Assembly: GCA_030123605.1 (NCBI GenBank)
Contig: CP126123.1
Location: 2,150,001 to 2,214,000 of the forward strand
Length of the DNA: 64,000 nt
Direction of reading: 5' to 3'
From: Nitrospira sp.
Lineage (GTDB): Bacteria > Nitrospirota > Nitrospiria > Nitrospirales > Nitrospiraceae
Part shown: positions 1-64,000 of the stretch, in pieces
Layout of the letters: every line of letters begins with the position of its first letter
Position numbering within the stretch: position 1 is the stretch's first letter
The notes under the pieces: generated by a model
Seen by the model: only the letters and a program-made list of their open reading frames with translations
What the model was told of the DNA's origin: nothing
Database searches by the model: none
Translations under genes and position numbers: made by a program

Positions 1-105
1 GGCCATCGCCGTGCCGGGATGGCCGGAATTCGCCCGTTGGACCGCATCCATCGACAGGGTCCGGATGGTGTTGATACATTGCTCATCGATCCGTGGGGTT
101 GTCAT
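1..105 (-). CDS. tkt: Transketolase, N-terminal fragment cut by the window edge
   Basis: Read leftward from an ATG at 105, the sequence encodes 35 residues with the transketolase N-terminal signature: a helix ending in SMDAVQRANSGHPGTAMA, the thiamine-diphosphate-side SGHPG segment of the family. A strong GGAGG ribosome site lies 6 bases before the ATG. The rest of the gene lies outside the window. Transketolase moves two-carbon units in the pentose phosphate and Calvin-type pathways in the cytoplasm. It follows the bc-complex operon on the same strand, 25 bases after the small secreted-protein gene, and may be cotranscribed with it. Confidence 0.85.
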   Translation of the reverse strand, partial: MTTPRIDEQCINTIRTLSMDAVQRANSGHPGTAMA

Positions 106-130
106 CGAGCCTCCGATTTCTCCGCTCCCG

Positions 131-496
131 CTACCGCCTGCCGCCGCCGATCCCTGTTTCACCAACGTCCGTTCCTCCATTCGATCGCAGGCGTGACGGA
201 CTCCGACCCGCTTCCGGTCCGAGCAATCCGGAACCCGGTCCGATGGAGGGAGACAGGGGAGCCGTCGGTGTTCCGAGATCAGGACTCCGTGGCGGAACGT
301 ACGACTTCGGCGTCATGTCACGTTCTCGATGATTGAGCCCCCCTTCCCAGGAACTCCCCGGCGTCCGCATCATGTCCGACGATGCGGAAGGGTCGGCAGG
401 TCGAATTCGCTCCGATCCAAGGGACTGGCCCTGCGAAACGACAGGACTGGCGACCAACGACATGAACACGAATGCGATCAGCCCTCCGTGATTCAT
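131..496 (-). CDS. Small secreted Pro/Ser/Gly-rich protein of unknown function
   Basis: A 121-residue protein that begins with a hydrophobic stretch (MNHGGLIAFVFMSLVASP) and a likely signal-peptidase site after VVSQG. The mature part is short, polar and rich in Pro, Ser, Gly and Arg, with no domain I recognise. The start was chosen because its ATG overlaps the stop of the upstream cytochrome b gene in an ATGA arrangement, with GGA upstream; this suggests translational coupling to the bc operon. A role in the bc complex or in the envelope is possible but nothing in the sequence shows it. Confidence 0.5.
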   Translation of the reverse strand: MNHGGLIAFVFMSLVASPVVSQGQSLGSERIRPADPSASSDMMRTPGSSWEGGLNHRERDMTPKSYVPPRSPDLGTPTAPLSPSIGPGSGLLGPEAGRSPSRLRSNGGTDVGETGIGGGRR

Positions 497-1929
497 AGGT
501 ATCCTTTCCAATGATTCTGGTCGACACAGACCAGGCTCCGGCAGGCGGCAGGGGCCGACCGGCTGGCGATGTAGTCCACTTCGGACGTTGTTACGGGAGG
601 AGGGGCGGACCCTCCCTTCAACGTCAAGAGATACCCGGCCAAATCGTTGATCTCGCGGTCGGAAAGAGGAAATTTCGGCATGATGGATCCTGGCGAAACA
701 GACGCGGGGTCTCTGAGGTGGCGAATGTGCCACTCACGATCCGGCCTCCGGTTTCCCACGTAGGAGAGATCCGGTCCCACCTTTCCCCCTTCCCCATGCA
801 ACGTGTGGCAGGTCAGGCAGTGGTGCTGAGCAAAGAGCGCTTTTCCGCGCGCCACCGAGGGATCGAGTTTCGGCATGGCTCGGAGATCTCGGATCGAGAT
901 CCCCAGCAACGTGAACATGATCACCAGGAAAAAGACTCCGGTCAGCACCGCCACCGGACGGGACCGCGGCCGCCGATCCTGGTTCCGATCCAAGAAGGGC
1001 AACAACAACAGGCCGATGACGAAGACGATCGGCAGGATCCAGGTGGCCAAAGGTTCCAACGGTCCGGACATGTATTTCAGCAATTGATAGAAAAAGAGAA
1101 AGTACCACTCCGGAATCGGCGTGAAGGTGTGATCGGCCGGATCAGCCCGGTCGGCCAGGGGAAACTCGATCGTCCCTGCCAGCGCGACGAGGGCCAGGAA
1201 GATGCCCACCATCACGACCGCATCCATGTAGACCTGGCGGGGATAAAACGTCTCGTTCCTCTGCCGCGCTTCCTCCACGTTCCACGGACCTGCCGGGCCG
1301 ACCCGTCGGAGGATGAACAGGTGCAGCAGGATCCCGCCGACGATCAAGGCCGGCAAAAAGAGGGTGTGGAGCGCGAAGAAGCGCGACAGCGTCAAAGCGC
1401 CCAATGTCTCTCCGCCGCGCAACAACCTCACCAACACATCCCCGACCAAGGGTACCGAGGCGACCATATTGGTCCCGACCTGTGTCGCCCAATAGGCATT
1501 CTGATCCCACGGCAACAGGTAGCCGGTAAAGCCGAAGGTCAACATCAACAGCAACAGGCCGACACCGACCATCCACATGAGTTCGTGCGGCCGCTTATAG
1601 GCGCCGTAGAGATAGACCTGGAGAAGATGCAGCCCGATGGCTACCATCACGGCCGATGCGCCCCAATGGTGCAACCCCCGGACAAACCACCCGAACGTGA
1701 CGTCATGCTGGATGAACTGCACGGTGTCATAGGCGGAGTCCGGCGAGGGGACGTAGTAGAGCGCGAGAAACATGCCCGTCGTGGCTTGCAGACAGAACAG
1801 GAAGAGGGTGGCGGACCCGAACACATAGATCCAGCTGGCGCCGCCTGGAATCGGTTCATCCAGCAACGTGTGGCCGAGCGGCTGCAGTTTCAGCCGGGTA
1901 TCGAGCCAATCATAGAGTGTCTGCGCCAT
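493..1929 (-). CDS. Cytochrome b with fused C-terminal cytochrome c domain (bc complex)
   Basis: A 478-residue membrane subunit of a quinol:cytochrome c oxidoreductase. Haem-ligand histidines are visible at about 87/101 and 188/203; the second pair has 14 residues between, the spacing typical of b6-type proteins. The PEWY quinol-site motif is near residue 273, so the b6 and subunit-IV parts are joined. After the last helices comes one CXXCH site (CLTCH, about residue 371) in a mono-haem cytochrome c domain that also has MPKFP, a likely Met ligand. The protein therefore carries both the b haems and a c haem. It follows the Rieske gene by 21 bases and overlaps the next small gene. Confidence 0.9.
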   Translation of the reverse strand: MAQTLYDWLDTRLKLQPLGHTLLDEPIPGGASWIYVFGSATLFLFCLQATTGMFLALYYVPSPDSAYDTVQFIQHDVTFGWFVRGLHHWGASAVMVAIGLHLLQVYLYGAYKRPHELMWMVGVGLLLLMLTFGFTGYLLPWDQNAYWATQVGTNMVASVPLVGDVLVRLLRGGETLGALTLSRFFALHTLFLPALIVGGILLHLFILRRVGPAGPWNVEEARQRNETFYPRQVYMDAVVMVGIFLALVALAGTIEFPLADRADPADHTFTPIPEWYFLFFYQLLKYMSGPLEPLATWILPIVFVIGLLLLPFLDRNQDRRPRSRPVAVLTGVFFLVIMFTLLGISIRDLRAMPKLDPSVARGKALFAQHHCLTCHTLHGEGGKVGPDLSYVGNRRPDREWHIRHLRDPASVSPGSIMPKFPLSDREINDLAGYLLTLKGGSAPPPVTTSEVDYIASRSAPAACRSLVCVDQNHWKGYL

Positions 1930-1950
1930 GGGCTTGCATGCTCACGACTG

Positions 1951-2499
1951 CTACAGCTCGACCGGATGATCCAAACCGGATTTAAATTGCTGGTACTTGA
2001 CCCACAGCCGGCCCTGCTCCACCTTGGAGGGCAAGACGTCCAGCGGACGCGGAGCCGGTCCCGCCAGCACTTTCCCCGTCACGGCATAAACGCTGCCGTG
2101 ACAGGGGCACTTGAATTTCTTCTCGTCGCCGTCCCATCGGTAGCCGCACCCCAAATGGGGACAGATCGGAGAGAACACCACGACGGTGTCTGCCGATTGC
2201 TTGATCGCCCAGACGACCTTCTTCACCGTCGCCTGGCGCCAACCGTCCTTGACGCTATTCACGAATTCCACCTCCTCAGGCTCACCGGTACGGAGCCGGT
2301 CGATCGGACCGATCTCGTTCCAAAGCGCTTCGCGCCGCTTCAGAGCCGGACCCACCACGTACCCGATGAGGGGGATCGCCAAGCCGATTCCGATGATGCC
2401 CATAGCCACCGTGGTGACCCAGGCGAAGAACCGTCGCCGAGGTCCGACCGGTGTGGAAAGGACCGGCGTCTCGTCGAGCGGTGTCCCTTGCAACGTCAT
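1951..2499 (-). CDS. Rieske iron-sulfur protein of the bc complex
   Basis: An 182-residue protein with one N-terminal transmembrane helix (about residues 24-48) and a periplasmic Rieske domain. Both 2Fe-2S ligand boxes are intact: CPHLGC (113-118) and CPCHGS (131-136), followed by the usual GPAPRPL turn. It takes electrons from quinol at the cytochrome b site and passes them to the cytochrome c domain. The gene sits directly upstream of the cytochrome b-c fusion on the same strand, so the two form a minimal bc operon. It is distinct from the longer PRC-barrel/Rieske protein at 53-54 kb. Confidence 0.93.
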   Translation of the reverse strand: MTLQGTPLDETPVLSTPVGPRRRFFAWVTTVAMGIIGIGLAIPLIGYVVGPALKRREALWNEIGPIDRLRTGEPEEVEFVNSVKDGWRQATVKKVVWAIKQSADTVVVFSPICPHLGCGYRWDGDEKKFKCPCHGSVYAVTGKVLAGPAPRPLDVLPSKVEQGRLWVKYQQFKSGLDHPVEL

Positions 2500-2546
2500 T
2501 GCACTGCCTCACTCGTCGTCGTTGCATCCTTCGTGTTGTCTTGCCG

Positions 2547-3959
2547 TCACCCGGTCAGCTTGTTGAACGCATTCAGTGCCGCGACCTTGTAGCACTCCGC
2601 CAACGTCGGGTAATTGAACACGTTCCGCAAGAAATACGGGAGTCCGCCCCCCAACTCCATGACGGCTTGGCCGATATGGATCAGTTCCGTTGCGCCGGTC
2701 CCCACGGCATGGACGCCCAGCAGCCGCTGGTCCTCTCGGTGGAAGAGCAGCTTGAGAAAGCCGCTGTCATCTCCGAGGATCTGTCCTCGGGCGATTTCGC
2801 CGTAGCGCGCAATACCGGTTTCATAGGGAACCTTCTTCTGTGTCAACTCATGTTCGGGCGGGCCGATCGCCGAAACTTCGGGCATGGCGTAAATCCCGAT
2901 CGGCAGGTGTTCGACCATCGGTCCCGGATCCACATCGAAAGCGTGACAAGCGGCCAGCCGTCCCTGCAGAAACGAGGTCGAGGCCAGGCTCGGATACCCG
3001 ATGACGTCGCCGACGGCAAAAATATGCGGCACCATCGTTCTGAACTGCCGGTCCACGGTCAACCGTCCCCGATCATCGGGCTTGAGTCCCACCGCATCGA
3101 GATTGAGCCGAGCAGTGGCTCCGATCCGCCCGACCGAAAAGAGGATTTGATCGGCGGCGATCGTTTTCCCCGATTCCAGACGCACGACGGCTTGCCGCGG
3201 AGTGCCGGTCGTGATTTCCAACCGTTCGACGGCTTCTCCCAAGCGGAACGTAACCCGCAGGTTTCTCATCTGGTGCATGAGTTCATCGACACTCTCCCGA
3301 TCCAAAAATTCCAGGAGCCGGTCGCGCTTGTCCACCACGATCACCTCGATCTGAAGCGCGGCGAACATCGACGCATATTCGATCCCGATGATGCCTCCGC
3401 CCACGACGAGGAGTTTCTTCGGCAGTCGTTGCACACGCACGAGATCATCACTCGTGAGGATGAGATCTCCGTCCGCCGGCACGCCGGGCGGCGAAGCCGG
3501 ATAGGTACCCACGGCGATCACGATGTTGTTGGCCGTCACGGTGCGCTGCCCCTCGTCGGAAGTCACAAGCACGGTATGCTGATCGACGAATGACGCCTCT
3601 CCCCGGAACAATTGGACATCATTTCGACACAATTGATGCTCGATCACCTGTGATTCGCGGCGGGCGACTGTTCCGATTCGCTGAAGGAGGTCTTCCACAT
3701 GTGGGCGGCGCCTCCGCTCTCCGTCAGAATGGAATGCCGACGCTCGACTGAATCCGCCACTGCCCTGAGAGAGAGACCACACCGCTTCGCGAAACGTTTT
3801 GCTCGGGATCGTACCCATATCCAGACACACTCCGCCCACCGAAGAGCATTTCTCCACAACGACTGCCCGTTTCCCGAGCTTGGCGGCCTGGATCGCGGCA
3901 CGTTGACCGGCCGGACCGCTGCCGATACACAACAAATCAAAGTCATACCCTGCGTTCAT
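2547..3959 (-). CDS. sthA: Soluble pyridine nucleotide transhydrogenase (flavoprotein disulfide reductase family)
   Basis: A 470-residue cytoplasmic flavoprotein. The FAD Rossmann motif GSGPAG lies at residues 13-18, and a second GGGIIGIEYA nucleotide motif lies mid-protein. The redox-disulfide box of lipoamide dehydrogenases is replaced by GGVCLDMGTIPSKT, which has only one cysteine, as in soluble (Si-specific) transhydrogenases. That makes NAD(H)/NADP(H) hydride exchange more likely than disulfide reduction. The ATG at 3959 was chosen because an AGGAG site precedes it by 6 bases; an in-frame codon further upstream lacks one. It lies 47 bases upstream of the Rieske gene on the same strand and may share its transcript. 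Confidence 0.88.
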   Translation of the reverse strand: MNAGYDFDLLCIGSGPAGQRAAIQAAKLGKRAVVVEKCSSVGGVCLDMGTIPSKTFREAVWSLSQGSGGFSRASAFHSDGERRRRPHVEDLLQRIGTVARRESQVIEHQLCRNDVQLFRGEASFVDQHTVLVTSDEGQRTVTANNIVIAVGTYPASPPGVPADGDLILTSDDLVRVQRLPKKLLVVGGGIIGIEYASMFAALQIEVIVVDKRDRLLEFLDRESVDELMHQMRNLRVTFRLGEAVERLEITTGTPRQAVVRLESGKTIAADQILFSVGRIGATARLNLDAVGLKPDDRGRLTVDRQFRTMVPHIFAVGDVIGYPSLASTSFLQGRLAACHAFDVDPGPMVEHLPIGIYAMPEVSAIGPPEHELTQKKVPYETGIARYGEIARGQILGDDSGFLKLLFHREDQRLLGVHAVGTGATELIHIGQAVMELGGGLPYFLRNVFNYPTLAECYKVAALNAFNKLTG

Positions 3960-4061
3960 GAGTCTCCTTTCCGCTGCCATAAAGCCGTCTGCCTCGACTC
4001 CTCACTCTCTCTCAGAGGAATCGACCGATCAGTTGGGCGACCGCTCCGCACCGACAGACTT

Positions 4062-4550
4062 CTACTTCCGATACGTGAGCGCGCGACCAACATCCGCCGG
4101 ATAGTGGACAGGGGCTTCTTCTCTCTGCGCCGCCAAGACGACGGTGAACAGCTCCACCGCCAGCTCGGGCCGGCCTGCAAATTGCGCTGTTTCGCCGCCA
4201 TGCAGGGCACAGGCCATCATCATCGCGTGGGGATCGACAGCCAATCTGGATGGAGGTTTCGTCACAAGCGCCTGTATTGCAGCAGGAAGAACAACGGAAG
4301 GACGACTCAGCGTGGTTACCGTACGGGCGATGACACTCAGCTGATGCAAGTCGGTGCGGATCTCGTCCGGCTCCGAACTCGATCGGCAATGGAGGTAGGT
4401 TTCCCATGCCTGCATAAATTGCGCGTTATCGAGATATGAATTCGATCCGGCGAACGGCCACGGATTGTGACAGCCGACCAGGCTCACGATGCCCATGAAG
4501 AACAACACCCCGGACACTCCGCATCGACGACACAGTTCCCATGAGCACAT
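4062..4550 (-). CDS. Predicted small lipoprotein
   Basis: A 162-residue protein with a signal sequence and a lipobox (LVGC, lipid-attachment Cys at about residue 27), so it is probably anchored in the outer membrane or periplasmic face. The rest is helical and polar with no recognised domain. The ATG at 4550 has a GGAGG site seven bases upstream. The gene stands 102 bases before sthA on the same strand. I see no clue to function. Confidence 0.55.
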   Translation of the reverse strand: MCSWELCRRCGVSGVLFFMGIVSLVGCHNPWPFAGSNSYLDNAQFMQAWETYLHCRSSSEPDEIRTDLHQLSVIARTVTTLSRPSVVLPAAIQALVTKPPSRLAVDPHAMMMACALHGGETAQFAGRPELAVELFTVVLAAQREEAPVHYPADVGRALTYRK

Positions 4551-4914
4551 ACAGTTGCCTCCTCCCCCCTACGTATTCCTTGCCGGGGGAAGAGCAAACC
4601 GGGTGCCATCAGGAGCCGCAATGAGATTGCGGACCGAAAACGAACCTTTCCGACTACTTCGAAGCAAAGCCCGTTCGAATGGGCCGTGAGCACGCTTCCG
4701 TTCATTGCTTCTCTGCCCTGAGGATTCACGGTAAATCGCGACCCCCCACGATTTTTCATGCACGAAACGATTGGACGACGATGCCGGGGTAAGAGCGAGA
4801 GGCGTGCGGACCTGGCTCCAGCAACGCGACGATCGCTCACGCTTCCAGCCTGCTCAACTCCCCTGATATGACGCATGAACGAACTCCGGAAATGACAAGA
4901 CATAGAACAGGCGG
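4551..4914. other. Intergenic stretch without a supported gene
   Basis: About 360 bases between the lipoprotein start and the end of the sigma-54 activator gene. A leftward frame is open through most of it, but it has no ribosome site and an arginine/cysteine-rich composition typical of non-coding frames. The GGAGG at about 4559-4563 is the ribosome site of the lipoprotein gene. No RNA gene or clear promoter was seen. Confidence 0.4.
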
Positions 4915-6531
4915 TCATGATCGCTCGGCGTTTCTTCGCTCCACCTCACGAGTTCCAACCGACGCCGACGCATAGGAGTGAGTGTGATGATGCAGAGGCG
5001 GGAGAGCGGTAGGCCGCGATAGGTCCAGCTTTTTCATCCGACTGCGCAGGGTGCTGGGATTCATACCCAACCGAGTCGCCGCCCCGAGCGGGCCATAAAT
5101 CCGCCAACCGGCCTGTTCGAGCACGTGAAGGATGTGACGACGCTCTGCGTCGTACAACGTGGCGGGACCTTCCACGACCGCCGCTTGCCTCGGTGAAGGG
5201 AGGACGAGACGCTCGTCGATGTCGACGACATGAGTCGGCGCGAGAATCGCCGCCCGCTCGATGACATTCTGGAGTTCCCGGATATTCCCGGGCCAGTCAT
5301 ACTGTGTCAACCGGACCAGCGCCGACTCGTTGAAGGTCAGGTCGCCGCGGTTGAGCTTGACCCGGCAGAGCTGGAGAATGTGCCGAGCCAGCAGCGGAAT
5401 ATCCTCGCTGCGCTCCCGCAAGGGGGGCAGCGCAATCGGAAACACCTTCAGCCGATAATAGAGATCCGCTCGAAAACGTTTCTGGGCTACGGCCTCGGCC
5501 AAGTCCACATTCGTCGCCGCGATGAGCCGCACGTCCACCGGAATCGACCTCGCCCCCCCCACTCGATCGACCTGATGGTCTTCGAGCACCCGGAGAAGCT
5601 TGGCCTGCACGTCCAGCGGCATTTCCCCGATTTCATCCAGAAACAGCGTGCCCTCGTGGGCGAGTTCGAAGCGACCTTGATGCCGTTGAACCGCGCCAGT
5701 GAAAGCTCCTCGCTCATGTCCGAACAGTTCACTTTCCACGAGACCGCTCGGCAGGGCGGCACAATTGAGCCGCACAAAGGGTTTGTTGCGTCGCAGGCTG
5801 CTCTCGTGAATGACACGGGCCACCACCTCTTTCCCCGTGCCGGTCTCACCGGTGACCAAGACCGTCGTTGAGGTTGCGGCCACCGCCTCAATCTGTGCCG
5901 TCACCTTGCGAAGCGGTTCGCTCTTGCCGACCAACCCTCCGAAGTTACTTTCCTGCTTGATCTCCTCCGTCAGATAGGCATTCTGCTTGGCCAGTTGCTG
6001 ACTCATCTTGGCCAGTCGCTCGTAGGCCTGCACATTCTCGATGGCCAGCCCAACCTGCGTCGCAATCTGGCGTAGAAACTCTACCGTTTCCGCATCCGGC
6101 TCCCCCGAAGCGACACTTCCGATATTGAGGGTTCCCAGGCAGTTCCCGCGCGCAAGCAACGGGAGGTTCACCATCCGGCCGAGGCCCTCCTCGGCATACA
6201 ACCGATCTTCGAGGAATATCTGTTCTCGTTGAAGATGGGGGCGAACATGGAGTTGACGATGCTCATACACCCACCCCACCGCACTGCCCGCCCGTGGAAT
6301 GACGGTGCCGAATTCCAGCACCCGTTTCGGCATATTGGTCTCCAGGGCGTGAAACCGAAACCCATCTTCCTCCGGAACATAGAGCAGCACTCCGGCCCGT
6401 TCCCACGGTACAACCTCTTTGATACATTCCGTGCAGGCGCGCCACAGACTATCCATCTCGCGCTGTGAATTCAGCACGTTTGAAACTTCCAGCAAGGCGC
6501 GATACCGACGATGGATCTGCGTCATCATCAC
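4915..6531 (-). CDS. GAF-domain sigma-54-dependent transcriptional activator (FhlA/NtrC type)
   Basis: A 538-residue regulator with three parts: an N-terminal GAF sensor (about 10-170), a short coiled linker (about 171-200), an AAA+ activator domain, and a Fis-type helix-turn-helix at the C-terminus (about 485-510). The AAA+ domain has Walker A GETGTGKE (228-235), the sigma-54-contacting GAFTGA loop (275-280) and a Walker B FLDEIGEM near 300. Such proteins remodel sigma-54 holoenzyme at -24/-12 promoters in response to a small ligand bound by the GAF domain. The gene is divergent from the small membrane-protein gene at 6920, upstream of which a possible -24/-12 element is visible. Confidence 0.9.
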
Positions 6532-6570
6532 CGATCACGAGGTGAAAAAATTTATTGCGAGTCCGATAGA

Positions 6571-6585
6571 GGCAATATTCTTGCC
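6571..6585. promoter_or_regulatory. Short inverted repeat upstream of the sigma-54 activator gene (possible operator)
   Basis: GGCAA-TATTC-TTGCC is a perfect 5+5 inverted repeat about 40 bases before the activator start. A second copy of GCAATATT follows at 6587. It lies in an AT-rich intergenic region of about 390 bases that otherwise shows nothing I can name. It could be an autoregulatory site; chance is not excluded. Confidence 0.25.
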
Positions 6586-6860
6586 TGCAATATTTCTCTT
6601 TGCACCTGTGATGACACAGACCGGTTTTATCGGCACCAAATGACCGATTGCGCCGCTTTGGTCGTTTGGCGTCAACCATAGATCGATCGGTCGCTTAGAC
6701 ATCGACCTTGTGACGTGCACAATATCAACGTGCGCGCTGTGCAGAATCGCTCGACCTTCGAAAAATGCCGAGGTCTGTCGAATTTCTCGGTGTCGAAACA
6801 ACGCCGCACTCAGCGCAATTATGAAAATTCCTCGGCGGCAACATATCGAGCCGAGCGATT

Positions 6861-6874
6861 GGCATGGATCTGGC
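6861..6874 (+). promoter_or_regulatory. Possible sigma-54 (-24/-12) promoter
   Basis: The sequence TGGCATG-GATC-TGGCT has GG and GC separated by exactly 10 bases, the invariant spacing of sigma-54 promoters. It departs from TTGC in the -12 box. It lies about 46 bases before the ATG of the small membrane-protein gene and is divergent from a sigma-54 activator gene, which makes it worth noting. Confidence 0.3.
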
Positions 6875-6919
6875 TCGTTCTGTTAGTCTGCAGATGGTTC
6901 TCTGTCTTGGAGGTACGGA

Positions 6920-7243
6920 ATGAAGATCATCGTCATGCTGCTCATTCTCACCGTGATTCTGTTGCCGGCGTTGGGCGAAACACGTTGTCGAACGGTAGGT
7001 GAAAGTGCCAGCCTCGGCAGCGAATACGGCACGTTTCCGCTCTATCCGGCGGAACGCGTGGTGGAGGCGGGCCGGAAACGCGACAATGTTCCGCTCCAGT
7101 GGGTCGGCTATGGGATCGGATTACCGCTTTTTGTGGTGGCGATGCCGTTCGCCATGGTCGGAGCCGGTGTCGGCGCCGTGCTGCATCCCTGGACAAAATG
7201 CAACGAGATCGAAGGACGATTGCCGATGCCGGAGAGCCGTTAG
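6920..7243 (+). CDS. Small membrane/periplasmic protein of unknown function
   Basis: A 107-residue protein with an N-terminal hydrophobic segment (residues 1-19, a signal peptide or anchor), a Cys-containing middle, and a second hydrophobic, glycine-rich segment (about residues 61-88) before a polar tail with one further Cys. A GGAGG site lies 5-9 bases before the ATG. The two separated cysteines could pair in the periplasm. It is transcribed away from the sigma-54 activator and may be its target. No family recognised. Confidence 0.55.
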   Translation: MKIIVMLLILTVILLPALGETRCRTVGESASLGSEYGTFPLYPAERVVEAGRKRDNVPLQWVGYGIGLPLFVVAMPFAMVGAGVGAVLHPWTKCNEIEGRLPMPESR

Positions 7244-7327
7244 TCGCACCGTCGGGGCGCGGTCATGTGGGAAGGAGTTTTCTTTCGGCAACGTCTCAGT
7301 GAAGAAGCGACCTTACGGGTTGCATGA

Positions 7328-7357
7328 AGGGCCGGCTCCTAGTCTTGAACCGGCCCT
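7328..7357. terminator. GC-rich hairpin between convergent genes, possible terminator
   Basis: Perfect 8-bp arms AGGGCCGG / CCGGCCCT enclose a 14-base loop. The hairpin lies between the rightward gene ending at 7243 and the leftward gene whose stop codon falls in the loop. There is no T-run on either side, so a factor-independent terminator is only a possibility. Confidence 0.35.
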
Positions 7358-7665
7358 GGCTCCCCATCAAAGTGGCCGGTACAGCGATATCCCTCCCCCT
7401 TGACGCCACGGATCGCAGAGAGCAGATCCTGAGGCTTCACTTTGCCGTGCGTCATGGTCACGATGACATGGTCCTTCATCGTGTGAAAATCCACCCCTTT
7501 GACACCGGCGACTCTTTTCAACGCCTTGTCGACCTCGATTAAGTAAAATTTACAGTATTCTCCGCCCAGCTTGATATTGACGCGCTGTGTTGCGGCCTCG
7601 GCCTTGTCTGCACAGAGCACGATCGCGATGGACACCGCAAGCGTCACATTCAACAGAGACCGCAT
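7339..7665 (-). CDS. Periplasmic HMA-like (heavy-metal-associated fold) protein
   Basis: A 108-residue protein with a signal peptide (MRSLLNVTLAVSIAIVLC, cleavage near AEA-A). The remainder resembles an HMA/ferredoxin-like fold: a beta strand, a loop with GGEYC, a helix, then VAGVKGVDFH and VIVTMTHGKVKPQDLLSAI as in MerP/CopZ-type proteins. The usual metal site GMxCxxC is reduced to one cysteine, so classical two-Cys metal binding is unlikely; another Cys lies near the C-terminus. The start follows a GAGGGA site; codons upstream in the frame look non-coding. Confidence 0.6.
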   Translation of the reverse strand: MRSLLNVTLAVSIAIVLCADKAEAATQRVNIKLGGEYCKFYLIEVDKALKRVAGVKGVDFHTMKDHVIVTMTHGKVKPQDLLSAIRGVKGEGYRCTGHFDGEPGPVQD

Positions 7666-7890
7666 ACTGTCCCTCCCTCTTTTATGACTCGTCCTGACTT
7701 CATCGACCACGGCATGGGTCAAACAGGTCGTCGATGAAAATGTAGCACCTTTTGAGATTTTGTGAGCCTCTGCGCGGCTCAAGATGTGTGCGCTCTGTGC
7801 GCTTTCGCTCAAAGAGAATCCTCAGTACTTGCTCGACACCAGGTACCGGCAAATGAAGGATGTGAGCGGTCGAGAAGGATGGTCGGGCGG

Positions 7891-8112
7891 TCAGGCACGC
7901 GGAATGACTTTCTCTTCGTTAATCACCTGGCTGGCATACTCAAGCGCGGCAGTGACATCGCTGGTGGTCAGTTCGGGGTATGCGTCAATGATCCGGGCCG
8001 TGGTATAGCCACCGGCCACCATGCCGAGAATGTTCTTCACCGTAATGCGGGTGCCCCGAATCGTTCGCTTCCCCCCGCAGGTTTTGGAATCGACAACGAT
8101 ACGATCATCCAT
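7891..8112 (-). CDS. DUF433 family protein (VapB-like antitoxin), orphan
   Basis: A 73-residue protein matching DUF433: it opens MDDRIVVDSKTCGGKRTIRGTRITV and continues through the helical segment with YPELTTSDVTAALEYA. DUF433 proteins are small helix-turn-helix proteins, usually the antitoxin partner of a DUF5615 PIN-like toxin. No such toxin gene is visible on either side, so this copy is an orphan or the toxin gene was lost. A GAGGAA ribosome site precedes the ATG by 6 bases. It lies at the left edge of the accessory region. Confidence 0.75.
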   Translation of the reverse strand: MDDRIVVDSKTCGGKRTIRGTRITVKNILGMVAGGYTTARIIDAYPELTTSDVTAALEYASQVINEEKVIPRA

Positions 8113-8299
8113 GATGAGTTCCTCACTGACTAACCGGTTAGGCAGCCTAAGGCTAGGAGGCACCGCGTGTCTTGTCAAGACAAGCCGCTCGATTCAAACA
8201 GCAGCAACCAAAAGCCGGACACCCGCGCAGGGGAGCCGCGCCAGCGGCCACTCCCAAACTTGGCAGGAGGACATTTCTCGGCGAACTCACTCGACCACA

Positions 8300-9091
8300 A
8301 TGTCATGGGGCAAGGTGACCTCACGGACGGGAAGGCATGGGGAGAAAGGTCGATCCAGAAATCGCAATGAAAACGAAGCACGAGGGCGAGCCAGGAGAAC
8401 CATTCGAAAGAAATGCCTCGCCATTGAGGCCGATCATCTAGTGACCTTGACCAATCGAGCGAATGTGGAGGATCGAGACCGTGTCTTACACGACCTGGAA
8501 CGGTTACGGCGGGCACGCTCACGCTCGGGGTGTTCCATGCCCTATGTGGCGGTCCTGGAACGGCAACAACGTGGGGCGCTACATCCTCATCTCGCAGTGA
8601 AAGGATTTCAGGATGTTCGACTCTTGCGACGATGCTGGTACAAGATCGTTGGGAACGGCCAGGGACAAGTCAATGTCAAGGGGCCTCGTCCCGGCAGTTC
8701 GCCAATGAAGCTTGCTCGCTATCTCTCGAAATACATCAGCAAGGATTTCGACAAGATGCCGCGTGAGTTTGAAGAACACCGATACTTCTGTTCCTTGGGG
8801 GTCAAAATCCCAACTGACAAAGTCGAGCTGACATTCATGTTACATACTCAGAATGTCGAACGGCGAATGCATCGACTCATGTTCCTTGGAACTCTGCGTC
8901 GGGTCGGTGCTTGCTGCGGCCTCTCGGAGTGGATGGGAGGATCAGGCGCTTATGGCTGGAGGCAGGATTTGAAGATTTATCGGTGCAGTGGCATACCGGA
9001 ATGCCTGAAGCTGTGCGATCCGTTTAAGTCCGTGAAGCATTCGCGCCGGCGCTTACTCAAGCGCAGAAGCTTTCTTCGAGGCATGGGGTGA
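8300..9091 (+). CDS. Rolling-circle replication initiator-like (HUH) protein, possibly a remnant
   Basis: A frame of up to 263 residues. The core resembles plasmid/phage rolling-circle Rep proteins: a strand with ADHLVTLTNR, then GALHPHLAVKG, whose H-x-H is the metal-binding HUH motif, a VRLLRRCWYKIVG helix, and KLARYLSKYISKDF, whose Tyr residues fit the catalytic motif 3. These proteins nick a replication or transposition origin and join to its 5' end. The ATG at 8300 is only the first plausible start, and the Arg/Asn-rich N-terminus is atypical. The 3' end runs 39 bases into the end of the convergent DUF499 stump. No origin hairpin was seen. It may be the trace of a plasmid or phage at the island edge. 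Confidence 0.6.
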   Translation: MSWGKVTSRTGRHGEKGRSRNRNENEARGRARRTIRKKCLAIEADHLVTLTNRANVEDRDRVLHDLERLRRARSRSGCSMPYVAVLERQQRGALHPHLAVKGFQDVRLLRRCWYKIVGNGQGQVNVKGPRPGSSPMKLARYLSKYISKDFDKMPREFEEHRYFCSLGVKIPTDKVELTFMLHTQNVERRMHRLMFLGTLRRVGACCGLSEWMGGSGAYGWRQDLKIYRCSGIPECLKLCDPFKSVKHSRRRLLKRRSFLRGMG

Positions 9092-10173
9092 CGAAGACTC
9101 TCTCTGGGGGCTCATTTTATTGAATCGAGCTTGTCCATGTTCTTCGTTTTTTGTCCTGCAGTGATGGTGTACTAGACGCCTCGAAGAATGCAGCGATTCT
9201 TCGGCCGTGCTGTTGAGATCTGGCAGTCTCCTTGTACAGACCCCGGCCTGCTCCTCTTCAAATCCTTGGTTTGTGAATTTCAGCGTGCGGCTGTTTTCGG
9301 TCACGGTGCGCACGACGTTGTCAGGCGTCCCATTTGGAATCTCGGCCTCAATCTCCAACGTGACTTTCACATCCGATCCCATCAGCCCAACGAGATGGGC
9401 AATGACTTCGTCCCCAATACGCCCAGCATCTCGTCCTACGCGTGTTGGGTCGAGGATGACGCTCCCGTGAAAGCGTTTTGGTGCACGCACTCCCTTTGAT
9501 ACCGGTGCGCCGGCATTGGCGGTTCTAGTCGCTCCCCCACTTGGTCCACCACCTGTCTCAGTTTCTGAATGCCCCGCCGCAGCCGGAACTGCCTTGGCCT
9601 CGGCCTCCTGTTGATGGAAGGCCACTTCCGGTCGCACGAGCAGGCCCGGATCGCTGCTGGTGATCAGCACCGGCTGTCCACAGCGCAGACCTCGATACCG
9701 ACCGGCACCTTCGTCCAAGCTGTCGGCGTAGGCAAACGATTCCTGATGCCACAACAATAGGCTGAGGCCGCTTCGAATGGCTTCGAGCAAGACCTCGGGG
9801 CTCTTTAATCGAGGAAGATAGAGATATCGCGCGAAATCTTCGACCAGCTGCCTCACAGGGACATGGTTCTTGCCCCGCCACAGAGGGATGCAATCCATTT
9901 CCAATCGCAGCACGGTGGGACCATAGACACTCAACAGCCCATCTTTCCCGAGCTTCTTGCTTGCCCGCATCGCGAGTGGGTCTGATCCGGACAACCGGAT
10001 GGCCTGCCATTCCACCGGCGCCTGCGGGTTCGCCTGCCCAGGAATCAGGAGCCACTGGTATGTCTCGGGTAACCGAGCCGAGACCACCCCGTCGGCTGCG
10101 CCCAATTGATTCTCCGCCTGCTTCACCTGGTGTGGGTCGAGATTGAGCGCCTCTTTCTCGCTAAGGATGGCAT
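9053..10173 (-). pseudogene. C-terminal stump of a DUF499 protein (defence-associated), cut by IS copy 1
   Basis: The leftward frame is open from the IS border at 10173 and encodes about 370 residues: a helix with SEKEALNLDPHQVKQAE, then RLPETYQWLLIPGQ, the region that follows the ATPase part in DUF499 proteins as I recall them. DUF499 proteins are usually about 1000 residues with an N-terminal P-loop, and they travel with DUF1156 or other methyltransferases and PLD/helicase genes in phage-defence loci. The N-terminal two thirds is missing. The C-terminal tail after GFEEE is low-complexity and overlaps the Rep-like gene, as if the original stop had been lost. Not expected to be functional. 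Confidence 0.7.
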
Positions 10174-10215
10174 TGATCTTCCCCCGATTTCACAGACACT
10201 TCCATAAGTGGGAGA

Positions 10216-10533
10216 ATGAGGAAATCGGAGGACAGCATGAGCACGAAGACACGACGGTCGTATACGGCGGTGTTCAAAGAAGAAGCGGTGCGTTTGGTAC
10301 GGGAGTCTGGGCATCCCGTTACACAGGTGGCGCGGGATCTGGGGATTGCCGATCATCTCCTCTACCGCTGGCGAGCGGAGCAGCAGCAGGCAGAGGAGCG
10401 TGGACAGCCCCGGCAATCTCTACAGGCCGAGCAGACGGAACTGGCCCAGCTGCGGCGTGAAAATGCCGTCTTGAAGCAGGAGCGGGATTTTTTAAAACGT
10501 GCGGCGGCGTTCTTCGCGAGGGAGTCCCAATGA
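10216..10533 (+). CDS. IS3-family transposase OrfA (helix-turn-helix), copy 1
   Basis: 105 residues: an N-terminal HTH of the transposase-8 type (RSYTAVFKEEAVRLVRESG) followed by a leucine-rich coiled coil (about 60-95) for dimerisation. It binds the terminal repeats. Near its end is T-TTA-AAA (10491-10497), a canonical -1 slippery heptamer; slipping there joins OrfA to OrfB, whose frame is open back to this point. Programmed -1 frameshifting is the known way IS3 elements make the active OrfAB transposase. Confidence 0.93.
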   Translation: MRKSEDSMSTKTRRSYTAVFKEEAVRLVRESGHPVTQVARDLGIADHLLYRWRAEQQQAEERGQPRQSLQAEQTELAQLRRENAVLKQERDFLKRAAAFFARESQ

Positions 10534-11393
10534 GATACCGCGCGATCCAGGAGCACGACCGTCGCTATCCGATCCGCCTGATGTGCCGAGCGCTGGCGGT
10601 CTCCCCCGCGGGGTATTACGCGTGGCGAGGACGTCCAGAAAGTCGGCGGGCGGCCGCCAATCGTACGCTGCTCGTCACAATTCGAGTGCTCCATCAGGAC
10701 AGTCGTCAGACCTATGGCAGTCCGAGCATCTGGCGGGCTCTCCGCAAACAGGGCCACCGGGTTGGGGAGCATCGCGTGGCCCGGCTGATGCGCCACGATG
10801 GCCTCCGGGCCAAGACCGTGAAGAAATGGCGGGCCACGACGCACTCGTCGCACCGCTTGCCCGTGGCAGCGAACACGCTTGACCGCCAGTTCACGGTGTC
10901 GCAGCCCAACCGGGTCTGGGCAGGCGATATCACCTACGTCTGGACCCTGGAGGGGTGGCTGTATCTGGCCGTGCTGCTGGATCTGTACTCGCGTGCAGTC
11001 ATCGGCTGGGCGATGGGCCCACGATTGACAGGAGATTTAACCGAACAGGCCCTCCGCATGGCGCTCACCACTCGGCTGCCCGAAGCTGGACGCCTGCATC
11101 ACTCCGATCGCGGGAGTCAGTATGCCGCAGGGCCGTACCAGCAGCTGCTCACCACGCACGGTATCACGGCCAGCATGAGCCGCAAAGGCAATTGCTGGGA
11201 CAACGCCTGCGTGGAGAGCTTCTTCGGGACACTGAAGCGCGAGCTCGTGTACCATCGGCACTATGCCACACGAGCCGAAGCCAAGCAGGACATCTTCGAA
11301 TACATTGAGGTGTTCTACAATCGGACGCGTCGGCACTCGACCCTCGGCTATCACTCCCCGGTCGAGTATGAATCGAGGACGGCAGTCGCGTAA
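10530..11393 (+). CDS. IS3-family transposase OrfB (DDE integrase domain), copy 1
   Basis: 287 residues with an HTH_21-like N-terminus and a retroviral-type integrase core. The catalytic triad is visible as D133 (WAGDITYV), D193 (HHSDRGSQY) and E229 (NACVESFFG), giving the D-D-35-E spacing of the IS3 family. Its ATG overlaps the orfA stop (ATGA) in the -1 frame. The reading frame is intact, so this copy could still be active. Confidence 0.94.
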   Translation: MRYRAIQEHDRRYPIRLMCRALAVSPAGYYAWRGRPESRRAAANRTLLVTIRVLHQDSRQTYGSPSIWRALRKQGHRVGEHRVARLMRHDGLRAKTVKKWRATTHSSHRLPVAANTLDRQFTVSQPNRVWAGDITYVWTLEGWLYLAVLLDLYSRAVIGWAMGPRLTGDLTEQALRMALTTRLPEAGRLHHSDRGSQYAAGPYQQLLTTHGITASMSRKGNCWDNACVESFFGTLKRELVYHRHYATRAEAKQDIFEYIEVFYNRTRRHSTLGYHSPVEYESRTAVA

Positions 11394-11423
11394 CCAGGTG
11401 TCCACGAAACTGGGGGAAGGTCA

Positions 11424-12182
11424 CACTTCATCCATCAAAGCCCGCACACGATGGACATTTTCATCGCCAATCTGCACAAAGATGGAACCGGACTCAGTCA
11501 GCAAATCACGAGCCACGGTGAGACGGTCACGCAGATAAGTGAGGTAGCTATGAATCCCGTCGCGCCAGGTATCGCGGAAGGCTTTCACCTGCTCCGGTTC
11601 GCGGGTGATATGGCCGGCGTTGCCGTCCTTCACGTCGCGGCTCGCCGTGCTCCACTGGAAGTTGCTGTTGAATTTGATGCCGTAGGGTGGATCGAAGTAG
11701 ATGCACTGAACTTTGCCCCGCAGCCCTTCTCTCTCGGCTAAACTTGCCATCACTTGTAACGAGTCACCGAGGATCATCCGGTTCGACCAGTTTTGATCGT
11801 GCTGATAGAACTCAGTCTTGTCGACTCCCTTAGGGATACCATTGAAGTCAGCAAACAGATCCGGTGTGAGGAGCCCTGCTTCATGCTCGCGTTCTTTGGT
11901 CTCTCGCAGCAGATCATCGATCAATGCCTTGGGATGGACCTTTTCTTGGATGTAGAGCGGCGGCGCATGGACGACGAGGTCGGACCAGTCCTGCTCATCC
12001 TTGCCATGCCAGACAAGTTGAGGATCTAAATCGCGATTGCGCCGTTCGTACGCGATCCTGACAGGGCTTTGCTCTTCTTTCCGTAAGACAGACTGATATT
12101 CCGCCGTGGGAATATTCTTCCGCTTCGCCTCGTCGTGCTTCAGTGCTTCGACCGTCTTGGTGGTGGGTTGTTTTTTAGCCAT
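11424..12182 (-). pseudogene. Type III-like DNA methyltransferase (Mod), truncated by IS copy 1
   Basis: 253 residues survive. They contain a conserved N-terminal region, then the start of the adenine-methyltransferase catalytic domain with DPPY (164-167) in IYFDPPYG, then SGSIFVQIGDENVHRVRALMDEV, where the IS begins. Family members that pair with this kind of Res protein are several hundred residues longer. The AdoMet-binding FxGxG motif and target-recognition region, which follow DPPY in this permuted (beta) class, are missing. The protein is therefore unlikely to methylate DNA. It is the third gene of a Res-DinD-Mod order on the minus strand. Confidence 0.85.
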
Positions 12183-12196
12183 GAAGGGGTGCCTTG

Positions 12197-13039
12197 TTAT
12201 GAGTCCAGTGCGTCTGGATTCTTCAGAGACTTCTTGTCTTCGGATACGATTCGGCGCTCTACCTTTTTGATATCTTCGGCAGCCGGCAAACTCTCAGGAC
12301 GAATACCGCGTTCGAGAAGGGTCTTCCTCACGGCCTGATTGTTCGTGATATGCTCGTTGGAGATCTGGCCCTCCGATGTCATCTTGTGTTGCTTGGCATT
12401 AAAGATGGTGATTTCAGTCGCAAAGTCCTTCGCCTTGAGGATGATCGTGGGCGCAAAGTCAGCCAAGGGGCGATTGTCCGGTACTTTCCAATGCGACTTC
12501 ATCACTTGGGTTGATTTTCCAAACAAGGCCTGATCGCCCTTGCTTCGGATCAGCCCAAAGTTCTGATTTCCCCCGGTCTGTTCATAGATGACCTGAGAAA
12601 GATCCTTTTCTGTTTCTGTGAGTTTTTTGCGAGCGGAGACACGTTCTGCCTCCAACAGACGTTGCTCGATCAGTTCGGCCCGCCGGGTCTGGACGGCAAA
12701 GTAGGTCTGCGCAAAGGCGATTTCCTGTTTCCTTGGATCTCCGTTCTGTGCGATCAGGTAACAGGCGTAGCGAGTGAGCATGATGTCATCCACCTCGCGT
12801 TGGCTGCCCGAGCCGAGATCCACCATTTTGTTAACGTCAACAAAATGGTCGGCGATCGCATGCTTTGAAACCTCGCAGGCAGTTTTTGCCTTGCTCACGA
12901 CTGCGGTAAAATTACGCCACTCCGTATAACCAAGAAGGTGCTGAAGGTCTCGGGCGAGCCAAAACTCGACTCCATTTTCGGCCTGCTGGGCATGTGACTC
13001 GAAAGTAGCGGTCAGTGTATGAACAAGCTCAGTGTTCAT
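12197..13039 (-). CDS. dinD: DNA-damage-inducible protein D (DinD) homologue
   Basis: 280 residues matching DinD along its length: a BRO-N/KilA-like start with VEFWLARDLQHLLGYTEWRNF, the central VDDIMLTRYACYLIAQNGDP segment, and the C-terminal NNQAVRKTLLERGIRPESLP helix. E. coli DinD is SOS-induced and inhibits RecA-mediated strand exchange. The ATG at 13039 overlaps the end of the Res gene by 11 bases and has an AAGGA site. It therefore sits inside a restriction operon between Res and Mod. I see no LexA box that I can support. Confidence 0.88.
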   Translation of the reverse strand: MNTELVHTLTATFESHAQQAENGVEFWLARDLQHLLGYTEWRNFTAVVSKAKTACEVSKHAIADHFVDVNKMVDLGSGSQREVDDIMLTRYACYLIAQNGDPRKQEIAFAQTYFAVQTRRAELIEQRLLEAERVSARKKLTETEKDLSQVIYEQTGGNQNFGLIRSKGDQALFGKSTQVMKSHWKVPDNRPLADFAPTIILKAKDFATEITIFNAKQHKMTSEGQISNEHITNNQAVRKTLLERGIRPESLPAAEDIKKVERRIVSEDKKSLKNPDALDS

Positions 13040-16000
13040 AGGCAGTCCTTTCAATCATCTTCTTGAATTCCCGTTCAACCTTGGCCTTGAAGTCGGTCTC
13101 GATCTGATAGACCTCCGTGAACTCAGCAAAAGCCCAGCGGCCATAGGTGCCAAGGTTGTTCACTCCAGGCACCCAATAGTTTTCCATGGTAGCCTTCTTT
13201 TCCTTCGCATCCTCCCGCCGGTAGCCTTTGATCTCAACAATGAGGTGCAGGAGATCCTCGTCACCATGTCCGTCATCAACCAGGACGATGAAGTCCGGTA
13301 CATACCTCCGCATCTCTGATCCATACCGGTACGGTACTTCGAGTCCAAGATTGTGATTCTTCACGTAGGCTTTAACTTTTGGATGAGCCTCAGCCACACG
13401 ACAAAACTCGCCTTCCCAATCGCTGTCGAGAATGATCCAATTGATGTGACAGCGACGGGCATCCGTCTCCCAGCGATCTCGTCTGGACGTATTGAAGTTC
13501 ACATGCTTGGTCGAACCAGTGGGATTGTAGGGATCAAGTAAGGCTTTGATGGGGCGCGTCCCTACCAACGCACGCGTGATCCCGGCAGTAATGCGTTCAC
13601 AGGCCATATCTGCCAACTCTTGGTACATCAACTGTGCCGGATACGTGCCGCCTTTGCACCGCAGACAGGTATCGATCCACTCTTTAGTAATGCGCTTGAG
13701 CTGGCCAAAGAGGTGAAGCTTGGGCTCTTCGCCTGGATCACGCCACTTGGTATAGAGCAAGCGCTTAGCTACATTGAACAACACGGTTGAGGGCCGCGTG
13801 TCCTCCAAATGTTCCAAGTTCAAGTCGATGGACTGCCCGATAATTCCCGCATTCTTTGTAATGGAAGGCCCCACGAGATCTGGAGTGAGCTCCAGGATTG
13901 AATCCTCATTGAACTTGGCAGTGAGCCGTTCTTCAGGAAGCTCGACACGATACCCTTCGACACGCGGGAAGGACATTTCGAGCGGGTCGCGTTCGGGACG
14001 AACTGCTTTGACATGCACGGTTTCTCTGGGCGGTTGTGGAGGCGCTACGACCGGCTTCGCCGTGAAATCGAAGGGAATACCGAGCACATCTGCATATCTC
14101 ACGTCGAACAAACCTTCGTCGTTCAGGTCATACGATTCCCGCCGCAACGCCCGGCCAATCACTTGCTCGCAGAGCAGCTGCGTGCCGAAGGCCCTTACCC
14201 CAAGCACATGCGTCACGGTGTTAGCATCCCATCCTTCAGTCAACATGGACACAGACACGACACAACGAATCGACTCGCCTAGACGCCCATGCTTGCCAAC
14301 GGTGTTCATGACTTCACGTAGCAGATCTTGGTCTGTCAGGCCCTCAGCTTGCCGCTGATCGCCGGTACGCTCGACGATCTCGCGGCGGAAGCGCTCGATT
14401 TCATCAGCCGCCATCCCACGGAAGTTGTCATCCAGCGCTTCTCCGGATTCGAGCTGCTCACTGTCGATGAGCAGTGTGTTTGGTCGAGGAAGAGGGTTCC
14501 CGTGCTCATCAAAGTTACGGAACAATTCCAAGCGGCCATTCTCAAGTGTCGTCGATCCGTCCTCATTCTCACGCTGAATGCCGGATATGAAGTCGTATAC
14601 CAACTTAGACGTCGAGGTATTGTTACAAACCACGATGAAGCAGGGCGGCACCCGCATACCGCTCTCTTTCCATAGGTCGAAGGTCTTCTTGTAGTGGCCG
14701 TACAGTGCTTCGAGAGCGGTCTGCAGCTCCACTGGCAGGCTGAGAGGATCGAGTGTTGCGGCCTTCCCACGCCCTTTCTTCGGCATCCTGGTACGGATGT
14801 GCTCCCAGAGATTACGGAACTTTGGCATGTCCCCGCCTGGGATATTGTCTGCCACTGGCACGCGCGGCAATTTCACGATGCCGCACTCAATGGCATCCAT
14901 GAGCGAGAAGTCGCTCATGGTCCAGGGAAAGAGTGTGCCCTCCGCATAGCCTGAGCCTCGAAGGAAAAATGGCGTAGCCGATAGGTCGATGATCTGTGTG
15001 ACACCAAGCTTGCGCGTGACGATTTCTAGCCCTGAGATCCAGAGCCTCGCCGCCTCATTATTCTTCTCTGCCTCTTTCTTCTCATCCCCTTTCAAATCCT
15101 CTTCGGCGTCTTTTGTCACCGGCTTTTCTCGGTAGCAATGGTGCGCCTCATCATTCAGGACGAGAATGTTCTTCATACCCATCAAGTCGGGCATCACCCG
15201 CTGGAGCATCTGCCCTTCTGTTTCAAGGGTATCGAGCTCTTCACCACGACCTTGAAGCAACGACCGGCCACCCTTTGACAGTTCGAGCCGCTCTCGCAAC
15301 TTAAATGCGTGATAGTTGGTGATAACGATCTTGGCGTCTCGCACTTCATCCAACAGATCATTGGGGACCAACTCTCTGCTGGCGTAATAACTGTCCGGAT
15401 CATGCGGTTGGAGGACACGCAAGCGGTCTTTAATGGTGAGGCCTGGTGCGACGACAAGAAACCCACGAGTAAATTTCTTGCTGTTGGGGCGTCGGACGGC
15501 GTTGATCGTTTGCCACGCAATGAGCATGGCCATCACCGTGGTCTTGCCTGCCCCTGTGGCCAGCTTTAACGCTAGCCTCGTTAAGCCTGGATTCGCGTCG
15601 TGATTGGCATTTGCCAGGTGCTCAAGAAAGCCTTTGCCGGCTTTGGTATTGGGGGCCACTTCTGTCAGCCAAATGGCTGTTTCAGCTGCCTCGACTTGGC
15701 AGAAGAACGGCCGGGTGTTGCTGAATTTGTGATGGCGCCAGTGTTGAAGTAGCCGAGCAGTTTCTGGCGTCACCTGCCAGTCGTTCGAGTTCTGCAATTT
15801 CCGCCATGCATCAACTTGGTCGCGCACCCCGTTGATGATGGCCGTGATGTCGTACTGCTGTTCTTGTGTGGAGAGCCCCTTTCCTTCGTCAAAGACGATC
15901 GAGGCCTGCTTTTCTATGGACTTGCGCTTTTTGGGCTTCGGGATTGGTGTGATGAATTCTGCTGGACGGCGGCTTTCTATAATTTGCTGCGTCGGCTGGC

Positions 16001-16082
16001 CCGACTCATCAAGTTCCCAATGGCGGGATGGATATGCGTAAGGAGAATTCAGAATCGGCTTGGAGAAGAAATCGGTGCTCAT
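13029..16082 (-). CDS. Type III-like restriction enzyme Res subunit (SF2 helicase with PD-(D/E)XK nuclease)
   Basis: 1017 residues. The helicase part has Walker A ATGAGKTT (175-182), DEAHH (about 313), LSATPF, and the second RecA domain with TEGWDANTVTHV and QVIGRALRR. The C-terminal nuclease is visible as YVPDFIVLVDD then VEIKGYRRED, fitting PD-(D/E)XK. It resembles the Res-like enzymes paired with DPPY methyltransferases. All motifs look intact while the methyltransferase partner is broken. That should be dangerous to the host unless Res needs Mod for recognition, as true type III enzymes do. Confidence 0.9.
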   Translation of the reverse strand: MSTDFFSKPILNSPYAYPSRHWELDESGQPTQQIIESRRPAEFITPIPKPKKRKSIEKQASIVFDEGKGLSTQEQQYDITAIINGVRDQVDAWRKLQNSNDWQVTPETARLLQHWRHHKFSNTRPFFCQVEAAETAIWLTEVAPNTKAGKGFLEHLANANHDANPGLTRLALKLATGAGKTTVMAMLIAWQTINAVRRPNSKKFTRGFLVVAPGLTIKDRLRVLQPHDPDSYYASRELVPNDLLDEVRDAKIVITNYHAFKLRERLELSKGGRSLLQGRGEELDTLETEGQMLQRVMPDLMGMKNILVLNDEAHHCYREKPVTKDAEEDLKGDEKKEAEKNNEAARLWISGLEIVTRKLGVTQIIDLSATPFFLRGSGYAEGTLFPWTMSDFSLMDAIECGIVKLPRVPVADNIPGGDMPKFRNLWEHIRTRMPKKGRGKAATLDPLSLPVELQTALEALYGHYKKTFDLWKESGMRVPPCFIVVCNNTSTSKLVYDFISGIQRENEDGSTTLENGRLELFRNFDEHGNPLPRPNTLLIDSEQLESGEALDDNFRGMAADEIERFRREIVERTGDQRQAEGLTDQDLLREVMNTVGKHGRLGESIRCVVSVSMLTEGWDANTVTHVLGVRAFGTQLLCEQVIGRALRRESYDLNDEGLFDVRYADVLGIPFDFTAKPVVAPPQPPRETVHVKAVRPERDPLEMSFPRVEGYRVELPEERLTAKFNEDSILELTPDLVGPSITKNAGIIGQSIDLNLEHLEDTRPSTVLFNVAKRLLYTKWRDPGEEPKLHLFGQLKRITKEWIDTCLRCKGGTYPAQLMYQELADMACERITAGITRALVGTRPIKALLDPYNPTGSTKHVNFNTSRRDRWETDARRCHINWIILDSDWEGEFCRVAEAHPKVKAYVKNHNLGLEVPYRYGSEMRRYVPDFIVLVDDGHGDEDLLHLIVEIKGYRREDAKEKKATMENYWVPGVNNLGTYGRWAFAEFTEVYQIETDFKAKVEREFKKMIERTAYEH

Positions 16083-16274
16083 TTAGCGCTTCGATATAAG
16101 CAAGACGACCTACATATGGAGGGGGACTCTTCGGCGAAAGAATACCTGTTTCCACCTAAAAAAGCATCCGAGCTAGGAGGTAACAATACGAAAATAGGCA
16201 GGTTTTCAACCGGACATCACTGGCTAGGTTGTTTTACCCGGAAGAACAATGCTGAAAGTAAGTAGCGGAAACGG

Positions 16275-17339
16275 TCATGCAGTACGGGCCGATTCGGATC
16301 TGAAGGAAGAGTTTTGAGGCCGAGATGTATCCAATTCTGTGAAATCAAACGGTGTACGCGGATGCTCCATTGGCACATTCTTGTAGACGATAATCCAGCG
16401 CAGCGCAGGGATATTTAACAAGCTGGCCGGTGCTGCTCTGTCCACCTCGACAGACAGACTTCCACCACATCCAGCGACAACGCATGCTCCAGAGTGCCGA
16501 GCCAACATCAGCACCCCTTGCCTGTAAACGAAAAAGATTTCACCCCACCATCGGCCGAATGACACTCCAGGTAATCTCGAAAGCGGTTTCGCGAGGATGG
16601 CGATACACGTGCATACGAGTAGCATACCTGTAAGACTCAACCCTTGAAGAGGCTTATCAAGCCAATAGGGAAGTCCGATTAGCAGAAAGATGAGCACGGG
16701 CACGCCGACGAGAATAGAACTCCACAACACCCCAACGGCCATCCACTTAATTCTGGTTGCACCCTTTATGTCTAACTCTTTGGCCCACAGGACTATTTCA
16801 TCAACGGACTGGTGTGAAGTGCCGCAGCTTTTCTCATTTTCTAGCAGGATTTCGCTGTCGCAAGCTAACTCAGATGGTTGGCTGGCACCATCCGCATCAT
16901 GATCGGCAGCTGATTTGTTGACACTTTCTAGGAATACGAGCTCATAGGTTCCTTTTTTAGCTCGATGAAGTCGAATACCTGGTCTCCCTTTTCCTTCCTC
17001 CGTCTTATCGATGGCTTCGAGGTTCTTCTGTAACGCATTTAACTGGACTGAAACTTTGTCACCACCAGTGACATCGTCTTTGTAAAGAGACTGGCTCAGC
17101 TCGCTGACTGACACCGGCACAATCTTTCGCTGCTGTTTGTATGCCCGCCGATAATGTTGCAAAAGTTCCTTTTGCCTTATTTTGGGGTCAAAGAACTGAC
17201 TTCCAATAAGAAAGTCGAGTTCCTTAATGATGCGGCCGTGGTCAGATTTCATCTGGAGCAAGTATCTGAAAACTTCGACGAGTTGTCCCTTGTCGGACAC
17301 TAGTGCACGAGACTTTAACTCTCTGAGTACCTGGCTCAC
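16275..17339 (-). CDS. Protein of unknown function with N-terminal helical region and two transmembrane helices
   Basis: 354 residues. The N-terminal 130 are soluble and helical, with a possible winged-helix character, then an acidic linker. Two hydrophobic helices follow at about 205-230 (SSILVGVPVLIFLLIGL) and 238-255, and a C-terminal domain that begins with a Trp/Phe-rich patch and contains ACVVAGCGGSL. I do not recognise the family. It is 190 bases upstream of Res on the same strand and 85 bases from the divergent recombinase operon. The local DNA is visibly more AT-rich than the core. An accessory sensor or membrane effector is possible but unproved. Confidence 0.55.
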   Translation of the reverse strand: MSQVLRELKSRALVSDKGQLVEVFRYLLQMKSDHGRIIKELDFLIGSQFFDPKIRQKELLQHYRRAYKQQRKIVPVSVSELSQSLYKDDVTGGDKVSVQLNALQKNLEAIDKTEEGKGRPGIRLHRAKKGTYELVFLESVNKSAADHDADGASQPSELACDSEILLENEKSCGTSHQSVDEIVLWAKELDIKGATRIKWMAVGVLWSSILVGVPVLIFLLIGLPYWLDKPLQGLSLTGMLLVCTCIAILAKPLSRLPGVSFGRWWGEIFFVYRQGVLMLARHSGACVVAGCGGSLSVEVDRAAPASLLNIPALRWIIVYKNVPMEHPRTPFDFTELDTSRPQNSSFRSESARTA

Positions 17340-17424
17340 ACCTTAAACAACAAGCGAATAAGATTAATAAATCTTATTTTAACCTTATTTATCATGCACT
17401 TGCGAAACATAATGGCTATGCTTC

Positions 17425-18339
17425 GTGGAGTACGAGAGACATGCATCCAGAACAAAACCAATCGAGATCCACGTGCAGATACCTTCGAAAACCAAGATTC
17501 GCAGCCGAGGCGTCGCCCCCCCGTGCCATCGGCCCAAGCACGATGGATCACGGGGATTGGTCTGTCCTTATCGGTCCGTCGCCCAACTGCCCAGCACATC
17601 GATTAACGACCATATCCAGAAGGCGATTGCGTGGGTAAAGAATCCCTCCCGTCCACCACCGCTTCCTTCCCCTGTATTGTTTACTGGAGTTCGACTCGAA
17701 CCGATAAAGCCTCCAGACTCGCAAGCACTTAATGTCATTACAAATGACATGTTGCCCCATCCAGTTCATCAATTGTACCTGGCAATTGCGCAGAAGATTC
17801 CTGTTCCACAGCCTCGAGGCATCGCCAAACCGCAGGCGGCTTCACGCAAGGCTCGCATGATCGAGATACTTCCATCTGAGCAGTACTACGATACGGACGA
17901 TTTGAAGCGTAACTACCAAGTTCGTCCTCTGCCATGCATTAAGCTGGACCGTAGCAAATACCTGTACCTTGGGTCACCGACCTATTTGGGCGCGTTAAAA
18001 GCGATTGGCGTTGCAGAGATTCCCTTTTTGGTGATGCCACGCTTACACCGCGTGGACCACGCAGAACTCTACGAGGAGACGGTCGCGCTGACCGCTCAGA
18101 TCGCATTCGAAAATCTTAGGGGGGAGCCTCTTTATCTTCGATCAGAGGTACGCGGGCAGCTGTATATCGTTCTCCGCCGATTGGGATTGGACTCATATTT
18201 CTTCGGCTCTTTCTCCGAAGAGCATATCCTGAAACACATTCTGCAATTAGCCCCCTCGACGGTCCGCCGTAAACAGCAGCAGGCTTCGACAAGATCAGCA
18301 TTCCCCTGCCCATACAAATGCAAAGAACTCGACCTATGA
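17425..18339 (+). CDS. First gene of a large-recombinase operon; function unknown
   Basis: Up to 304 residues; the GTG at 17425 is the furthest upstream start and the real one may lie later, because the first 70 residues have a low-complexity look. The C-terminal half (about 150-290) is well-behaved coding sequence with EILPSEQYYDTDDLKRNYQVRPLP and a KYLYLGSPTYLGALKAIG segment. I find no recombinase box. The stop overlaps the next start in ATGA, so it is translationally coupled to the two recombinase-like genes. A small adaptor or directionality factor is an inference from position. Confidence 0.5.
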   Translation: MEYERHASRTKPIEIHVQIPSKTKIRSRGVAPPCHRPKHDGSRGLVCPYRSVAQLPSTSINDHIQKAIAWVKNPSRPPPLPSPVLFTGVRLEPIKPPDSQALNVITNDMLPHPVHQLYLAIAQKIPVPQPRGIAKPQAASRKARMIEILPSEQYYDTDDLKRNYQVRPLPCIKLDRSKYLYLGSPTYLGALKAIGVAEIPFLVMPRLHRVDHAELYEETVALTAQIAFENLRGEPLYLRSEVRGQLYIVLRRLGLDSYFFGSFSEEHILKHILQLAPSTVRRKQQQASTRSAFPCPYKCKELDL

Positions 18340-19707
18340 AATCGCTGAGGTCGCTAAGAAATTTCCTTACAAATATTTCAGCTTCTCATCCCACACTAGG
18401 GACTTCAGGAAGGTATTCCAGCCCTTCCCAAGTTAGTGGATACCTCCCGAATGGTCTCCATCCCTCGCGTCATGACGATTGCCTTCTTGCCTTCGTCTTC
18501 ATTCTCAACTTCGTGGATGCCCCGTTCGGAGCCGCAAGAATCGAAGAGCTTCGACACCCTCTCGCGCTTCTCTTAGGCAGATTTTGCGAAACGGCGCACA
18601 TCTCCCCGGATGACGCACGAATGTTGATTGCGCTCAGTCGCCTGCTGATTCGAGCTATTACACGGCAGCGCATGAGCGCGACTCTTTCCCATCCAACTTT
18701 TCCCTCGAACACACGCATCACCAAAAAGCACCACCCCTTGTACTCTTTCCTCTTGAACTGTTCGAAGAAGCGTGCATTTGAATACTTTGGCGTCATTTGC
18801 CACGACGCGCTCCTGAATGCACCCACGGATCCGAAATGCATATTAAGAAGTCGCAAATATGATTTAGCTCTGCATCTCGAAACGTTTCTGGATTGCGTTC
18901 CTCTTCCTCCCACAGCCCCACGTGACTTTGTGCCTGATCAAAGAACTGACTATGTCGATGCCGCACTGTATATCTTACATGCCTACGGAAAGAACGGGAT
19001 CCACCCCAAGGACGAAACAGCCGCACATTATGCCTTCACATGGCGGCAGACTATTCGAAAGGCTCATCTCAAACCGGTCGTGCCGCATCCGGCGCCCCTT
19101 AGCACTCTCGCTGCCGATGACAAGCAGGTCTGTACTGAAATCCCTGCACCATCGGAACATCTATTCAACGATGACGATGAAGAGTCTGCCGAGGGCAACA
19201 GAACACTTCTCCATTCATACGGCTCTGTGAGCCAGTCCGCACTGCAGGAAGGCGAGTCTGCTGAAGAACACAGCAGATTGTCTCTCATCGCGCCAGAGGA
19301 AGACCTGCCAGTCCAAGATCTATTTTCATGGATTCGGCACCAGGGGCTTGCGAGAAATGCTCGTATCAACTCAAGCATCTCCTATTGGTGGGACCGGTCC
19401 TGTCCAACACTCGCCATTGATATAAATCTCTGGCGGTTAACCCAATCCGGAAGTCCTGAGGCTGCGGTGGCATGGCTCATAAAGCACACCGGCCTTGCCC
19501 CGCAACACGCACTTGGTCTCACGCTGCTACAGGAAGGCCAAGCACTGTCTGATGAGACCATGTTCCTTGACTTGAGAAATCAGGCGATCCGATATAAACG
19601 CCCATTGGAGTGGTGCGGATATAATAGCGACCGTTTCCTGATCGCAATAGACGGGTGTGAGGAGAGCAGCAGAGACGTGACCTTCCCCCAGTTTCGTGGA
19701 CACCTGG

Positions 19708-20571
19708 TTACGCGACTGCCGTCCTCGATTCATACTCGACCGGGGAGTGATAGCCGAGGGTCGAGTGCCGACGCGTCCGATTGTAGAACACCTCAATGTA
19801 TTCGAAGATGTCCTGCTTGGCTTCGGCTCGTGTGGCATAGTGCCGATGGTACACGAGCTCGCGCTTCAGTGTCCCGAAGAAGCTCTCCACGCAGGCGTTG
19901 TCCCAGCAATTGCCTTTGCGGCTCATGCTGGCCGTGATACCGTGCGTGGTGAGCAGCTGCTGGTACGGCCCTGCGGCATACTGACTCCCGCGATCGGAGT
20001 GATGCAGGCGTCCAGCTTCGGGCAGCCGAGTGGTGAGCGCCATGCGGAGGGCCTGTTCGGTTAAATCTCCTGTCAATCGTGGGCCCATCGCCCAGCCGAT
20101 GACTGCACGCGAGTACAGATCCAGCAGCACGGCCAGATACAGCCACCCCTCCAGGGTCCAGACGTAGGTGATATCGCCTGCCCAGACCCGGTTGGGCTGC
20201 GACACCGTGAACTGGCGGTCAAGCGTGTTCGCTGCCACGGGCAAGCGGTGCGACGAGTGCGTCGTGGCCCGCCATTTCTTCACGGTCTTGGCCCGGAGGC
20301 CATCGTGGCGCATCAGCCGGGCCACGCGATGCTCCCCAACCCGGTGGCCCTGTTTGCGGAGAGCCCGCCAGATGCTCGGACTGCCATAGGTCTGACGACT
20401 GTCCTGATGGAGCACTCGAATTGTGACGAGCAGCGTACGATTGGCGGCCGCCCGCCGACTTTCTGGACGTCCTCGCCACGCGTAATACCCCGCGGGGGAG
20501 ACCGCCAGCGCTCGGCACATCAGGCGGATCGGATAGCGACGGTCGTGCTCCTGGATCGCGCGGTATCTCAT
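19708..20571 (-). CDS. IS3-family transposase OrfB, copy 2
   Basis: 287 residues, same sequence as copy 1, with D133, D193 and E229 all present. It overlaps orfA by ATGA. Intact and potentially active. Confidence 0.94.
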   Translation of the reverse strand: MRYRAIQEHDRRYPIRLMCRALAVSPAGYYAWRGRPESRRAAANRTLLVTIRVLHQDSRQTYGSPSIWRALRKQGHRVGEHRVARLMRHDGLRAKTVKKWRATTHSSHRLPVAANTLDRQFTVSQPNRVWAGDITYVWTLEGWLYLAVLLDLYSRAVIGWAMGPRLTGDLTEQALRMALTTRLPEAGRLHHSDRGSQYAAGPYQQLLTTHGITASMSRKGNCWDNACVESFFGTLKRELVYHRHYATRAEAKQDIFEYIEVFYNRTRRHSTLGYHSPVEYESRTAVA

Positions 20572-20885
20572 TGGGACTCCCTCGCGAAGAACGCCGCCGC
20601 ACGTTTTAAAAAATCCCGCTCCTGCTTCAAGACGGCATTTTCACGCCGCAGCTGGGCCAGTTCCGTCTGCTCGGCCTGTAGAGATTGCCGGGGCTGTCCA
20701 CGCTCCTCTGCCTGCTGCTGCTCCGCTCGCCAGCGGTAGAGGAGATGATCGGCAATCCCCAGATCCCGCGCCACCTGTGTAACGGGATGCCCAGACTCCC
20801 GTACCAAACGCACCGCTTCTTCTTTGAACACCGCCGTATACGACCGTCGTGTCTTCGTGCTCATGCTGTCCTCCGATTTCCTCAT
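20568..20885 (-). CDS. IS3-family transposase OrfA, copy 2
   Basis: 105 residues, the same HTH plus coiled-coil protein as in copy 1. The -1 slippery heptamer TTTAAAA lies at 20610-20604 on the minus strand, so OrfAB can be made from this copy as well. Confidence 0.93.
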   Translation of the reverse strand: MRKSEDSMSTKTRRSYTAVFKEEAVRLVRESGHPVTQVARDLGIADHLLYRWRAEQQQAEERGQPRQSLQAEQTELAQLRRENAVLKQERDFLKRAAAFFARESQ

Positions 20886-22152
20886 TCTCCCACTTATGGA
20901 AGTGTCTGTGAAATCGGGGGAAGATCAACGTTACCATTCCTCTACCACCACTAGTTTGGCAAGGGCTGGAACCGTACTGTCACCATCGCTCCGGCCATAG
21001 TTGTCTTGCCAGAACAGCGCTTCATGATCGTTTCTTCATTACTGATACTGAACCATTTCAGCCATTGAGCCTTAACAAAGTGAATCGGTTCCTCCGCAGA
21101 GAACTGTCCGCACCGACATCCATCACTCTCCACTCACTCTCTCGTTCCTTCAGACTCCTCTACGGAGGGCGCTTTGGGCTCGACGAGATCGTGACCTGTT
21201 ACATTTCCGGACGAGTCCCATACTTTCTGAGAGCGCCGATGTTCTACACGAGAGTCCGTCTGGCTGACCTCGCGCAAAGGTACTGGAATGCGTCTAGGCT
21301 ATATGCAAAGGGCCTCGAGGAACTCACTGCCGACAACTGCCCTGACGACGCCGTCACGGCTCTGCGCACGCTGGTGAACAGGACCCACCAACTACCGGAC
21401 GATATTCTTTCGTCCGCTATTGCATTTGGCTCGAAAGCAATCCCGCGTTCAGACACCGTATCATCATTCTTCCAGGACTATCGATCACTTCTCGCCGATC
21501 TGGCGCGAAAACCGTCGCTCGACGACCATCGTGTCTACTTTAATCATTTCATGATTTATTCCTTCTTGGCCTTCGGATATGCGACTGCAATCAGGCCCGT
21601 GAGCGATGCCACTATCCCCGACAACCAATTCAAAAAACAAAATGCCAATACGAGCACGATTCTCGTCGCAGACAAGGACAATCAACGCTATGCAGAGAGT
21701 CGCTTTATTCCCCTCTCACCCATGGCATATCAGCTGATCACCAGCGTAATCGAAGGGAGAAAATCACTCATTGAGTATCTGAATCAGCAAGGCATGTTGC
21801 GTTATGTCGACCTCGCTAATAAGGAGTGGCCCATTTTCTTTCTCTTTCAGCCAGACTTTCGGGTCGACCTACTAAAGCCAAAGAACATTCGCGAGCACTT
21901 AGACGATGTCAACCTAGGCAACCGCTATCGAGTGCCGCTCAATGCCAATCGGCACTACTTCCGGACACATCTGTGGCCCCTGCTGCCCTCGCGTCTGCTA
22001 CACGCAATCTTGGGCCATCAACACCAAGGCAGCGAATGGATGGGCCGCATATCTGTGAGCGATCTAGAGAAGGCACGCGATTTATTAACAGGGCACATTG
22101 ATGACATGCTTGTCGCTCTCAACATTGTCCCTTTGAGCTTCAAGTCTCATCA

Positions 22153-24840
22153 ATGAGCTACTCTCAGCATAACGCTTCTATGTCTACCCACTTATCTTCC
22201 AAACAATTCTTAAAGCTAGTTGCAGGGACATTGGATGCACTTCAGACAACTGCTCAAAACCGGTACTCTGCCGTGGCGAATCTCGCCATGAGTGTGAACC
22301 TGGCCGTTCTCAATTACATGGAGAGCATCGTCCAGAGCACCACGACCCTTTCGCTCCCTATGTCGCTATCACGCGAAGACATCGCCAAACTTCAGCAAAT
22401 TTGTAGTGCAATCAACTTTAGACAATCCAAGCGCAATCTGGCCGAATACGTACTGGCCCATCTCCTGCACCATCTTCGCCAGCACGACCTTATTACATGC
22501 CCTATGCCTCGCATCCGACTCGATACCGAACGAGATCTCGCTGCATCCTTCCATCCCAATCAAGTGCCCTTCTGGTCGCGCACCGACACGTGGTGGAGAC
22601 CGATTCTTGAAGAGACACTCAAAAAGGAATTACCCAAGTCCAAAGGAGACAACGACACGCTTCTACGAACGCTCACCGAAGGTGGCTATGTTGCGCTATT
22701 AGGCCTGATCGTGGGGGGTGACATTCTTATCTCACACCAGATTGTTCCGCTTGCTCGACTTCGCGTGAACGACCTGGATGTGGATCATGGATTTCTTCAG
22801 ACTCGCCTGACCCCACGGAGATTCAAAACACGATTGGGAGAGGACGGAAACGAAGCGGCTCCGGAGTATCTGAGCGAACCATTTTGGCTTCCTCCAATCG
22901 CTCAGCTCCTGTTGTTCCGATACATTCGGATGCGCCTGTTGTGGGGAAAGAAACTTGGTGTCCCTCTAGTCCTGACCAATCCTCGTTCATGTATTTTCCA
23001 CGATAGCATTCGTGATAACCCTGCTCAGTTTATCGAATGGCTCCATAGCTATCCCCCCAAATTTCGGGCACACGAGATTACATCTGAGTTGGCGCCTTTC
23101 ATGAATGGAGTCAGGACAAAACGCACGGTTTTGGGACAACTCATTGATGCTCGGCGGGCTGAGCGTATCACTACTGTCGGTCCTATCTTCACAGCACTTC
23201 GGAGCCGTCTGATCCTGACTCGGCCGCCCACCGCAGGTTCCTGGGACAGAGTCATCCTCGGTAGACAACCACGCCAGATTACCCAACAAAGGATACCCAT
23301 CGTGCCAGCAGCAGCTGTCTCGACTGCGCCGATCAATGTTCCTCAAGCCGGCGGTACTCCCGACATTTCTGCAACCATGACACAGTGCCAAGAACATGAC
23401 GCGGCGCTCGCCGCCTGCGCCTCAAGACTCACGCAACTTCAACACCTAGTGGCACCAATCCTTCGTTCACTCGGAAAGACAACCACCATGTCGGTGCGGA
23501 TGGCCATGGCCAGGAATATAGCGAGCCTAACCCGAAACCTCCCCCGTCTTTCTTCGGCAGTGGTTAGCTCAGAGCGTGCCCCGCTTTCCAACCTCCGCGT
23601 GCAACTCGAATGGCTTATCAAAATGCTCACATCCCACTATCCAGGGAACGATGCACTTGCGCCAATCTCCGTACGGAACTACTACCTCACCGTGCAAACA
23701 CGGCTCATTGATGCCCTTGGGGCGCGGAATATCCTCACTCTTACGCACCAGGATGATGTCGCAGAGGTGGTCGGCAGTATGCTTTCGGGGGACCTGGAGG
23801 GCGGAACACTTCGAACGCAGAGAGCTCATTTCGTCCATCTATTTGAGTTTCTTCATCGAGAATACAAGAAATATGGGTACGACGTAGCCCAAGTCGACCT
23901 TACCAACGAGGAGTTGTGGGTTGGCGCCGAAATCCATCCTTTCCCCCTGCTCGCTCCGCAAGAGCTCGATGCCTATATCCACGCGCTTTCGCCGTTGGAT
24001 AAAGTTGCAAGCATCTTAGGCAGCTATGGAATGGCTCGCCGAGGCGAACTGGCTCGGTTACGCCTCGGGGATCTCGTGGGCAACGTCCATGATTTGTCCT
24101 TATTGATCTGTAGCAGCAAAACACGCGCTGGAATCCGCCGAGTCCCTCTGTGGGCTTTGGTCCCAACTGCCTACCTCCACACACTCATGATGTATCGGGA
24201 CGCTCGGCTAACGCAGGCCTCCTCGTATAGAGGGGCTCCCCTCCTGGTCGATGAGCAAGGAAATCCGTTCACAGAAGAACGACTCGGCGACCGCATAGGG
24301 CGGCGAATGAAAAAAGCCCAGCTGGAGGTCAACTCTCTCCATCCTCTACGCCACCAAGGCGCCTCATGGTTTCCCCTCGTGTGGTACTGCGCCTTCCATC
24401 AACTCCCACACAGTACCCTGGGCTTTGATTTTCGCCATCCAATGTTCGAGCCAGATCACCTGATCCGCTTTCGTCAGCTTTTCCTGCCGTATGACCGTCG
24501 GCTCGACAATGCTCATCAGCCCTTCGAAACCAATCCGTTCCATGTTCTAAGCCGAATTTTGGGACACTCCAGCCCGCAAACCAGCATTCAATGTTATGTT
24601 CATAGCCTCTCCTTCCTTGAGTATTTACTTATGCAAAATCATGATCACGTTCCAGATCTATTCAAGAACATCAGCCGCGTTCAAGCAGCTCGACTCCTTG
24701 TATCAGCACCTTCGGAGATCACTCGCATGTACGAATCGCGCAAAAATCGTGGCGATAACATTAAGGACAATTGTGTTCCACTGCCGGACATTCTGGACAA
24801 GCTCCGTCGCAAGATATTGAAACGCCAAACAAGACAATGA
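22153..24840 (+). CDS. Very large tyrosine site-specific recombinase
   Basis: 895 residues, more than twice the usual 300-400 for the family. The catalytic set is complete in the C-terminal quarter: R629 in GMARRGEL, K656 in CSSKTRAG, H730/R733 in HPLRHQG, H805 in LGHSS and the nucleophile Y815 in QCYVH. The first 550 residues contain a possible second, degenerate core-binding region and no box I recognise. It is coupled by ATGA to the split gene upstream. Such paired large recombinases suggest a dedicated mobile cassette that moves the neighbouring cargo; the exact family is not known to me. It has no frameshift and looks functional, though its partner is broken. Confidence 0.85.
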   Translation: MSYSQHNASMSTHLSSKQFLKLVAGTLDALQTTAQNRYSAVANLAMSVNLAVLNYMESIVQSTTTLSLPMSLSREDIAKLQQICSAINFRQSKRNLAEYVLAHLLHHLRQHDLITCPMPRIRLDTERDLAASFHPNQVPFWSRTDTWWRPILEETLKKELPKSKGDNDTLLRTLTEGGYVALLGLIVGGDILISHQIVPLARLRVNDLDVDHGFLQTRLTPRRFKTRLGEDGNEAAPEYLSEPFWLPPIAQLLLFRYIRMRLLWGKKLGVPLVLTNPRSCIFHDSIRDNPAQFIEWLHSYPPKFRAHEITSELAPFMNGVRTKRTVLGQLIDARRAERITTVGPIFTALRSRLILTRPPTAGSWDRVILGRQPRQITQQRIPIVPAAAVSTAPINVPQAGGTPDISATMTQCQEHDAALAACASRLTQLQHLVAPILRSLGKTTTMSVRMAMARNIASLTRNLPRLSSAVVSSERAPLSNLRVQLEWLIKMLTSHYPGNDALAPISVRNYYLTVQTRLIDALGARNILTLTHQDDVAEVVGSMLSGDLEGGTLRTQRAHFVHLFEFLHREYKKYGYDVAQVDLTNEELWVGAEIHPFPLLAPQELDAYIHALSPLDKVASILGSYGMARRGELARLRLGDLVGNVHDLSLLICSSKTRAGIRRVPLWALVPTAYLHTLMMYRDARLTQASSYRGAPLLVDEQGNPFTEERLGDRIGRRMKKAQLEVNSLHPLRHQGASWFPLVWYCAFHQLPHSTLGFDFRHPMFEPDHLIRFRQLFLPYDRRLDNAHQPFETNPFHVLSRILGHSSPQTSIQCYVHSLSFLEYLLMQNHDHVPDLFKNISRVQAARLLVSAPSEITRMYESRKNRGDNIKDNCVPLPDILDKLRRKILKRQTRQ

Positions 24841-25200
24841 GCTCATCTGATACCACAAAGGCCGACTTGGCCGTCACTCTTTTCCCTGGAAGACATAGCA
24901 AGGGGATCGTTGGTGCATATCATCCGAACCCATCCGCAGACTGCCGGAGTCTTCTTCTCTAGCGTCCCAACGGTGCATCTGTGCGACGGTAATGGATCGA
25001 ATCCCTTCAGAAAAACATCCTTCGAGAAGGCATCCAAGTTGTCGTCTCGGTACCCACAGGCGTCCACTTGCCCATTGGACCATCTTACCGACCCACACCT
25101 CTGGTCCCTCGCATCGAGAGTGTCGTCATTTCAGCGAGCGGTTTTTTCAGGTCGCGGCAGCGCAGATCACGCGCGCCGAAGCAGAGCATATTTTTTAAGG
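24837..25200 (+). pseudogene. Possible decayed fourth gene of the recombinase operon
   Basis: An ATG overlaps the recombinase stop (ATGA), but its frame stops after 41 codons (MSSSDTTKADLAVTLFP and on). Coding-like stretches continue in other frames: DIARGSLVHIIRTHPQTAGVFFSS, then REGIQVVVSVPTGVHLPIG, then QVAAAQITRAEAEHIF before a stop. These would join with about three frameshifts. The order and the start overlap suggest a former fourth cassette gene, but the fragments are short and could be chance. Confidence 0.3.
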
Positions 25201-25382
25201 GCTCGAAGGTGGCAGCACTCATGCCGCGCTATTAGTAGACGGTCAGCCAATGTGGCACCATTTCGGCCAGGAAATCTGTTAGTGTGCACTGGCTATGAAA
25301 TACCATCGACTTCTAGGAGGAATTGCACCAACGGCCTGAGCTGCAGGTTTTTTGACTGTCACGCCCGATACACTTTTAACCT
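25201..25382. other. Short non-coding gap between convergent operons
   Basis: About 180 bases between the decayed end of the recombinase operon and the end of the leftward helicase gene. I see no gene, no strong hairpin and no T-rich terminator. It may contain a recombination site for the cassette, but no repeat was found to support that. Confidence 0.3.
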
Positions 25383-28196
25383 TTACACTTCCAACCTTAG
25401 TGCAAGTTGATGCGCCAGCGATTCCGGAAGAGGAATCCTTCTTGATAACCGTTCCGTGGCTTTCTCAGTGAGGTCATATTTTTCCCCCATCACGACGCTA
25501 AACCAGCGCTCGCGATCAGTGACAACCTTAAACATCTTTTCATCCTGCGTCTCGCTCAGATACGGCAGATACACATAAATAGACTTTCCGGATCGTTCGG
25601 CTTTGGCCCCCACGCGATCCACACGTCCCGTGCGTTGCTCAAGGGTACTGGGATTCCAGCACAAGTCATGATGAATGATATGGCGACAGTTCAGGTGAAG
25701 ATCGACACCTTCTGCCATCACACTGCTTGCCACGAGGATCTCGGGATAAAACGGTGTATTGAACGCCAACATTAACCGCTGCCGCGTTTCATGATCCGTC
25801 GTACCATTTACAAGCCGCACATTCGGCAGCAGAAGATGCGAATCTTCTCCTTGTAGTTCATCATCCTTGTATATCGCCTGCCTCCCACGTTCTACCTGAG
25901 AACCGGTCTGAACCTTACAAGCAGCTTCGATAAAAGCATTCCGGCTCACACTGTCACAGTGAGTCTCCAAGAACCGAAAGAAATCGTGCAGCAACGTGCT
26001 CAGCGTCATACCTAACTGATCTGGCGTCCGTAGCGCCTGTTGCATGTCGCTTTCCAGCAGCTTCCCCTTGTGTAGCGGGAAAAACCTGACCAGAAACGAT
26101 GGTGTGCGAACTACACGGCGAGCCGCATCAGACAAGTCGCCACTTCTATCAGCCAGCGAGGGGTAAGCCTTTAGAATATTCTCGACTTCAGAGTCGCACG
26201 ATCGGCGAACTGGCGAGTCTTCGTCGAAAAATCTTTTTCCAATCCGATCAAGTTCTTCAAAAACCAGGGAAGGTTTACATTCAAGCTTCATCGAACCGAG
26301 CTCAGAGATCTCTTCCTTTATGGCATGGGAAATCGCCCGGCGCAGAGCTTTGCCTGTCGCTATGAAATGGCAGAACACTAGCATTTTTTCACCACGCCGC
26401 CACGTTTCAACCACGCGTCTCGCTGTTGCTGCCACCTTAGGATGGGTCATGGAAGCCGTTGCGAGATTCCTTGGCACAAATGAGTCCAATTGATCCAGGT
26501 ACCAGGCTAGTTCGTCGTCACCAGAAACCTCGGCTGATGCATCGTCGTCTATATCGATGGCTTTAGTTACAGCTCTTAATTCGGATTCATGGCGCGTATG
26601 AAGAAACGCCTCATAGCTTGAGGCCAATCCTTCGGCAAACAGCGCCCTGCTGTTGGAAGAGCACGTGGTCGCCCGAGCGGCCAGCAGAAACGGCACAATT
26701 GCTTCTCCAGTTACCTCTAGGCCGTTGACAAGCTTGCCAGCTGCTTCGTCCACGATCGCACGACCAGGGAGCCTGATCCGGCGAGATATTGAGTGATTGG
26801 GAGTCGGCAACTGCCTTGGCTTCAAATGACGGATAACCCAAGGTTTCAGGAGCTGCTCAGCCTCTCGCATCTTATCGTGCGCCGCTTGGTAGCACCGGAG
26901 CACACGTTCGACTTCCGCGGGATTATCTCTTCGGCTATGAACCGTTTCCCACCACTTCTCGATATCATCTATGATCTGTCCATCAACAGCGAGATGCTCA
27001 TCTCTCAACCGCCCCCACGCGTCGTCCAAGCGCAACGCTGATTCCTGAGCGGCATCCAGCGTTTTCCGCACCGCCCCCAGTTTGTCCTCGAACCATTGCT
27101 TCCCACGATGAGGCAAATTCCATTTAATGCCTTTAAACCGATCGAGCACTGCACAGAGCTCACTGTGTCCCAGCTGAAATGGCGTGGCCGTGAGAAAGAG
27201 CATGCGCTCAAACACACCCGCCAAGGCCCCCTTTTCAACTTCGTCAATGTCATTGGACGCCTGCTGACTTCGGAATAATGAGGCCAGTTGCGTATCTCCG
27301 TTCTTGAGATGATGAGCTTCATCAAGGATAAGAAGAGGCAAACGAAGGTTGGCGATCTGTAGGCATTCCTTCCACATGGGACGGAGAGCAGCCTGGATGG
27401 CCCTGCGCGCATCTTGGAGGCGATCAGCAAAGTTGTCTGATTGTCGACGAGGAATCTTCTTGAGCGCCTCAAACAGCTCATCGGTGTTTACACGATCAAG
27501 AGCATCTACCACCGCTCGAGGAACGGGAACGGGATCGTTATCCACGGAAGCGACTCCGTCCGCCTGAAATGGGACTTCCCATTTCCTGAGCAACGTCAGC
27601 CAGTTGCCTGGGTACTCCCTCAGCAAATCGCTCCACAGATCAGATCCATAGCGATTATCCATCCATGTGAGGCGAAGAAGGCTCCCCAGAATTTTGCATA
27701 GGTCCCGCTTAAGATCTTGTGTGGCGTGCCGACGATGGAGCGCTTGACGAATGAGAGCCAGTTTTACCCACTCATCTGAGAGGCCTCTACTCATAGCTCC
27801 ATAGGTCACAAAGATGATCGCACGCTGTTCCAGGTACTTGAGAAACTCTTCAGCGCATGTGGCTTTGCCATACCGGATGGACTGGCTTCTTGAGTCCGGC
27901 AGACAACGAGATAGGAAAAGAGACAAATCCCTTGGCCATTTGTCTTGCAGTGAAGGAGGCACCATCACGACGACCGGCCGCTTGCGCCGATTAGCCACGG
28001 CAACGGACATTGCCACTGCAAGGGCGACAAAAGTCTTTCCCATACCAACTTCGTCCGCCAACACCACTCCCGGTTGGTCCTTGAGCCGGCGGAGGATTTC
28101 TTTTGCCGTCCTCTCTTGTCGTTCGGCATCTTCAGGCGAGATTCGATCCTTTACGTGCAGATTGATGTCTCGATAGAACGGATAGAAATGAGACAT
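25383..28196 (-). CDS. SNF2/RapA-like SF2 helicase of a putative defence module
   Basis: 937 residues. Motif I is VVLADEVGMGKTFVALA (about residues 43-60), followed by VVVMVPPSLQDKWPRD (Ia), LLILDEAHHLKNG (II, DEAH) and FLTATPFQLGHSE (III). The C-terminal RecA domain has EILVASSVMAEGVDLHLNCRHIIHHD (V) and STLEQRTGRVDRVG (VI). These are SNF2-type ATP-dependent DNA translocase motifs. A roughly 200-residue insertion carries no nuclease motif. The gene ends a leftward operon: unknown protein, PLD nuclease, helicase, with gaps of 2-3 bases. Translocase/PLD pairs are common in phage-defence loci; the role here is inferred from that. Confidence 0.85.
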   Translation of the reverse strand: MSHFYPFYRDINLHVKDRISPEDAERQERTAKEILRRLKDQPGVVLADEVGMGKTFVALAVAMSVAVANRRKRPVVVMVPPSLQDKWPRDLSLFLSRCLPDSRSQSIRYGKATCAEEFLKYLEQRAIIFVTYGAMSRGLSDEWVKLALIRQALHRRHATQDLKRDLCKILGSLLRLTWMDNRYGSDLWSDLLREYPGNWLTLLRKWEVPFQADGVASVDNDPVPVPRAVVDALDRVNTDELFEALKKIPRRQSDNFADRLQDARRAIQAALRPMWKECLQIANLRLPLLILDEAHHLKNGDTQLASLFRSQQASNDIDEVEKGALAGVFERMLFLTATPFQLGHSELCAVLDRFKGIKWNLPHRGKQWFEDKLGAVRKTLDAAQESALRLDDAWGRLRDEHLAVDGQIIDDIEKWWETVHSRRDNPAEVERVLRCYQAAHDKMREAEQLLKPWVIRHLKPRQLPTPNHSISRRIRLPGRAIVDEAAGKLVNGLEVTGEAIVPFLLAARATTCSSNSRALFAEGLASSYEAFLHTRHESELRAVTKAIDIDDDASAEVSGDDELAWYLDQLDSFVPRNLATASMTHPKVAATARRVVETWRRGEKMLVFCHFIATGKALRRAISHAIKEEISELGSMKLECKPSLVFEELDRIGKRFFDEDSPVRRSCDSEVENILKAYPSLADRSGDLSDAARRVVRTPSFLVRFFPLHKGKLLESDMQQALRTPDQLGMTLSTLLHDFFRFLETHCDSVSRNAFIEAACKVQTGSQVERGRQAIYKDDELQGEDSHLLLPNVRLVNGTTDHETRQRLMLAFNTPFYPEILVASSVMAEGVDLHLNCRHIIHHDLCWNPSTLEQRTGRVDRVGAKAERSGKSIYVYLPYLSETQDEKMFKVVTDRERWFSVVMGEKYDLTEKATERLSRRIPLPESLAHQLALRLEV

Positions 28197-28199
28197 CGC

Positions 28200-30266
28200 T
28201 TATCTCCTCGTAAGGCACTGAGACACGCGATCCAAATATTGAGCGAGATGCCCCTGGCGGCGATCGTCCGGCAGCGAGAGGCATTGCTGCAGGTCTTGCG
28301 ATACCGCATGCAGTGCCTCTCGAATTTCATGCGCAGAGAGTGCTCCTGGCGCACCCTTAGGCTTCACTCTCGTTAATTCCAATGCCAATTCTGCCAGGAG
28401 AAAAACGCGTTCATCATCTGACCTGGCTTCACGAGTAAGCGCAGCCGCAACGGCTTTGATACCGACCGGTCCATTGATACGCCACTCCAGACATTCTTCG
28501 CTGGATACCGGTCGTTCGAGCCGTGAGCGCAGCCCTCTAAGGGCTGAGGAAAAGCGTCGAGTTCGCTGCAACAAGAATCCGTTGGTATCCACTCGCTTAT
28601 GGGGATCAAGATCGATGGGCGCTATGGAATTGGTGTTACGCTCTCTCGCTTTCCTCCTTAGATACCCCCGCATGATGTCATGGAGCGGCCGCGCAGATGT
28701 GAGGATGTCGATCAGCACGTCAAGAGGGAGGTCCCGAAGCTCGTCGGGCGGAGGTAAATCCCCGGCCGAAGCGACATTGATGGGCCACCAGGCAAGGCCG
28801 TGGGCCTTGTCCCACGTCACCAAGAACCCGGAAGGTGGTCGTCCCTCCCAAATGAGGGAATAGGACCTTGGGCTCGCAACACTATGCCATTCCGCCTCCG
28901 TCACTCGTGTCAACTCTTGCTCATCACAGATCCTCCACCCAGAGGGCAGGTCATCGCCAAAGGTAAGGAGCACCTCTCCCTCCCTGCCGTTCTTTGTCCG
29001 GTAAATGGCGTTCAGGAAGCCCGTGGGTAACAGGACGGTCTCCTGGGCCGAGTCAATACCAACATCGGAAGCGGGCAGGAATTGCAGGGTGGTTTCCGGA
29101 TCTGAAATAGATTGGATCGCCGGGAATCTGCGTTCAAAATCAGCGTACGTTCCATGCGGAGCACGATCCCTATCAACCAGGTACGCCAGGTTGGCTTCGT
29201 AGTTGATGGCCTTCCCTACGCCCGTTCCAGCAGATGTGAAATTGGAGGATCCAATTAGAAACAGCATCCAACGCTCGTCTTTGAGCCAGATCTGCTTGGC
29301 ATGCAATGGCCGTTCAAGCTCGGTGGTAAGCCTGCTGAATGCTACTGAACACGAATCTCGCGAAGGCCGAGTTGCTAAGAGCGAGGCTGGGGCGCGAGCG
29401 AGCAACTGCTTCGAGTTCGGATGGTCTTCGGTTTCCACACAGTAGTCGACTTCCGTCTTTCCTCGTTTTCGCATGATGTTCCATAACGACGCAGCCGGTT
29501 TGTTGGTTTGAGCCTCTGACGGGTCGAAAAATGGACTGACGACCGAGGCCGAGTTTGGCGGGCTGTTGCCAGGCCAGACTGATGACAATTGCGTGAACAG
29601 ATCGGGACGTCCTGGCCCTATGAGCAGCGTGGTGACACGAACGGGCTCTCGGGCATGTTCATCTTCTGTTGTTCCCCACGACCGGGAGAGTGCCTGAACA
29701 CGATCAAGAAACCGACGCATACGCTGCAACGGGAGGGACTCATTGTCAGCGACGGCGACATCCGACGTTTGGCGAAGGTATTGAAGAACCTCCTGAAGAA
29801 CCGGTCTTGGGGATTCTGAGCCCTCATGGAAATCCACCACGCCATAGACTTCCCGATTACGGCGATACCCGTCCTCTGTGAGGTTTGCCGAGCCGATAAT
29901 GAGACGGACCAATCTGGACCAGCAAAGAAGCGAGATTTTGGCGTGGAGAATGCCGCGATCAGGCCGAACAGGATGGAGATCCCACCGAAGACTTCGTGCT
30001 CCCTTACAGTGATGTTGGTCAACAAGGACCGCTGCGCAAGCAACCTGCGAGAGCTTCTCCTCTCGCTCAACCAGATAGACCGGGCCGTCTTCTGTGGCGG
30101 CCGTTTCCACCTTCAGGAAACGACCAAGACACTCTTCCTCAAAAAAAGCGGGCGAAAATGTGAACGTCGTGGCGATGCATCCGACTGGATCACCGGCATC
30201 ACCTGGAGGCTCCCAGGCATCGAGAAGCCTGCCCTGGCCTGCGGGGATAGAATTCTGATCCCCCAC
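28200..30266 (-). CDS. Phospholipase-D-family nuclease of a putative defence module
   Basis: 688 residues with two HKD-type half-sites. The first is LHAKISLL followed about 20 residues later by GSANLTEDGYRRNREV; the second is LHAKQIWL followed by GSSNFTSAGTG and a conserved E in NYEANLAYLVD. Two such half-sites form one active site in PLD nucleases, with the histidines as nucleophile and acid. The C-terminal 250 residues are helical and unassigned. Gaps of 3 bases to the helicase and 2 bases to the upstream gene show tight coupling. DNA degradation coupled to the helicase is the likely role, by analogy with PLD/helicase pairs in known defence systems. Confidence 0.82.
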   Translation of the reverse strand: MGDQNSIPAGQGRLLDAWEPPGDAGDPVGCIATTFTFSPAFFEEECLGRFLKVETAATEDGPVYLVEREEKLSQVACAAVLVDQHHCKGARSLRWDLHPVRPDRGILHAKISLLCWSRLVRLIIGSANLTEDGYRRNREVYGVVDFHEGSESPRPVLQEVLQYLRQTSDVAVADNESLPLQRMRRFLDRVQALSRSWGTTEDEHAREPVRVTTLLIGPGRPDLFTQLSSVWPGNSPPNSASVVSPFFDPSEAQTNKPAASLWNIMRKRGKTEVDYCVETEDHPNSKQLLARAPASLLATRPSRDSCSVAFSRLTTELERPLHAKQIWLKDERWMLFLIGSSNFTSAGTGVGKAINYEANLAYLVDRDRAPHGTYADFERRFPAIQSISDPETTLQFLPASDVGIDSAQETVLLPTGFLNAIYRTKNGREGEVLLTFGDDLPSGWRICDEQELTRVTEAEWHSVASPRSYSLIWEGRPPSGFLVTWDKAHGLAWWPINVASAGDLPPPDELRDLPLDVLIDILTSARPLHDIMRGYLRRKARERNTNSIAPIDLDPHKRVDTNGFLLQRTRRFSSALRGLRSRLERPVSSEECLEWRINGPVGIKAVAAALTREARSDDERVFLLAELALELTRVKPKGAPGALSAHEIREALHAVSQDLQQCLSLPDDRRQGHLAQYLDRVSQCLTRR

Positions 30267-30268
30267 TC

Positions 30269-31645
30269 CTACACCAACCTCAAGTCTTCAGCAAAGGACC
30301 ACAAGGAACTCAATCGATAGGCGTGGACATAACTGTCGTCTCCAATCCCACCCTCTTCTCGCATGTACCCCGGTCGAACCATATAACTTCCATCGTCGAA
30401 TCGCTCCACCCAAGGGAGCTTTCCGTTCGGTGGTTTTGCGGCCTGCACCTTTCTGTGGTGTTCAAGGAGACGTTCGACCCAATTCTTTGGAGAACACTTT
30501 TCAGACACAAATTGGAAAGACTGAATGAATCTGGTGGATGCTCCAATCGTGGCCAAGACATCCGTGACCACGCCAAACTGCTCCGGTACTCGGTCGCCTG
30601 CTTTGCGGACATGTTTACCTTGCGCGAGTTCGCCTACGGACGTTCGAGACTTGCTCTTTGAGAGCACGTATAGGCACTCATTAAAAGCATCTTGAAGCAG
30701 GCGAGAGAACACCTCATACGCATCGACAGCTAGCAACAGCTCTTTCAACGACGGTGATGATACAGGACGCAACGCGTGGTGGAATGGTCGTTCCGACCAC
30801 ACCTTTTCATTCTCCTTGTGCTTCGTGACTTGGCGGTAAGCCGTGATGCCATCGGGAGACCGGAGAAAGTCCATCACTTCGCGCGTAAAGCCATGCTCCC
30901 GCCCCACGAGCATCGATGCTAATATCCGACGCTCTTTGGGTCCCGCGTCATAAGGCCTCAAATGGTCAGCAATCTGCTGCCAGCCTGGCCAGGAGGACGA
31001 ACGGTCAACTGCGCCTTGCTTCAGCCCGTCTTCGACGGCTCCTCGCCACAATCGAAACAACTCGGCTCCCCGTCCGGTCGTCGACTCGTAGAACCCTGGA
31101 AGATCCTGTTCATCCCGCCAAATTCCGAGCAGGCGATACCCCATTTCGCTCAGCCTCCCGTCGTCTACAACATCCAATGTCTGAGCGAGAAGGCGATAGA
31201 CACCATGAAAGCCAAACACGTTGGGAGTTTTAAGGTACCGTCGAGCTGAGAGTGGAACGCGATCGGCAATGGCACGATTGGCCTTATCCCGACCGGGAAG
31301 CCCGGACAAACGCTTCCCATCCTTGATACATCGGACCAGCCCTTCAACCACATACCACTCGAACACCTGCCAAGGTGGACTCACATCGTCCTTCGCAAGC
31401 ACTTCGTCATCGTATGCGTGACAGATCGCAGCCGACACGGCCGTCAGAGTCAAAAAGCGAGGATGGCTCATGCGCTCTCGAACGCCGGGAATCAATTTAA
31501 CACCCAAAGCATCTGCAATCTGATAGAGGCCGAGCGGGTCAAGAGTACCTTCGGCAGTAACGACGGGATCCTTAGCTGAAAGAAGGGGCATTAACATCAG
31601 CGGGCACCCTGCATGATTCTTCCCAGTGTGTCGTTGATTGGACAC
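30269..31645 (-). CDS. Unknown protein, first gene of the helicase/PLD module
   Basis: 458 residues from a GTG at 31645; an ATG at 31597 is an alternative. It is a mostly helical protein: GLYQIADALGVKLIPGVRERM, then WQVFEWYVVEGLVR, then a long helical C-terminal half, ending with a GSYMVRPGY segment and the tail SLWSFAEDLRLV. I know no family for it. The frame is open and coding-like for another 73 codons upstream (see 31646-31870), so the gene probably once started there. Being tightly coupled to PLD and helicase genes, it may be the sensor or specificity subunit of the module; that is inference. Confidence 0.6.
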   Translation of the reverse strand: MSNQRHTGKNHAGCPLMLMPLLSAKDPVVTAEGTLDPLGLYQIADALGVKLIPGVRERMSHPRFLTLTAVSAAICHAYDDEVLAKDDVSPPWQVFEWYVVEGLVRCIKDGKRLSGLPGRDKANRAIADRVPLSARRYLKTPNVFGFHGVYRLLAQTLDVVDDGRLSEMGYRLLGIWRDEQDLPGFYESTTGRGAELFRLWRGAVEDGLKQGAVDRSSSWPGWQQIADHLRPYDAGPKERRILASMLVGREHGFTREVMDFLRSPDGITAYRQVTKHKENEKVWSERPFHHALRPVSSPSLKELLLAVDAYEVFSRLLQDAFNECLYVLSKSKSRTSVGELAQGKHVRKAGDRVPEQFGVVTDVLATIGASTRFIQSFQFVSEKCSPKNWVERLLEHHRKVQAAKPPNGKLPWVERFDDGSYMVRPGYMREEGGIGDDSYVHAYRLSSLWSFAEDLRLV

Positions 31646-31870
31646 ACTGCTCGAAAGCTGCTGGAAGAACTCCTCGCCTAGAGCGTCTAGCCGCCTGATC
31701 CGCTCCGAGCTTGCTTCCCATGGCTCATCTTGCGATATGGTCTGGCCTCTAAATATCGCCTGATATCCAAGCCGAACGTTTTTTAGAAGGCGGCAACAAA
31801 CGGATGAAACATCCGTGGGTTTCTGACATCGACCGCAAGTAAGGCTTCCCTTAAGATGGCGTCATCGCAT
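31646..31870 (-). other. In-frame 5' extension with zinc-ribbon-like segment and a premature TGA at codon 3
   Basis: In the frame of the downstream gene, an ATG at 31870 preceded by AGAAGG (4-base spacing) is followed by CGA and then TGA. After that the frame is open to the gene and encodes RHLKGSLTCGRCQKPTDV, then VCC, a CXXC...CC pattern like a small zinc ribbon, and a charged helix. The good ribosome site and coding-like sequence suggest the original start is here and that a nonsense or sequencing error hit codon 3. The restored protein would have 533 residues. Confidence 0.45.
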
Positions 31871-31974
31871 ACGCCCTTCTAATCTAAAAATCAATTATTC
31901 AGCCAGTTGCCTAGCGAGAACGATAGGTTTTCCACAAAATGGAACCCGTATTATTATTAGGTTTTCGGTCCACT
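31871..31974. other. Gap upstream of the helicase/PLD module
   Basis: An AT-rich stretch of about 100 bases between the end of the RecB/SF1 gene and the start of the module. It probably holds the module's promoter. I could not define -35/-10 boxes with confidence. Confidence 0.25.
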
Positions 31975-34900
31975 TCAGTAGCGATCGCTAAATTCATTCG
32001 AGTAATTGGCTAATTTGCAGAACAGATTCAGTAACATCATTTCATCGAGAGAACCTGGGATGGCCGAGGCAATTCGCGGATCAGCAACCACAATTGCTAG
32101 GCATTGAGCGCGCGATATTGCCACGTTGAGACGGTTTCGATCCAAAATGAACGCCAGCCCACGAGATCCGTATTCACCATAACTGGAACAAAGCGACAGG
32201 ATGCAAACCGGGGCTTCCTGCCCCTGAAACTTGTCGACACTTCCGACGCGCGCCCCTGGGGAGAGCGCGGCGTGTAGTGCACGCACCTGGGCGTTATACG
32301 GAGCAATAAAGAGAAAATTTTCCAGTGCTAGTTGCCTCATCGAGCCATCTTTGCCGATATAGATTCGACCAGAGAGTTCGTTGTAGATCGCTTTTACTTG
32401 TTCAACTTCCTCATCGCTCTGCTGGATATTTCCATCGTGCTCAACCCGAACGAAGACGATTCCGCTTTCCCTGGCAATCAGACCGTTTGACCCGGCCTGG
32501 ACAATAATCCTCTGTCTGGTGCAGTCGGAATGTGATCGCAGGCGGCTTTCGTACATGCTTTCCGAAATGAACCGACAGACAGATGGGTGCATGCGGCGGG
32601 ATTCGCCCAGAAACAGACCGTACTCCGAAGGCACTACAGCATGGAACAGGGGCACATCGGGGAGGCTCGCGACGGTATCCTTCAGAGCATATTGCAGCAC
32701 AGAGAGGCCTGCGTCGCCGGGGTGCGATCCCTGAATCGGCTGTTCGAGCTGCATTTGATCACCAAGGAGCACGAGATTCTTTGCACATCGCGCCATAGCA
32801 ATGGCATTGGCGAGGGGAACTTGACCAGCCTCATCGATGAACAGGAAATCGAGCACATCTTCCCACTCCGGCCGGGTAAAGAGCCAGGCCGTGCCGCCCA
32901 CTACGCCCCCGTGATAGAGTCCTCGTGCATCTGCCGAACTGGCGATGAATTGTACCCCTGGATTCGCCGCCAATACGCCTGAGTCCACTTCACCGCCAAC
33001 CTTCATGCCCAGAAGGCTTGTCCCCAACTCCCGGGAGGCGTCACCGCAGGCCGTTATGAGATTCACCACCGCTTTATGACTATTAGAACTAATGCCTATT
33101 TTCTTATTTTTAGCGAGGAGTGCGGTGATGACCCGTGAGGCAGCAAACGTCTTCCCCGTTCCAGGAGGCCCTTGAATGACGAGACAATCTCCCGCCATCG
33201 AACCAGTGATTCGTATGGCGGCATCAATGACTAGCTCCCCAGCCATCTGCATCGGCATGGCAGGCGGGCGACGCTCTAACAGTGCCGCTACTGGAGGATG
33301 TAATTGACCTGACAGATGCTTAGTTGCGACCGCTGCGAGCGCATCGGGTATTCCGGCCGGAGAGATAAATTCGTCCACCAACAGTGCACCTTGTGCGGGG
33401 AATCTGCCGGCGCATTTCTCGTCTAAACTCTTCTTGCCGATTTTCAGCTTCAACCGGCTGGCAGAAATGTCGATTTCAGCGAGCGTAAAGTTGGCATCCA
33501 AATTGTGGGTGAATTTCACCTTGTCATCCTGGGCCAATTTGCATTCCTGGGATGCATCGAAGTGGTAGGCCTGCACAAGCGATTTCTTTTCGGTAATGCA
33601 CGGACCATCAGCTTGCAGCCCTTCGAGGCACCCTGGATCATCACGGCGTTCTTCGGGAGTAGCCGATGCCCGATCAAACATGCGCCACCACATGGGCTTC
33701 TGTTCGCGGCGATGAAAGTCAATGACATCAGCCAATACGATGGAAGATGCATCCTCCTGCTGACGGAGCTGTGTAGCCGTATTCAGTCGAGCCACAACCT
33801 CAGGCGACTGTTCCGCTGGCGTTGATGATGCAGTAATGGCATTCGAGAGTGTGCCGGCAATCTGATGTTCCTTTGCCACCATTCTCAACCAATTGAGCAA
33901 TTGGGCAGTCGACCGGCAATCATCTTCGTTGTAGTCACGGATGCCATTGAGAATGGAACTCTTGCTCCAATCGCCTGATTGTTGGCTTTCGATCCAGCGG
34001 TTATATTGGACAATGGAATCAGCCGCTGTAGCCACCTGGGTAGCTCGTCTTGGTCGGTACAGGTGCTCGACCGACTTGATCGAGTAGCTGTCCTCGCCAA
34101 TGCGAAGGCCCTGCCGGACGACTTGATAGAGATCCACGAAGACCTCATGTCGCAAGAGCTGATCCACCTCGTCCTGACGAGTGTCGTGACGCGTGCTCAA
34201 TCGTCTTACTGCGCTGACTTCATAGTTGGCGTAATGATAGATATGCATGCCCGGATTGTCCTGCCACCGGTGGAAGACCCAATCCACGAATCCCTCAAAG
34301 GCCACCTTTTCCTCATTGCGGTTGTGTGCCCACCAATCCATAAAATCATAGGACAGCGCTGGACCATTCCAGATGCAGACACCAAATAGGTATTCAAGGC
34401 CTCCAGGAACTAGGGGATAGCCCTCCATATCGAACCACACATCGGCTGGATGGTCTGGCGGCAGAGCAGCCAGCCCCACGGGTTCTCCATTTAGTCCAGA
34501 TGGGGACAGGACCTGGTATCGCGGCGGCGCCTCCGGCATTCTGATCCGGTCCTCTGCTGTCTGGCACTGAAGCCGTGCTTGGGAGGCCAGCTTCTCGAGC
34601 AAGTCCTGATCGAGTCTTGGCACGTGTTTCCCAGAGGCCTGGGCTAATTGCGCCATGGTGGTAATGCCAGCCTTCTTCAGCTTTTTGATCTGGCCGACGC
34701 TGATACCTGCCACCCGCATGATATGGTCCGAGTCCTGAAAGAACTTGTCGGCATAGGACGTCCAGCGACCGTGATCCGCACGGGGAAGCGGCTCCGGGCG
34801 ATCCTCCAGGATTCCGGTAAAACCATCCTGCATGTCAAGAAAGGATTGCTTGATATGCTGATAGTAGTGCCGAAAGTGTTCGAGCCGGAATTCCACCTTT

Positions 34901-35409
34901 TCTTTGGTGCCTAGGATGATCCCGAACTTATCCGAGATCTGTGTACCGGTCATGACCACAAGCATTTCTGAATAGCAGCAGAGCTGAACCGCATAATAAG
35001 GCTTCGGCGTGCGAGCCAACTTGGTGTCCCACACCTGATAGCGCCCCGATTCATCAAGCATGAGAAAGTCGGCGAAGCCCGAGAACTGTCCACCTTCTAA
35101 GGCTGCCTGGTAAATAATGGGGACTTTTGCACTGATCGCTGATAGCGTCTGCTCTCGGGCACAGGAAGCGTCGTTTTTGGAGATCTCAATTACGGTGGCA
35201 GTTGAGGATTTAAGATCGTTGAGCACCGTTTGTTCATGCAGATCGCCAGTTTGAGCCACCAGCTTCTCATCCTCAGTAGCTTCATCAGGAATGATGGCGC
35301 CTGGGTTCTCCAAATAATATCGATCCATCCAAGACGAAAACGGTGATGCCAAATAACGGATGAGATCGCTGGGCGAGTACACCAACGCTCCTGAGCGCTT
35401 TTTCTTCAT
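31975..35409 (-). CDS. RecB-like nuclease / RNase-H-like / SF1 helicase fusion (TM0106 family type)
   Basis: 1144 residues in three parts. The N-terminus (1-200) is a RecB-type PD-(D/E)XK nuclease: YSPSDLIRYLASPF, GDLHEQ, then FADFLMLDESGRYQVWDTKLAR and QLCCYSEML. The middle (about 325-500) is an RNase-H-like exonuclease domain with VWFDMEGYP and DYNEDDCRSTAQLL. The C-terminus is an SF1 helicase of the Dna2/Upf1 type: QGPPGTGKTFAA, FIDEAGQVPLANA, GDQMQLEQP, SVDKFQGQEAP and VAISRAQ. It should process DNA ends in the cytoplasm. It lies upstream of the helicase/PLD module on the same strand, 105 bases apart, and could be part of it or a separate defence gene. Confidence 0.85.
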   Translation of the reverse strand: MKKKRSGALVYSPSDLIRYLASPFSSWMDRYYLENPGAIIPDEATEDEKLVAQTGDLHEQTVLNDLKSSTATVIEISKNDASCAREQTLSAISAKVPIIYQAALEGGQFSGFADFLMLDESGRYQVWDTKLARTPKPYYAVQLCCYSEMLVVMTGTQISDKFGIILGTKEKVEFRLEHFRHYYQHIKQSFLDMQDGFTGILEDRPEPLPRADHGRWTSYADKFFQDSDHIMRVAGISVGQIKKLKKAGITTMAQLAQASGKHVPRLDQDLLEKLASQARLQCQTAEDRIRMPEAPPRYQVLSPSGLNGEPVGLAALPPDHPADVWFDMEGYPLVPGGLEYLFGVCIWNGPALSYDFMDWWAHNRNEEKVAFEGFVDWVFHRWQDNPGMHIYHYANYEVSAVRRLSTRHDTRQDEVDQLLRHEVFVDLYQVVRQGLRIGEDSYSIKSVEHLYRPRRATQVATAADSIVQYNRWIESQQSGDWSKSSILNGIRDYNEDDCRSTAQLLNWLRMVAKEHQIAGTLSNAITASSTPAEQSPEVVARLNTATQLRQQEDASSIVLADVIDFHRREQKPMWWRMFDRASATPEERRDDPGCLEGLQADGPCITEKKSLVQAYHFDASQECKLAQDDKVKFTHNLDANFTLAEIDISASRLKLKIGKKSLDEKCAGRFPAQGALLVDEFISPAGIPDALAAVATKHLSGQLHPPVAALLERRPPAMPMQMAGELVIDAAIRITGSMAGDCLVIQGPPGTGKTFAASRVITALLAKNKKIGISSNSHKAVVNLITACGDASRELGTSLLGMKVGGEVDSGVLAANPGVQFIASSADARGLYHGGVVGGTAWLFTRPEWEDVLDFLFIDEAGQVPLANAIAMARCAKNLVLLGDQMQLEQPIQGSHPGDAGLSVLQYALKDTVASLPDVPLFHAVVPSEYGLFLGESRRMHPSVCRFISESMYESRLRSHSDCTRQRIIVQAGSNGLIARESGIVFVRVEHDGNIQQSDEEVEQVKAIYNELSGRIYIGKDGSMRQLALENFLFIAPYNAQVRALHAALSPGARVGSVDKFQGQEAPVCILSLCSSYGEYGSRGLAFILDRNRLNVAISRAQCLAIVVADPRIASAIPGSLDEMMLLNLFCKLANYSNEFSDRY

Positions 35410-35741
35410 TCATGCCTCCCAGTTTTTTTGCAGCTAGACCCCATTACCGGTATCACTTCGACAAAACAATGCTTCGGAAGAGAGTCAAAACGGGACTATA
35501 CGTCGCCAATGCCGGCAAGGCTGATGGTCAAGCTTGCGATCGAATTCCCGCTGAGCCATCTGCTTCCGCACAGGTTCAACTCCTCATTCATACTGTCGCT
35601 CCAGGGAATATTCGCATTTGGACAAATGAGAAGAACGACCGAGGCTACCTTTCTCTGCCACCACCATGCTGATCATCAAATTCCCGCCCATTAGGCACCC
35701 CAAGAACTCTGTCGCATCGGATCGGCTTCTGCTTCGGTTCA
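35410..35741. other. Intergenic stretch between island genes
   Basis: About 330 bases between the NPF-repeat gene stop and the RecB/SF1 gene start. Frames here are short and lack ribosome sites. It presumably contains the RecB/SF1 promoter. No repeat, tRNA or hairpin of note was found. Confidence 0.3.
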
Positions 35742-36173
35742 TTACCGCCCCTCGATTCTCCATCCCTTCCCATAAGGATTCTTCGGCGAGTCTTGTCGAT
35801 AGGGACTTCCTGCGCCATAGGGATTAGAGAGCGACTCCTGCGAAAATAGCGAGCCATACCGGCCAAACGGGTTGCTCGTTGAGTCCGAATCGAACGGATT
35901 GGCGCTCAGCTTGCCACGATACTGGCCTTGTTGATCGTAGAGTCGCGGAGCCTCGGTGGCGAAGGGATTGGTCGCCGACGAATTACTAAACGGGCTACCA
36001 TATGGACTAAAAGGATTGTTGATGCCATTGGGCGCGAAGTGGCTCCCTTTCCCGAAAGGATTGGCCGTGGACTCAGCATCGAAGGGATTCGCGCTGAGAT
36101 TTCCCAGGTCTTCCGCCTGGAGCGAGAGTGGCGTCCAGAGCAAGGTGATCATCAACAGGCGGATCAGTGTCAT
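35742..36173 (-). CDS. Secreted NPF/NPY-repeat protein
   Basis: 143 residues with a signal peptide (MTLIRLLMITLLWTPLSLQA) and then at least eight short repeats built around ANPF/TNPF/SNPY, followed by Gly/Ser and often YGS or YGK. The repeat unit is about 10-17 residues, as in small exported NPY-repeat proteins of many bacteria whose function is unknown. It follows the VWA gene by 21 bases, so the two probably form an operon. The Asn-Pro-Phe spacing suggests a flexible surface or matrix protein; nothing catalytic is seen. Confidence 0.6.
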   Translation of the reverse strand: MTLIRLLMITLLWTPLSLQAEDLGNLSANPFDAESTANPFGKGSHFAPNGINNPFSPYGSPFSNSSATNPFATEAPRLYDQQGQYRGKLSANPFDSDSTSNPFGRYGSLFSQESLSNPYGAGSPYRQDSPKNPYGKGWRIEGR

Positions 36174-36194
36174 GACGGCCTCCTTTGGCTGCGA

Positions 36195-36884
36195 TCATTT
36201 CAGAAATGTCGGCAGATCAGGATCGATGGAGGGTTGTTCCGACGAGGGCGTGGTCTCCTTCGGCCTGAATGCATCGGCGGCCGGTTGCCCTTCGCCGCGG
36301 CGGTACTGCGCGGTGGCTTCGGTCAATTGATCGAAGGTGCGATCGATATCCCGCCGGCAGAAGGAAATGCGGCTGTCTCCCGCAATGCCGAGGTCGCCGC
36401 CGGCGGCCCACACATCGTGATCGGCCCCCAGATAGAGAAAGCCCCACCCCTGCTGCTCGCAGGCCTTGATGAGATCAAACACCTGCGTCCGCGTGTATTC
36501 TTGTGAGGCGTTTTCACGCCCATCCGTCAGGATGACGCAGAGTTTCTTCGCGGCCGCCGGTGCCTCCTGCCTCGCCAGAGACAATGTGCGCCCGATGGCG
36601 TCGTAAAGCGGTGTGCCGTCCTGAGGACGATAAGTCTCCACATCCAATTCACGCACGGTGACGACCGGAGCTGATTGATACCGCACTTCGGTCTTTCCAG
36701 CATTGAAGAGGGTCAAGGTGAAACGCGTATCGGCTGACTCTTCCCACAGACCAGCAAGATAGTGGTTGAACCCGGCAAGAGCGGCGCCTTTGCACGATTG
36801 CATCGAGCCACTTTCATCGAAAATGAGGGTGATGTAGAGGGACTGCGCCACCTGATTCGATTGTCCCCGTGCTGACTTCTCCAT
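36195..36884 (-). CDS. von Willebrand factor A domain protein
   Basis: 229 residues. The VWA fold is shown by the MIDAS motif DESGS (LIFDESGSM, near residue 25), a conserved Thr in DGTPLYDAI and KKLCVILTDGREN with its Asp. It should bind a divalent cation and mediate protein-protein contacts. There is no signal peptide, so it acts in the cytoplasm. The ATG at 36884 has GGAGG five bases before it; an ATG 12 bases upstream has none. IS copy 3 ends 33 bases upstream and has probably separated the gene from its native promoter. No MoxR ATPase or kinase/phosphatase partner is nearby. Confidence 0.85.
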   Translation of the reverse strand: MEKSARGQSNQVAQSLYITLIFDESGSMQSCKGAALAGFNHYLAGLWEESADTRFTLTLFNAGKTEVRYQSAPVVTVRELDVETYRPQDGTPLYDAIGRTLSLARQEAPAAAKKLCVILTDGRENASQEYTRTQVFDLIKACEQQGWGFLYLGADHDVWAAGGDLGIAGDSRISFCRRDIDRTFDQLTEATAQYRRGEGQPAADAFRPKETTPSSEQPSIDPDLPTFLK

Positions 36885-36946
36885 GGTGACCTCCATTACA
36901 GGGTGATAGATGGCCCTGACCTTCCCCCAGTTTCGTGGACACCTGG

Positions 36947-37810
36947 TTACGCGACTGCCGTCCTCGATTCATACTCGACCGGGGAGTGATAGCCGAGGGT
37001 CGAGTGCCGACGCGTCCGATTGTAGAACACCTCAATGTATTCGAAGATGTCCTGCTTGGCTTCGGCTCGTGTGGCATAGTGCCGATGGTACACGAGCTCG
37101 CGCTTCAGTGTCCCGAAGAAGCTCTCCACGCAGGCGTTGTCCCAGCAATTGCCTTTGCGGCTCATGCTGGCCGTGATACCGTGCGTGGTGAGCAGCTGCT
37201 GGTACGGCCCTGCGGCATACTGACTCCCGCGATCGGAGTGATGCAGGCGTCCAGCTTCGGGCAGCCGAGTGGTGAGCGCCATGCGGAGGGCCTGTTCGGT
37301 TAAATCTCCTGTCAATCGTGGGCCCATCGCCCAGCCGATGACTGCACGCGAGTACAGATCCAGCAGCACGGCCAGATACAGCCACCCCTCCAGGGTCCAG
37401 ACGTAGGTGATATCGCCTGCCCAGACCCGGTTGGGCTGCGACACCGTGAACTGGCGGTCAAGCGTGTTCGCTGCCACGGGCAAGCGGTGCGACGAGTGCG
37501 TCGTGGCCCGCCATTTCTTCACGGTCTTGGCCCGGAGGCCATCGTGGCGCATCAGCCGGGCCACGCGATGCTCCCCAACCCGGTGGCCCTGTTTGCGGAG
37601 AGCCCGCCAGATGCTCGGACTGCCATAGGTCTGACGACTGTCCTGATGGAGCACTCGAATTGTGACGAGCAGCGTACGATTGGCGGCCGCCCGCCGACTT
37701 TCTGGACGTCCTCGCCACGCGTAATACCCCGCGGGGGAGACCGCCAGCGCTCGGCACATCAGGCGGATCGGATAGCGACGGTCGTGCTCCTGGATCGCGC
37801 GGTATCTCAT
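36947..37810 (-). CDS. IS3-family transposase OrfB, copy 3
   Basis: 287 residues with an intact D-D-35-E triad, identical in protein sequence to copies 1 and 2. Potentially active. Confidence 0.94.
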   Translation of the reverse strand: MRYRAIQEHDRRYPIRLMCRALAVSPAGYYAWRGRPESRRAAANRTLLVTIRVLHQDSRQTYGSPSIWRALRKQGHRVGEHRVARLMRHDGLRAKTVKKWRATTHSSHRLPVAANTLDRQFTVSQPNRVWAGDITYVWTLEGWLYLAVLLDLYSRAVIGWAMGPRLTGDLTEQALRMALTTRLPEAGRLHHSDRGSQYAAGPYQQLLTTHGITASMSRKGNCWDNACVESFFGTLKRELVYHRHYATRAEAKQDIFEYIEVFYNRTRRHSTLGYHSPVEYESRTAVA

Positions 37811-38124
37811 TGGGACTCCCTCGCGAAGAACGCCGCCGCACGTTTTAAAAAATCCCGCTCCTGCTTCAAGACGGCATTTTCACGCCGCAGCTGGGCCAGT
37901 TCCGTCTGCTCGGCCTGTAGAGATTGCCGGGGCTGTCCACGCTCCTCTGCCTGCTGCTGCTCCGCTCGCCACCGGTAGAGGAGATGATCGGCAATCCCCA
38001 GATCCCGCGCCACCTGTGTAACGGGATGCCCAGACTCCCGTACCAAACGCACCGCTTCTTCTTTGAACACCGCCGTATACGACCGTCGTGTCTTCGTGCT
38101 CATGCTGTCCTCCGATTTCCTCAT
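37807..38124 (-). CDS. IS3-family transposase OrfA, copy 3
   Basis: 105 residues with the same protein sequence as copies 1 and 2; one synonymous difference in the DNA. The -1 frameshift heptamer is retained. Confidence 0.93.
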   Translation of the reverse strand: MRKSEDSMSTKTRRSYTAVFKEEAVRLVRESGHPVTQVARDLGIADHLLYRWRAEQQQAEERGQPRQSLQAEQTELAQLRRENAVLKQERDFLKRAAAFFARESQ

Positions 38125-38288
38125 TCTCCCACTTATGGAAGTGTCTGTGAAATCGGGGGAAGATCACCCATCATAGGGTGGAAGGATGACAACTGAGGTC
38201 ACTCCGCGGAAAGAAGGGTGAACGAACAGCGAAGCTAAACTTTACAGGGGGTTATGCGAACAGGTTCCACGAAATCGCTTGAGGGAGT

Positions 38289-38305
38289 GTGACATCCGGG
38301 GTCAC
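38289..38305. promoter_or_regulatory. GTGAC-N7-GTCAC inverted repeat
   Basis: Perfect 5+5 inverted repeat that overlaps the last codons of the WYL-like remnant. It could be an operator left over from the lost regulator, or a weak hairpin. Low support. Confidence 0.2.
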
Positions 38306-38432
38306 GGTTGGGCGAGAAGTTTCTTCGCTTCCTCTTTCACGGCATGTTTGAGCCGCTCGGGCTTGAGGACCTTCCCCCCTGCCGAAGCTGAAAACCCAGC
38401 CGAGAAGTTCACGGATATCAGCCACCTAGGGC
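38302..38432 (-). pseudogene. Possible remnant of a WYL-domain transcriptional regulator (C-terminus)
   Basis: Read leftward, two overlapping frames give VADIRELLGWVFSFG and then GGKVLKPERLKHAVKEEAKKLLAQP followed by a stop. Joined with one frameshift, they match the end of WYL-domain regulators as I recall them (an ELLGWxxSFG strand, then vevLxPexLrexv and a helix). An in-frame stop precedes the first piece. WYL proteins often control phage-defence or CRISPR loci. IS copy 3 inserted about 135 bases away. The fragment is short, so this is tentative. Confidence 0.35.
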
Positions 38433-38655
38433 GTCATGAGGAGTGGCCGGTCCTCAGCGAGGTCGCCTGCTGGCTGGATGCCGGGTCGGTCTTCGCCTCG
38501 AAATAATCAGTCCAACGTCGGTTTCCCTCTCATCTCACTCTGTCCTCATGCACGCACCACGCCTCGGGCCATCAGGACTGAGTTTGGAAAGTCCGTGCAA
38601 AACCGTGACAGCACGTGACTCCGGTAAGGTCGCCGACCGTAACAAGGAGGACGAT

Positions 38656-39867
38656 ATGCTGTGCTACAAGAACCTGTTAACAACTCTTTCCTGTCTGATG
38701 CTGGTCTGCCTCTCCGTGAGCCAGGCGTCTTGCCTCACAATCACGGATCGGACGACCCCTGGTCCAAGCGTCATACGGGAAACTGGCGTTTCATCAGAAG
38801 CCGCACCTCACGCTGAACTGCTCCTGCATCCGGACGGTCAAGGATGGACCGTCAGTCTGACTCAGCCTCTGCTCCGTCACATCGAGATCGTACGATCGGA
38901 GAAGAAGGAGCAGCATTCGTATTATCCCAATCCCCTGGCGATTCCCGCCGGCCTGTTCGCCTGCCCATCCTCGGCATGGGGATGGTTTTGGAATGCCGTT
39001 GCCACCATCCCAGATCCAAAGCGGCAACTTGAACAAAGACAGTCGCTGGCTGATTTCACGTTCACGAGTTGTCTGATGGCCTTGTCGATTGTCCGCACGG
39101 GCCAGAAGACGACTGATCTCGAGACGGTCGTCGAGCACAAGCTGAAGCCCGATTCGCGGCCGCTCACGGAAGGGCGCGTCACCCTCTCGTGGGAGGGGAC
39201 ACATGAGGTCATCGTGCCGTATACGGTCACTGGAAATGGTCGGATCATTGTTCGATTGAACCATTTGGCCACGGCGGTACGACAGCACGGTGTTTCGCTT
39301 GAGGCTATCCCGCATGGCCGCACTGAACTGGTCGCCTGGCATCGCGATCACGTGCTTCGACGATGGCCGGTTACGGTCACAGCGGCTCAACTTGAGGCAA
39401 CGGTTCGGACCGAAGTACCCATCATGGCTCCCCGCAATCGTTGGCCGCAGTCCCTGACATTCAAGTTGGCGAGTGAATTCCTGCCTACAGATCTGCCAGA
39501 TCCCTTCAAGACCATACAAGCCTTGCTCGTGCAGCAGAGGCTAACTGTCGTCGCCTCGGAGCACCAACAAACCCTGATCCGGCAGGCACTCGCACAGAAC
39601 CTCAGCGGCCTCGTCGAGGACGACCTGGCCGTCGGACCGGGCCATTGGCGCGCCGCTACCGTGCTGGTGCTGATCACTGGCTCCCAGGGAATAGACCGTT
39701 CTGGGGTCAGCCTGTCCTGCCTCAACATCCAAACACGCGAACTGTTGGCGCGGATCGACGTGACTGCTGGGCCAGAAGGACTGTCAGGAGCCCTGGACGT
39801 CCTCGCCGCACGTTTTCAAGACATGCTTCGTCAACTCCCCGCTTCGACAACTCCCTCAGGCCGATGA
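38656..39867 (+). CDS. Exported protein of unknown function with CsgG-like C-terminal segment
   Basis: 403 residues with a signal peptide (about 1-25, ending in QASC, which could be a signal-peptidase site or a weak lipobox). The middle is beta-rich. The last 110 residues, with LTVVASEHQQTLIRQALAQNLSGLV followed by a strand and LLARIDVTAGPEG, resemble the nucleotide-free domain found in CsgG/FlgO-type outer-membrane proteins; this is a weak resemblance by eye. AAGGAGG lies 5-6 bases before the ATG, whereas upstream in-frame codons lack a site. Confidence 0.5.
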   Translation: MLCYKNLLTTLSCLMLVCLSVSQASCLTITDRTTPGPSVIRETGVSSEAAPHAELLLHPDGQGWTVSLTQPLLRHIEIVRSEKKEQHSYYPNPLAIPAGLFACPSSAWGWFWNAVATIPDPKRQLEQRQSLADFTFTSCLMALSIVRTGQKTTDLETVVEHKLKPDSRPLTEGRVTLSWEGTHEVIVPYTVTGNGRIIVRLNHLATAVRQHGVSLEAIPHGRTELVAWHRDHVLRRWPVTVTAAQLEATVRTEVPIMAPRNRWPQSLTFKLASEFLPTDLPDPFKTIQALLVQQRLTVVASEHQQTLIRQALAQNLSGLVEDDLAVGPGHWRAATVLVLITGSQGIDRSGVSLSCLNIQTRELLARIDVTAGPEGLSGALDVLAARFQDMLRQLPASTTPSGR

Positions 39868-39940
39868 TGTTCCCCAAGTCTGGAGCACGAGCCAGCTTCA
39901 GATCGTCGGGCATCTATTCACCCTTTCTGAGGAGATTGTC

Positions 39941-40312
39941 ATGGACACACAGATGAATGTTGACCCGACCAACTCTCAACCCGTCGCCGATCTCAACGCC
40001 CTCACGATGACCGGGACGCTTGTGCAGGACCCGGAGCTTCTGACTGGGGCCGCGGGCGAACTCGTCGCAGTTATCATGCTTGCCGTGGAAGGCAGACTGC
40101 ACTCGAGCCCCTGGGGGACTACCATTCGCCACACCTACTTTATCCATGCGTGGGGCCTCGGTCCCGTCGCGGAGTGGTTGGCCACGATGCCGGCCGGCAC
40201 CCGCGTCCGCATTTTGGGGTCGCTGGACTATCTTTATCGCAGCGACGCGCCTACCCCGGCGGAACGAGTGGTCCTCTCGATCCACATCGACGAACTCGCA
40301 CGGCATGCCTGA
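39941..40312 (+). CDS. Divergent SSB-like OB-fold protein
   Basis: 123 residues. The order of segments fits a single-stranded-DNA-binding OB fold: LTMTGTLVQDPELL, a loop, ELVAVIMLAVEG, then HTYFIHAWGLGPVAEWL and the strand GTRVRILGSLDYL. It lacks the long acidic tail (DDDIPF) of housekeeping SSB, so it probably does not recruit host replication proteins. Such short forms occur on plasmids and integrative elements. AGGAG precedes the ATG. It is followed by two small genes and the integrase in the same direction. Confidence 0.6.
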   Translation: MDTQMNVDPTNSQPVADLNALTMTGTLVQDPELLTGAAGELVAVIMLAVEGRLHSSPWGTTIRHTYFIHAWGLGPVAEWLATMPAGTRVRILGSLDYLYRSDAPTPAERVVLSIHIDELARHA

Positions 40313-40409
40313 CCTGAACGGTCTGTTCCGCTTTCTTCACATCAATCTGCTGGGGCCACGGAAGGCCCAGGCTCTCACTTGGGTTCCCCTTTCTCTTTGG
40401 AGGTCCACG

Positions 40410-40901
40410 ATGACAACGTATCCACCGTTCGATTCCCTGCGTGCCCGTCTCCGCGAAGCTCGCGCTCAAGGCTGCCTCATCACCCCACCCGACATTGCAA
40501 CGCCTCGCTTTCGCGCCGTGGCCGAGAGCGTGCTCGGCCCGATGCTCCGACATGCAGCCCATGTCCTCTGGCTGGAAGGGGTCCCCGCCTCGGTGGTCGT
40601 CGGACTAGACGCCGATCCATCGCATCTCGCACTGCGCCTGGACGACCGTGGGGTGGCGGTGTATTTCTGGACATCCACCGATCCCGATCGGCTCCTCTGG
40701 GCTCTGCATTCCGGGGACGGCTATGGCGAAACCCAGGCCCTGCCCTACGACTTTCTCTCCCCTGCCCGCTTCGCCTCGCTCCTCGAACAGGTGATGGTCT
40801 CCCTCCTCGGCCTGCCGGAGGTTCGCGCGGAATTCGCACCGCGGACACATGGGCCTTCTGCCGCCTCGGAAGGAACGAGCCAACAGCAGGTGGCTGCGTA
40901 A
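40410..40901 (+). CDS. Small conserved-looking island protein, unknown function
   Basis: 163 residues, soluble, with an N-terminal helix (DSLRARLREARAQG) and a beta-rich centre with VLWLEGVPASVVVGLD. No recognised domain. A GGAGG site lies six bases before the ATG. It sits between the SSB-like and HTH genes of the integrase operon, so it is probably a mobile-element maintenance protein; the sequence itself does not show this. Confidence 0.55.
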   Translation: MTTYPPFDSLRARLREARAQGCLITPPDIATPRFRAVAESVLGPMLRHAAHVLWLEGVPASVVVGLDADPSHLALRLDDRGVAVYFWTSTDPDRLLWALHSGDGYGETQALPYDFLSPARFASLLEQVMVSLLGLPEVRAEFAPRTHGPSAASEGTSQQQVAA

Positions 40902-40949
40902 TCGGCTGTTCGCGAATTCCCGCGCAGCGACTTCAGAAGGAGAGAGACC

Positions 40950-41252
40950 ATGTCCGAGTTATCCACCACCGATCCCTGTGCGCTCCTGACGGTGCGCGAT
41001 GTGGCCACCTGGCTCCAGGTCCACCCGAAAACCGTCTACAGCTGGGCCGCACGCCAGGCGATTCCGACCGTAAAGATTCAGGGCGCACTGCGGTTCCGGC
41101 GCGAGGATCTCACCGCATTCGTGGAGTCCTGCCGCGTAACACCGCCGGACCGGCTGGCCGCACCGACGCCTCCGCGCCAGAGCCATCAACCGGATATCCC
41201 AGCAGTCATGGCGCGCGTGAAACGCCTGATCCAGACATCATCGAATAATTAA
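40950..41252 (+). CDS. Excisionase-family helix-turn-helix DNA-binding protein
   Basis: 100 residues. The first 60 are a MerR/excisionase-type winged helix: LLTVRDVATWLQVHPKTVYSW, then ALRFRREDLTAFVES, the classic pattern. A Pro-rich linker and short helical tail follow. In this position, about 100 bases before an integrase, it probably controls excision direction or integrase transcription. A GGAGA site precedes the ATG. Confidence 0.8.
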   Translation: MSELSTTDPCALLTVRDVATWLQVHPKTVYSWAARQAIPTVKIQGALRFRREDLTAFVESCRVTPPDRLAAPTPPRQSHQPDIPAVMARVKRLIQTSSNN

Positions 41253-41355
41253 CCGACTAAAACGCTGTGACGGGCTCCCGTTGTACTGGCCAGAGCGGTT
41301 TCGCTACACTCTTGGTCGTCCGGGAGACCCGCATCGCACGAAAGGAGTGCACACG

Positions 41356-42465
41356 ATGGGGATCTTCCAACGCAAAGATAGTGAACAGTGGTGGATGTCA
41401 TTCAGCCACCAGGGCCAGCGAGTTCGGGTGAGCACAGGCACGGCCAATCGTAAATTGGCCGAGAAGATTTACGCCAAGGTCCTGCTTGAGGTGCAGACGG
41501 AGACGTACTTTCCCAAACTGCCGGAACACTCGAAGACGTTTGGCGACTTGATCGAGCGCTACATGGTGGAACACTCGGCAATTCAGAAAAAACCGAAATC
41601 CCACCGTCGGGACAAGAGCCTGAAGACGCACCTGTTAGCAGCCTTCGGGACACGTCTCCTGGTGGACATCGCGCCAGCCCATATTGCGGCGTACAAAACG
41701 GCGCGCCGCCAGGCAGGGGCGTCGGCGGGAACGGTGAATCGTGAATTGGGCTTGGCTCGTCATGCCTACAATCTGGCCAAGCGGGAGTGGGAGTGGACCA
41801 GTCGCAATCCCTTTGAGATGGTCCGGAGCGAAATCGAGCCAAAAGGGCGAGACCGGTGGCTGCGCGATGAGGAAGAGGTGCTGTTTCTCGTTGCCTGCCC
41901 GCGCTGGTTGGGCGAGTTGACGGAAGTGGCCCTGGAAACCGGCATGCGCTTGGGCGAACTCCTCGGCCTCGAACGGAAGAACGTCGACCTAGTCCGCAAG
42001 GTCATTTACGTCGAGGCGGGAACCACCAAAAATGCGCTGCCACGGACGATTCCATTGAGCTCGCGAGCGGAAGCGACCATCCGTGACCTGTACGGGAGAA
42101 AACCCACGGGCAGTCCGTACGTCTTCTCCACGCGGAGCGGACGGATGATTACCGAAGGGACCGTCAACCGAGCGTTTCGGCGTTCACGAGGCCGTGCGGC
42201 GCTCACGAACATTCGGTTCCATGATTTGCGGCATACGTTCGCCACTCGCCTCTGCCAAGCTGGCGTGGACCTGTATGTGGTGCAACGTCTGCTGGGACAT
42301 CAGGATCCGAAAATGACCCAACGGTACGCCCATCATTGTACGGAGTCGTTACGGCCCGGCATGCGGGCGCTCGACGACCGCTTCGTGGCGCATCTGTCAC
42401 GATTATGTCACGGTGGCAGCCGAGAGGCACCGGCGACACCAGGCACGGCAGGTGTAACCGGTTGA
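41356..42465 (+). CDS. Tyrosine integrase of the genomic island
   Basis: 369 residues. An N-terminal arm-binding domain (about 1-60), a SAM-like core-binding domain (65-165) and a catalytic domain. The catalytic residues are visible as TGMRLGELLGL (Arg), GTTKNALPRTIPL (Lys), HDLRHTFATRL (H-x-x-R), LLGHQDPKMTQRYAHH (His and Tyr). The ATG at 41356 has AAGGAG nine bases upstream. The stop lies 6 bases from the 3' end of tRNA-Thr, the usual arrangement for integration into a tRNA gene with the island on the integrase side. Confidence 0.93.
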   Translation: MGIFQRKDSEQWWMSFSHQGQRVRVSTGTANRKLAEKIYAKVLLEVQTETYFPKLPEHSKTFGDLIERYMVEHSAIQKKPKSHRRDKSLKTHLLAAFGTRLLVDIAPAHIAAYKTARRQAGASAGTVNRELGLARHAYNLAKREWEWTSRNPFEMVRSEIEPKGRDRWLRDEEEVLFLVACPRWLGELTEVALETGMRLGELLGLERKNVDLVRKVIYVEAGTTKNALPRTIPLSSRAEATIRDLYGRKPTGSPYVFSTRSGRMITEGTVNRAFRRSRGRAALTNIRFHDLRHTFATRLCQAGVDLYVVQRLLGHQDPKMTQRYAHHCTESLRPGMRALDDRFVAHLSRLCHGGSREAPATPGTAGVTG

Positions 42466-42471
42466 AAAAAC

Positions 42472-42547
42472 TGGAGCCGGCGAGTGGAATCGAACCACCG
42501 ACCTGCGGTTTACGAAACCGCTGCTCTGCCAACTGAGCTACGCCGGC
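42472..42547 (-). tRNA. tRNA-Thr (anticodon CGT)
   Basis: A complete cloverleaf on the minus strand: a 7-bp acceptor stem (GCCGGCG / CGCCGGC), D-arm, anticodon stem GCGGT/ACCGC with loop TTCGTAA (anticodon CGT, reads ACG), the TTCGATT T-loop and an encoded 3' CCA at 42474-42472. Its 3' end faces the integrase gene and is the likely attachment site. A second att copy at the other end of the island was not found by eye. Confidence 0.97.
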
Positions 42548-42701
42548 TTGCTTGAGGTCACTTACGAAACGAGAACCTAAGCTGCGATCTTACTCAGGAC
42601 GTGAAACACCTGTCAATGCGAGATGACGCCTCCGAAGAAATCTTCTGCGTTCGGAACATCCCCGTCGGAAGGACCCTCGCGGCGCCGTCACCACTCGTTC
42701 C

Positions 42702-44744
42702 TCAACGGGGTTTTGTGACAGGAATGCCTCGCAGGAATGATCGTTCGCCCGTCCCAGGAATACAGAGCGTCTGTTGCGCATTGCTGGACTGCATCCGCGT
42801 GGCCGCTTCGACCTGCCCATGCACATAGGCGCACAACTCCCCGGTCACCACGGTTCCGTTCTTGTCGAGATCGGCGGCCCCACGCAACCCTTTCAACAAG
42901 AAATACGTGAACAACCCGTGCTGTCCCGGTTGATAGGCCTGTGCCTCCTGGAGAGCGGAATTCCCCACCATAATCATCAGCCGATCGTTCTCGCCTGCGG
43001 AATCCTGATGACTCCATCGTGGCATCGTCGTGCTGGTGGATCCGGAACCCGCCACCGGTTCGAGGGAGAGATCCAGCATGAGCACAGCCTGTTTCAGCGA
43101 CGCGTGAGTCAAGGCACGTTCAAGCCTGGCGAGGGAAAACGTCCGGCTCGCGGAGGCCATCGTCCCATCGTACGGAAGCAGAGACACGGCGCCGGTCTCT
43201 TGATCCACCAGGGCTCGGCCGGACACATAAATATAGGCCGTGTGTTTCGCCCCGACCTGCGTGGGAAGCCACTGTTCGAAGACATCGGCCAGGTCATCCT
43301 TGAGTCCGTCCCCATCGATCACGACCTTGACCTTGTCCGGAGGGATCCCCAGGATGGTCTTGAAGTAGGCACCCATCACTTCGGCATCATGAGTGGCAAA
43401 CTTCCTCGACGGTATTGCCGGATCGCGAAACGTCCCCACCCCGACGGCGATCCCGACGGCCTGCGGCTGTGCGGCCTTCCCGTTCATGGCAGGAAGCTGG
43501 TCCACGTCCACCGACAACACTTCGACGGCATCACTGCGGTCGGGACGAATCGCGACGAAAAATTTCTTGGCCGTCGGGAGTTCGACGTTGGCTGACGCCC
43601 GGAGGGCACAGATCAGTTCGGCCTGCTCGATGTTCGATACCGCCCCGACCTTCCCCCCCACAGAGACACGCCGCACTTCACCCGGCTGCAACAGCCCCAA
43701 GGAGACGGGCGTCTTGAGTCCTCCCACGATGGCGGCATGGCCGCTCAGATCGATCTCGACCCCTTGGGCCACTGCGGTTCCTTCGTTTTTGACTTCGAAT
43801 TCCACACTGAAGGATTCCTGCTGCTCCAACACGTGGTTCTGATTGTCGTCGCGGATAATGGTGCGGAACGACAGTTTGGTCGTCCCTGCCGGTGCGGCCG
43901 CAGGCGGCGCGGCAAGCGGAGCGGCGAACGGCGTGGGCTGAGGTGACACATTGCTCGGGGGCACCGGCGAGACGGGACCAGCCTCGACAGCCGGCAATAT
44001 GGCATCGGCCGGCGCGGCTGACTCGGTCGGCTGCGGTGGCCGGACTGCCGCGATACGCCCCTCTTTCCGCAATTGAGCCTGTTCTCGAATTTTCGTGGAG
44101 GTCCCCAGGTGTTGAGCCATACCCTCCACCACGATCTCAATGGTTTCCCTCGCCACCTTGTCGAGCCCGGCGATGTCACAGCTGTCCGACCGCGCCTCTA
44201 CCTCTCCCGAGGCGGAACTTTGCAGCTTCTTGTGCTGAAGCACCGTTCCCTGCTGATCGGTATACGTAAAGTCGAGGCCGAGCATGACCGTAGCGGGGTA
44301 CGATTTATCGGACTTGCGGGGAACGAACAGGTTCACCTGGCGAGGCCCGAGCGCGATATCCACCACACCGTCCGGCGCGACGGTCGACGGTCCCGACTCA
44401 TCCTGAACCTGCTCGAAAACCTGTCCGAGGCGTTTGTGAATTTCCTTCTCCAACTGGGCATGGAGGGGCAGCGCCATGGGCTGACCGCACGCGTTCCGAT
44501 ACTCCACGGAGGCAGCGCCGATACTCTGGTCCATCCGCAGCCGAACATTCAGAGGAAGATTATAATTGGTGGGAATGCTGCCGCGCAGGCTGAACAACTG
44601 ACATCCGCCCGAGGTCATCAGTATCGACAACAGGATCACGAGAGGATACTTCGACGACTGCAGAGGCACCTCGGTTGCTATCCACCTGCACAGGTATTGC
44701 CGCACAATAGATTTGTTATACCCAATCTTGGGAAAACATAACAA
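42702..44744 (-). CDS. Lipoprotein with a caspase-like (C14) domain lacking catalytic residues
   Basis: 680 residues from the furthest start. A lipobox (TSGGC) follows a hydrophobic stretch near residue 48, so the true start may be later. A linker of about 60 Pro/Ala-rich residues follows, then a beta-sandwich domain typical of CARDB-like repeats (about 300-400), and a C14-like domain to the end. The positions that should hold the catalytic dyad read YVSGRALVD (about 506; GHG expected) and LMLDLSLEP (about 558; D-x-C expected). The protein is thus probably a non-catalytic caspase homologue in the envelope. The match to C14 is by pattern. Confidence 0.65.
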   Translation of the reverse strand: MLCFPKIGYNKSIVRQYLCRWIATEVPLQSSKYPLVILLSILMTSGGCQLFSLRGSIPTNYNLPLNVRLRMDQSIGAASVEYRNACGQPMALPLHAQLEKEIHKRLGQVFEQVQDESGPSTVAPDGVVDIALGPRQVNLFVPRKSDKSYPATVMLGLDFTYTDQQGTVLQHKKLQSSASGEVEARSDSCDIAGLDKVARETIEIVVEGMAQHLGTSTKIREQAQLRKEGRIAAVRPPQPTESAAPADAILPAVEAGPVSPVPPSNVSPQPTPFAAPLAAPPAAAPAGTTKLSFRTIIRDDNQNHVLEQQESFSVEFEVKNEGTAVAQGVEIDLSGHAAIVGGLKTPVSLGLLQPGEVRRVSVGGKVGAVSNIEQAELICALRASANVELPTAKKFFVAIRPDRSDAVEVLSVDVDQLPAMNGKAAQPQAVGIAVGVGTFRDPAIPSRKFATHDAEVMGAYFKTILGIPPDKVKVVIDGDGLKDDLADVFEQWLPTQVGAKHTAYIYVSGRALVDQETGAVSLLPYDGTMASASRTFSLARLERALTHASLKQAVLMLDLSLEPVAGSGSTSTTMPRWSHQDSAGENDRLMIMVGNSALQEAQAYQPGQHGLFTYFLLKGLRGAADLDKNGTVVTGELCAYVHGQVEAATRMQSSNAQQTLCIPGTGERSFLRGIPVTKPR

Positions 44745-44801
44745 CCGCCCGCCATATCGACGGCGTTGACAGGGTTCAGGCGCTCGGCTAAGGTCGGGCC
44801 C

Positions 44802-45692
44802 GTGATCGTCGCACCGGACTCAGCTGACCCTGCAACACCTCCATGGTCTTGGACCGCCGTCGGCGATCTGATCCGCCTTCGCAATCAATCCGGTACCTGG
44901 CTATTGATGTTGCCGAGCCTCTGGTCCCTGGTCTTGGCAAACGGCGGCCGTCCGCCGTGGTCCCTCATGGTCGTATTCGTCATGGGTGCCTTCGTCATGC
45001 GCAGTCTGGGTGTCGTCTTCAACGACTTAGCCGATCGCAATTTCGACAAACATGTCGCCAGGACCAGCGGCCGACCGCTGGCCGCCGGCCGGCTCGCGCC
45101 GCGACAGGCCCTCCTCGTCGCGTTGGTTCTTACGATCGTCGCAGCACTCCTGGTCGCAACCCTCAACACCTTTACCATGCTGCTGAGTCCTATCGCACTG
45201 GTGTTGGCCGCCGTCTATCCGTTCAGCAAGCGATGGATCCAGATCCCGCAAGCGATGCTCGGGATTGCGTTCGGATGGGGGGCCGTCATGGCCTGGAGCG
45301 CGTCGCGCGATCAGATCGACCAGCCGGCCTGGTGGCTGTTCGGCGCCACCATCTGCTGGGCCATCGCCTATGATACGATCTATGCCCTACAGGATCGGGA
45401 GGATGATCGCCGCATCGGAGTAAAATCGTCCGCACTGCTGTTCGGTGAGGCCGTACCGGCGGCGGTCGCTTGCTTTTTATTTGGGATGGTCGTCTGCCTG
45501 ATGGCGGTCGGATGGTTGTCCGGCCTTCGGATGGAATACTACCTGACCCTGGCCCTGATCACAGGACTGTTTCTCTTGCAGGTACGTCGGCTGAAGACCT
45601 CGATCACACCGCAAGCGGCTTTCGTCATGTTTCAGCAACATGTCTATGCCGGAATCGCGATCTTGCTCGGCATCTGGATCGGCGCCCTGTGA
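44802..45692 (+). CDS. ubiA: UbiA-family prenyltransferase (4-hydroxybenzoate polyprenyltransferase type)
   Basis: 296 residues with about nine transmembrane helices and both diphosphate-binding Asp boxes: NDLADRNFD and DREDDRRIGVKS. It attaches a polyprenyl chain to an aromatic ring in the inner membrane. Nitrospira respire mainly with menaquinone, so the acceptor could be a quinone or haem O precursor; the sequence pattern is nearest the UbiA/4-hydroxybenzoate group. The GTG at 44802 is preferred (AAGG nearby); a TTG at 44766 is in frame. It is divergent from the pseudo-caspase gene and convergent with the respiratory cluster, 17 bases apart. Confidence 0.8.
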   Translation: MIVAPDSADPATPPWSWTAVGDLIRLRNQSGTWLLMLPSLWSLVLANGGRPPWSLMVVFVMGAFVMRSLGVVFNDLADRNFDKHVARTSGRPLAAGRLAPRQALLVALVLTIVAALLVATLNTFTMLLSPIALVLAAVYPFSKRWIQIPQAMLGIAFGWGAVMAWSASRDQIDQPAWWLFGATICWAIAYDTIYALQDREDDRRIGVKSSALLFGEAVPAAVACFLFGMVVCLMAVGWLSGLRMEYYLTLALITGLFLLQVRRLKTSITPQAAFVMFQQHVYAGIAILLGIWIGAL

Positions 45693-45709
45693 GGGACGTC
45701 ATACGTCGG

Positions 45710-46729
45710 TCAGTCGCCGATCTTACCCAAGGGTTTGTCCGGCTTGGGTGCGCGGAGCGTTTTCAAATAGAGCGCCACCGCCTTGGCATCGCCGTCGTTC
45801 AACCCTAAACTGGGCATACGGGTATCCGGCTTCATAGCTTGCGGATTCCGCAGCCAGCGATAGACCCAGGTCGGGTTCAGCCGAAATCCGGCACGGTCCA
45901 GCGCCGGTCCTACCTTGCCACCTTCGTCGCCGATCTTGTGGCAGCCGTTGCAGCCGTATTTGGTCACATAGAGTTGCTTGCCGACCTCGGCGAGTTTCGT
46001 CGCCGCTTCCGGCTTCATCGTCATATCCGGGCGGGCGATGTTGACTCCCTTGCCTGGCCTGGTCGTGAAGTTGGTGAGGGCGACGGTCGCCTGATCGAAT
46101 TCCTTCTTCGCTTGGCCCATGGCCTGCGTCTCTTTGGCATAGGCGTTGTCGTCGACTTCCACGCCCTTCTTGTCAGCCTCATCGCTGGCCTTCTTTTCCG
46201 CTTCCTGCGCAACGCGCTCGGCTTCCTTGAATTTTTGATCGGTTGCTTGGACCGCAGCCTGCAGGTCTTTCTTGCGGCCTTCCACGTTGAACTCCAATTT
46301 CTTGCCGTGCAACGACCGCACATATCCGACGATGCTCCAGATTTCCTCTTCCGACAACGTATACTTGAAAGTCGGCATGGTCGGGACCGCGAATTCATCG
46401 TCGCCGATCTTGTCTCCGCCCGGCCCCGTATCCTTCATATCACGCGAGATCGTGTTGAAGATTTCCTCATCCTTGAAGGTACCCATCTCTTCCTTATTGG
46501 AAAGGTCCTTCGGCTTGGGATCGGTCATCGAAGACCAGTTGAAACCTTCATTCTGTTTTCCGCTTTCACCGTGGCAATGCATGCAATAGTGCGCATAGAG
46601 CTTGTGGCCCTTCGCGGTCTGTTCATTCTGAAACATCGAACACCCGCCGGCTCCGACAAGGCCCGAAAGTCCGACCACGACTGCGACCGCTCCGATCACG
46701 CGTATTCTTCGCCACGCCCTCATGCTCAC
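45710..46729 (-). CDS. Di-haem cytochrome c lipoprotein, last gene of the respiratory cluster
   Basis: 339 residues with two CXXCH sites: CMHCH in the first domain (about 48-52) and CNGCH in the second (about 258-262), each with a later Met that can ligate the haem. A lipobox (GAGGC) after the N-terminal helix suggests membrane anchoring. About 80 highly charged helical residues (Lys/Glu/Ala, about 150-230) separate the two domains, probably a coiled coil. It overlaps the preceding gene by GTGA. It probably carries electrons between the bc-type complex and an acceptor. Confidence 0.85.
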   Translation of the reverse strand: MSMRAWRRIRVIGAVAVVVGLSGLVGAGGCSMFQNEQTAKGHKLYAHYCMHCHGESGKQNEGFNWSSMTDPKPKDLSNKEEMGTFKDEEIFNTISRDMKDTGPGGDKIGDDEFAVPTMPTFKYTLSEEEIWSIVGYVRSLHGKKLEFNVEGRKKDLQAAVQATDQKFKEAERVAQEAEKKASDEADKKGVEVDDNAYAKETQAMGQAKKEFDQATVALTNFTTRPGKGVNIARPDMTMKPEAATKLAEVGKQLYVTKYGCNGCHKIGDEGGKVGPALDRAGFRLNPTWVYRWLRNPQAMKPDTRMPSLGLNDGDAKAVALYLKTLRAPKPDKPLGKIGD

Positions 46730-47553
46730 GACCCTTTCTTTAAACGTCTCACGAGGACCAATTCAAACCCAAGCGCCAAGGCCACCGCGAGTAAGGCATA
46801 CATGTACGGTGAATAGTCGGGCGGCGCATCGGCTCGAAAATACCACCAGGACGAAATCGCTTTTTCAGAGCCTTTTTCCTTCGGCTGGCCGGTTTCGAGC
46901 TTCTTGCCGTCCCACACCGCAAACGCGATATTGATGAACTGCCCCGGAGAAAATTGCGTGTCCTCGGCGGGATATTCCGTCTGCAACGGACGCGAGAAGA
47001 CGACTTTCCACCCACCCCCTTGGAAAGCCCCCTTGGCGTTCACCGCCTGATGCGAATGCGGCTTGAGGGTTCCGAAGCCCTTCGCGCCCATATCGACGCC
47101 CTTTCCGTCCTTGTTCTTCCAGTACCAAATATTCACCGGGCCTCCCTCGACCTGGGCCATCGGCTGCCCGTGGGCAAAGTGGGCCTTGCTGTCGCCGACC
47201 ATAAACTCCAGGGCTGCGGCGTCGTCCGGATCTTCGGAGGGATCGGCGTATTCCAGGAGAATCGCGACGGTCGTCCCATCATGCAGTCCGCGGACTTTGA
47301 CACTTTTCGCCGTGACGTCGGTGATACGGACCGGCCAATGGACTTGAGGAGACAGGGGAAACTCCGCCAGAGACGCCGTCGCCCAGGCGGCGGCCGTCGG
47401 ATCATCGACCGGAAGAGTTCCCTTCACGAGGGCGGCACGTACCGCCACGCTCTGCTGGCTATGGACCGGCTGTGCTTCGACGACCAGGCACAGCCCGACA
47501 AGGCCGACAGCCCCAACCCACCATCTCGTTCCCGATCTCCTCACTCGTGCCAT
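46726..47553 (-). CDS. NxrC-like haem-b-binding subunit (ethylbenzene dehydrogenase/DMSO reductase gamma family)
   Basis: 275 residues: a signal peptide, an EB_dh-type periplasmic beta domain (about 40-245), and one C-terminal transmembrane helix (about 250-270). The domain has the family's DPTAAAWATA start, then FMVGDSKAHFAHGQPM, NIWYWKN and GGWKVVFSRPLQ; a Met/Lys pair in this fold normally ligates haem b. In Nitrospira such proteins are thought to be gamma subunits of nitrite oxidoreductase or other membrane-anchored electron-transfer subunits. No NxrA/B is nearby, so here it may serve the bc/CydA-like complex. Confidence 0.8.
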   Translation of the reverse strand: MARVRRSGTRWWVGAVGLVGLCLVVEAQPVHSQQSVAVRAALVKGTLPVDDPTAAAWATASLAEFPLSPQVHWPVRITDVTAKSVKVRGLHDGTTVAILLEYADPSEDPDDAAALEFMVGDSKAHFAHGQPMAQVEGGPVNIWYWKNKDGKGVDMGAKGFGTLKPHSHQAVNAKGAFQGGGWKVVFSRPLQTEYPAEDTQFSPGQFINIAFAVWDGKKLETGQPKEKGSEKAISSWWYFRADAPPDYSPYMYALLAVALALGFELVLVRRLKKGS

Positions 47554-47592
47554 ACGTTCCCCTTAATTGCTCGCGGTCCCTGATCGGAGAAA

Positions 47593-48318
47593 TTATTCGG
47601 ACTCATCCCATGTCCTGGGTTTTTGTCCTGCTCCATCGTATTCGCCCATGATGACCTTCCAGATGTCTTCGTCGGACATCTCAAGCTCCCATCGCGGCAT
47701 GGCTGACTTCCAAGGCATGCCCTCGACGGGCAGCCCTACGCCGCCCCTCTTGATCCGCCAGAACAGGTAACTCTCCTGTAACATGGCGATCGTCGTAGGA
47801 TCTTTGAAATTGGCCGGAGGCGGGGTAAAGGCGGCGGCGGCAAACCCCTTCCCGTCGAAATTTCCATGACAAGGCGCGCAGCGGGAGGCATAAAGCCCCT
47901 TGCCGTACATGATGTTGTCCGGGGTCTTCGGAACAGGATTCGAAAGACCGGTGAATTCGCCCGGCGGGGCCGGATGAATCGTACGGTTTTCCGCTGGCGG
48001 CGCGTCGCTGGAAGCGGTGCTGCCGTACGTTTGCCATCCCACGAGCAACGGAAACAGCGCCAATACCACATACCGTGCACTGCTCAACGCCCCTCCGCCC
48101 TCACCGGTCATAAACCGTACGATGGGACCGAAAAACGCGTCTTTGGATGCTCCGCTCAACGTGGCGAAAATCACGATGCCTGCCGTGGTCAACATCAGAT
48201 AGAGAAAGATCAAGCTTGAAGGCAACGGCGCGCTATGCGGCAGGTTGGGAACGATAAATTTCAAAAAGAGATAAATGAGGACCGTGAGAATGACCGGCCT
48301 GACGAGTACGCCTCCCAT
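47593..48318 (-). CDS. Membrane-anchored mono-haem cytochrome c
   Basis: 241 residues. Two or three transmembrane helices occupy the first 95 residues, followed by one cytochrome c domain with CAPCH (about 146-150), Met in GMPWKSAMPRWE as possible sixth ligand, and EDIWKVI, typical of class I cytochromes c. It lies between the NxrC-like and next cytochrome genes in the respiratory cluster. It probably receives electrons at the periplasmic face. Confidence 0.85.
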   Translation of the reverse strand: MGGVLVRPVILTVLIYLFLKFIVPNLPHSAPLPSSLIFLYLMLTTAGIVIFATLSGASKDAFFGPIVRFMTGEGGGALSSARYVVLALFPLLVGWQTYGSTASSDAPPAENRTIHPAPPGEFTGLSNPVPKTPDNIMYGKGLYASRCAPCHGNFDGKGFAAAAFTPPPANFKDPTTIAMLQESYLFWRIKRGGVGLPVEGMPWKSAMPRWELEMSDEDIWKVIMGEYDGAGQKPRTWDESE

Positions 48319-48344
48319 ACTTTCCTCCTCTACTTCACCGACGA

Positions 48345-48965
48345 CTATCGAACCTGCGCAACCGCGAGCGAACCGGCATCGGCGGCCTTGACCGGCGCCG
48401 GAGCCGTGCGCGGCAGGTCCAGTTCCGACGGGTTCACGCTGATCGGTTCGCCGCTCATCTGCTGCAAGAACGCAATGACCGAGAGAATTTCATTCTTGGA
48501 CAACCCGATAGGATTCTTGTTGATGTACGGCATCCGCGCCGGGTACTCCTTCGGAATCCCTTCATGGCGATAATCCAAGTAGAGATAAGCCTGCGGTTCC
48601 GTCAAACTTTCAAAAATGAATTCGCGTGACAGCTTGGCGCCGATCCCTTTCAGGTCAGGGCAACGGGCCGATTCGCTCGGGCCGATGGAATGGCACAGCG
48701 CACATTGTCCCTTGCTGAAAAAGATCTTTTGTCCAATCGTGGCCATGTCGGTCGGTGTCTTGATATCGGCGATGTTGATGCTTTCCTCGGCCGGCGGCAA
48801 CGACGCCATCTGCGGAACGGCGAGGGCGACGAGCGCGAACAACCCGAGAACAATCGCCACAAAGCCGATGACTCGTGTAAATTGCGACTTGATGAACAGG
48901 AGGATCACCGTTCCCAAGCCGACGACACAGAGACCGATTAGCTGCAGTTTGACTACTTCACTCAT
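48345..48965 (-). CDS. Membrane-anchored mono-haem cytochrome c
   Basis: 206 residues with two N-terminal transmembrane helices (about 5-50) and one CXXCH site (CALCH, about 88-92) in a class I cytochrome c domain; ARMPYINKN provides the likely Met ligand. A similar arrangement in the neighbouring gene suggests duplication. It is separated from the upstream CydA-like gene by 65 bases that hold a perfect hairpin. Confidence 0.85.
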   Translation of the reverse strand: MSEVVKLQLIGLCVVGLGTVILLFIKSQFTRVIGFVAIVLGLFALVALAVPQMASLPPAEESINIADIKTPTDMATIGQKIFFSKGQCALCHSIGPSESARCPDLKGIGAKLSREFIFESLTEPQAYLYLDYRHEGIPKEYPARMPYINKNPIGLSKNEILSVIAFLQQMSGEPISVNPSELDLPRTAPAPVKAADAGSLAVAQVR

Positions 48966-48993
48966 AGAGCCCCTTCAGGTAGTGATGAGTGGT

Positions 48994-49025
48994 GAGTTCT
49001 GAGTTCCACTCAAAACTCAGAACTC
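48994..49025. terminator. 12-bp perfect hairpin inside the respiratory operon
   Basis: Arms GAGTTCTGAGTT and AACTCAGAACTC enclose an 8-base loop. It lies between the CydA-like gene and the next cytochrome gene, read leftward. There is no T-run after it. It could attenuate transcription or protect mRNA ends and so lower expression of the last four genes. A similar AACTCAGAATTC motif follows immediately. Confidence 0.45.
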
Positions 49026-49030
49026 AGAAT

Positions 49031-50917
49031 TCATAACTTGGGCGCTGTCGATTCATCCAGGGCCGGCGCTCCTCCCGCCATGGCCGGAATGCCTCCCGGC
49101 TCGACTTGCCCTTTGGAGCCTGCCGCCGCCTTCGCCTTGTCTCCCATCGTGGCCACCCAGAAAATAAAGGCCACCAACATGCAGAACAGGAAGGTGTTCA
49201 AGGCCATGAACGCCGCGGCATACCCGAGTGCGGGGGAGAAGGCGTATTGAGACGAATCACGCATGACCCCGTACACATGCCAATGCACCCGCGAAGAGGA
49301 CCGCGCATACCCCATCAGAGTCATCAGTAGAATGACCATGACCGCATTCAGCACCAGCGAATACCCGGCGCGCGGAGGCATTTTCCCCCAAACCATTTCC
49401 GTGGTGGTCTTCGCGCTCTTCAGCAACAATGCAGTCAGGGGCGTAATCGTCAGCATCACGAAGATCACGATGCCGACCTGCGAGGTGGAGAAGTAGTTGA
49501 TGCGAATGATGGCCGGGACAAAGTAGCCCCACACACCGAGCACGATGACCGCGAGACCGGCCAGGGCGAGAACCGCGCCCATGACGGCTTTGGCCACCTT
49601 CGCCCATCCGGCCGTATCGACCTTTCCCGCTCGCCAGTACATGATGAAACTCATGAACGTCACGAGCACCATGAGGTTGGAAACGGTCATCTTGGCCGAC
49701 ATAACGCCGAACACACCCAGCAAGGGGTGGTGGGTGCCTCCCATTTTTTGCGCTTCTTCGAGGCTGGCGACGAGCGAGTGCGGCGTCATCCAGACCGCGA
49801 GGCACAACAGGAGAATGATCAACATCGCCATGATCGGTTTACGGTACTGACCTTCCGACCCCGGTATTCGATGGGTGATGCCGAGCCAAAAGTAGTAATT
49901 TGACCCAAGAAAGAGCACTCCGATCAGCATGGCTTGCAGGATGAACAACCAGGACAGAAATCCGCCCATGAGTGTGATACCCATCTGCTGGTTGTACTGA
50001 TAAATTTCGCGCATCAACCAATAACCGGCGAACGGCAGGGGCAGCAGACCGAACACCCCGATGAAGTTGCCGACATACCCCATCCAGTCGTAGTGGTACC
50101 GTTCCTCCTGGCTTTTCGCGGAGAGATACCTGATCCCGGCATAGGCGCCGCAAATGTAGCCGCCGAGCACCACGTTGGCAATCAACCGGTGAATGTTCAC
50201 CGGCCACCAGGTGGGATTCCACGTTGCAGCCCAGGCACGCTCAAAGTCGGTCCCCTCGGCGATAACGACCGGGCTGGCTTGGAACGTCGCCCACGAGTTC
50301 GGCACGATCATGATGAAGAAGGCGAAAACGTTCAGCAGGAAACCGAGGAAGATGTGAAACTTCTTCCCGTTACCTTCCGCCATCGCATCCCATCCATACC
50401 AGTAGAGGTAGAGGGTCGCGGTCTCTACGAGGAACAAGGCGCAATAGACGAGGAAGGACGGAAAAAAGACATCCGTGAGATAGGCCATCAGCTTCGGATA
50501 GAAGCCAATCAACAGAAACAACAAAATACCGCCGAACAGGGCGGTCGTGGCATATGAAGAGGTCAACAGCTTGGTAAATTCCTTCGCCAACTTGTCGTAC
50601 CGCTTGTCTCCTGATTTCCACCCGACGATCTCGCACAACCAGGCAAAGATCGGTACGCCCAACACGAAACCCGCGAGCAGGAGATGGAGCTGGGCGATGA
50701 CCCAGACGATATTACGACTGCCCATGAAGGGAACGTCCCGATAGGCGGTTTGCGGTGCGGCGCCGGACTCTTGAGCCAAAGTCAATTCGGGAATCCCAAC
50801 CAGCCCAAGCAACACGGCGCATCCGGCCAGCAAGGCCACCGGACCTGCAAGCTGACGCCTCTGATTTGCGACCACCCGACCTTGGTGCTCCATTGTTCTC
50901 ACCTCGTCATTCGCCAT
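49031..50917 (-). CDS. CydA-like membrane protein (bd-type oxidase subunit I family), long form
   Basis: 628 residues with about 14 transmembrane helices. The first helix has VIAQLHLLLAGFVLG; the histidine is where CydA binds its high-spin haem. Later the protein reads RVHWHVYGVMRD, resembling the GRQPW.VYG.L region of CydA but altered, so the quinol-site motif is not canonical. No CydB partner is present; the proteins around are bc subunits and cytochromes c. It may have lost quinol oxidation and instead take electrons from cytochrome c. It starts 4 bases after the upstream gene; an ATG 24 bases later is an alternative. Confidence 0.8.
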   Translation of the reverse strand: MANDEVRTMEHQGRVVANQRRQLAGPVALLAGCAVLLGLVGIPELTLAQESGAAPQTAYRDVPFMGSRNIVWVIAQLHLLLAGFVLGVPIFAWLCEIVGWKSGDKRYDKLAKEFTKLLTSSYATTALFGGILLFLLIGFYPKLMAYLTDVFFPSFLVYCALFLVETATLYLYWYGWDAMAEGNGKKFHIFLGFLLNVFAFFIMIVPNSWATFQASPVVIAEGTDFERAWAATWNPTWWPVNIHRLIANVVLGGYICGAYAGIRYLSAKSQEERYHYDWMGYVGNFIGVFGLLPLPFAGYWLMREIYQYNQQMGITLMGGFLSWLFILQAMLIGVLFLGSNYYFWLGITHRIPGSEGQYRKPIMAMLIILLLCLAVWMTPHSLVASLEEAQKMGGTHHPLLGVFGVMSAKMTVSNLMVLVTFMSFIMYWRAGKVDTAGWAKVAKAVMGAVLALAGLAVIVLGVWGYFVPAIIRINYFSTSQVGIVIFVMLTITPLTALLLKSAKTTTEMVWGKMPPRAGYSLVLNAVMVILLMTLMGYARSSSRVHWHVYGVMRDSSQYAFSPALGYAAAFMALNTFLFCMLVAFIFWVATMGDKAKAAAGSKGQVEPGGIPAMAGGAPALDESTAPKL

Positions 50918-50921
50918 GATG

Positions 50922-51944
50922 TCACTTGCCGCTTCCCGCCGTCTTTCCGGCAGCCGGCTGCGAAGCCTTTCCCTCATTCTTGACGGCGCTTTCTTTGACA
51001 CCGGCTTTGTCTTTTCCACCCTTTGCCTTGTCTTTCTCCTCTTCGGCCGCCTTCTGCTCAAGCGCCGCAATCTTCAATTCCGCGTCCTTAAAGGTCTTCT
51101 CGTCCTTTACGAGCGACTTTTGCGCATCGAAGGGAGCCGTCGCTTTCGCGTCGGGAGGCTTGCAACATTCGTGGGGATGGGGTGTCGAGACGGGAAGGAC
51201 GGCCCAAAACAGAATGCTCAGCACAGCTCCGGCTCCCGTAAAGGCCGTCAACATCAAGCTTTGATCGGCCGGAACTCGAATCATATCCCAACGCGAAATC
51301 AGCTCTTGATAACTATCGTTGGCCGGTTGAGCGGTTGCGGCCTGCCCTCCCGCTAGTTTCCCCAGAATCGTCAGGCCGATGTACGTCAGCGCTAACAGGA
51401 CGACCAGGGAAACACTTCCCCAGGTCGTGAAGTCCAGCCCGATCCGTTCGGCCACCGGGAGGTGTTTGAGTGCCTCCATGTCCAAGATGGATTGGGTGAC
51501 GGAACGAGCCAGGTCGGTCGCCCCACCTTCAATCAGCCACAAGAGAGGAAGGTAGAGGGCTCCCGCCATTGCAAACCTGCACCAAAGGCTGACCCCAAGT
51601 CCTCCCGGCGGTTCAAGACGCAGTCGTTCTAAAAAAACCGTTCGTGCCACGAGGTTCAAGGCCCAGATGTCGACAGGAATAGCGAGTAGGAACAGCAGGG
51701 GAAGCCCGGTACCCTCTCCAAAATGGAAGCCCACTCCAAGTGAGATCACAAAAAACGCAAAGACACTGACCGGGCTCATGAGCAGCATCAGGAACGTGAC
51801 GCCGAGCTTGGTTTCCAGATGGATGGACCCCATCGCCAGAAACAGCAGGGCGAAGGCCATCTTGATCGGCAGAGCGGTCCAACAGGCAGGCCACAGGATA
51901 CTCAGCCCCAACTTGAATGACGACATCGTCTCTCGACCAGTCAT
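50922..51944 (-). CDS. Membrane protein of unknown function with charged C-terminal tail
   Basis: 340 residues. About six transmembrane helices fill residues 10-250, followed by an extended tail of about 80 residues made mostly of Lys, Ala, Glu and Asp (about 265-340), likely a disordered or helical extramembrane segment. A HPHECCKPPD motif with His and two Cys begins the tail and could bind metal. It lies between the cytochrome b and CydA-like genes, 18 and 4 bases away, so it is probably a subunit or assembly factor of that complex. No family known to me. Confidence 0.55.
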   Translation of the reverse strand: MTGRETMSSFKLGLSILWPACWTALPIKMAFALLFLAMGSIHLETKLGVTFLMLLMSPVSVFAFFVISLGVGFHFGEGTGLPLLFLLAIPVDIWALNLVARTVFLERLRLEPPGGLGVSLWCRFAMAGALYLPLLWLIEGGATDLARSVTQSILDMEALKHLPVAERIGLDFTTWGSVSLVVLLALTYIGLTILGKLAGGQAATAQPANDSYQELISRWDMIRVPADQSLMLTAFTGAGAVLSILFWAVLPVSTPHPHECCKPPDAKATAPFDAQKSLVKDEKTFKDAELKIAALEQKAAEEEKDKAKGGKDKAGVKESAVKNEGKASQPAAGKTAGSGK

Positions 51945-51962
51945 GTACCCAAGACCCTCCGC

Positions 51963-53078
51963 CTATTCGAGAAATTCGCGGTTAATGATGGCCGCTACGG
52001 TGAAAATCAACATGGTCGCCATGACCACAATCCACCCGATCAAGGCGATCGGCCGTTTGAAGATATTCCGTTCCGGGTCGCGATCGATGAAAGGCAATGC
52101 CGCCAAGAGAGCCATGAACGCGCCGGGCAAGGCGATGGCGCCCAGGAACTGTCCGAATTCTCCGGCGAAGACCTTCAGGCGCAGCAACTGGAACAAGAAG
52201 AGGAAATACCACTCCGGTTCGGGGTGGTAGTCTCCTGGGTCCGGGGTCGCCTCTTCGAGAAGCACGATCGGCTCCCAAAAGGCCAAGCTGCATATGGAGA
52301 GGAACACCACGACCATGCCGACGATGTCTTTCCAAATTTGTCGCGGAAAGAAATAGTCGGTCTTCGCTTTAATTTCTTCGACGCTGCCGCGGAACGGTCC
52401 GGCAGGACCGGCCGCGCGGAACAAGAACAAGTGCAACCCCGCCAGCCCCATCAAGGCCGCCGGCAACACCATGACGTGAATCACGAAGAAGCGGCTCAAC
52501 GTCATCTGCCCCGGTGTCGGCCCTCCCTTGAGGAACCGAGCCATAAAGTCACCGACCACCGGCGTCTTGTCCATGATCTCGACGCCGACCGTCGTGGCCC
52601 AGTAGGCCCGTTGATCCCAGGGAAGCAAGTAGCCGGTGAAGCCGAATCCCATCACGACCCCGAAGAGCGCCAGTCCCACCAACCAGATGAGTTCGCGAGG
52701 TTTCTTATAAGCGCCCCAGAGGAAGACCTGCGACATGTGCGCGAAGACACAGACCACCATCGCCGTGGACCCCCAGAAGTGATAACTCAGGAGAAACCAA
52801 CCGTAATCCACGTTATGGATGATGTACTGGGTGCTGGCATAGGCATGGTCGGCGGTCGGGACGTAGTAGAACATCAGCAAGATGCCTGTAACCGCCTGCA
52901 TGATGAAGATGAAGAGCAGGACGGAGCCGAAGACATAGGCCCAACGCGACCCGCCCGGGACCGGTTCGTTGAGCATCTTGGCTTGCAGGGTCTTGAGCCC
53001 GACACGTTCATCGACAAAGGCCAAGACTTTTTCGATGGCTGAGGGCTGCGTGCTTGTCGGCTGTGTAGTCGTATCCAT
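51963..53078 (-). CDS. Cytochrome b of a bc-type complex (b6/IV fused)
   Basis: 371 residues with about eight transmembrane helices. One His pair flanks LLSYHFWGSTAMVVCVFAH; the second pair (FFVIHVMVLPAALMGLAGLH) has 14 residues between, as in b6-type proteins. The quinol-site motif PEWY follows. It lacks the cytochrome c domain fused to the paralogue at 0.5-1.9 kb. It overlaps the Rieske gene by one base. Confidence 0.92.
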   Translation of the reverse strand: MDTTTQPTSTQPSAIEKVLAFVDERVGLKTLQAKMLNEPVPGGSRWAYVFGSVLLFIFIMQAVTGILLMFYYVPTADHAYASTQYIIHNVDYGWFLLSYHFWGSTAMVVCVFAHMSQVFLWGAYKKPRELIWLVGLALFGVVMGFGFTGYLLPWDQRAYWATTVGVEIMDKTPVVGDFMARFLKGGPTPGQMTLSRFFVIHVMVLPAALMGLAGLHLFLFRAAGPAGPFRGSVEEIKAKTDYFFPRQIWKDIVGMVVVFLSICSLAFWEPIVLLEEATPDPGDYHPEPEWYFLFLFQLLRLKVFAGEFGQFLGAIALPGAFMALLAALPFIDRDPERNIFKRPIALIGWIVVMATMLIFTVAAIINREFLE

Positions 53079-54025
53079 TAGACAATCCGAACCTGGGCCT
53101 TCGTGCCCGCCTTGAATTCCATATCGATGATAGCGATGTCACCCGTGGCGGTGACCCTGATCGGCAACGGGTCCAATGGGCGCGGAGCCGGCCCATCCAA
53201 GACCTTGCCGGCGGCATCGTAAATGCTCAAATGACACGGACAGAGAAACACCTGCCCCAAAATCTTGTGGGTCCGCCATTTGAATCCACACCCGAGATGT
53301 GGACACTTACCGGAAAATGCGATATAGGGCACATCCTTCTTGTTGGTCCAGATAGGTTTCCCATCGGCGCCGTGGAATTCCATATCCTTCCCCTGATAAA
53401 TACTCTCCAAGACCTTGGGCGTCGCCTTCAGCACCCACACATTCTTATCGATTTCCTGCTCCGGCATGTAGGCTTCTTTGACCTTGCGCTTATATTTGTA
53501 CTGAACGCCGACGTCCTCCTGCTTGATCTTTCCGGAGTTGCCGATATTCAGCCACCCGTTGTCGAAAGGGGCATACATCGGTTTCATCAGGTAGCGCAGG
53601 ACGGGAAACGCGAGCGGCAAACCGATGAGGAAACCGATCGCATGGGTAAAGTTGGCAAAAAAGGTCCGGCGCTTGACGCTGCGCTCCAATTCGGGAAATG
53701 GGACCAGCACTTCGCCCGGCGTCACATGGATGTTCTCTTCGAGGTGGGCGATTTCCACCTCGTGTGTCGTGACGTAATCGTCGCGCTTGAAGGCCGGCAA
53801 TGAAGCATACTCCGCCGACGAACCACGAAGCGTCACCACCTCTTCCGTCACGTCCCGAACCTGTCCCATGGGGACCTGGCGCTCGACCGATCCTGCCTCG
53901 TCGCCACCCACCACGATGTGGCTGATTTCGTGAGCCAGCGGATCCATGATGACCCGGCGCACTTGCCCGACTTCACCGTCCGAACAACGAACTTTGGATT
54001 TCAGTTTCGGCTGCATGGTGCTCAC
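53078..54025 (-). CDS. PRC-barrel / Rieske fusion protein
   Basis: 315 residues. Residues 1-90 resemble a PRC-barrel (KVRCSDGEVGQVRRVIMDP, then ISHIVV), followed by a linker, a transmembrane helix (about 130-150, GFLIGLPLAFPVLRYLM) and a Rieske domain with CPHLGC (about 245) and CPCHLS (about 263). The second box has Leu where Gly is usual. An N-terminal PRC-barrel is rare in Rieske subunits; it could be a docking or regulatory module. It overlaps the upstream cytochrome c and downstream cytochrome b genes by a few bases. Confidence 0.88.
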   Translation of the reverse strand: MSTMQPKLKSKVRCSDGEVGQVRRVIMDPLAHEISHIVVGGDEAGSVERQVPMGQVRDVTEEVVTLRGSSAEYASLPAFKRDDYVTTHEVEIAHLEENIHVTPGEVLVPFPELERSVKRRTFFANFTHAIGFLIGLPLAFPVLRYLMKPMYAPFDNGWLNIGNSGKIKQEDVGVQYKYKRKVKEAYMPEQEIDKNVWVLKATPKVLESIYQGKDMEFHGADGKPIWTNKKDVPYIAFSGKCPHLGCGFKWRTHKILGQVFLCPCHLSIYDAAGKVLDGPAPRPLDPLPIRVTATGDIAIIDMEFKAGTKAQVRIV

Positions 54026-54828
54026 TTCATCTTGATCGGCTTCGGAGTATTCACCGAAGCGTTCTTGAAACCGGCCAGCCAGACCGCCAGGGCCTGCACG
54101 TCACCCGGCTCCATCAGGTCCTTATACTTATCCGGCATCTTTCCCTTGTCGTACTCCTGCTCAAAGCCTTCCGCCTTGTAACTCTTGGGGTCGAGAATCT
54201 TTCTGGCGATTTCATCGGCCGACAAGAGACTTCCGATATTGTCCAACTCGGGCCCACGCTTCTTCCCGCCTTCGCCTTTCAATTTATGACAGTTGTAGCA
54301 TTCCTGGAGTTGCCATTGTTCCTCGCCCAACTTGGCGACATCCCCGGTCGCCGCTGCGGTCGTAGCCGTCGGTGCGCTGCCGCCACCGGCCTTTTGGTCG
54401 GCAGGGGCCTGGGCCGCGCCCAGCGCCTGCAATCGAGCGGTCAACTCCTTCGCTTTTTCATCCAACGCCTTGGCGCGCTGCAACAAAACGTCCACCTTGC
54501 CCGCTTCGAAGTGTTCGCGCTTCGGCTTCAAGATCTTCTCGATCTTGCCTTTTTCGTCTTCGGGATCGAACTGCGGCCACATCGCCCCGCCCGCAATGTA
54601 CGCCACCGAGAGGATCACATAGAACATGATGAGGGCTCCGACGGCCTTTGCGCCTCCGAACGGCTTGACCGCAGGAAGGTCGAGAACAATGAACACCAGG
54701 GCTCCAAGAATCGCGTAACCGAAGAACAACGCCTGGAACACGAACGGAAAGCCCAGCGCGTTGGTCGCACCGAACAGAATCCCACCGATCACGATTCCCA
54801 CTATCGATTTCTTGATCACGTTTCCCAT
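54022..54828 (-). CDS. Membrane-anchored mono-haem cytochrome c with coiled coil
   Basis: 268 residues: about three N-terminal transmembrane helices (5-90), a charged helical segment (about 100-150, with KAKELTARLQALG), an Ala/Thr linker, and a cytochrome c domain with CYNCH (about 188-192). It ends four bases inside the Rieske start (overlap). It probably hands electrons from the Rieske protein to the next acceptor. Confidence 0.87.
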   Translation of the reverse strand: MGNVIKKSIVGIVIGGILFGATNALGFPFVFQALFFGYAILGALVFIVLDLPAVKPFGGAKAVGALIMFYVILSVAYIAGGAMWPQFDPEDEKGKIEKILKPKREHFEAGKVDVLLQRAKALDEKAKELTARLQALGAAQAPADQKAGGGSAPTATTAAATGDVAKLGEEQWQLQECYNCHKLKGEGGKKRGPELDNIGSLLSADEIARKILDPKSYKAEGFEQEYDKGKMPDKYKDLMEPGDVQALAVWLAGFKNASVNTPKPIKMK

Positions 54829-54854
54829 GAATGCCCCTCGTTATTCAGGTCTCG

Positions 54855-56558
54855 TCACTTGGCTCCCGCCGGCACGGGACTTCCTTCATGCCCATGATCC
54901 TTCGACGGCACCGCACGCAAAGTCACGATAATAGCGAAGCTGACGACGGAGAAGAACACGATACTGATACCCGTAATCCACCACGCCGAGTAGGCCAGCG
55001 TGGGGGTAAAGGATTCGGCGGTGAAATCAGGCAGCAAGTTGTAGGTATGGAAATATTTTCGCAGCATCGACCGAATCCCGCCCATGAGACCCATCGTCCA
55101 AATCATACTGAAGGCCAGAAAGACCAGCACGAATTGAGAGACGAAGTCGATGCGCCCCCAGATGATCGTGCCCTGCGAAACGGCTCGATTGTAGATGACG
55201 TAGTTCACGACGGTCACGAAAACCAGGGTAAAGGCCGCCGAATTTTTCGCCGGCATGAGCGCAAGGAAGTTCCAATCGGACGGCAATTCCAACTCCGCAA
55301 CCAACTTGGCGCCGGTCGGCACGAATCCGTGCGGCGTCATCCAGATGGCATTCCCGACGACGATCATCAGGAAGCCGACCTTGATGACAGTACTCGATGA
55401 AACGGTCAAAGGGATGAATCGTCCCAAAATCACAGGCGCCAACAGGAGCGGCAACAGGAAGGCCAGCGACGTTGCGTCCGGCACCGGGTAGTCCGTGAGA
55501 ACCTTCGTCATGACGATAGGCAGCAACACCATCACGATCGGGGCGACCACGGTCATGCGGACGCGTTCAACCCCTTCGATCCGCTTCATGCTCAGCCAAA
55601 TGTAATAATTGCTGGCTAGGAAGATCAAACCGATCATGGCCCCCTGCATTTCAAAGAACATCGACAGCTGGTCGGCCATCATGTAGGGGCAAATCGAGGC
55701 ATCGTAATCGCACAGTTCGTACGCGTAGAGATATCCCATGAACGGCAAGAACAACAACGCTCCGACACCGATCATGTTGCCGACAAAACCCATCCAATCG
55801 TAATAGGCTTGCTCTTCGTCCTTCTTGGCGCCCAAGAACATATAGGCAGCAATCAGCCCGGCGACGAATCCGCCGAACGTCACGTTCCCGACGAGGCGGT
55901 GAAGGTTCATCGGGATCCAACTGTAATTGAAAATCTTGTCCCACAAGGATGCGCTGGCCAGAAAATCAGCCGGCGACACGCCCTCGGCCTTGACTGGGGT
56001 ATTCATGAAGGACGTCGGTCCGTCGATCACGAACAACGTGATCGTTCCGATCAGATTCAGCAAGACACCCAAGGCAATGTGACGCCCCTTCTTCTCTCCC
56101 TTCCATGCATCCCAGGTATAAAAATACATGTACAGAATGATGGTTTCCGCAATAAACAATAGTGGATAGACGACAGCGAAAATCAGGAAAAAGTGATTGA
56201 TCAACCACGTGGTGAATTGCGGATAGGTCGCCAGCAACACAAAGATGAACAGGCCTCCGGTCAGCGCAGTCATGCTGTACAGGATGACCGTCACCTTGGT
56301 GACCTCTTTCGCCAGCCTGTCGTAACGCGGGTCCTGCTTCCGATACCCCAGCCATTCCGAAATGACGACGAAAATCGGAGCCCCGAGGATGAATCCCGCA
56401 AAAAGGATGTGGAGCTGAGCGACGATCCATACCGCCGTGCGATTCCCGGTATAGGGGAATTCTACAGGGGGCGCACTGGGAGCCTGCGCATACGCGACCC
56501 CTCCCAATATCGCCACAAGCGCGAACATGACCATTAAACAGCGCTGCCAGATTTTCAT
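54855..56558 (-). CDS. CydA-like membrane protein (bd-type oxidase subunit I family), short form
   Basis: 567 residues with a signal sequence and about 13 transmembrane helices. The first helix (IVAQLHILFAGFILGAPIF) matches the paralogue at 49-51 kb with its His retained. The C-terminal region that holds GRQPW in CydA reads GIRSMLRKYFHTYNLLPD and so departs further than the paralogue does. No CydB. The two copies in one operon suggest a heterodimer that replaces CydA/CydB or a subunit pair unique to this lineage. Confidence 0.78.
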   Translation of the reverse strand: MKIWQRCLMVMFALVAILGGVAYAQAPSAPPVEFPYTGNRTAVWIVAQLHILFAGFILGAPIFVVISEWLGYRKQDPRYDRLAKEVTKVTVILYSMTALTGGLFIFVLLATYPQFTTWLINHFFLIFAVVYPLLFIAETIILYMYFYTWDAWKGEKKGRHIALGVLLNLIGTITLFVIDGPTSFMNTPVKAEGVSPADFLASASLWDKIFNYSWIPMNLHRLVGNVTFGGFVAGLIAAYMFLGAKKDEEQAYYDWMGFVGNMIGVGALLFLPFMGYLYAYELCDYDASICPYMMADQLSMFFEMQGAMIGLIFLASNYYIWLSMKRIEGVERVRMTVVAPIVMVLLPIVMTKVLTDYPVPDATSLAFLLPLLLAPVILGRFIPLTVSSSTVIKVGFLMIVVGNAIWMTPHGFVPTGAKLVAELELPSDWNFLALMPAKNSAAFTLVFVTVVNYVIYNRAVSQGTIIWGRIDFVSQFVLVFLAFSMIWTMGLMGGIRSMLRKYFHTYNLLPDFTAESFTPTLAYSAWWITGISIVFFSVVSFAIIVTLRAVPSKDHGHEGSPVPAGAK

Positions 56559-56600
56559 GATGTCTCGCCGCTCCTCCTCATCGTGGCCCGTAGGTGTGCC

Positions 56601-57152
56601 TTACTTGCCCGTCTCTGCCTGCGCGGTCTGCAGGCCACCCGCCACTGCAGCCGACTTTACTTGGTCGGCAGGAACCCAATCTTTCTTGGCGGGATCCCAA
56701 CCCTTCCCTGACAAACCGAACGTCCGCTCGAACGCCATGATCTTCCAACGGTCCTCTTCGGACAACTTGCTCTTCCAGGGCTTCATCTTGGTGTTGGGGA
56801 CGCCCTCTGAAATGCGCCAGAACCAAACCGAATCGGAATACATCTTCATCCGGTCGCCGTTCCGAAAATCCCGCGCCCCGGCCTTGACCGGCTTACCGTC
56901 CTTGCCGTGACAGCTCGCGCAATTCACATCGGGGTTTTTCCCGCCGATATACAACTCACGGCCCTCTTCGATAATCTTGGGATCTGCCCACCATCCAGCA
57001 GGCATATGTTTGTCGGCATACTCCGCTGGCGCCGGCGGCGGAGGAACGATCGGTCCCTCACCTCCCCCTTCACCGCCACACCCCACCACGGCCAACCCGA
57101 ACCCGATGATGCCGGCCACCAGAGCCAATCTATTCATGCCTGCCTGTTTCAT
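56601..57152 (-). CDS. Mono-haem cytochrome c lipoprotein
   Basis: 183 residues with a lipobox (AVVGC, about residue 24), a Gly/Glu/Pro-rich linker and one cytochrome c domain with CASCH (about 70-74) and KPWKSKLSEEDRW downstream. AAGGAG precedes the ATG at 57152 but at a long spacing; an ATG 15 bases on is possible. It heads the run of bc/CydA-like genes and is 210 bases downstream of the gene at 57363. Confidence 0.85.
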   Translation of the reverse strand: MKQAGMNRLALVAGIIGFGLAVVGCGGEGGGEGPIVPPPPAPAEYADKHMPAGWWADPKIIEEGRELYIGGKNPDVNCASCHGKDGKPVKAGARDFRNGDRMKMYSDSVWFWRISEGVPNTKMKPWKSKLSEEDRWKIMAFERTFGLSGKGWDPAKKDWVPADQVKSAAVAGGLQTAQAETGK

Positions 57153-57362
57153 AGAAAAATTCCCGCTCCTTTCTGAATGCCGACGCTTGCTCGAACGTCG
57201 CCACCATCGCCCTTGACGGAAAAAAAAGACGCTTCCCCGAAGCTCAGAAAGCAGCTCCAGCAAAAGCGTCAAGACTCACAATACAACGAGGTCACGTTTG
57301 GACTTCCCCGCCCACGTCATCCTATTCGATCCGGCGAGGAACAATGCCGCACGGACCGTACC

Positions 57363-57941
57363 CTATTTCTGCCGCTTCCCCTGCCCCTTCCTTCGCCGTT
57401 GCTCTTCACGCATCCGCTTGCGGGAGATCTTTAGCCCAATCAATCCCACAATAGCAACAGCCGCGACGCCGAGCCCATACACCAACCACTGCGGAGGACC
57501 GAGATCACGCTCACACCCACTCCCGATATCGACTCGAAGCGTACGCTCCGTCTCCAAATCATTCGGGTCGAATTGGATCTTGAGATTTCGCTGCTCCCCT
57601 CCGGCTTCAACCAGCAGCGGATCGCCTACATTGTCATTGTGCAGATGGAGGGTGACTTTATAGTACCCATCGTCATCCGTCGTGACGGTCTGACCGACCG
57701 TAACTCTCGTATCTTTAACCAGAACCTCGGCCTTCGTACTGGCACGGCCGTCTTTGCCACACACAAATCCTTCGACCGTGAACCGATGGTCTGCGGCGTG
57801 GCTCGCAAACAGGATCGCCGGTATGAGCAGCGCCCCGATCAGACCACATGTGCCGACGAACTGACGGGCGGTCTTCCTTCCGATTGGTCTCCGCCCTCGC
57901 ATACGTATGGCTCGTATCTGGACTATTTTGGCCTCACTCAT
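57363..57941 (-). CDS. Exported membrane-anchored protein, beta-sandwich, unknown function
   Basis: 192 residues: an Arg-rich N-terminus and signal/anchor helix (about 26-45), a beta domain with two Cys (FVCGKDGRAS and GSGCERD) resembling carboxypeptidase-regulatory or transthyretin-like folds (TTDDDGYYKVTLHLHND), then a transmembrane helix (about 155-172) and a very basic tail. The start is uncertain. It is the first gene of the respiratory cluster and may be an assembly factor for its periplasmic parts. Function unknown. Confidence 0.55.
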   Translation of the reverse strand: MSEAKIVQIRAIRMRGRRPIGRKTARQFVGTCGLIGALLIPAILFASHAADHRFTVEGFVCGKDGRASTKAEVLVKDTRVTVGQTVTTDDDGYYKVTLHLHNDNVGDPLLVEAGGEQRNLKIQFDPNDLETERTLRVDIGSGCERDLGPPQWLVYGLGVAAVAIVGLIGLKISRKRMREEQRRRKGQGKRQK

Positions 57942-58189
57942 GCTCCGCTCAAGACCATGCTCCGAGAGGCCGCATCGACACGAGCCTAGCCCAAATTTGA
58001 GGCCGATCCTTCTAGCATAGCCCCCCCTCTTTGTCAACAAAATGGATCGGGTCGAACGGAGGGAGTCTCAACGAAAACAACGAGGCTGGTTCGAGCAGCG
58101 AGTGGAGAGCATTGATGAGGGGAGACCGAGATGAAACAGGTCGCCACGGCTACGTACGGAAACGATCTGCGTGGCATGAGCGCCGGCGA

Positions 58190-58579
58190 CTACAGGTGAC
58201 CTCGAGCCTTCGCGTCCGCCTCCACCCGATCCACTTCCCGCCGTCGTTCCGAGTCTTTTTTGGCCACCCAGGCTTCCCAGGATTTCCCCGTGGCCGTGTC
58301 TTCGCCAGTGAAGGCGACCGCCGCCACTTCCGAGAAGGGAATCGTCATGGTCCCGCTGCTGATTGCCGGAAAGAGTTCGATGGTGGGTTGCTCCCCTGTC
58401 GCCGTTCGGTTGAAGAGATACCCCGTGACCTGGCCGCCCGACTTCAACTCGACGGTGATATCCCCGCGATAATCGAATGCGAGCTCGATCGCTTCTCGCA
58501 ATTCGTCGAGAGAGGCAGGGCGAAACACCTTCCCTTCGAGGCTGCCCTGCTCCGGCGCATGGTACTTGGCATCAGTCAT
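58190..58579 (-). CDS. Conserved-looking small protein next to hpnH
   Basis: 129 residues, soluble. It opens with a helix (SLDELREAIELAFDYRGD) and then VELKSGGQVTGYLFNR and FSEVAAVAFTGEDTA, a beta-rich pattern like an SH3-type or Sm-like barrel. There is no signal peptide. It lies 61 bases downstream of hpnH on the same strand and is probably cotranscribed; a role in hopanoid tailoring is suggested only by position. Confidence 0.6.
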   Translation of the reverse strand: MTDAKYHAPEQGSLEGKVFRPASLDELREAIELAFDYRGDITVELKSGGQVTGYLFNRTATGEQPTIELFPAISSGTMTIPFSEVAAVAFTGEDTATGKSWEAWVAKKDSERRREVDRVEADAKARGHL

Positions 58580-58640
58580 TTCGAATCCGTCGTTTGTCGT
58601 TCATGACTTGCAGTCAGTGGGAATTCTTCACACTTCACGG

Positions 58641-59657
58641 CTATCTGACATTCGGCAGCAACGTGATCTTCACTGTCTTCGCAAACCCGGACAGGGACCC
58701 GAACGTGTCTTCCACCGCCGAGGCTTCATAGCCGCAATGCACCATGCAGTCCGCACATTTTTCGTTGCGCCCGGTGCCGTAGGAGTCCCAGTCTGTCTTC
58801 TCCATCAACTCGCGAAAGCTTGCGACATAACCTTCCTGGAGTAAATAACAGGGGCGTTGCCATCCGAAGACGTTGTAGGTCGGATTCCCCCAGGGCGTAC
58901 ATTGATACTCACGCCTGCCCATGAGGAATTCCAAAAACAACGGCGACTGATTGAACTGCCAGCCGCGCTTCCGGTTGCTCAGAATCTTGGAGAACAATTC
59001 CGTCGTGCGACTGCGCTTGAGAAAATGCTGCTGGTCCGGCGCTTTCTGGTAGCTGTAGCCGGGTGAAATCATCATCCCCTCGACGCCGAGCGCCATCATC
59101 TCGTCGAAAAACTTCCGCACCCGCTCCGGGTTGGCGTCATCGAACAGGGTCGTGTTGGTCGTGACCCGATGGCCGCGTTTCAGCGCGGCCTTGATGGCCT
59201 TGACCGCCACATCGTAAACCCCGTCGCGGCAGACAGCCAGGTCATGCTCGTCCTTCAGTCCGTCCATGTGCACGCTGAAGGTGAGAAATTTCGAGGCCTG
59301 GTACTCATCGAGCTTTCTCTCCAACAGAATCGCATTCGTGCAAAGGTAGACGTACTTCTGACGGGCCACGAGCCCGCGCACGATCTCCGGCATCTCCGGA
59401 TGGATCAGCGGCTCGCCACCGGGAATGCTGATGATGGGCGCGCCACATTCATCTGACGCAGCCCAACATTGTTCCGGCGTCAACCGCTTGTCCAGCACAT
59501 GGTCCGGATATTGAATCTTGCCGCAACCGGCGCAAGCGAGATTGCAGCGAAACAAGGGCTCGAGCATGAGCACGAGCGGGTACCGTTTGACCCCCCTGAG
59601 TTTCTGGGTCAACACGTACTTGGTCACTGTATACATCTGGGAGACTGGAACAGCCAT
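58641..59657 (-). CDS. hpnH: Adenosyl-hopene transferase HpnH (radical SAM)
   Basis: 338 residues. The radical-SAM cluster motif is CNLACAGC (C38, C42, C45), followed by GGEPLIHPE and later a C-terminal SPASM-like Cys set (CTPWGNPTYN, RPCYLL, CADCMVHC). This matches HpnH, which joins 5'-deoxyadenosyl to hopene as the first step of extended (C35) hopanoid synthesis. AGGAGA precedes the ATG. No squalene-hopene cyclase lies within the window. Confidence 0.93.
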   Translation of the reverse strand: MAVPVSQMYTVTKYVLTQKLRGVKRYPLVLMLEPLFRCNLACAGCGKIQYPDHVLDKRLTPEQCWAASDECGAPIISIPGGEPLIHPEMPEIVRGLVARQKYVYLCTNAILLERKLDEYQASKFLTFSVHMDGLKDEHDLAVCRDGVYDVAVKAIKAALKRGHRVTTNTTLFDDANPERVRKFFDEMMALGVEGMMISPGYSYQKAPDQQHFLKRSRTTELFSKILSNRKRGWQFNQSPLFLEFLMGRREYQCTPWGNPTYNVFGWQRPCYLLQEGYVASFRELMEKTDWDSYGTGRNEKCADCMVHCGYEASAVEDTFGSLSGFAKTVKITLLPNVR

Positions 59658-59767
59658 CCCGTTCTCCTATTCTCATAAGTGTGATAATGATCGACGGCTG
59701 AGAGCGTCGGCCTCTAGCGGATGAACAAAGTGGATTCTACCATTGCCGTTGAAAAATCGTCAATTTC

Positions 59768-60994
59768 TCAGGAGAGCGGCAGGGCAGGCCGAACCCGCGC
59801 ACGGTAATCCAAGAAAAAGGCGAGAAACACTCCGATCACCAACGCCAACACTCCCGCGACCGCCGTGTTGAGCAACAGGCGCGGACGAGTCCGCTTATCG
59901 GCTGGCACCCCCTGGTCCAACACCTGGACGGTCGGAGTATCCCGAGCCTCCGCAATTTTTGCCTGTTCGTGTTGAGAGGTCAGCAAGGTGAAGAGCGTCT
60001 CCTGCACCTTCACCTGCCGATAGAGTCGCGCGAACTGCAGGGCCAAATCAGGCACGGTGGTCATGGCAGGGTGAAGCCGGTCGCCCGGCAGTTGTCCCTT
60101 CCCGCCCTTACCGGTTTCCATGGTAGAGAGCTGCTTCTTCAATTCTTCGATGTTCGAACGGATCCGCGCCACATCGGGATTGTCCGGCGAAAGATAGGTC
60201 CCCATCACCTGGTACTGCACCTCTTGAGCCGTGATCTGACCTTGCAGGATCGCTGCCGCCTCGATCATGACCTTCGCCTGTGCCTCGACCGCCACCGTCC
60301 GGTTCTTTGTCTGAAATTCCCGCAGCGCATCCTCCGCCTTGGCCATGCTCTCCATCGTCTCACCCAACCGCCGTTCGATGAAGGCGCGATTTTGCCCCGC
60401 TTTGCTGACGGTCACGGTCCGGTTCAAGCGGTCCAGGTTGGTCACATAAAAATTCGCCATGTCGGCGGCCACCTGCGGATCCTCATCTTCCACAGCGACC
60501 TTGATGACCTTCTCCTTCGTCACCGTGATGCGAATGTGATCTTCCAACTCCTTGCGGGTTTCGACCATGGTCTTTTCTCGATAGCGATCCATCAGCTTGA
60601 ATCGCCCGATGACCTCGTCCGCCATGACCCTCGATTTCACAATCGACACAAACACATCCGTCGGGGTCGTCGGCATCGCAGGCAATCCCAAACCGAGGTT
60701 CTGCGCCATGCCTCCTGCTGCCGGCGAGGCCAACAGCGTTGCCAACGTACCCATTTCTTTCGAATCCAACTGCGGCAGGATCGACGCGGTCGATTCGTAC
60801 ACATTCGGGAGCAGCAGACTGATGCCCAACGTCGCCAACATGCCTGCCAGACACAGGCCCCCGATCAACCGACGATGCTCGGTCAGGACATCCCAATAGT
60901 CGAAGAGCGTGGTGCTGTCCGAGGCAGAATCCCGCTCCACTTGGGAAGGCGGAGGATCCATGAGCGCGTGAGGTCTGTCCGAATGCCAATCCAT
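59768..60994 (-). CDS. Wzz/GNVR-type polysaccharide chain-length determinant
   Basis: 408 residues with two transmembrane helices (about 45-65 and 375-395) around a long periplasmic part with heptad-like helices (RRLGETMESMAKAEDALREFQTK). The second helix is preceded by DQGVPADKRTRPRLLL, the Pro-rich end of Wzz proteins. No tyrosine-kinase domain follows. The ATG at 60994 is preferred; a TTG 12 bases upstream is possible. It is 15 bases after the SLBB gene, a standard pair for capsule or exopolysaccharide export. Confidence 0.88.
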   Translation of the reverse strand: MDWHSDRPHALMDPPPSQVERDSASDSTTLFDYWDVLTEHRRLIGGLCLAGMLATLGISLLLPNVYESTASILPQLDSKEMGTLATLLASPAAGGMAQNLGLGLPAMPTTPTDVFVSIVKSRVMADEVIGRFKLMDRYREKTMVETRKELEDHIRITVTKEKVIKVAVEDEDPQVAADMANFYVTNLDRLNRTVTVSKAGQNRAFIERRLGETMESMAKAEDALREFQTKNRTVAVEAQAKVMIEAAAILQGQITAQEVQYQVMGTYLSPDNPDVARIRSNIEELKKQLSTMETGKGGKGQLPGDRLHPAMTTVPDLALQFARLYRQVKVQETLFTLLTSQHEQAKIAEARDTPTVQVLDQGVPADKRTRPRLLLNTAVAGVLALVIGVFLAFFLDYRARVRPALPLS

Positions 60995-61009
60995 AGACTT
61001 ACCCAACCA

Positions 61010-63622
61010 CTAGCGCCCGACCACTGCAATGCCGGCGGCAGTCAGGGCCAAACTGCCGATGATGCTGGCCACCGTCTGCCACAACGCCAACTGCGGCGGA
61101 CGCGCTTCGACCTTCTGCGGGACCACGATCGTGTCGCCGGGGCGCATCTCCTTCGCATAGAGATAGGCGGACTCCGTCGTCCCATTCGCGCGCATCACGT
61201 ACATTTCGCGCTTGTTGGCATCTTCGGTGATGCCGCCGGCTTGCCGCAGATATTCGTCGAGTTCCAATCCGGGACGATAGACGACGGTGCTGGGGTTCTT
61301 CACGGAACCGATGATGCCGACGGTTTGGGGAGGAGTCGGAATCGTGACCCGATCACGTGCTTCTAGTATGATGTCGTCCACCGTGCCTTCGAGATGCTCG
61401 ATGGAATCCAGGCGAACCACGACACGGCCCAACTCGACCCGCGACGCGATGGCTTCCAGTTGTTGAAGGCGCAGCGACAAGACCTGCTGTTCCGCGAGGG
61501 CTCCGCTGGTCGCGAAAGCGGCGGAGGCCGTCAGCCCGGCGGTCCCGGCGGCGATCCCTGCGGATTGCGCCGTCAACCGCTGCCGCTCCGAGGCGATGAA
61601 GCGGTCGAGCTCAGCCTGTTGCCTGATCTTGACCGATTCGCGCACGAGCATGATGCCGTTCGGGAACGCATTCCTCGTAAAGCCACCGGCCCGCCGCAAG
61701 ACGGAGCTGAGACGCTCCCCCGTTTCAATCGTGAAGTATCCGGCGCGACGCACCTCCCCTTCCACCAAGACCAGGGCCGGAGGCCGTAACTGACTCGCCA
61801 CCACCACCTGGTCCAGTCTGGTCAACTGGTGGTTGTCGGCCTCGCTTCCCTCGAAGACGGCTTTGGGGCTGAACTGGATGACCTTGGTTTGATACGAGAC
61901 CGAATCGGTCCGGATGATTTCGGCGCGATCGGCATAGGCATCGACCGTGAGTTGTTCGGGAGTCAAAATATCCCGCACCCGCATGCCGGCGCGGTATTCG
62001 TACGGACCGGGGCTCTTGACCGCCCCGACCAGACTGACCACGTTCACCACCTGGGTCGGCAAGGTCGCGATCCGCACGTAATCGCCGTCGAGCAGGATCG
62101 GGTCGCCGCCTTCCACCCCGAGACGGCTCTTCTCCTCTCCTTGTGAGCCAAAGGCCCGGACGAGATCCACATCGATCATGATGCGTTCTTTCAAGGCAGG
62201 ATCTTGGCGAAACAGATGGCAACGCTGACGGTCGGAGAGAGGCGTCAGCCCGCCGGCCAAGGTCAACAGTTCCGTCAGGCGGGAGCCGGGTTTCAGTTCG
62301 TAAATGGCCGGCCGCTTGACCGACCCACTGATCGCCACCACCGGGCCCAGCGGCGGAACCAGCACCACATCGCCGGCCTGGAGACGCTGATCCTGTCGCC
62401 GATCACCACGCAGAAGAAACTCATAAAGGTCCAATTGCCCGATGGCCTTGCCCTCGCGCATGATTTTCACCTGGCGCAGCGACCCGGAGCGGGAAGGGCC
62501 GCAGGCGGCATAAATCGCGTTCGACGCCGTGGCCAACGCGCTGAGTTCGTAGGCTCCCGGACGGGCGACTTCCCCGACCACGTAGACCTTCATCGTGCGG
62601 ATCCTGGCCATCGACACGTGCAATTCAAACCGTTTCAGCAGAGTGCTGAGCCTGGCATGGATGGTCCGTTCCGCCTGCGCGAAGGTCTGCCCCCCGACGG
62701 GAATCGCTCCCACCTGCGGAATGACCACCACCCCATCCCGTTCGACCGGGACGATGTAGCTGCGATTGAAATTGTGGTCCGGCACATTCCAAATGTGTAC
62801 GGCAAGGGAGTCCTGCGGCCCGATCACATAGTCCGGCCCGACCGGAACATCCTGGAGGGAGGTAAAGCCGCCGGCCTGGGCATCGAAAAAATCATACCCG
62901 TATTGCTTCAATCGGCTCCTGACCCCCTGCAACACCGAGAACTGCGCAAAGGCCTCCTCCACGGAAAAATCCTGGTGTCGAAGCAACTCGGCCGTAAAGG
63001 GCTTTTTCTCCACCTGCAACTTCTGCTGGCTCTGCTGCGTGACACCAGTGCCGATGCCCTGCACGGTCGATTGCAGCGTCTGCAATTGCGACACGCCCTT
63101 TTTTTCACGCTCGACCTGAGTCTGGTGTTCCAATTCGCGCTTTTCCTTTTCCGCCTGCACCCGTTCGAGTTGGCGATCGCGCTCTTCCTCTTCCTGCTTC
63201 ATCCGTTGCTCGACCGACGAGGGGAGCAGGCTGTTGGCCGCCATGGGCCAATAGTCGTTGAGGTTCGGCACCGTGTTCTCGGGCGAGAGGTCCGGCGCCG
63301 TCGGAATCGGACAGGGCGTGTGCTGTGGCACGATCGGCTGGGTGGCGGTCGGGTTGGTCACGATGGCTTGCCCGGGAGGAGTCGGTAATCCATAATTTCC
63401 GAATGGAAAACCAAACGGGATCTGACCCCCAAGAGAGGGGCTGCCGCCTGAAGGGAGGGACGGAAGCGTAGGAGCGGCGTTGGGGTTGGTCAAGGTTTGC
63501 GCCAACAGGGACGGGGGTAGGAGTACGCTGGCGATCAGCAACCAGACCACCACCTGCATCCAACACGCGGTCGGCCTTCGAGCATCGACAAGAAACACAC
63601 GCTGTGTGGACCGGTACGACAT
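61010..63622 (-). CDS. Polysaccharide export protein with multiple SLBB domains
   Basis: 870 residues. Signal peptide (to about residue 42), a Pro/Asn/Gly-rich segment, a coiled coil of charged residues (about 135-180, EEEERDRQLERVQAEKEK), a Poly_export domain (YVIGPQDSLAVHIWN), then at least four SLBB beta-grasp repeats and a C-terminal transmembrane helix. It forms the outer-membrane export channel for a polysaccharide, as in Wza. The 5' end lies 6 bases from a MITE-like element whose edge touches the ribosome site (AGGA), so expression may depend on the insertion. Confidence 0.9.
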   Translation of the reverse strand: MSYRSTQRVFLVDARRPTACWMQVVVWLLIASVLLPPSLLAQTLTNPNAAPTLPSLPSGGSPSLGGQIPFGFPFGNYGLPTPPGQAIVTNPTATQPIVPQHTPCPIPTAPDLSPENTVPNLNDYWPMAANSLLPSSVEQRMKQEEEERDRQLERVQAEKEKRELEHQTQVEREKKGVSQLQTLQSTVQGIGTGVTQQSQQKLQVEKKPFTAELLRHQDFSVEEAFAQFSVLQGVRSRLKQYGYDFFDAQAGGFTSLQDVPVGPDYVIGPQDSLAVHIWNVPDHNFNRSYIVPVERDGVVVIPQVGAIPVGGQTFAQAERTIHARLSTLLKRFELHVSMARIRTMKVYVVGEVARPGAYELSALATASNAIYAACGPSRSGSLRQVKIMREGKAIGQLDLYEFLLRGDRRQDQRLQAGDVVLVPPLGPVVAISGSVKRPAIYELKPGSRLTELLTLAGGLTPLSDRQRCHLFRQDPALKERIMIDVDLVRAFGSQGEEKSRLGVEGGDPILLDGDYVRIATLPTQVVNVVSLVGAVKSPGPYEYRAGMRVRDILTPEQLTVDAYADRAEIIRTDSVSYQTKVIQFSPKAVFEGSEADNHQLTRLDQVVVASQLRPPALVLVEGEVRRAGYFTIETGERLSSVLRRAGGFTRNAFPNGIMLVRESVKIRQQAELDRFIASERQRLTAQSAGIAAGTAGLTASAAFATSGALAEQQVLSLRLQQLEAIASRVELGRVVVRLDSIEHLEGTVDDIILEARDRVTIPTPPQTVGIIGSVKNPSTVVYRPGLELDEYLRQAGGITEDANKREMYVMRANGTTESAYLYAKEMRPGDTIVVPQKVEARPPQLALWQTVASIIGSLALTAAGIAVVGR

Positions 63623-63628
63623 AAGTCC

Positions 63629-63822
63629 TAGCCCACGTTATTCATGACGGTTCGTCGCGAAATCGCTGAGCCGCGTCGCGAGACCGGCGCGCGGAACCGT
63701 GAGGACCTGAGGCGTACTCGTGCAGTACGTTGAGGGAACGAGGGGCGAGCCAGCCGACCGAAGGCCCGTCGTAGCAGCGGATCGGCGATTGCAATAGAAG
63801 GGTTCATGAATAATGTGGGCTA
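63629..63822. repeat. 194-bp MITE-like palindromic element next to an exopolysaccharide gene
   Basis: The ends form an inverted repeat: TAGCCCACGTTATTCATGA on the left and its near-perfect complement on the right (one mismatch, G/A), with weaker pairing extending to about 45 bases (CGCTGAGCCGC / GCGGATCGGCG). TA flanks GCCCAC at both ends, the target duplication of mariner/IS630-type elements. The centre holds a second perfect hairpin, CGTACT-CGTGC-AGTACG. No gene is inside. It is the pattern of a non-autonomous MITE. Confidence 0.7.
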
Positions 63823-64000
63823 GGCCCTGACCCTGTGGATAACGGACTGTAGGTTCTAATCCAAAAGCACCGAAACAGTCAAACGCCACGGCGGTGAATA
63901 AGGGGAAGTGCCTCCCCCTCTCATTTGCTCGCTCCTCCGCCGGGGGAGCGGAGACGGTGAGGGAGTATCACATTAAAAGGTCACTGCCACGGCAGTCCAT
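63823..64000. other. Non-coding end of the window
   Basis: No gene, tRNA or strong hairpin was found in the last 178 bases. They probably contain the promoter of the exopolysaccharide operon, with the MITE between it and the first start codon. Confidence 0.3.

Follow-up and report, generated by a model that had tools for sequence, protein, structure and literature searches.

A respiratory gene cluster of Nitrospira joining a bc complex to a bd-like enzyme has already been described and is not new. For N. moscoviensis, Mundinger et al. 2019 (PMC6606698) reported a region composed of CIII_1, bd-like_1, bd-like_2 ('CIV'), cytochromes c and alt_nxrC_1, the latter described as a 30.5 kDa protein with an SP and one TMH; the region is highly expressed as a whole and a III-IV supercomplex was proposed. 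According to the account of Murali et al. 2021 given in PMC12342949 and PMC10839748, paired CydA-like proteins are classed as OR-N 'CydAA'' oxidase, and OR-N proteins are considered in the literature likely users of cytochrome c. Some cultured species were reported to be without any additional oxygen reductase, and one paper proposed a cytochrome c:quinone reverse-flow role for bd-like proteins common to Nitrospira and anaerobic anammox bacteria. Our literature searches returned neither a biochemical demonstration of a Nitrospira terminal oxidase nor complexome or cryo-EM work directly on it.

We analysed a locus of Nitrospira sp. within a window of 64,000 nucleotides (contig CP126123.1, positions 2,150,001 to 2,214,000). 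The ORF list of this window, combined with Pfam and NCBIfam scans, shows a leftward block at 45710-57941 on the minus strand, in which all twelve genes of the run proposed in an earlier sequence-only reading are present:

g1, 57363-57941, minus strand: secreted/anchored carboxypeptidase-regulatory-like domain protein, 192 aa (CarboxypepD_reg E 8.8e-5, below cut-off)
g2, 56601-57152, minus strand: monohaem cytochrome c (Cytochrome_CBB3 E 1.3e-8; one CXXCH)
g3, 54855-56558, minus strand: CydA-like protein 1, 567 aa (PF01654 E 6.5e-24 over residues 40-285)
g4, 54022-54828, minus strand: cytochrome c with three predicted N-terminal TM helices (Cytochrom_C E 3.1e-8; one CXXCH)
g5, 53078-54025, minus strand: Rieske protein with N-terminal PRC-like domain (Rieske E 2.8e-8; CPHLGC...CPCH)
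g6, 51963-53078, minus strand: cytochrome b (Cytochrome_B E 1e-47, Cytochrom_B_C E 6.3e-9)
g7, 50922-51944, minus strand: membrane protein with five predicted TM helices (no Pfam/NCBIfam match)
g8, 49031-50917, minus strand: CydA-like protein 2, 628 aa (PF01654 E 3.5e-11)
g9, 48345-48965, minus strand: membrane-anchored monohaem cytochrome c (Cytochrom_C E 1.6e-7; one CXXCH)
g10, 47593-48318, minus strand: membrane-anchored monohaem cytochrome c (Cytochrome_CBB3 E 1.5e-8; one CXXCH)
g11, 46726-47553, minus strand: NxrC-like/EB_dh protein with C-terminal TM helix (EB_dh E 6.9e-22)
g12, 45710-46729, minus strand: dihaem cytochrome c (Cytochrom_C E 5.4e-18 in two stretches; two CXXCH)
UbiA-family prenyltransferase, 44766-45692, plus strand: convergent neighbour outside the cluster (PF01040 E 4.1e-59)

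The family matches confirm two different CydA-like proteins, a cytochrome b, an NxrC-like subunit and five c-type cytochromes (g2, g4, g9, g10, g12) with six CXXCH haem motifs in all; Pfam scans show CydB being absent among the cluster genes, and Pfam and NCBIfam scans show the same for Act-type genes. Of the PRC-barrel/Rieske protein recognised before, the Rieske assignment stands and the PRC-barrel is only a weak match (Pfam E 0.028, below cut-off). The junctions between g2 and g12 are 65 bp or shorter or overlapping, with a g2-g3 spacing of 42 bp. Upstream of the remaining genes, g1 is set off from g2 by a gap of ~210 bp and is less conserved than g2-g12, making it a doubtful member. For g8 the mechanical ORF (49031-51070) starts with TTG and runs into g7, and the ATG at 50917 is the more likely start.

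The N. moscoviensis locus (L146) contains g2-g12 complete and in the same order; its putative oxidase is, according to the paper, separated from alt_nxrC_1 by two cytochromes c, matching g8-g9-g10-g11 of the window, and the two loci differ in species only (identity of 89% for g3 and 85% for g8). In this comparison g3 takes the position of bd-like_1 and g8 corresponds to bd-like_2/putative complex IV; following published text, g3 is named OR-N1 by the published pairing and g8 OR-N2 by the published assignment. The product of g11 matches the published description of alt_nxrC_1.

The g2-g12 cluster is not a chance grouping, since both its sequences and its gene order are conserved throughout the Nitrospirales. 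Among loci with 20 kb or more of sequence, 44 of 47 retain every gene from g2 to g12 in unchanged order, N. defluvii (FP929003) and N. moscoviensis among them, and g3 is present in 97/97 sampled Nitrospirales. This fixed order spans three families and reaches beyond the order. A failure of the bc and CydA-like parts to co-occur in relatives had been named as a possible refutation; within the order we found their co-occurrence to be near-exceptionless. In the complete Nitrospirales loci that were tested, the UbiA-family gene lies at the same cluster end; the only exceptions are L142, L161 and L168, where the locus ends early. An apparent gap in L127 was set aside, an assembly fault being possible since its Rieske gene is truncated and the locus contains 300 N. 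Two genes are more variable: g1 adjoins g2 in f1 and f2 loci and in f3 loci is either not found or shows 25-37% identity, and g7 identity ranges from 28 to 83% across loci, mostly 29-56%. In the place of g7, lineage f4 has a counterpart of 172 aa matching only g7 residues 222-256, and one f9 genome (L095) only a 121-aa ORF. Two lineages, f4 (L196, L197, L199) and L202, retain g3 and the bc genes (g2-g6) without g8 in the cluster, so that g3 and g8 are not obligate partners everywhere. Beyond this group, proteins of the g3 type occur in operons lacking bc genes (L097-L099, L191) and g8-type proteins are also found without g3 in other taxa; in relatives, g8-type proteins adjoin NXR-like genes and g3-type proteins adjoin other Mo-enzyme genes.

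The sequence motifs of the bc part are intact. In g6 we found H-x13-H and H-x14-H haem pairs and PEWY, the b6 part being fused to a subunit-IV-like part (NCBIfam b6 model E 7.7e-64, subunit IV model E 6.6e-6, both below cut-off). The Rieske cluster motif of g5 is intact, with b6f PetC as top NCBIfam model, below cut-off. No Pfam/NCBIfam family model of cytochrome c1 or f matched any cluster gene, and the monohaem protein g4 with its three TM helices is a candidate cytochrome c1 analogue. The N-terminus of g2 is hydrophobic with a Cys and lipoprotein-like, and an N-terminal Cys motif suggests that g12 may be a lipoprotein as well. Scored against TIGR03477, g11 reaches E 3.5e-29 and a score of 101.6, under the cut-off of 169.85.

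Both CydA-like proteins adopt the CydA fold in their AF2 models, bd CydA being the top PDB match for g3 (pLDDT 81.5; Z 33.0, 351 aligned, 3.7 Å) and for g8 (pLDDT 79.2; Z 26.8, 349 aligned, 3.4 Å); the folds also resemble the ActF and PsrC families (Z 13.9-23.5), and searching by sequence found no solved structure of a relative closer than CydA. In the alignment, equivalents of E. coli CydA H19, H186 and E107 are retained in both, and the quinol residues K252 and E257 are replaced in both, bearing out the altered quinol motif proposed in the sequence-only reading. E99 and E445 are replaced as well, the alignment being uncertain in its C-terminal half, which bears on E445; since these residues of the oxygen-reducing site are also lost, the chemistry of g3 and g8 must differ from the canonical one. 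Among 27 sequences H50, H160, H220 and H504 of g3 are invariant; in g8 H188, H243, H397 and H547 are invariant, and H78 and H380 are kept in 33 of 36 sequences. In the tree the two proteins, encoded together, fall in two distinct clades.

We found no haem-copper oxidase by PF00115 anywhere in the window genome, in N. defluvii or in four f4 genomes. Among 18 Nitrospirales not belonging to f4, just three have a full-length PF00115 oxidase, and six more have weak partial matches. For the f4 genomes, which lack a haem-copper oxidase, this leaves g3, bd-like_3 or a putative CydAB as the oxidase. The NxrB copies of the window genome lie at 4.13 and 4.16 Mb, away from the cluster, and a separate bd-like_3/alt_NxrC_2 cluster is located in the same genome (G000) at 4.085 Mb. 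In draft genomes NxrB is not a reliable marker by itself, and NxrA was therefore searched too; one genome with the full cluster and no close NxrB (G016) yet contains NxrA fragments. The same cluster, with its order unchanged and with g8-g11 included, occurs in class-level genomes that have no detectable NxrA, showing that it is not specific to nitrite oxidation, and a tie to NXR as a general rule was dropped after these searches.

These data support a model, which we consider probable, in which the product of the cluster is an assembly of the complex III-complex IV type that would deliver to O2 the electrons of quinol, entering via bc, or of nitrite, entering via cytochrome c. Quinol would be oxidised by g6 (cytochrome b) and g5 (Rieske protein), with electrons passing to the membrane-anchored cytochromes c g4, g2 and g12; the g3/g8 pair would be reduced by these, or by g9/g10 together with g11, the NxrC-like haem b protein, supplied by NXR. 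We infer that g3 pairs with g8 within a single complex, taking the place of CydA/CydB without a quinol site, and that the pair works as a cytochrome c oxidase reducing O2. If nitrite is the donor, g3/g8 would receive electrons via cytochrome c, and reverse operation of the bc part may generate quinol. A hybrid unit with bd-type subunits accepting electrons from cytochrome c, as suggested from the sequence before and as hypothesised in the published work, thus gains support from the order-wide synteny, the loss of quinol residues and the lack of a haem-copper oxidase.

An unlikely but appreciable alternative takes g8-g9-g10-g11 as an NXR-to-quinone module, i.e. a cytochrome c:quinone oxidoreductase using pmf rather than an oxidase, leaving bc and perhaps g3 as the forward chain. 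Three loci (L104, L106, L108) do show a CydA-like gene, two cytochromes c and then NxrA/B/NxrC-like genes, the bd-like_3 cluster also combines CydA-like protein, cytochromes c and alt_NxrC, and this reading agrees with the role proposed for the bd-like proteins shared with anammox bacteria and with the resemblance to ActF and PsrC. However, the three NXR-linked proteins form a clade of their own, in which M replaces H78 and R replaces H380, and the window g8 has retained both His; the persistence of g8-g11 without detectable NxrA as well as the absence of K252 and E257 argue against it. The clusters without detectable NxrA weaken the suggested link to NXR. The suggested reverse flow to quinone through the CydA-like proteins is weakened by the loss of the quinol residues, and also because the adjacent bc part can perform it and the role was proposed for the separate bd-like_3/alt_NxrC_2 cluster; reverse electron flow fits better with the bc part and that module than with g3/g8. 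We regard it as quite improbable that the genes encode two co-transcribed enzymes that are not joined, namely a bc complex to which g3 belongs as an accessory subunit, plus a cytochrome c oxidase built on g8: the lineages retaining g2-g6 without g8, and the occurrence of g3-type proteins without bc and of g8-type proteins without g3, are in line with this, but nearly all of the long loci keep the two halves adjacent and in the same order, and the published authors prefer a supercomplex and a CydAA' pair. That unrelated respiratory genes are merely kept as neighbours without a shared function is very improbable considering the order fixed across families and beyond the Nitrospirales, the short or overlapping junctions and the fact that the entire region is highly expressed in N. 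moscoviensis, even though g1 and g7 are poorly conserved and the modules occur apart in other taxa.

Building on the III-IV assembly, we tentatively suggest that the cluster could be an ancestral, NXR-independent assembly of the class, in which a cytochrome c-CydA-cytochrome c module and a CydA-cytochrome c-cytochrome c-NxrC-like module are joined by bc, the second module of the NXR-serving lineage having lost a haem site (H78 to M, H380 to R). On this reading, one scaffold would have two uses, O2 reduction in one context and electron conduction in the other. Beyond the published papers, we add the order count, the residues kept and lost in both CydA-like proteins, the lack of a haem-copper oxidase in the genome, the occurrence without detectable NxrA and the g8-less lineages. 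The cluster is the leading candidate for the terminal oxidase of Nitrospira, which are widespread nitrite oxidisers. Clusters without detectable nitrite oxidoreductase and variants with or without g8 provide natural comparisons parting the oxidase from the nitrite question, and they single out H78, H380, H188 and H547 of g8 as residues to probe.

Like cytochrome bc1/b6f complexes, the cluster has the cytochrome b haem ligands, PEWY and the Rieske cluster motif, but its cytochrome b combines b6f-like x14 spacing with a fused subunit IV, its Rieske protein bears a PRC-like domain, and family models find no c1 or f, the three-TM cytochrome c g4 being present instead. The likeness to alternative complex III is confined to the fold of ActF, the Act genes not being alongside. 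In contrast to NXR gamma, the haem b subunit of type II DMSO reductases, g11 remains below the TIGR03477 cut-off and has no NxrA/B alongside. The bd-like_3/alt_NxrC_2 cluster and its anammox counterpart share the succession of CydA-like protein, cytochromes c and NxrC-like protein, but bd-like_3 belongs to a separate CydA-like clade, has no adjoining bc genes and its alt_NxrC is dihaem. With canonical cytochrome bd (CydAB), g3 and g8 share the fold and the H19, H186 and E107 equivalents, but they lack K252/E257, E99 and E445, are longer in the C-terminal half and are encoded without CydB. OR-N CydAA' resembles the present system in the CydA fold, the loss of the quinol residues and two unlike CydA-type proteins being encoded together.

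The sequence-only reading had proposed a twelve-gene respiratory cluster (g1-g12), and this is borne out by gene calls and family scans, which agree on its content. The window is part of a single contig of 4,316,411 bases, and the features considered here are the following:

45710-57941, minus strand: the twelve genes of the cluster, as noted earlier
44766-45692, plus strand: UbiA prenyltransferase, convergent with the cluster
58190-59657, minus strand: two genes upstream of the cluster, one for a radical SAM/DUF3463 protein and one for a 129-aa protein that matches no Pfam family
493-2499, minus strand: second complex III, made up of a Rieske protein and a cytochrome b that carries a fused cytochrome c domain

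Family scans of the cluster genes support the Rieske protein, cytochrome b, the EB_dh/NxrC-like protein and two CydA-like proteins (g3 and g8; PF01654), and combined with a motif search they yield five c-type cytochromes carrying six CXXCH motifs; the PRC-barrel match is weak, and the membrane protein g7 has no family match in these scans. N. defluvii FP929003 (L165) has the cluster, with 94% (g3) and 91% (g8) identity to the window, which marks the source of the window as a near relative.

We found g3 in 97/97 sampled Nitrospirales genomes, and the g8 search gave matches in 94/94, those in family f4 being only relatives of bd-like_3, a CydA-like paralogue outside the cluster (45-46%), or g3 itself. 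Among the loci compared, those of families f1-f3 with sufficient sequence keep g2-g12 in order. In named genomes, 44 of the 47 loci that cover 20 kb or more are complete, the exceptions being L127, in which the gap is a possible assembly fault, L196 (f4) and L202, where g2-g6 and a g12-like gene remain and g8 is missing. Loci of f4 contain g2-g6, a short g7 and g9-like and g12-like genes, with g8, g10 and g11 being absent. In the tree, f4 g3 lies inside the g3 clade adjoining f1-f3, with class-level g3 outside (fork support 84-85), and this placement suggests that f4 lost g8, g10 and g11. The UbiA gene recurs at this end of the cluster in the complete Nitrospirales loci tested, the sole exceptions being L142, L161 and L168, whose sequence stops short, and the 129-aa protein and radical SAM/DUF3463 genes hold the same position in most Nitrospirales loci. 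Nitrospira inopinata and N. moscoviensis contain methyl-plastoquinones only (E0' 57-59 mV; PMC12324825), to which the conserved UbiA is possibly linked.

No NxrA was detected (E 1e-10) in any of the four f4 genomes, nor in class-level G194, G199, G247 and G276 (96-99% complete), a missing match in a draft genome being no proof of absence; the same search found NxrA fragments in f2 draft genomes. G194 (L093) and G247 (L095) show the cluster in the same order except for g7, as does G199 (L094) with g10 not called, and G276 (L096) has a variant, cut by the locus end, that adds two membrane proteins and has g8 fused to a cytochrome c. That several NxrA-negative draft genomes carry the cluster argues against its being specific to nitrite oxidation.

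In genomes outside the class, g3-type proteins adjoin Mo-enzyme genes (molybdopterin and FeS subunits) in L097, L098, L099 and L191, with no bc genes in reach at these loci. Proteins of the g8 and bd-like_3 types have cytochromes c and an NxrC-like gene as neighbours in many loci, three of which directly adjoin NxrA/B-like genes. Judged by gene order, the cluster in the window resembles a g3-type and a g8-type module fused with a bc complex. In L113, L114 and L117, a g8-type protein of 775-831 aa that contains a cytochrome c motif lies beside two membrane proteins of ~500 aa; by its description, this arrangement may be the counterpart of the Manganitrophaceae TO_2 complex, for which one paper describes two MrpD-like subunits.

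The AF2 models of g3 and g8 (pLDDT 81.5 and 79.2) both match a bd CydA chain best (g3: Z 33.0, 3.7 A, 351 residues; g8: Z 26.8, 3.4 A, 349 residues), followed by ActF of alternative complex III and PsrC. In the alignment with E. coli CydA, both proteins keep the equivalents of H19, H186, E107 and R448 and have lost E99, K252, E257 and E445, the C-terminal half of the alignment being uncertain. A fourth CydA-like paralogue, bd-like_4 (L065 15006-16871), has T at the E107 and S at the E304 equivalent. Across 36 g8/bd-like sequences H188, H243, H397 and H547 (g8 numbering) never vary; H78 and H380 are present in 33, the exceptions being the NXR-linked L104, L106 and L108 (H78 to M, H380 to R, plus Y158F, H396T/I, M535L and H545N). 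These three proteins form one clade in the tree, and the H78/H380 changes therefore represent one evolutionary event; the sequence pattern hints that both histidines serve one site.

The sequence-only reading had left two roles for the bd-type subunits, i.e. accepting electrons from cytochrome c or acting in reverse electron flow; here the former is preferred to a reverse flow that passes through the CydA-like proteins. In reverse electron transport, complex III is described as running in reverse at its start (PMC12324825). Family searches found PF00115 absent from the window's genome and all four f4 genomes, and in 18 Nitrospirales genomes outside f4 gave three full-length (E below 1e-50) and six weak partial matches and none in nine. 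Besides one canonical CydA, the window's genome encodes four bd-like proteins, two of which are g3 and g8, and one later paper reports no oxygen reductase beyond the OR-N type, a class of CydA-like proteins, in a few cultured species. O2 reduction and complex formation by the cluster proteins are putative.

The cluster is already known, as it has been published for N. moscoviensis and in reports on CydAA', and the present analysis is a test of that published finding. Mundinger et al. 2019 (PMC6606698) reported for N. moscoviensis a single region with high expression that comprises CIII_1, bd-like_1, bd-like_2 (putative complex IV), several cytochromes c and alt_nxrC_1, and they proposed a III-IV supercomplex. 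Subsequent papers that cite Murali et al. 2021 regard an OR-N2 protein (NIDE0901-like) together with an OR-N1 protein as a CydAA' oxidase, one that is likely to use cytochrome c. The N. moscoviensis locus (L146) has all of g2-g12, and the window's second complex III resembles CIII_2 of this species. Its bd-like_2 and alt_nxrC_1 are separated by two cytochrome c genes (PMC6606698), an order matching g8-g9-g10-g11 of the window.
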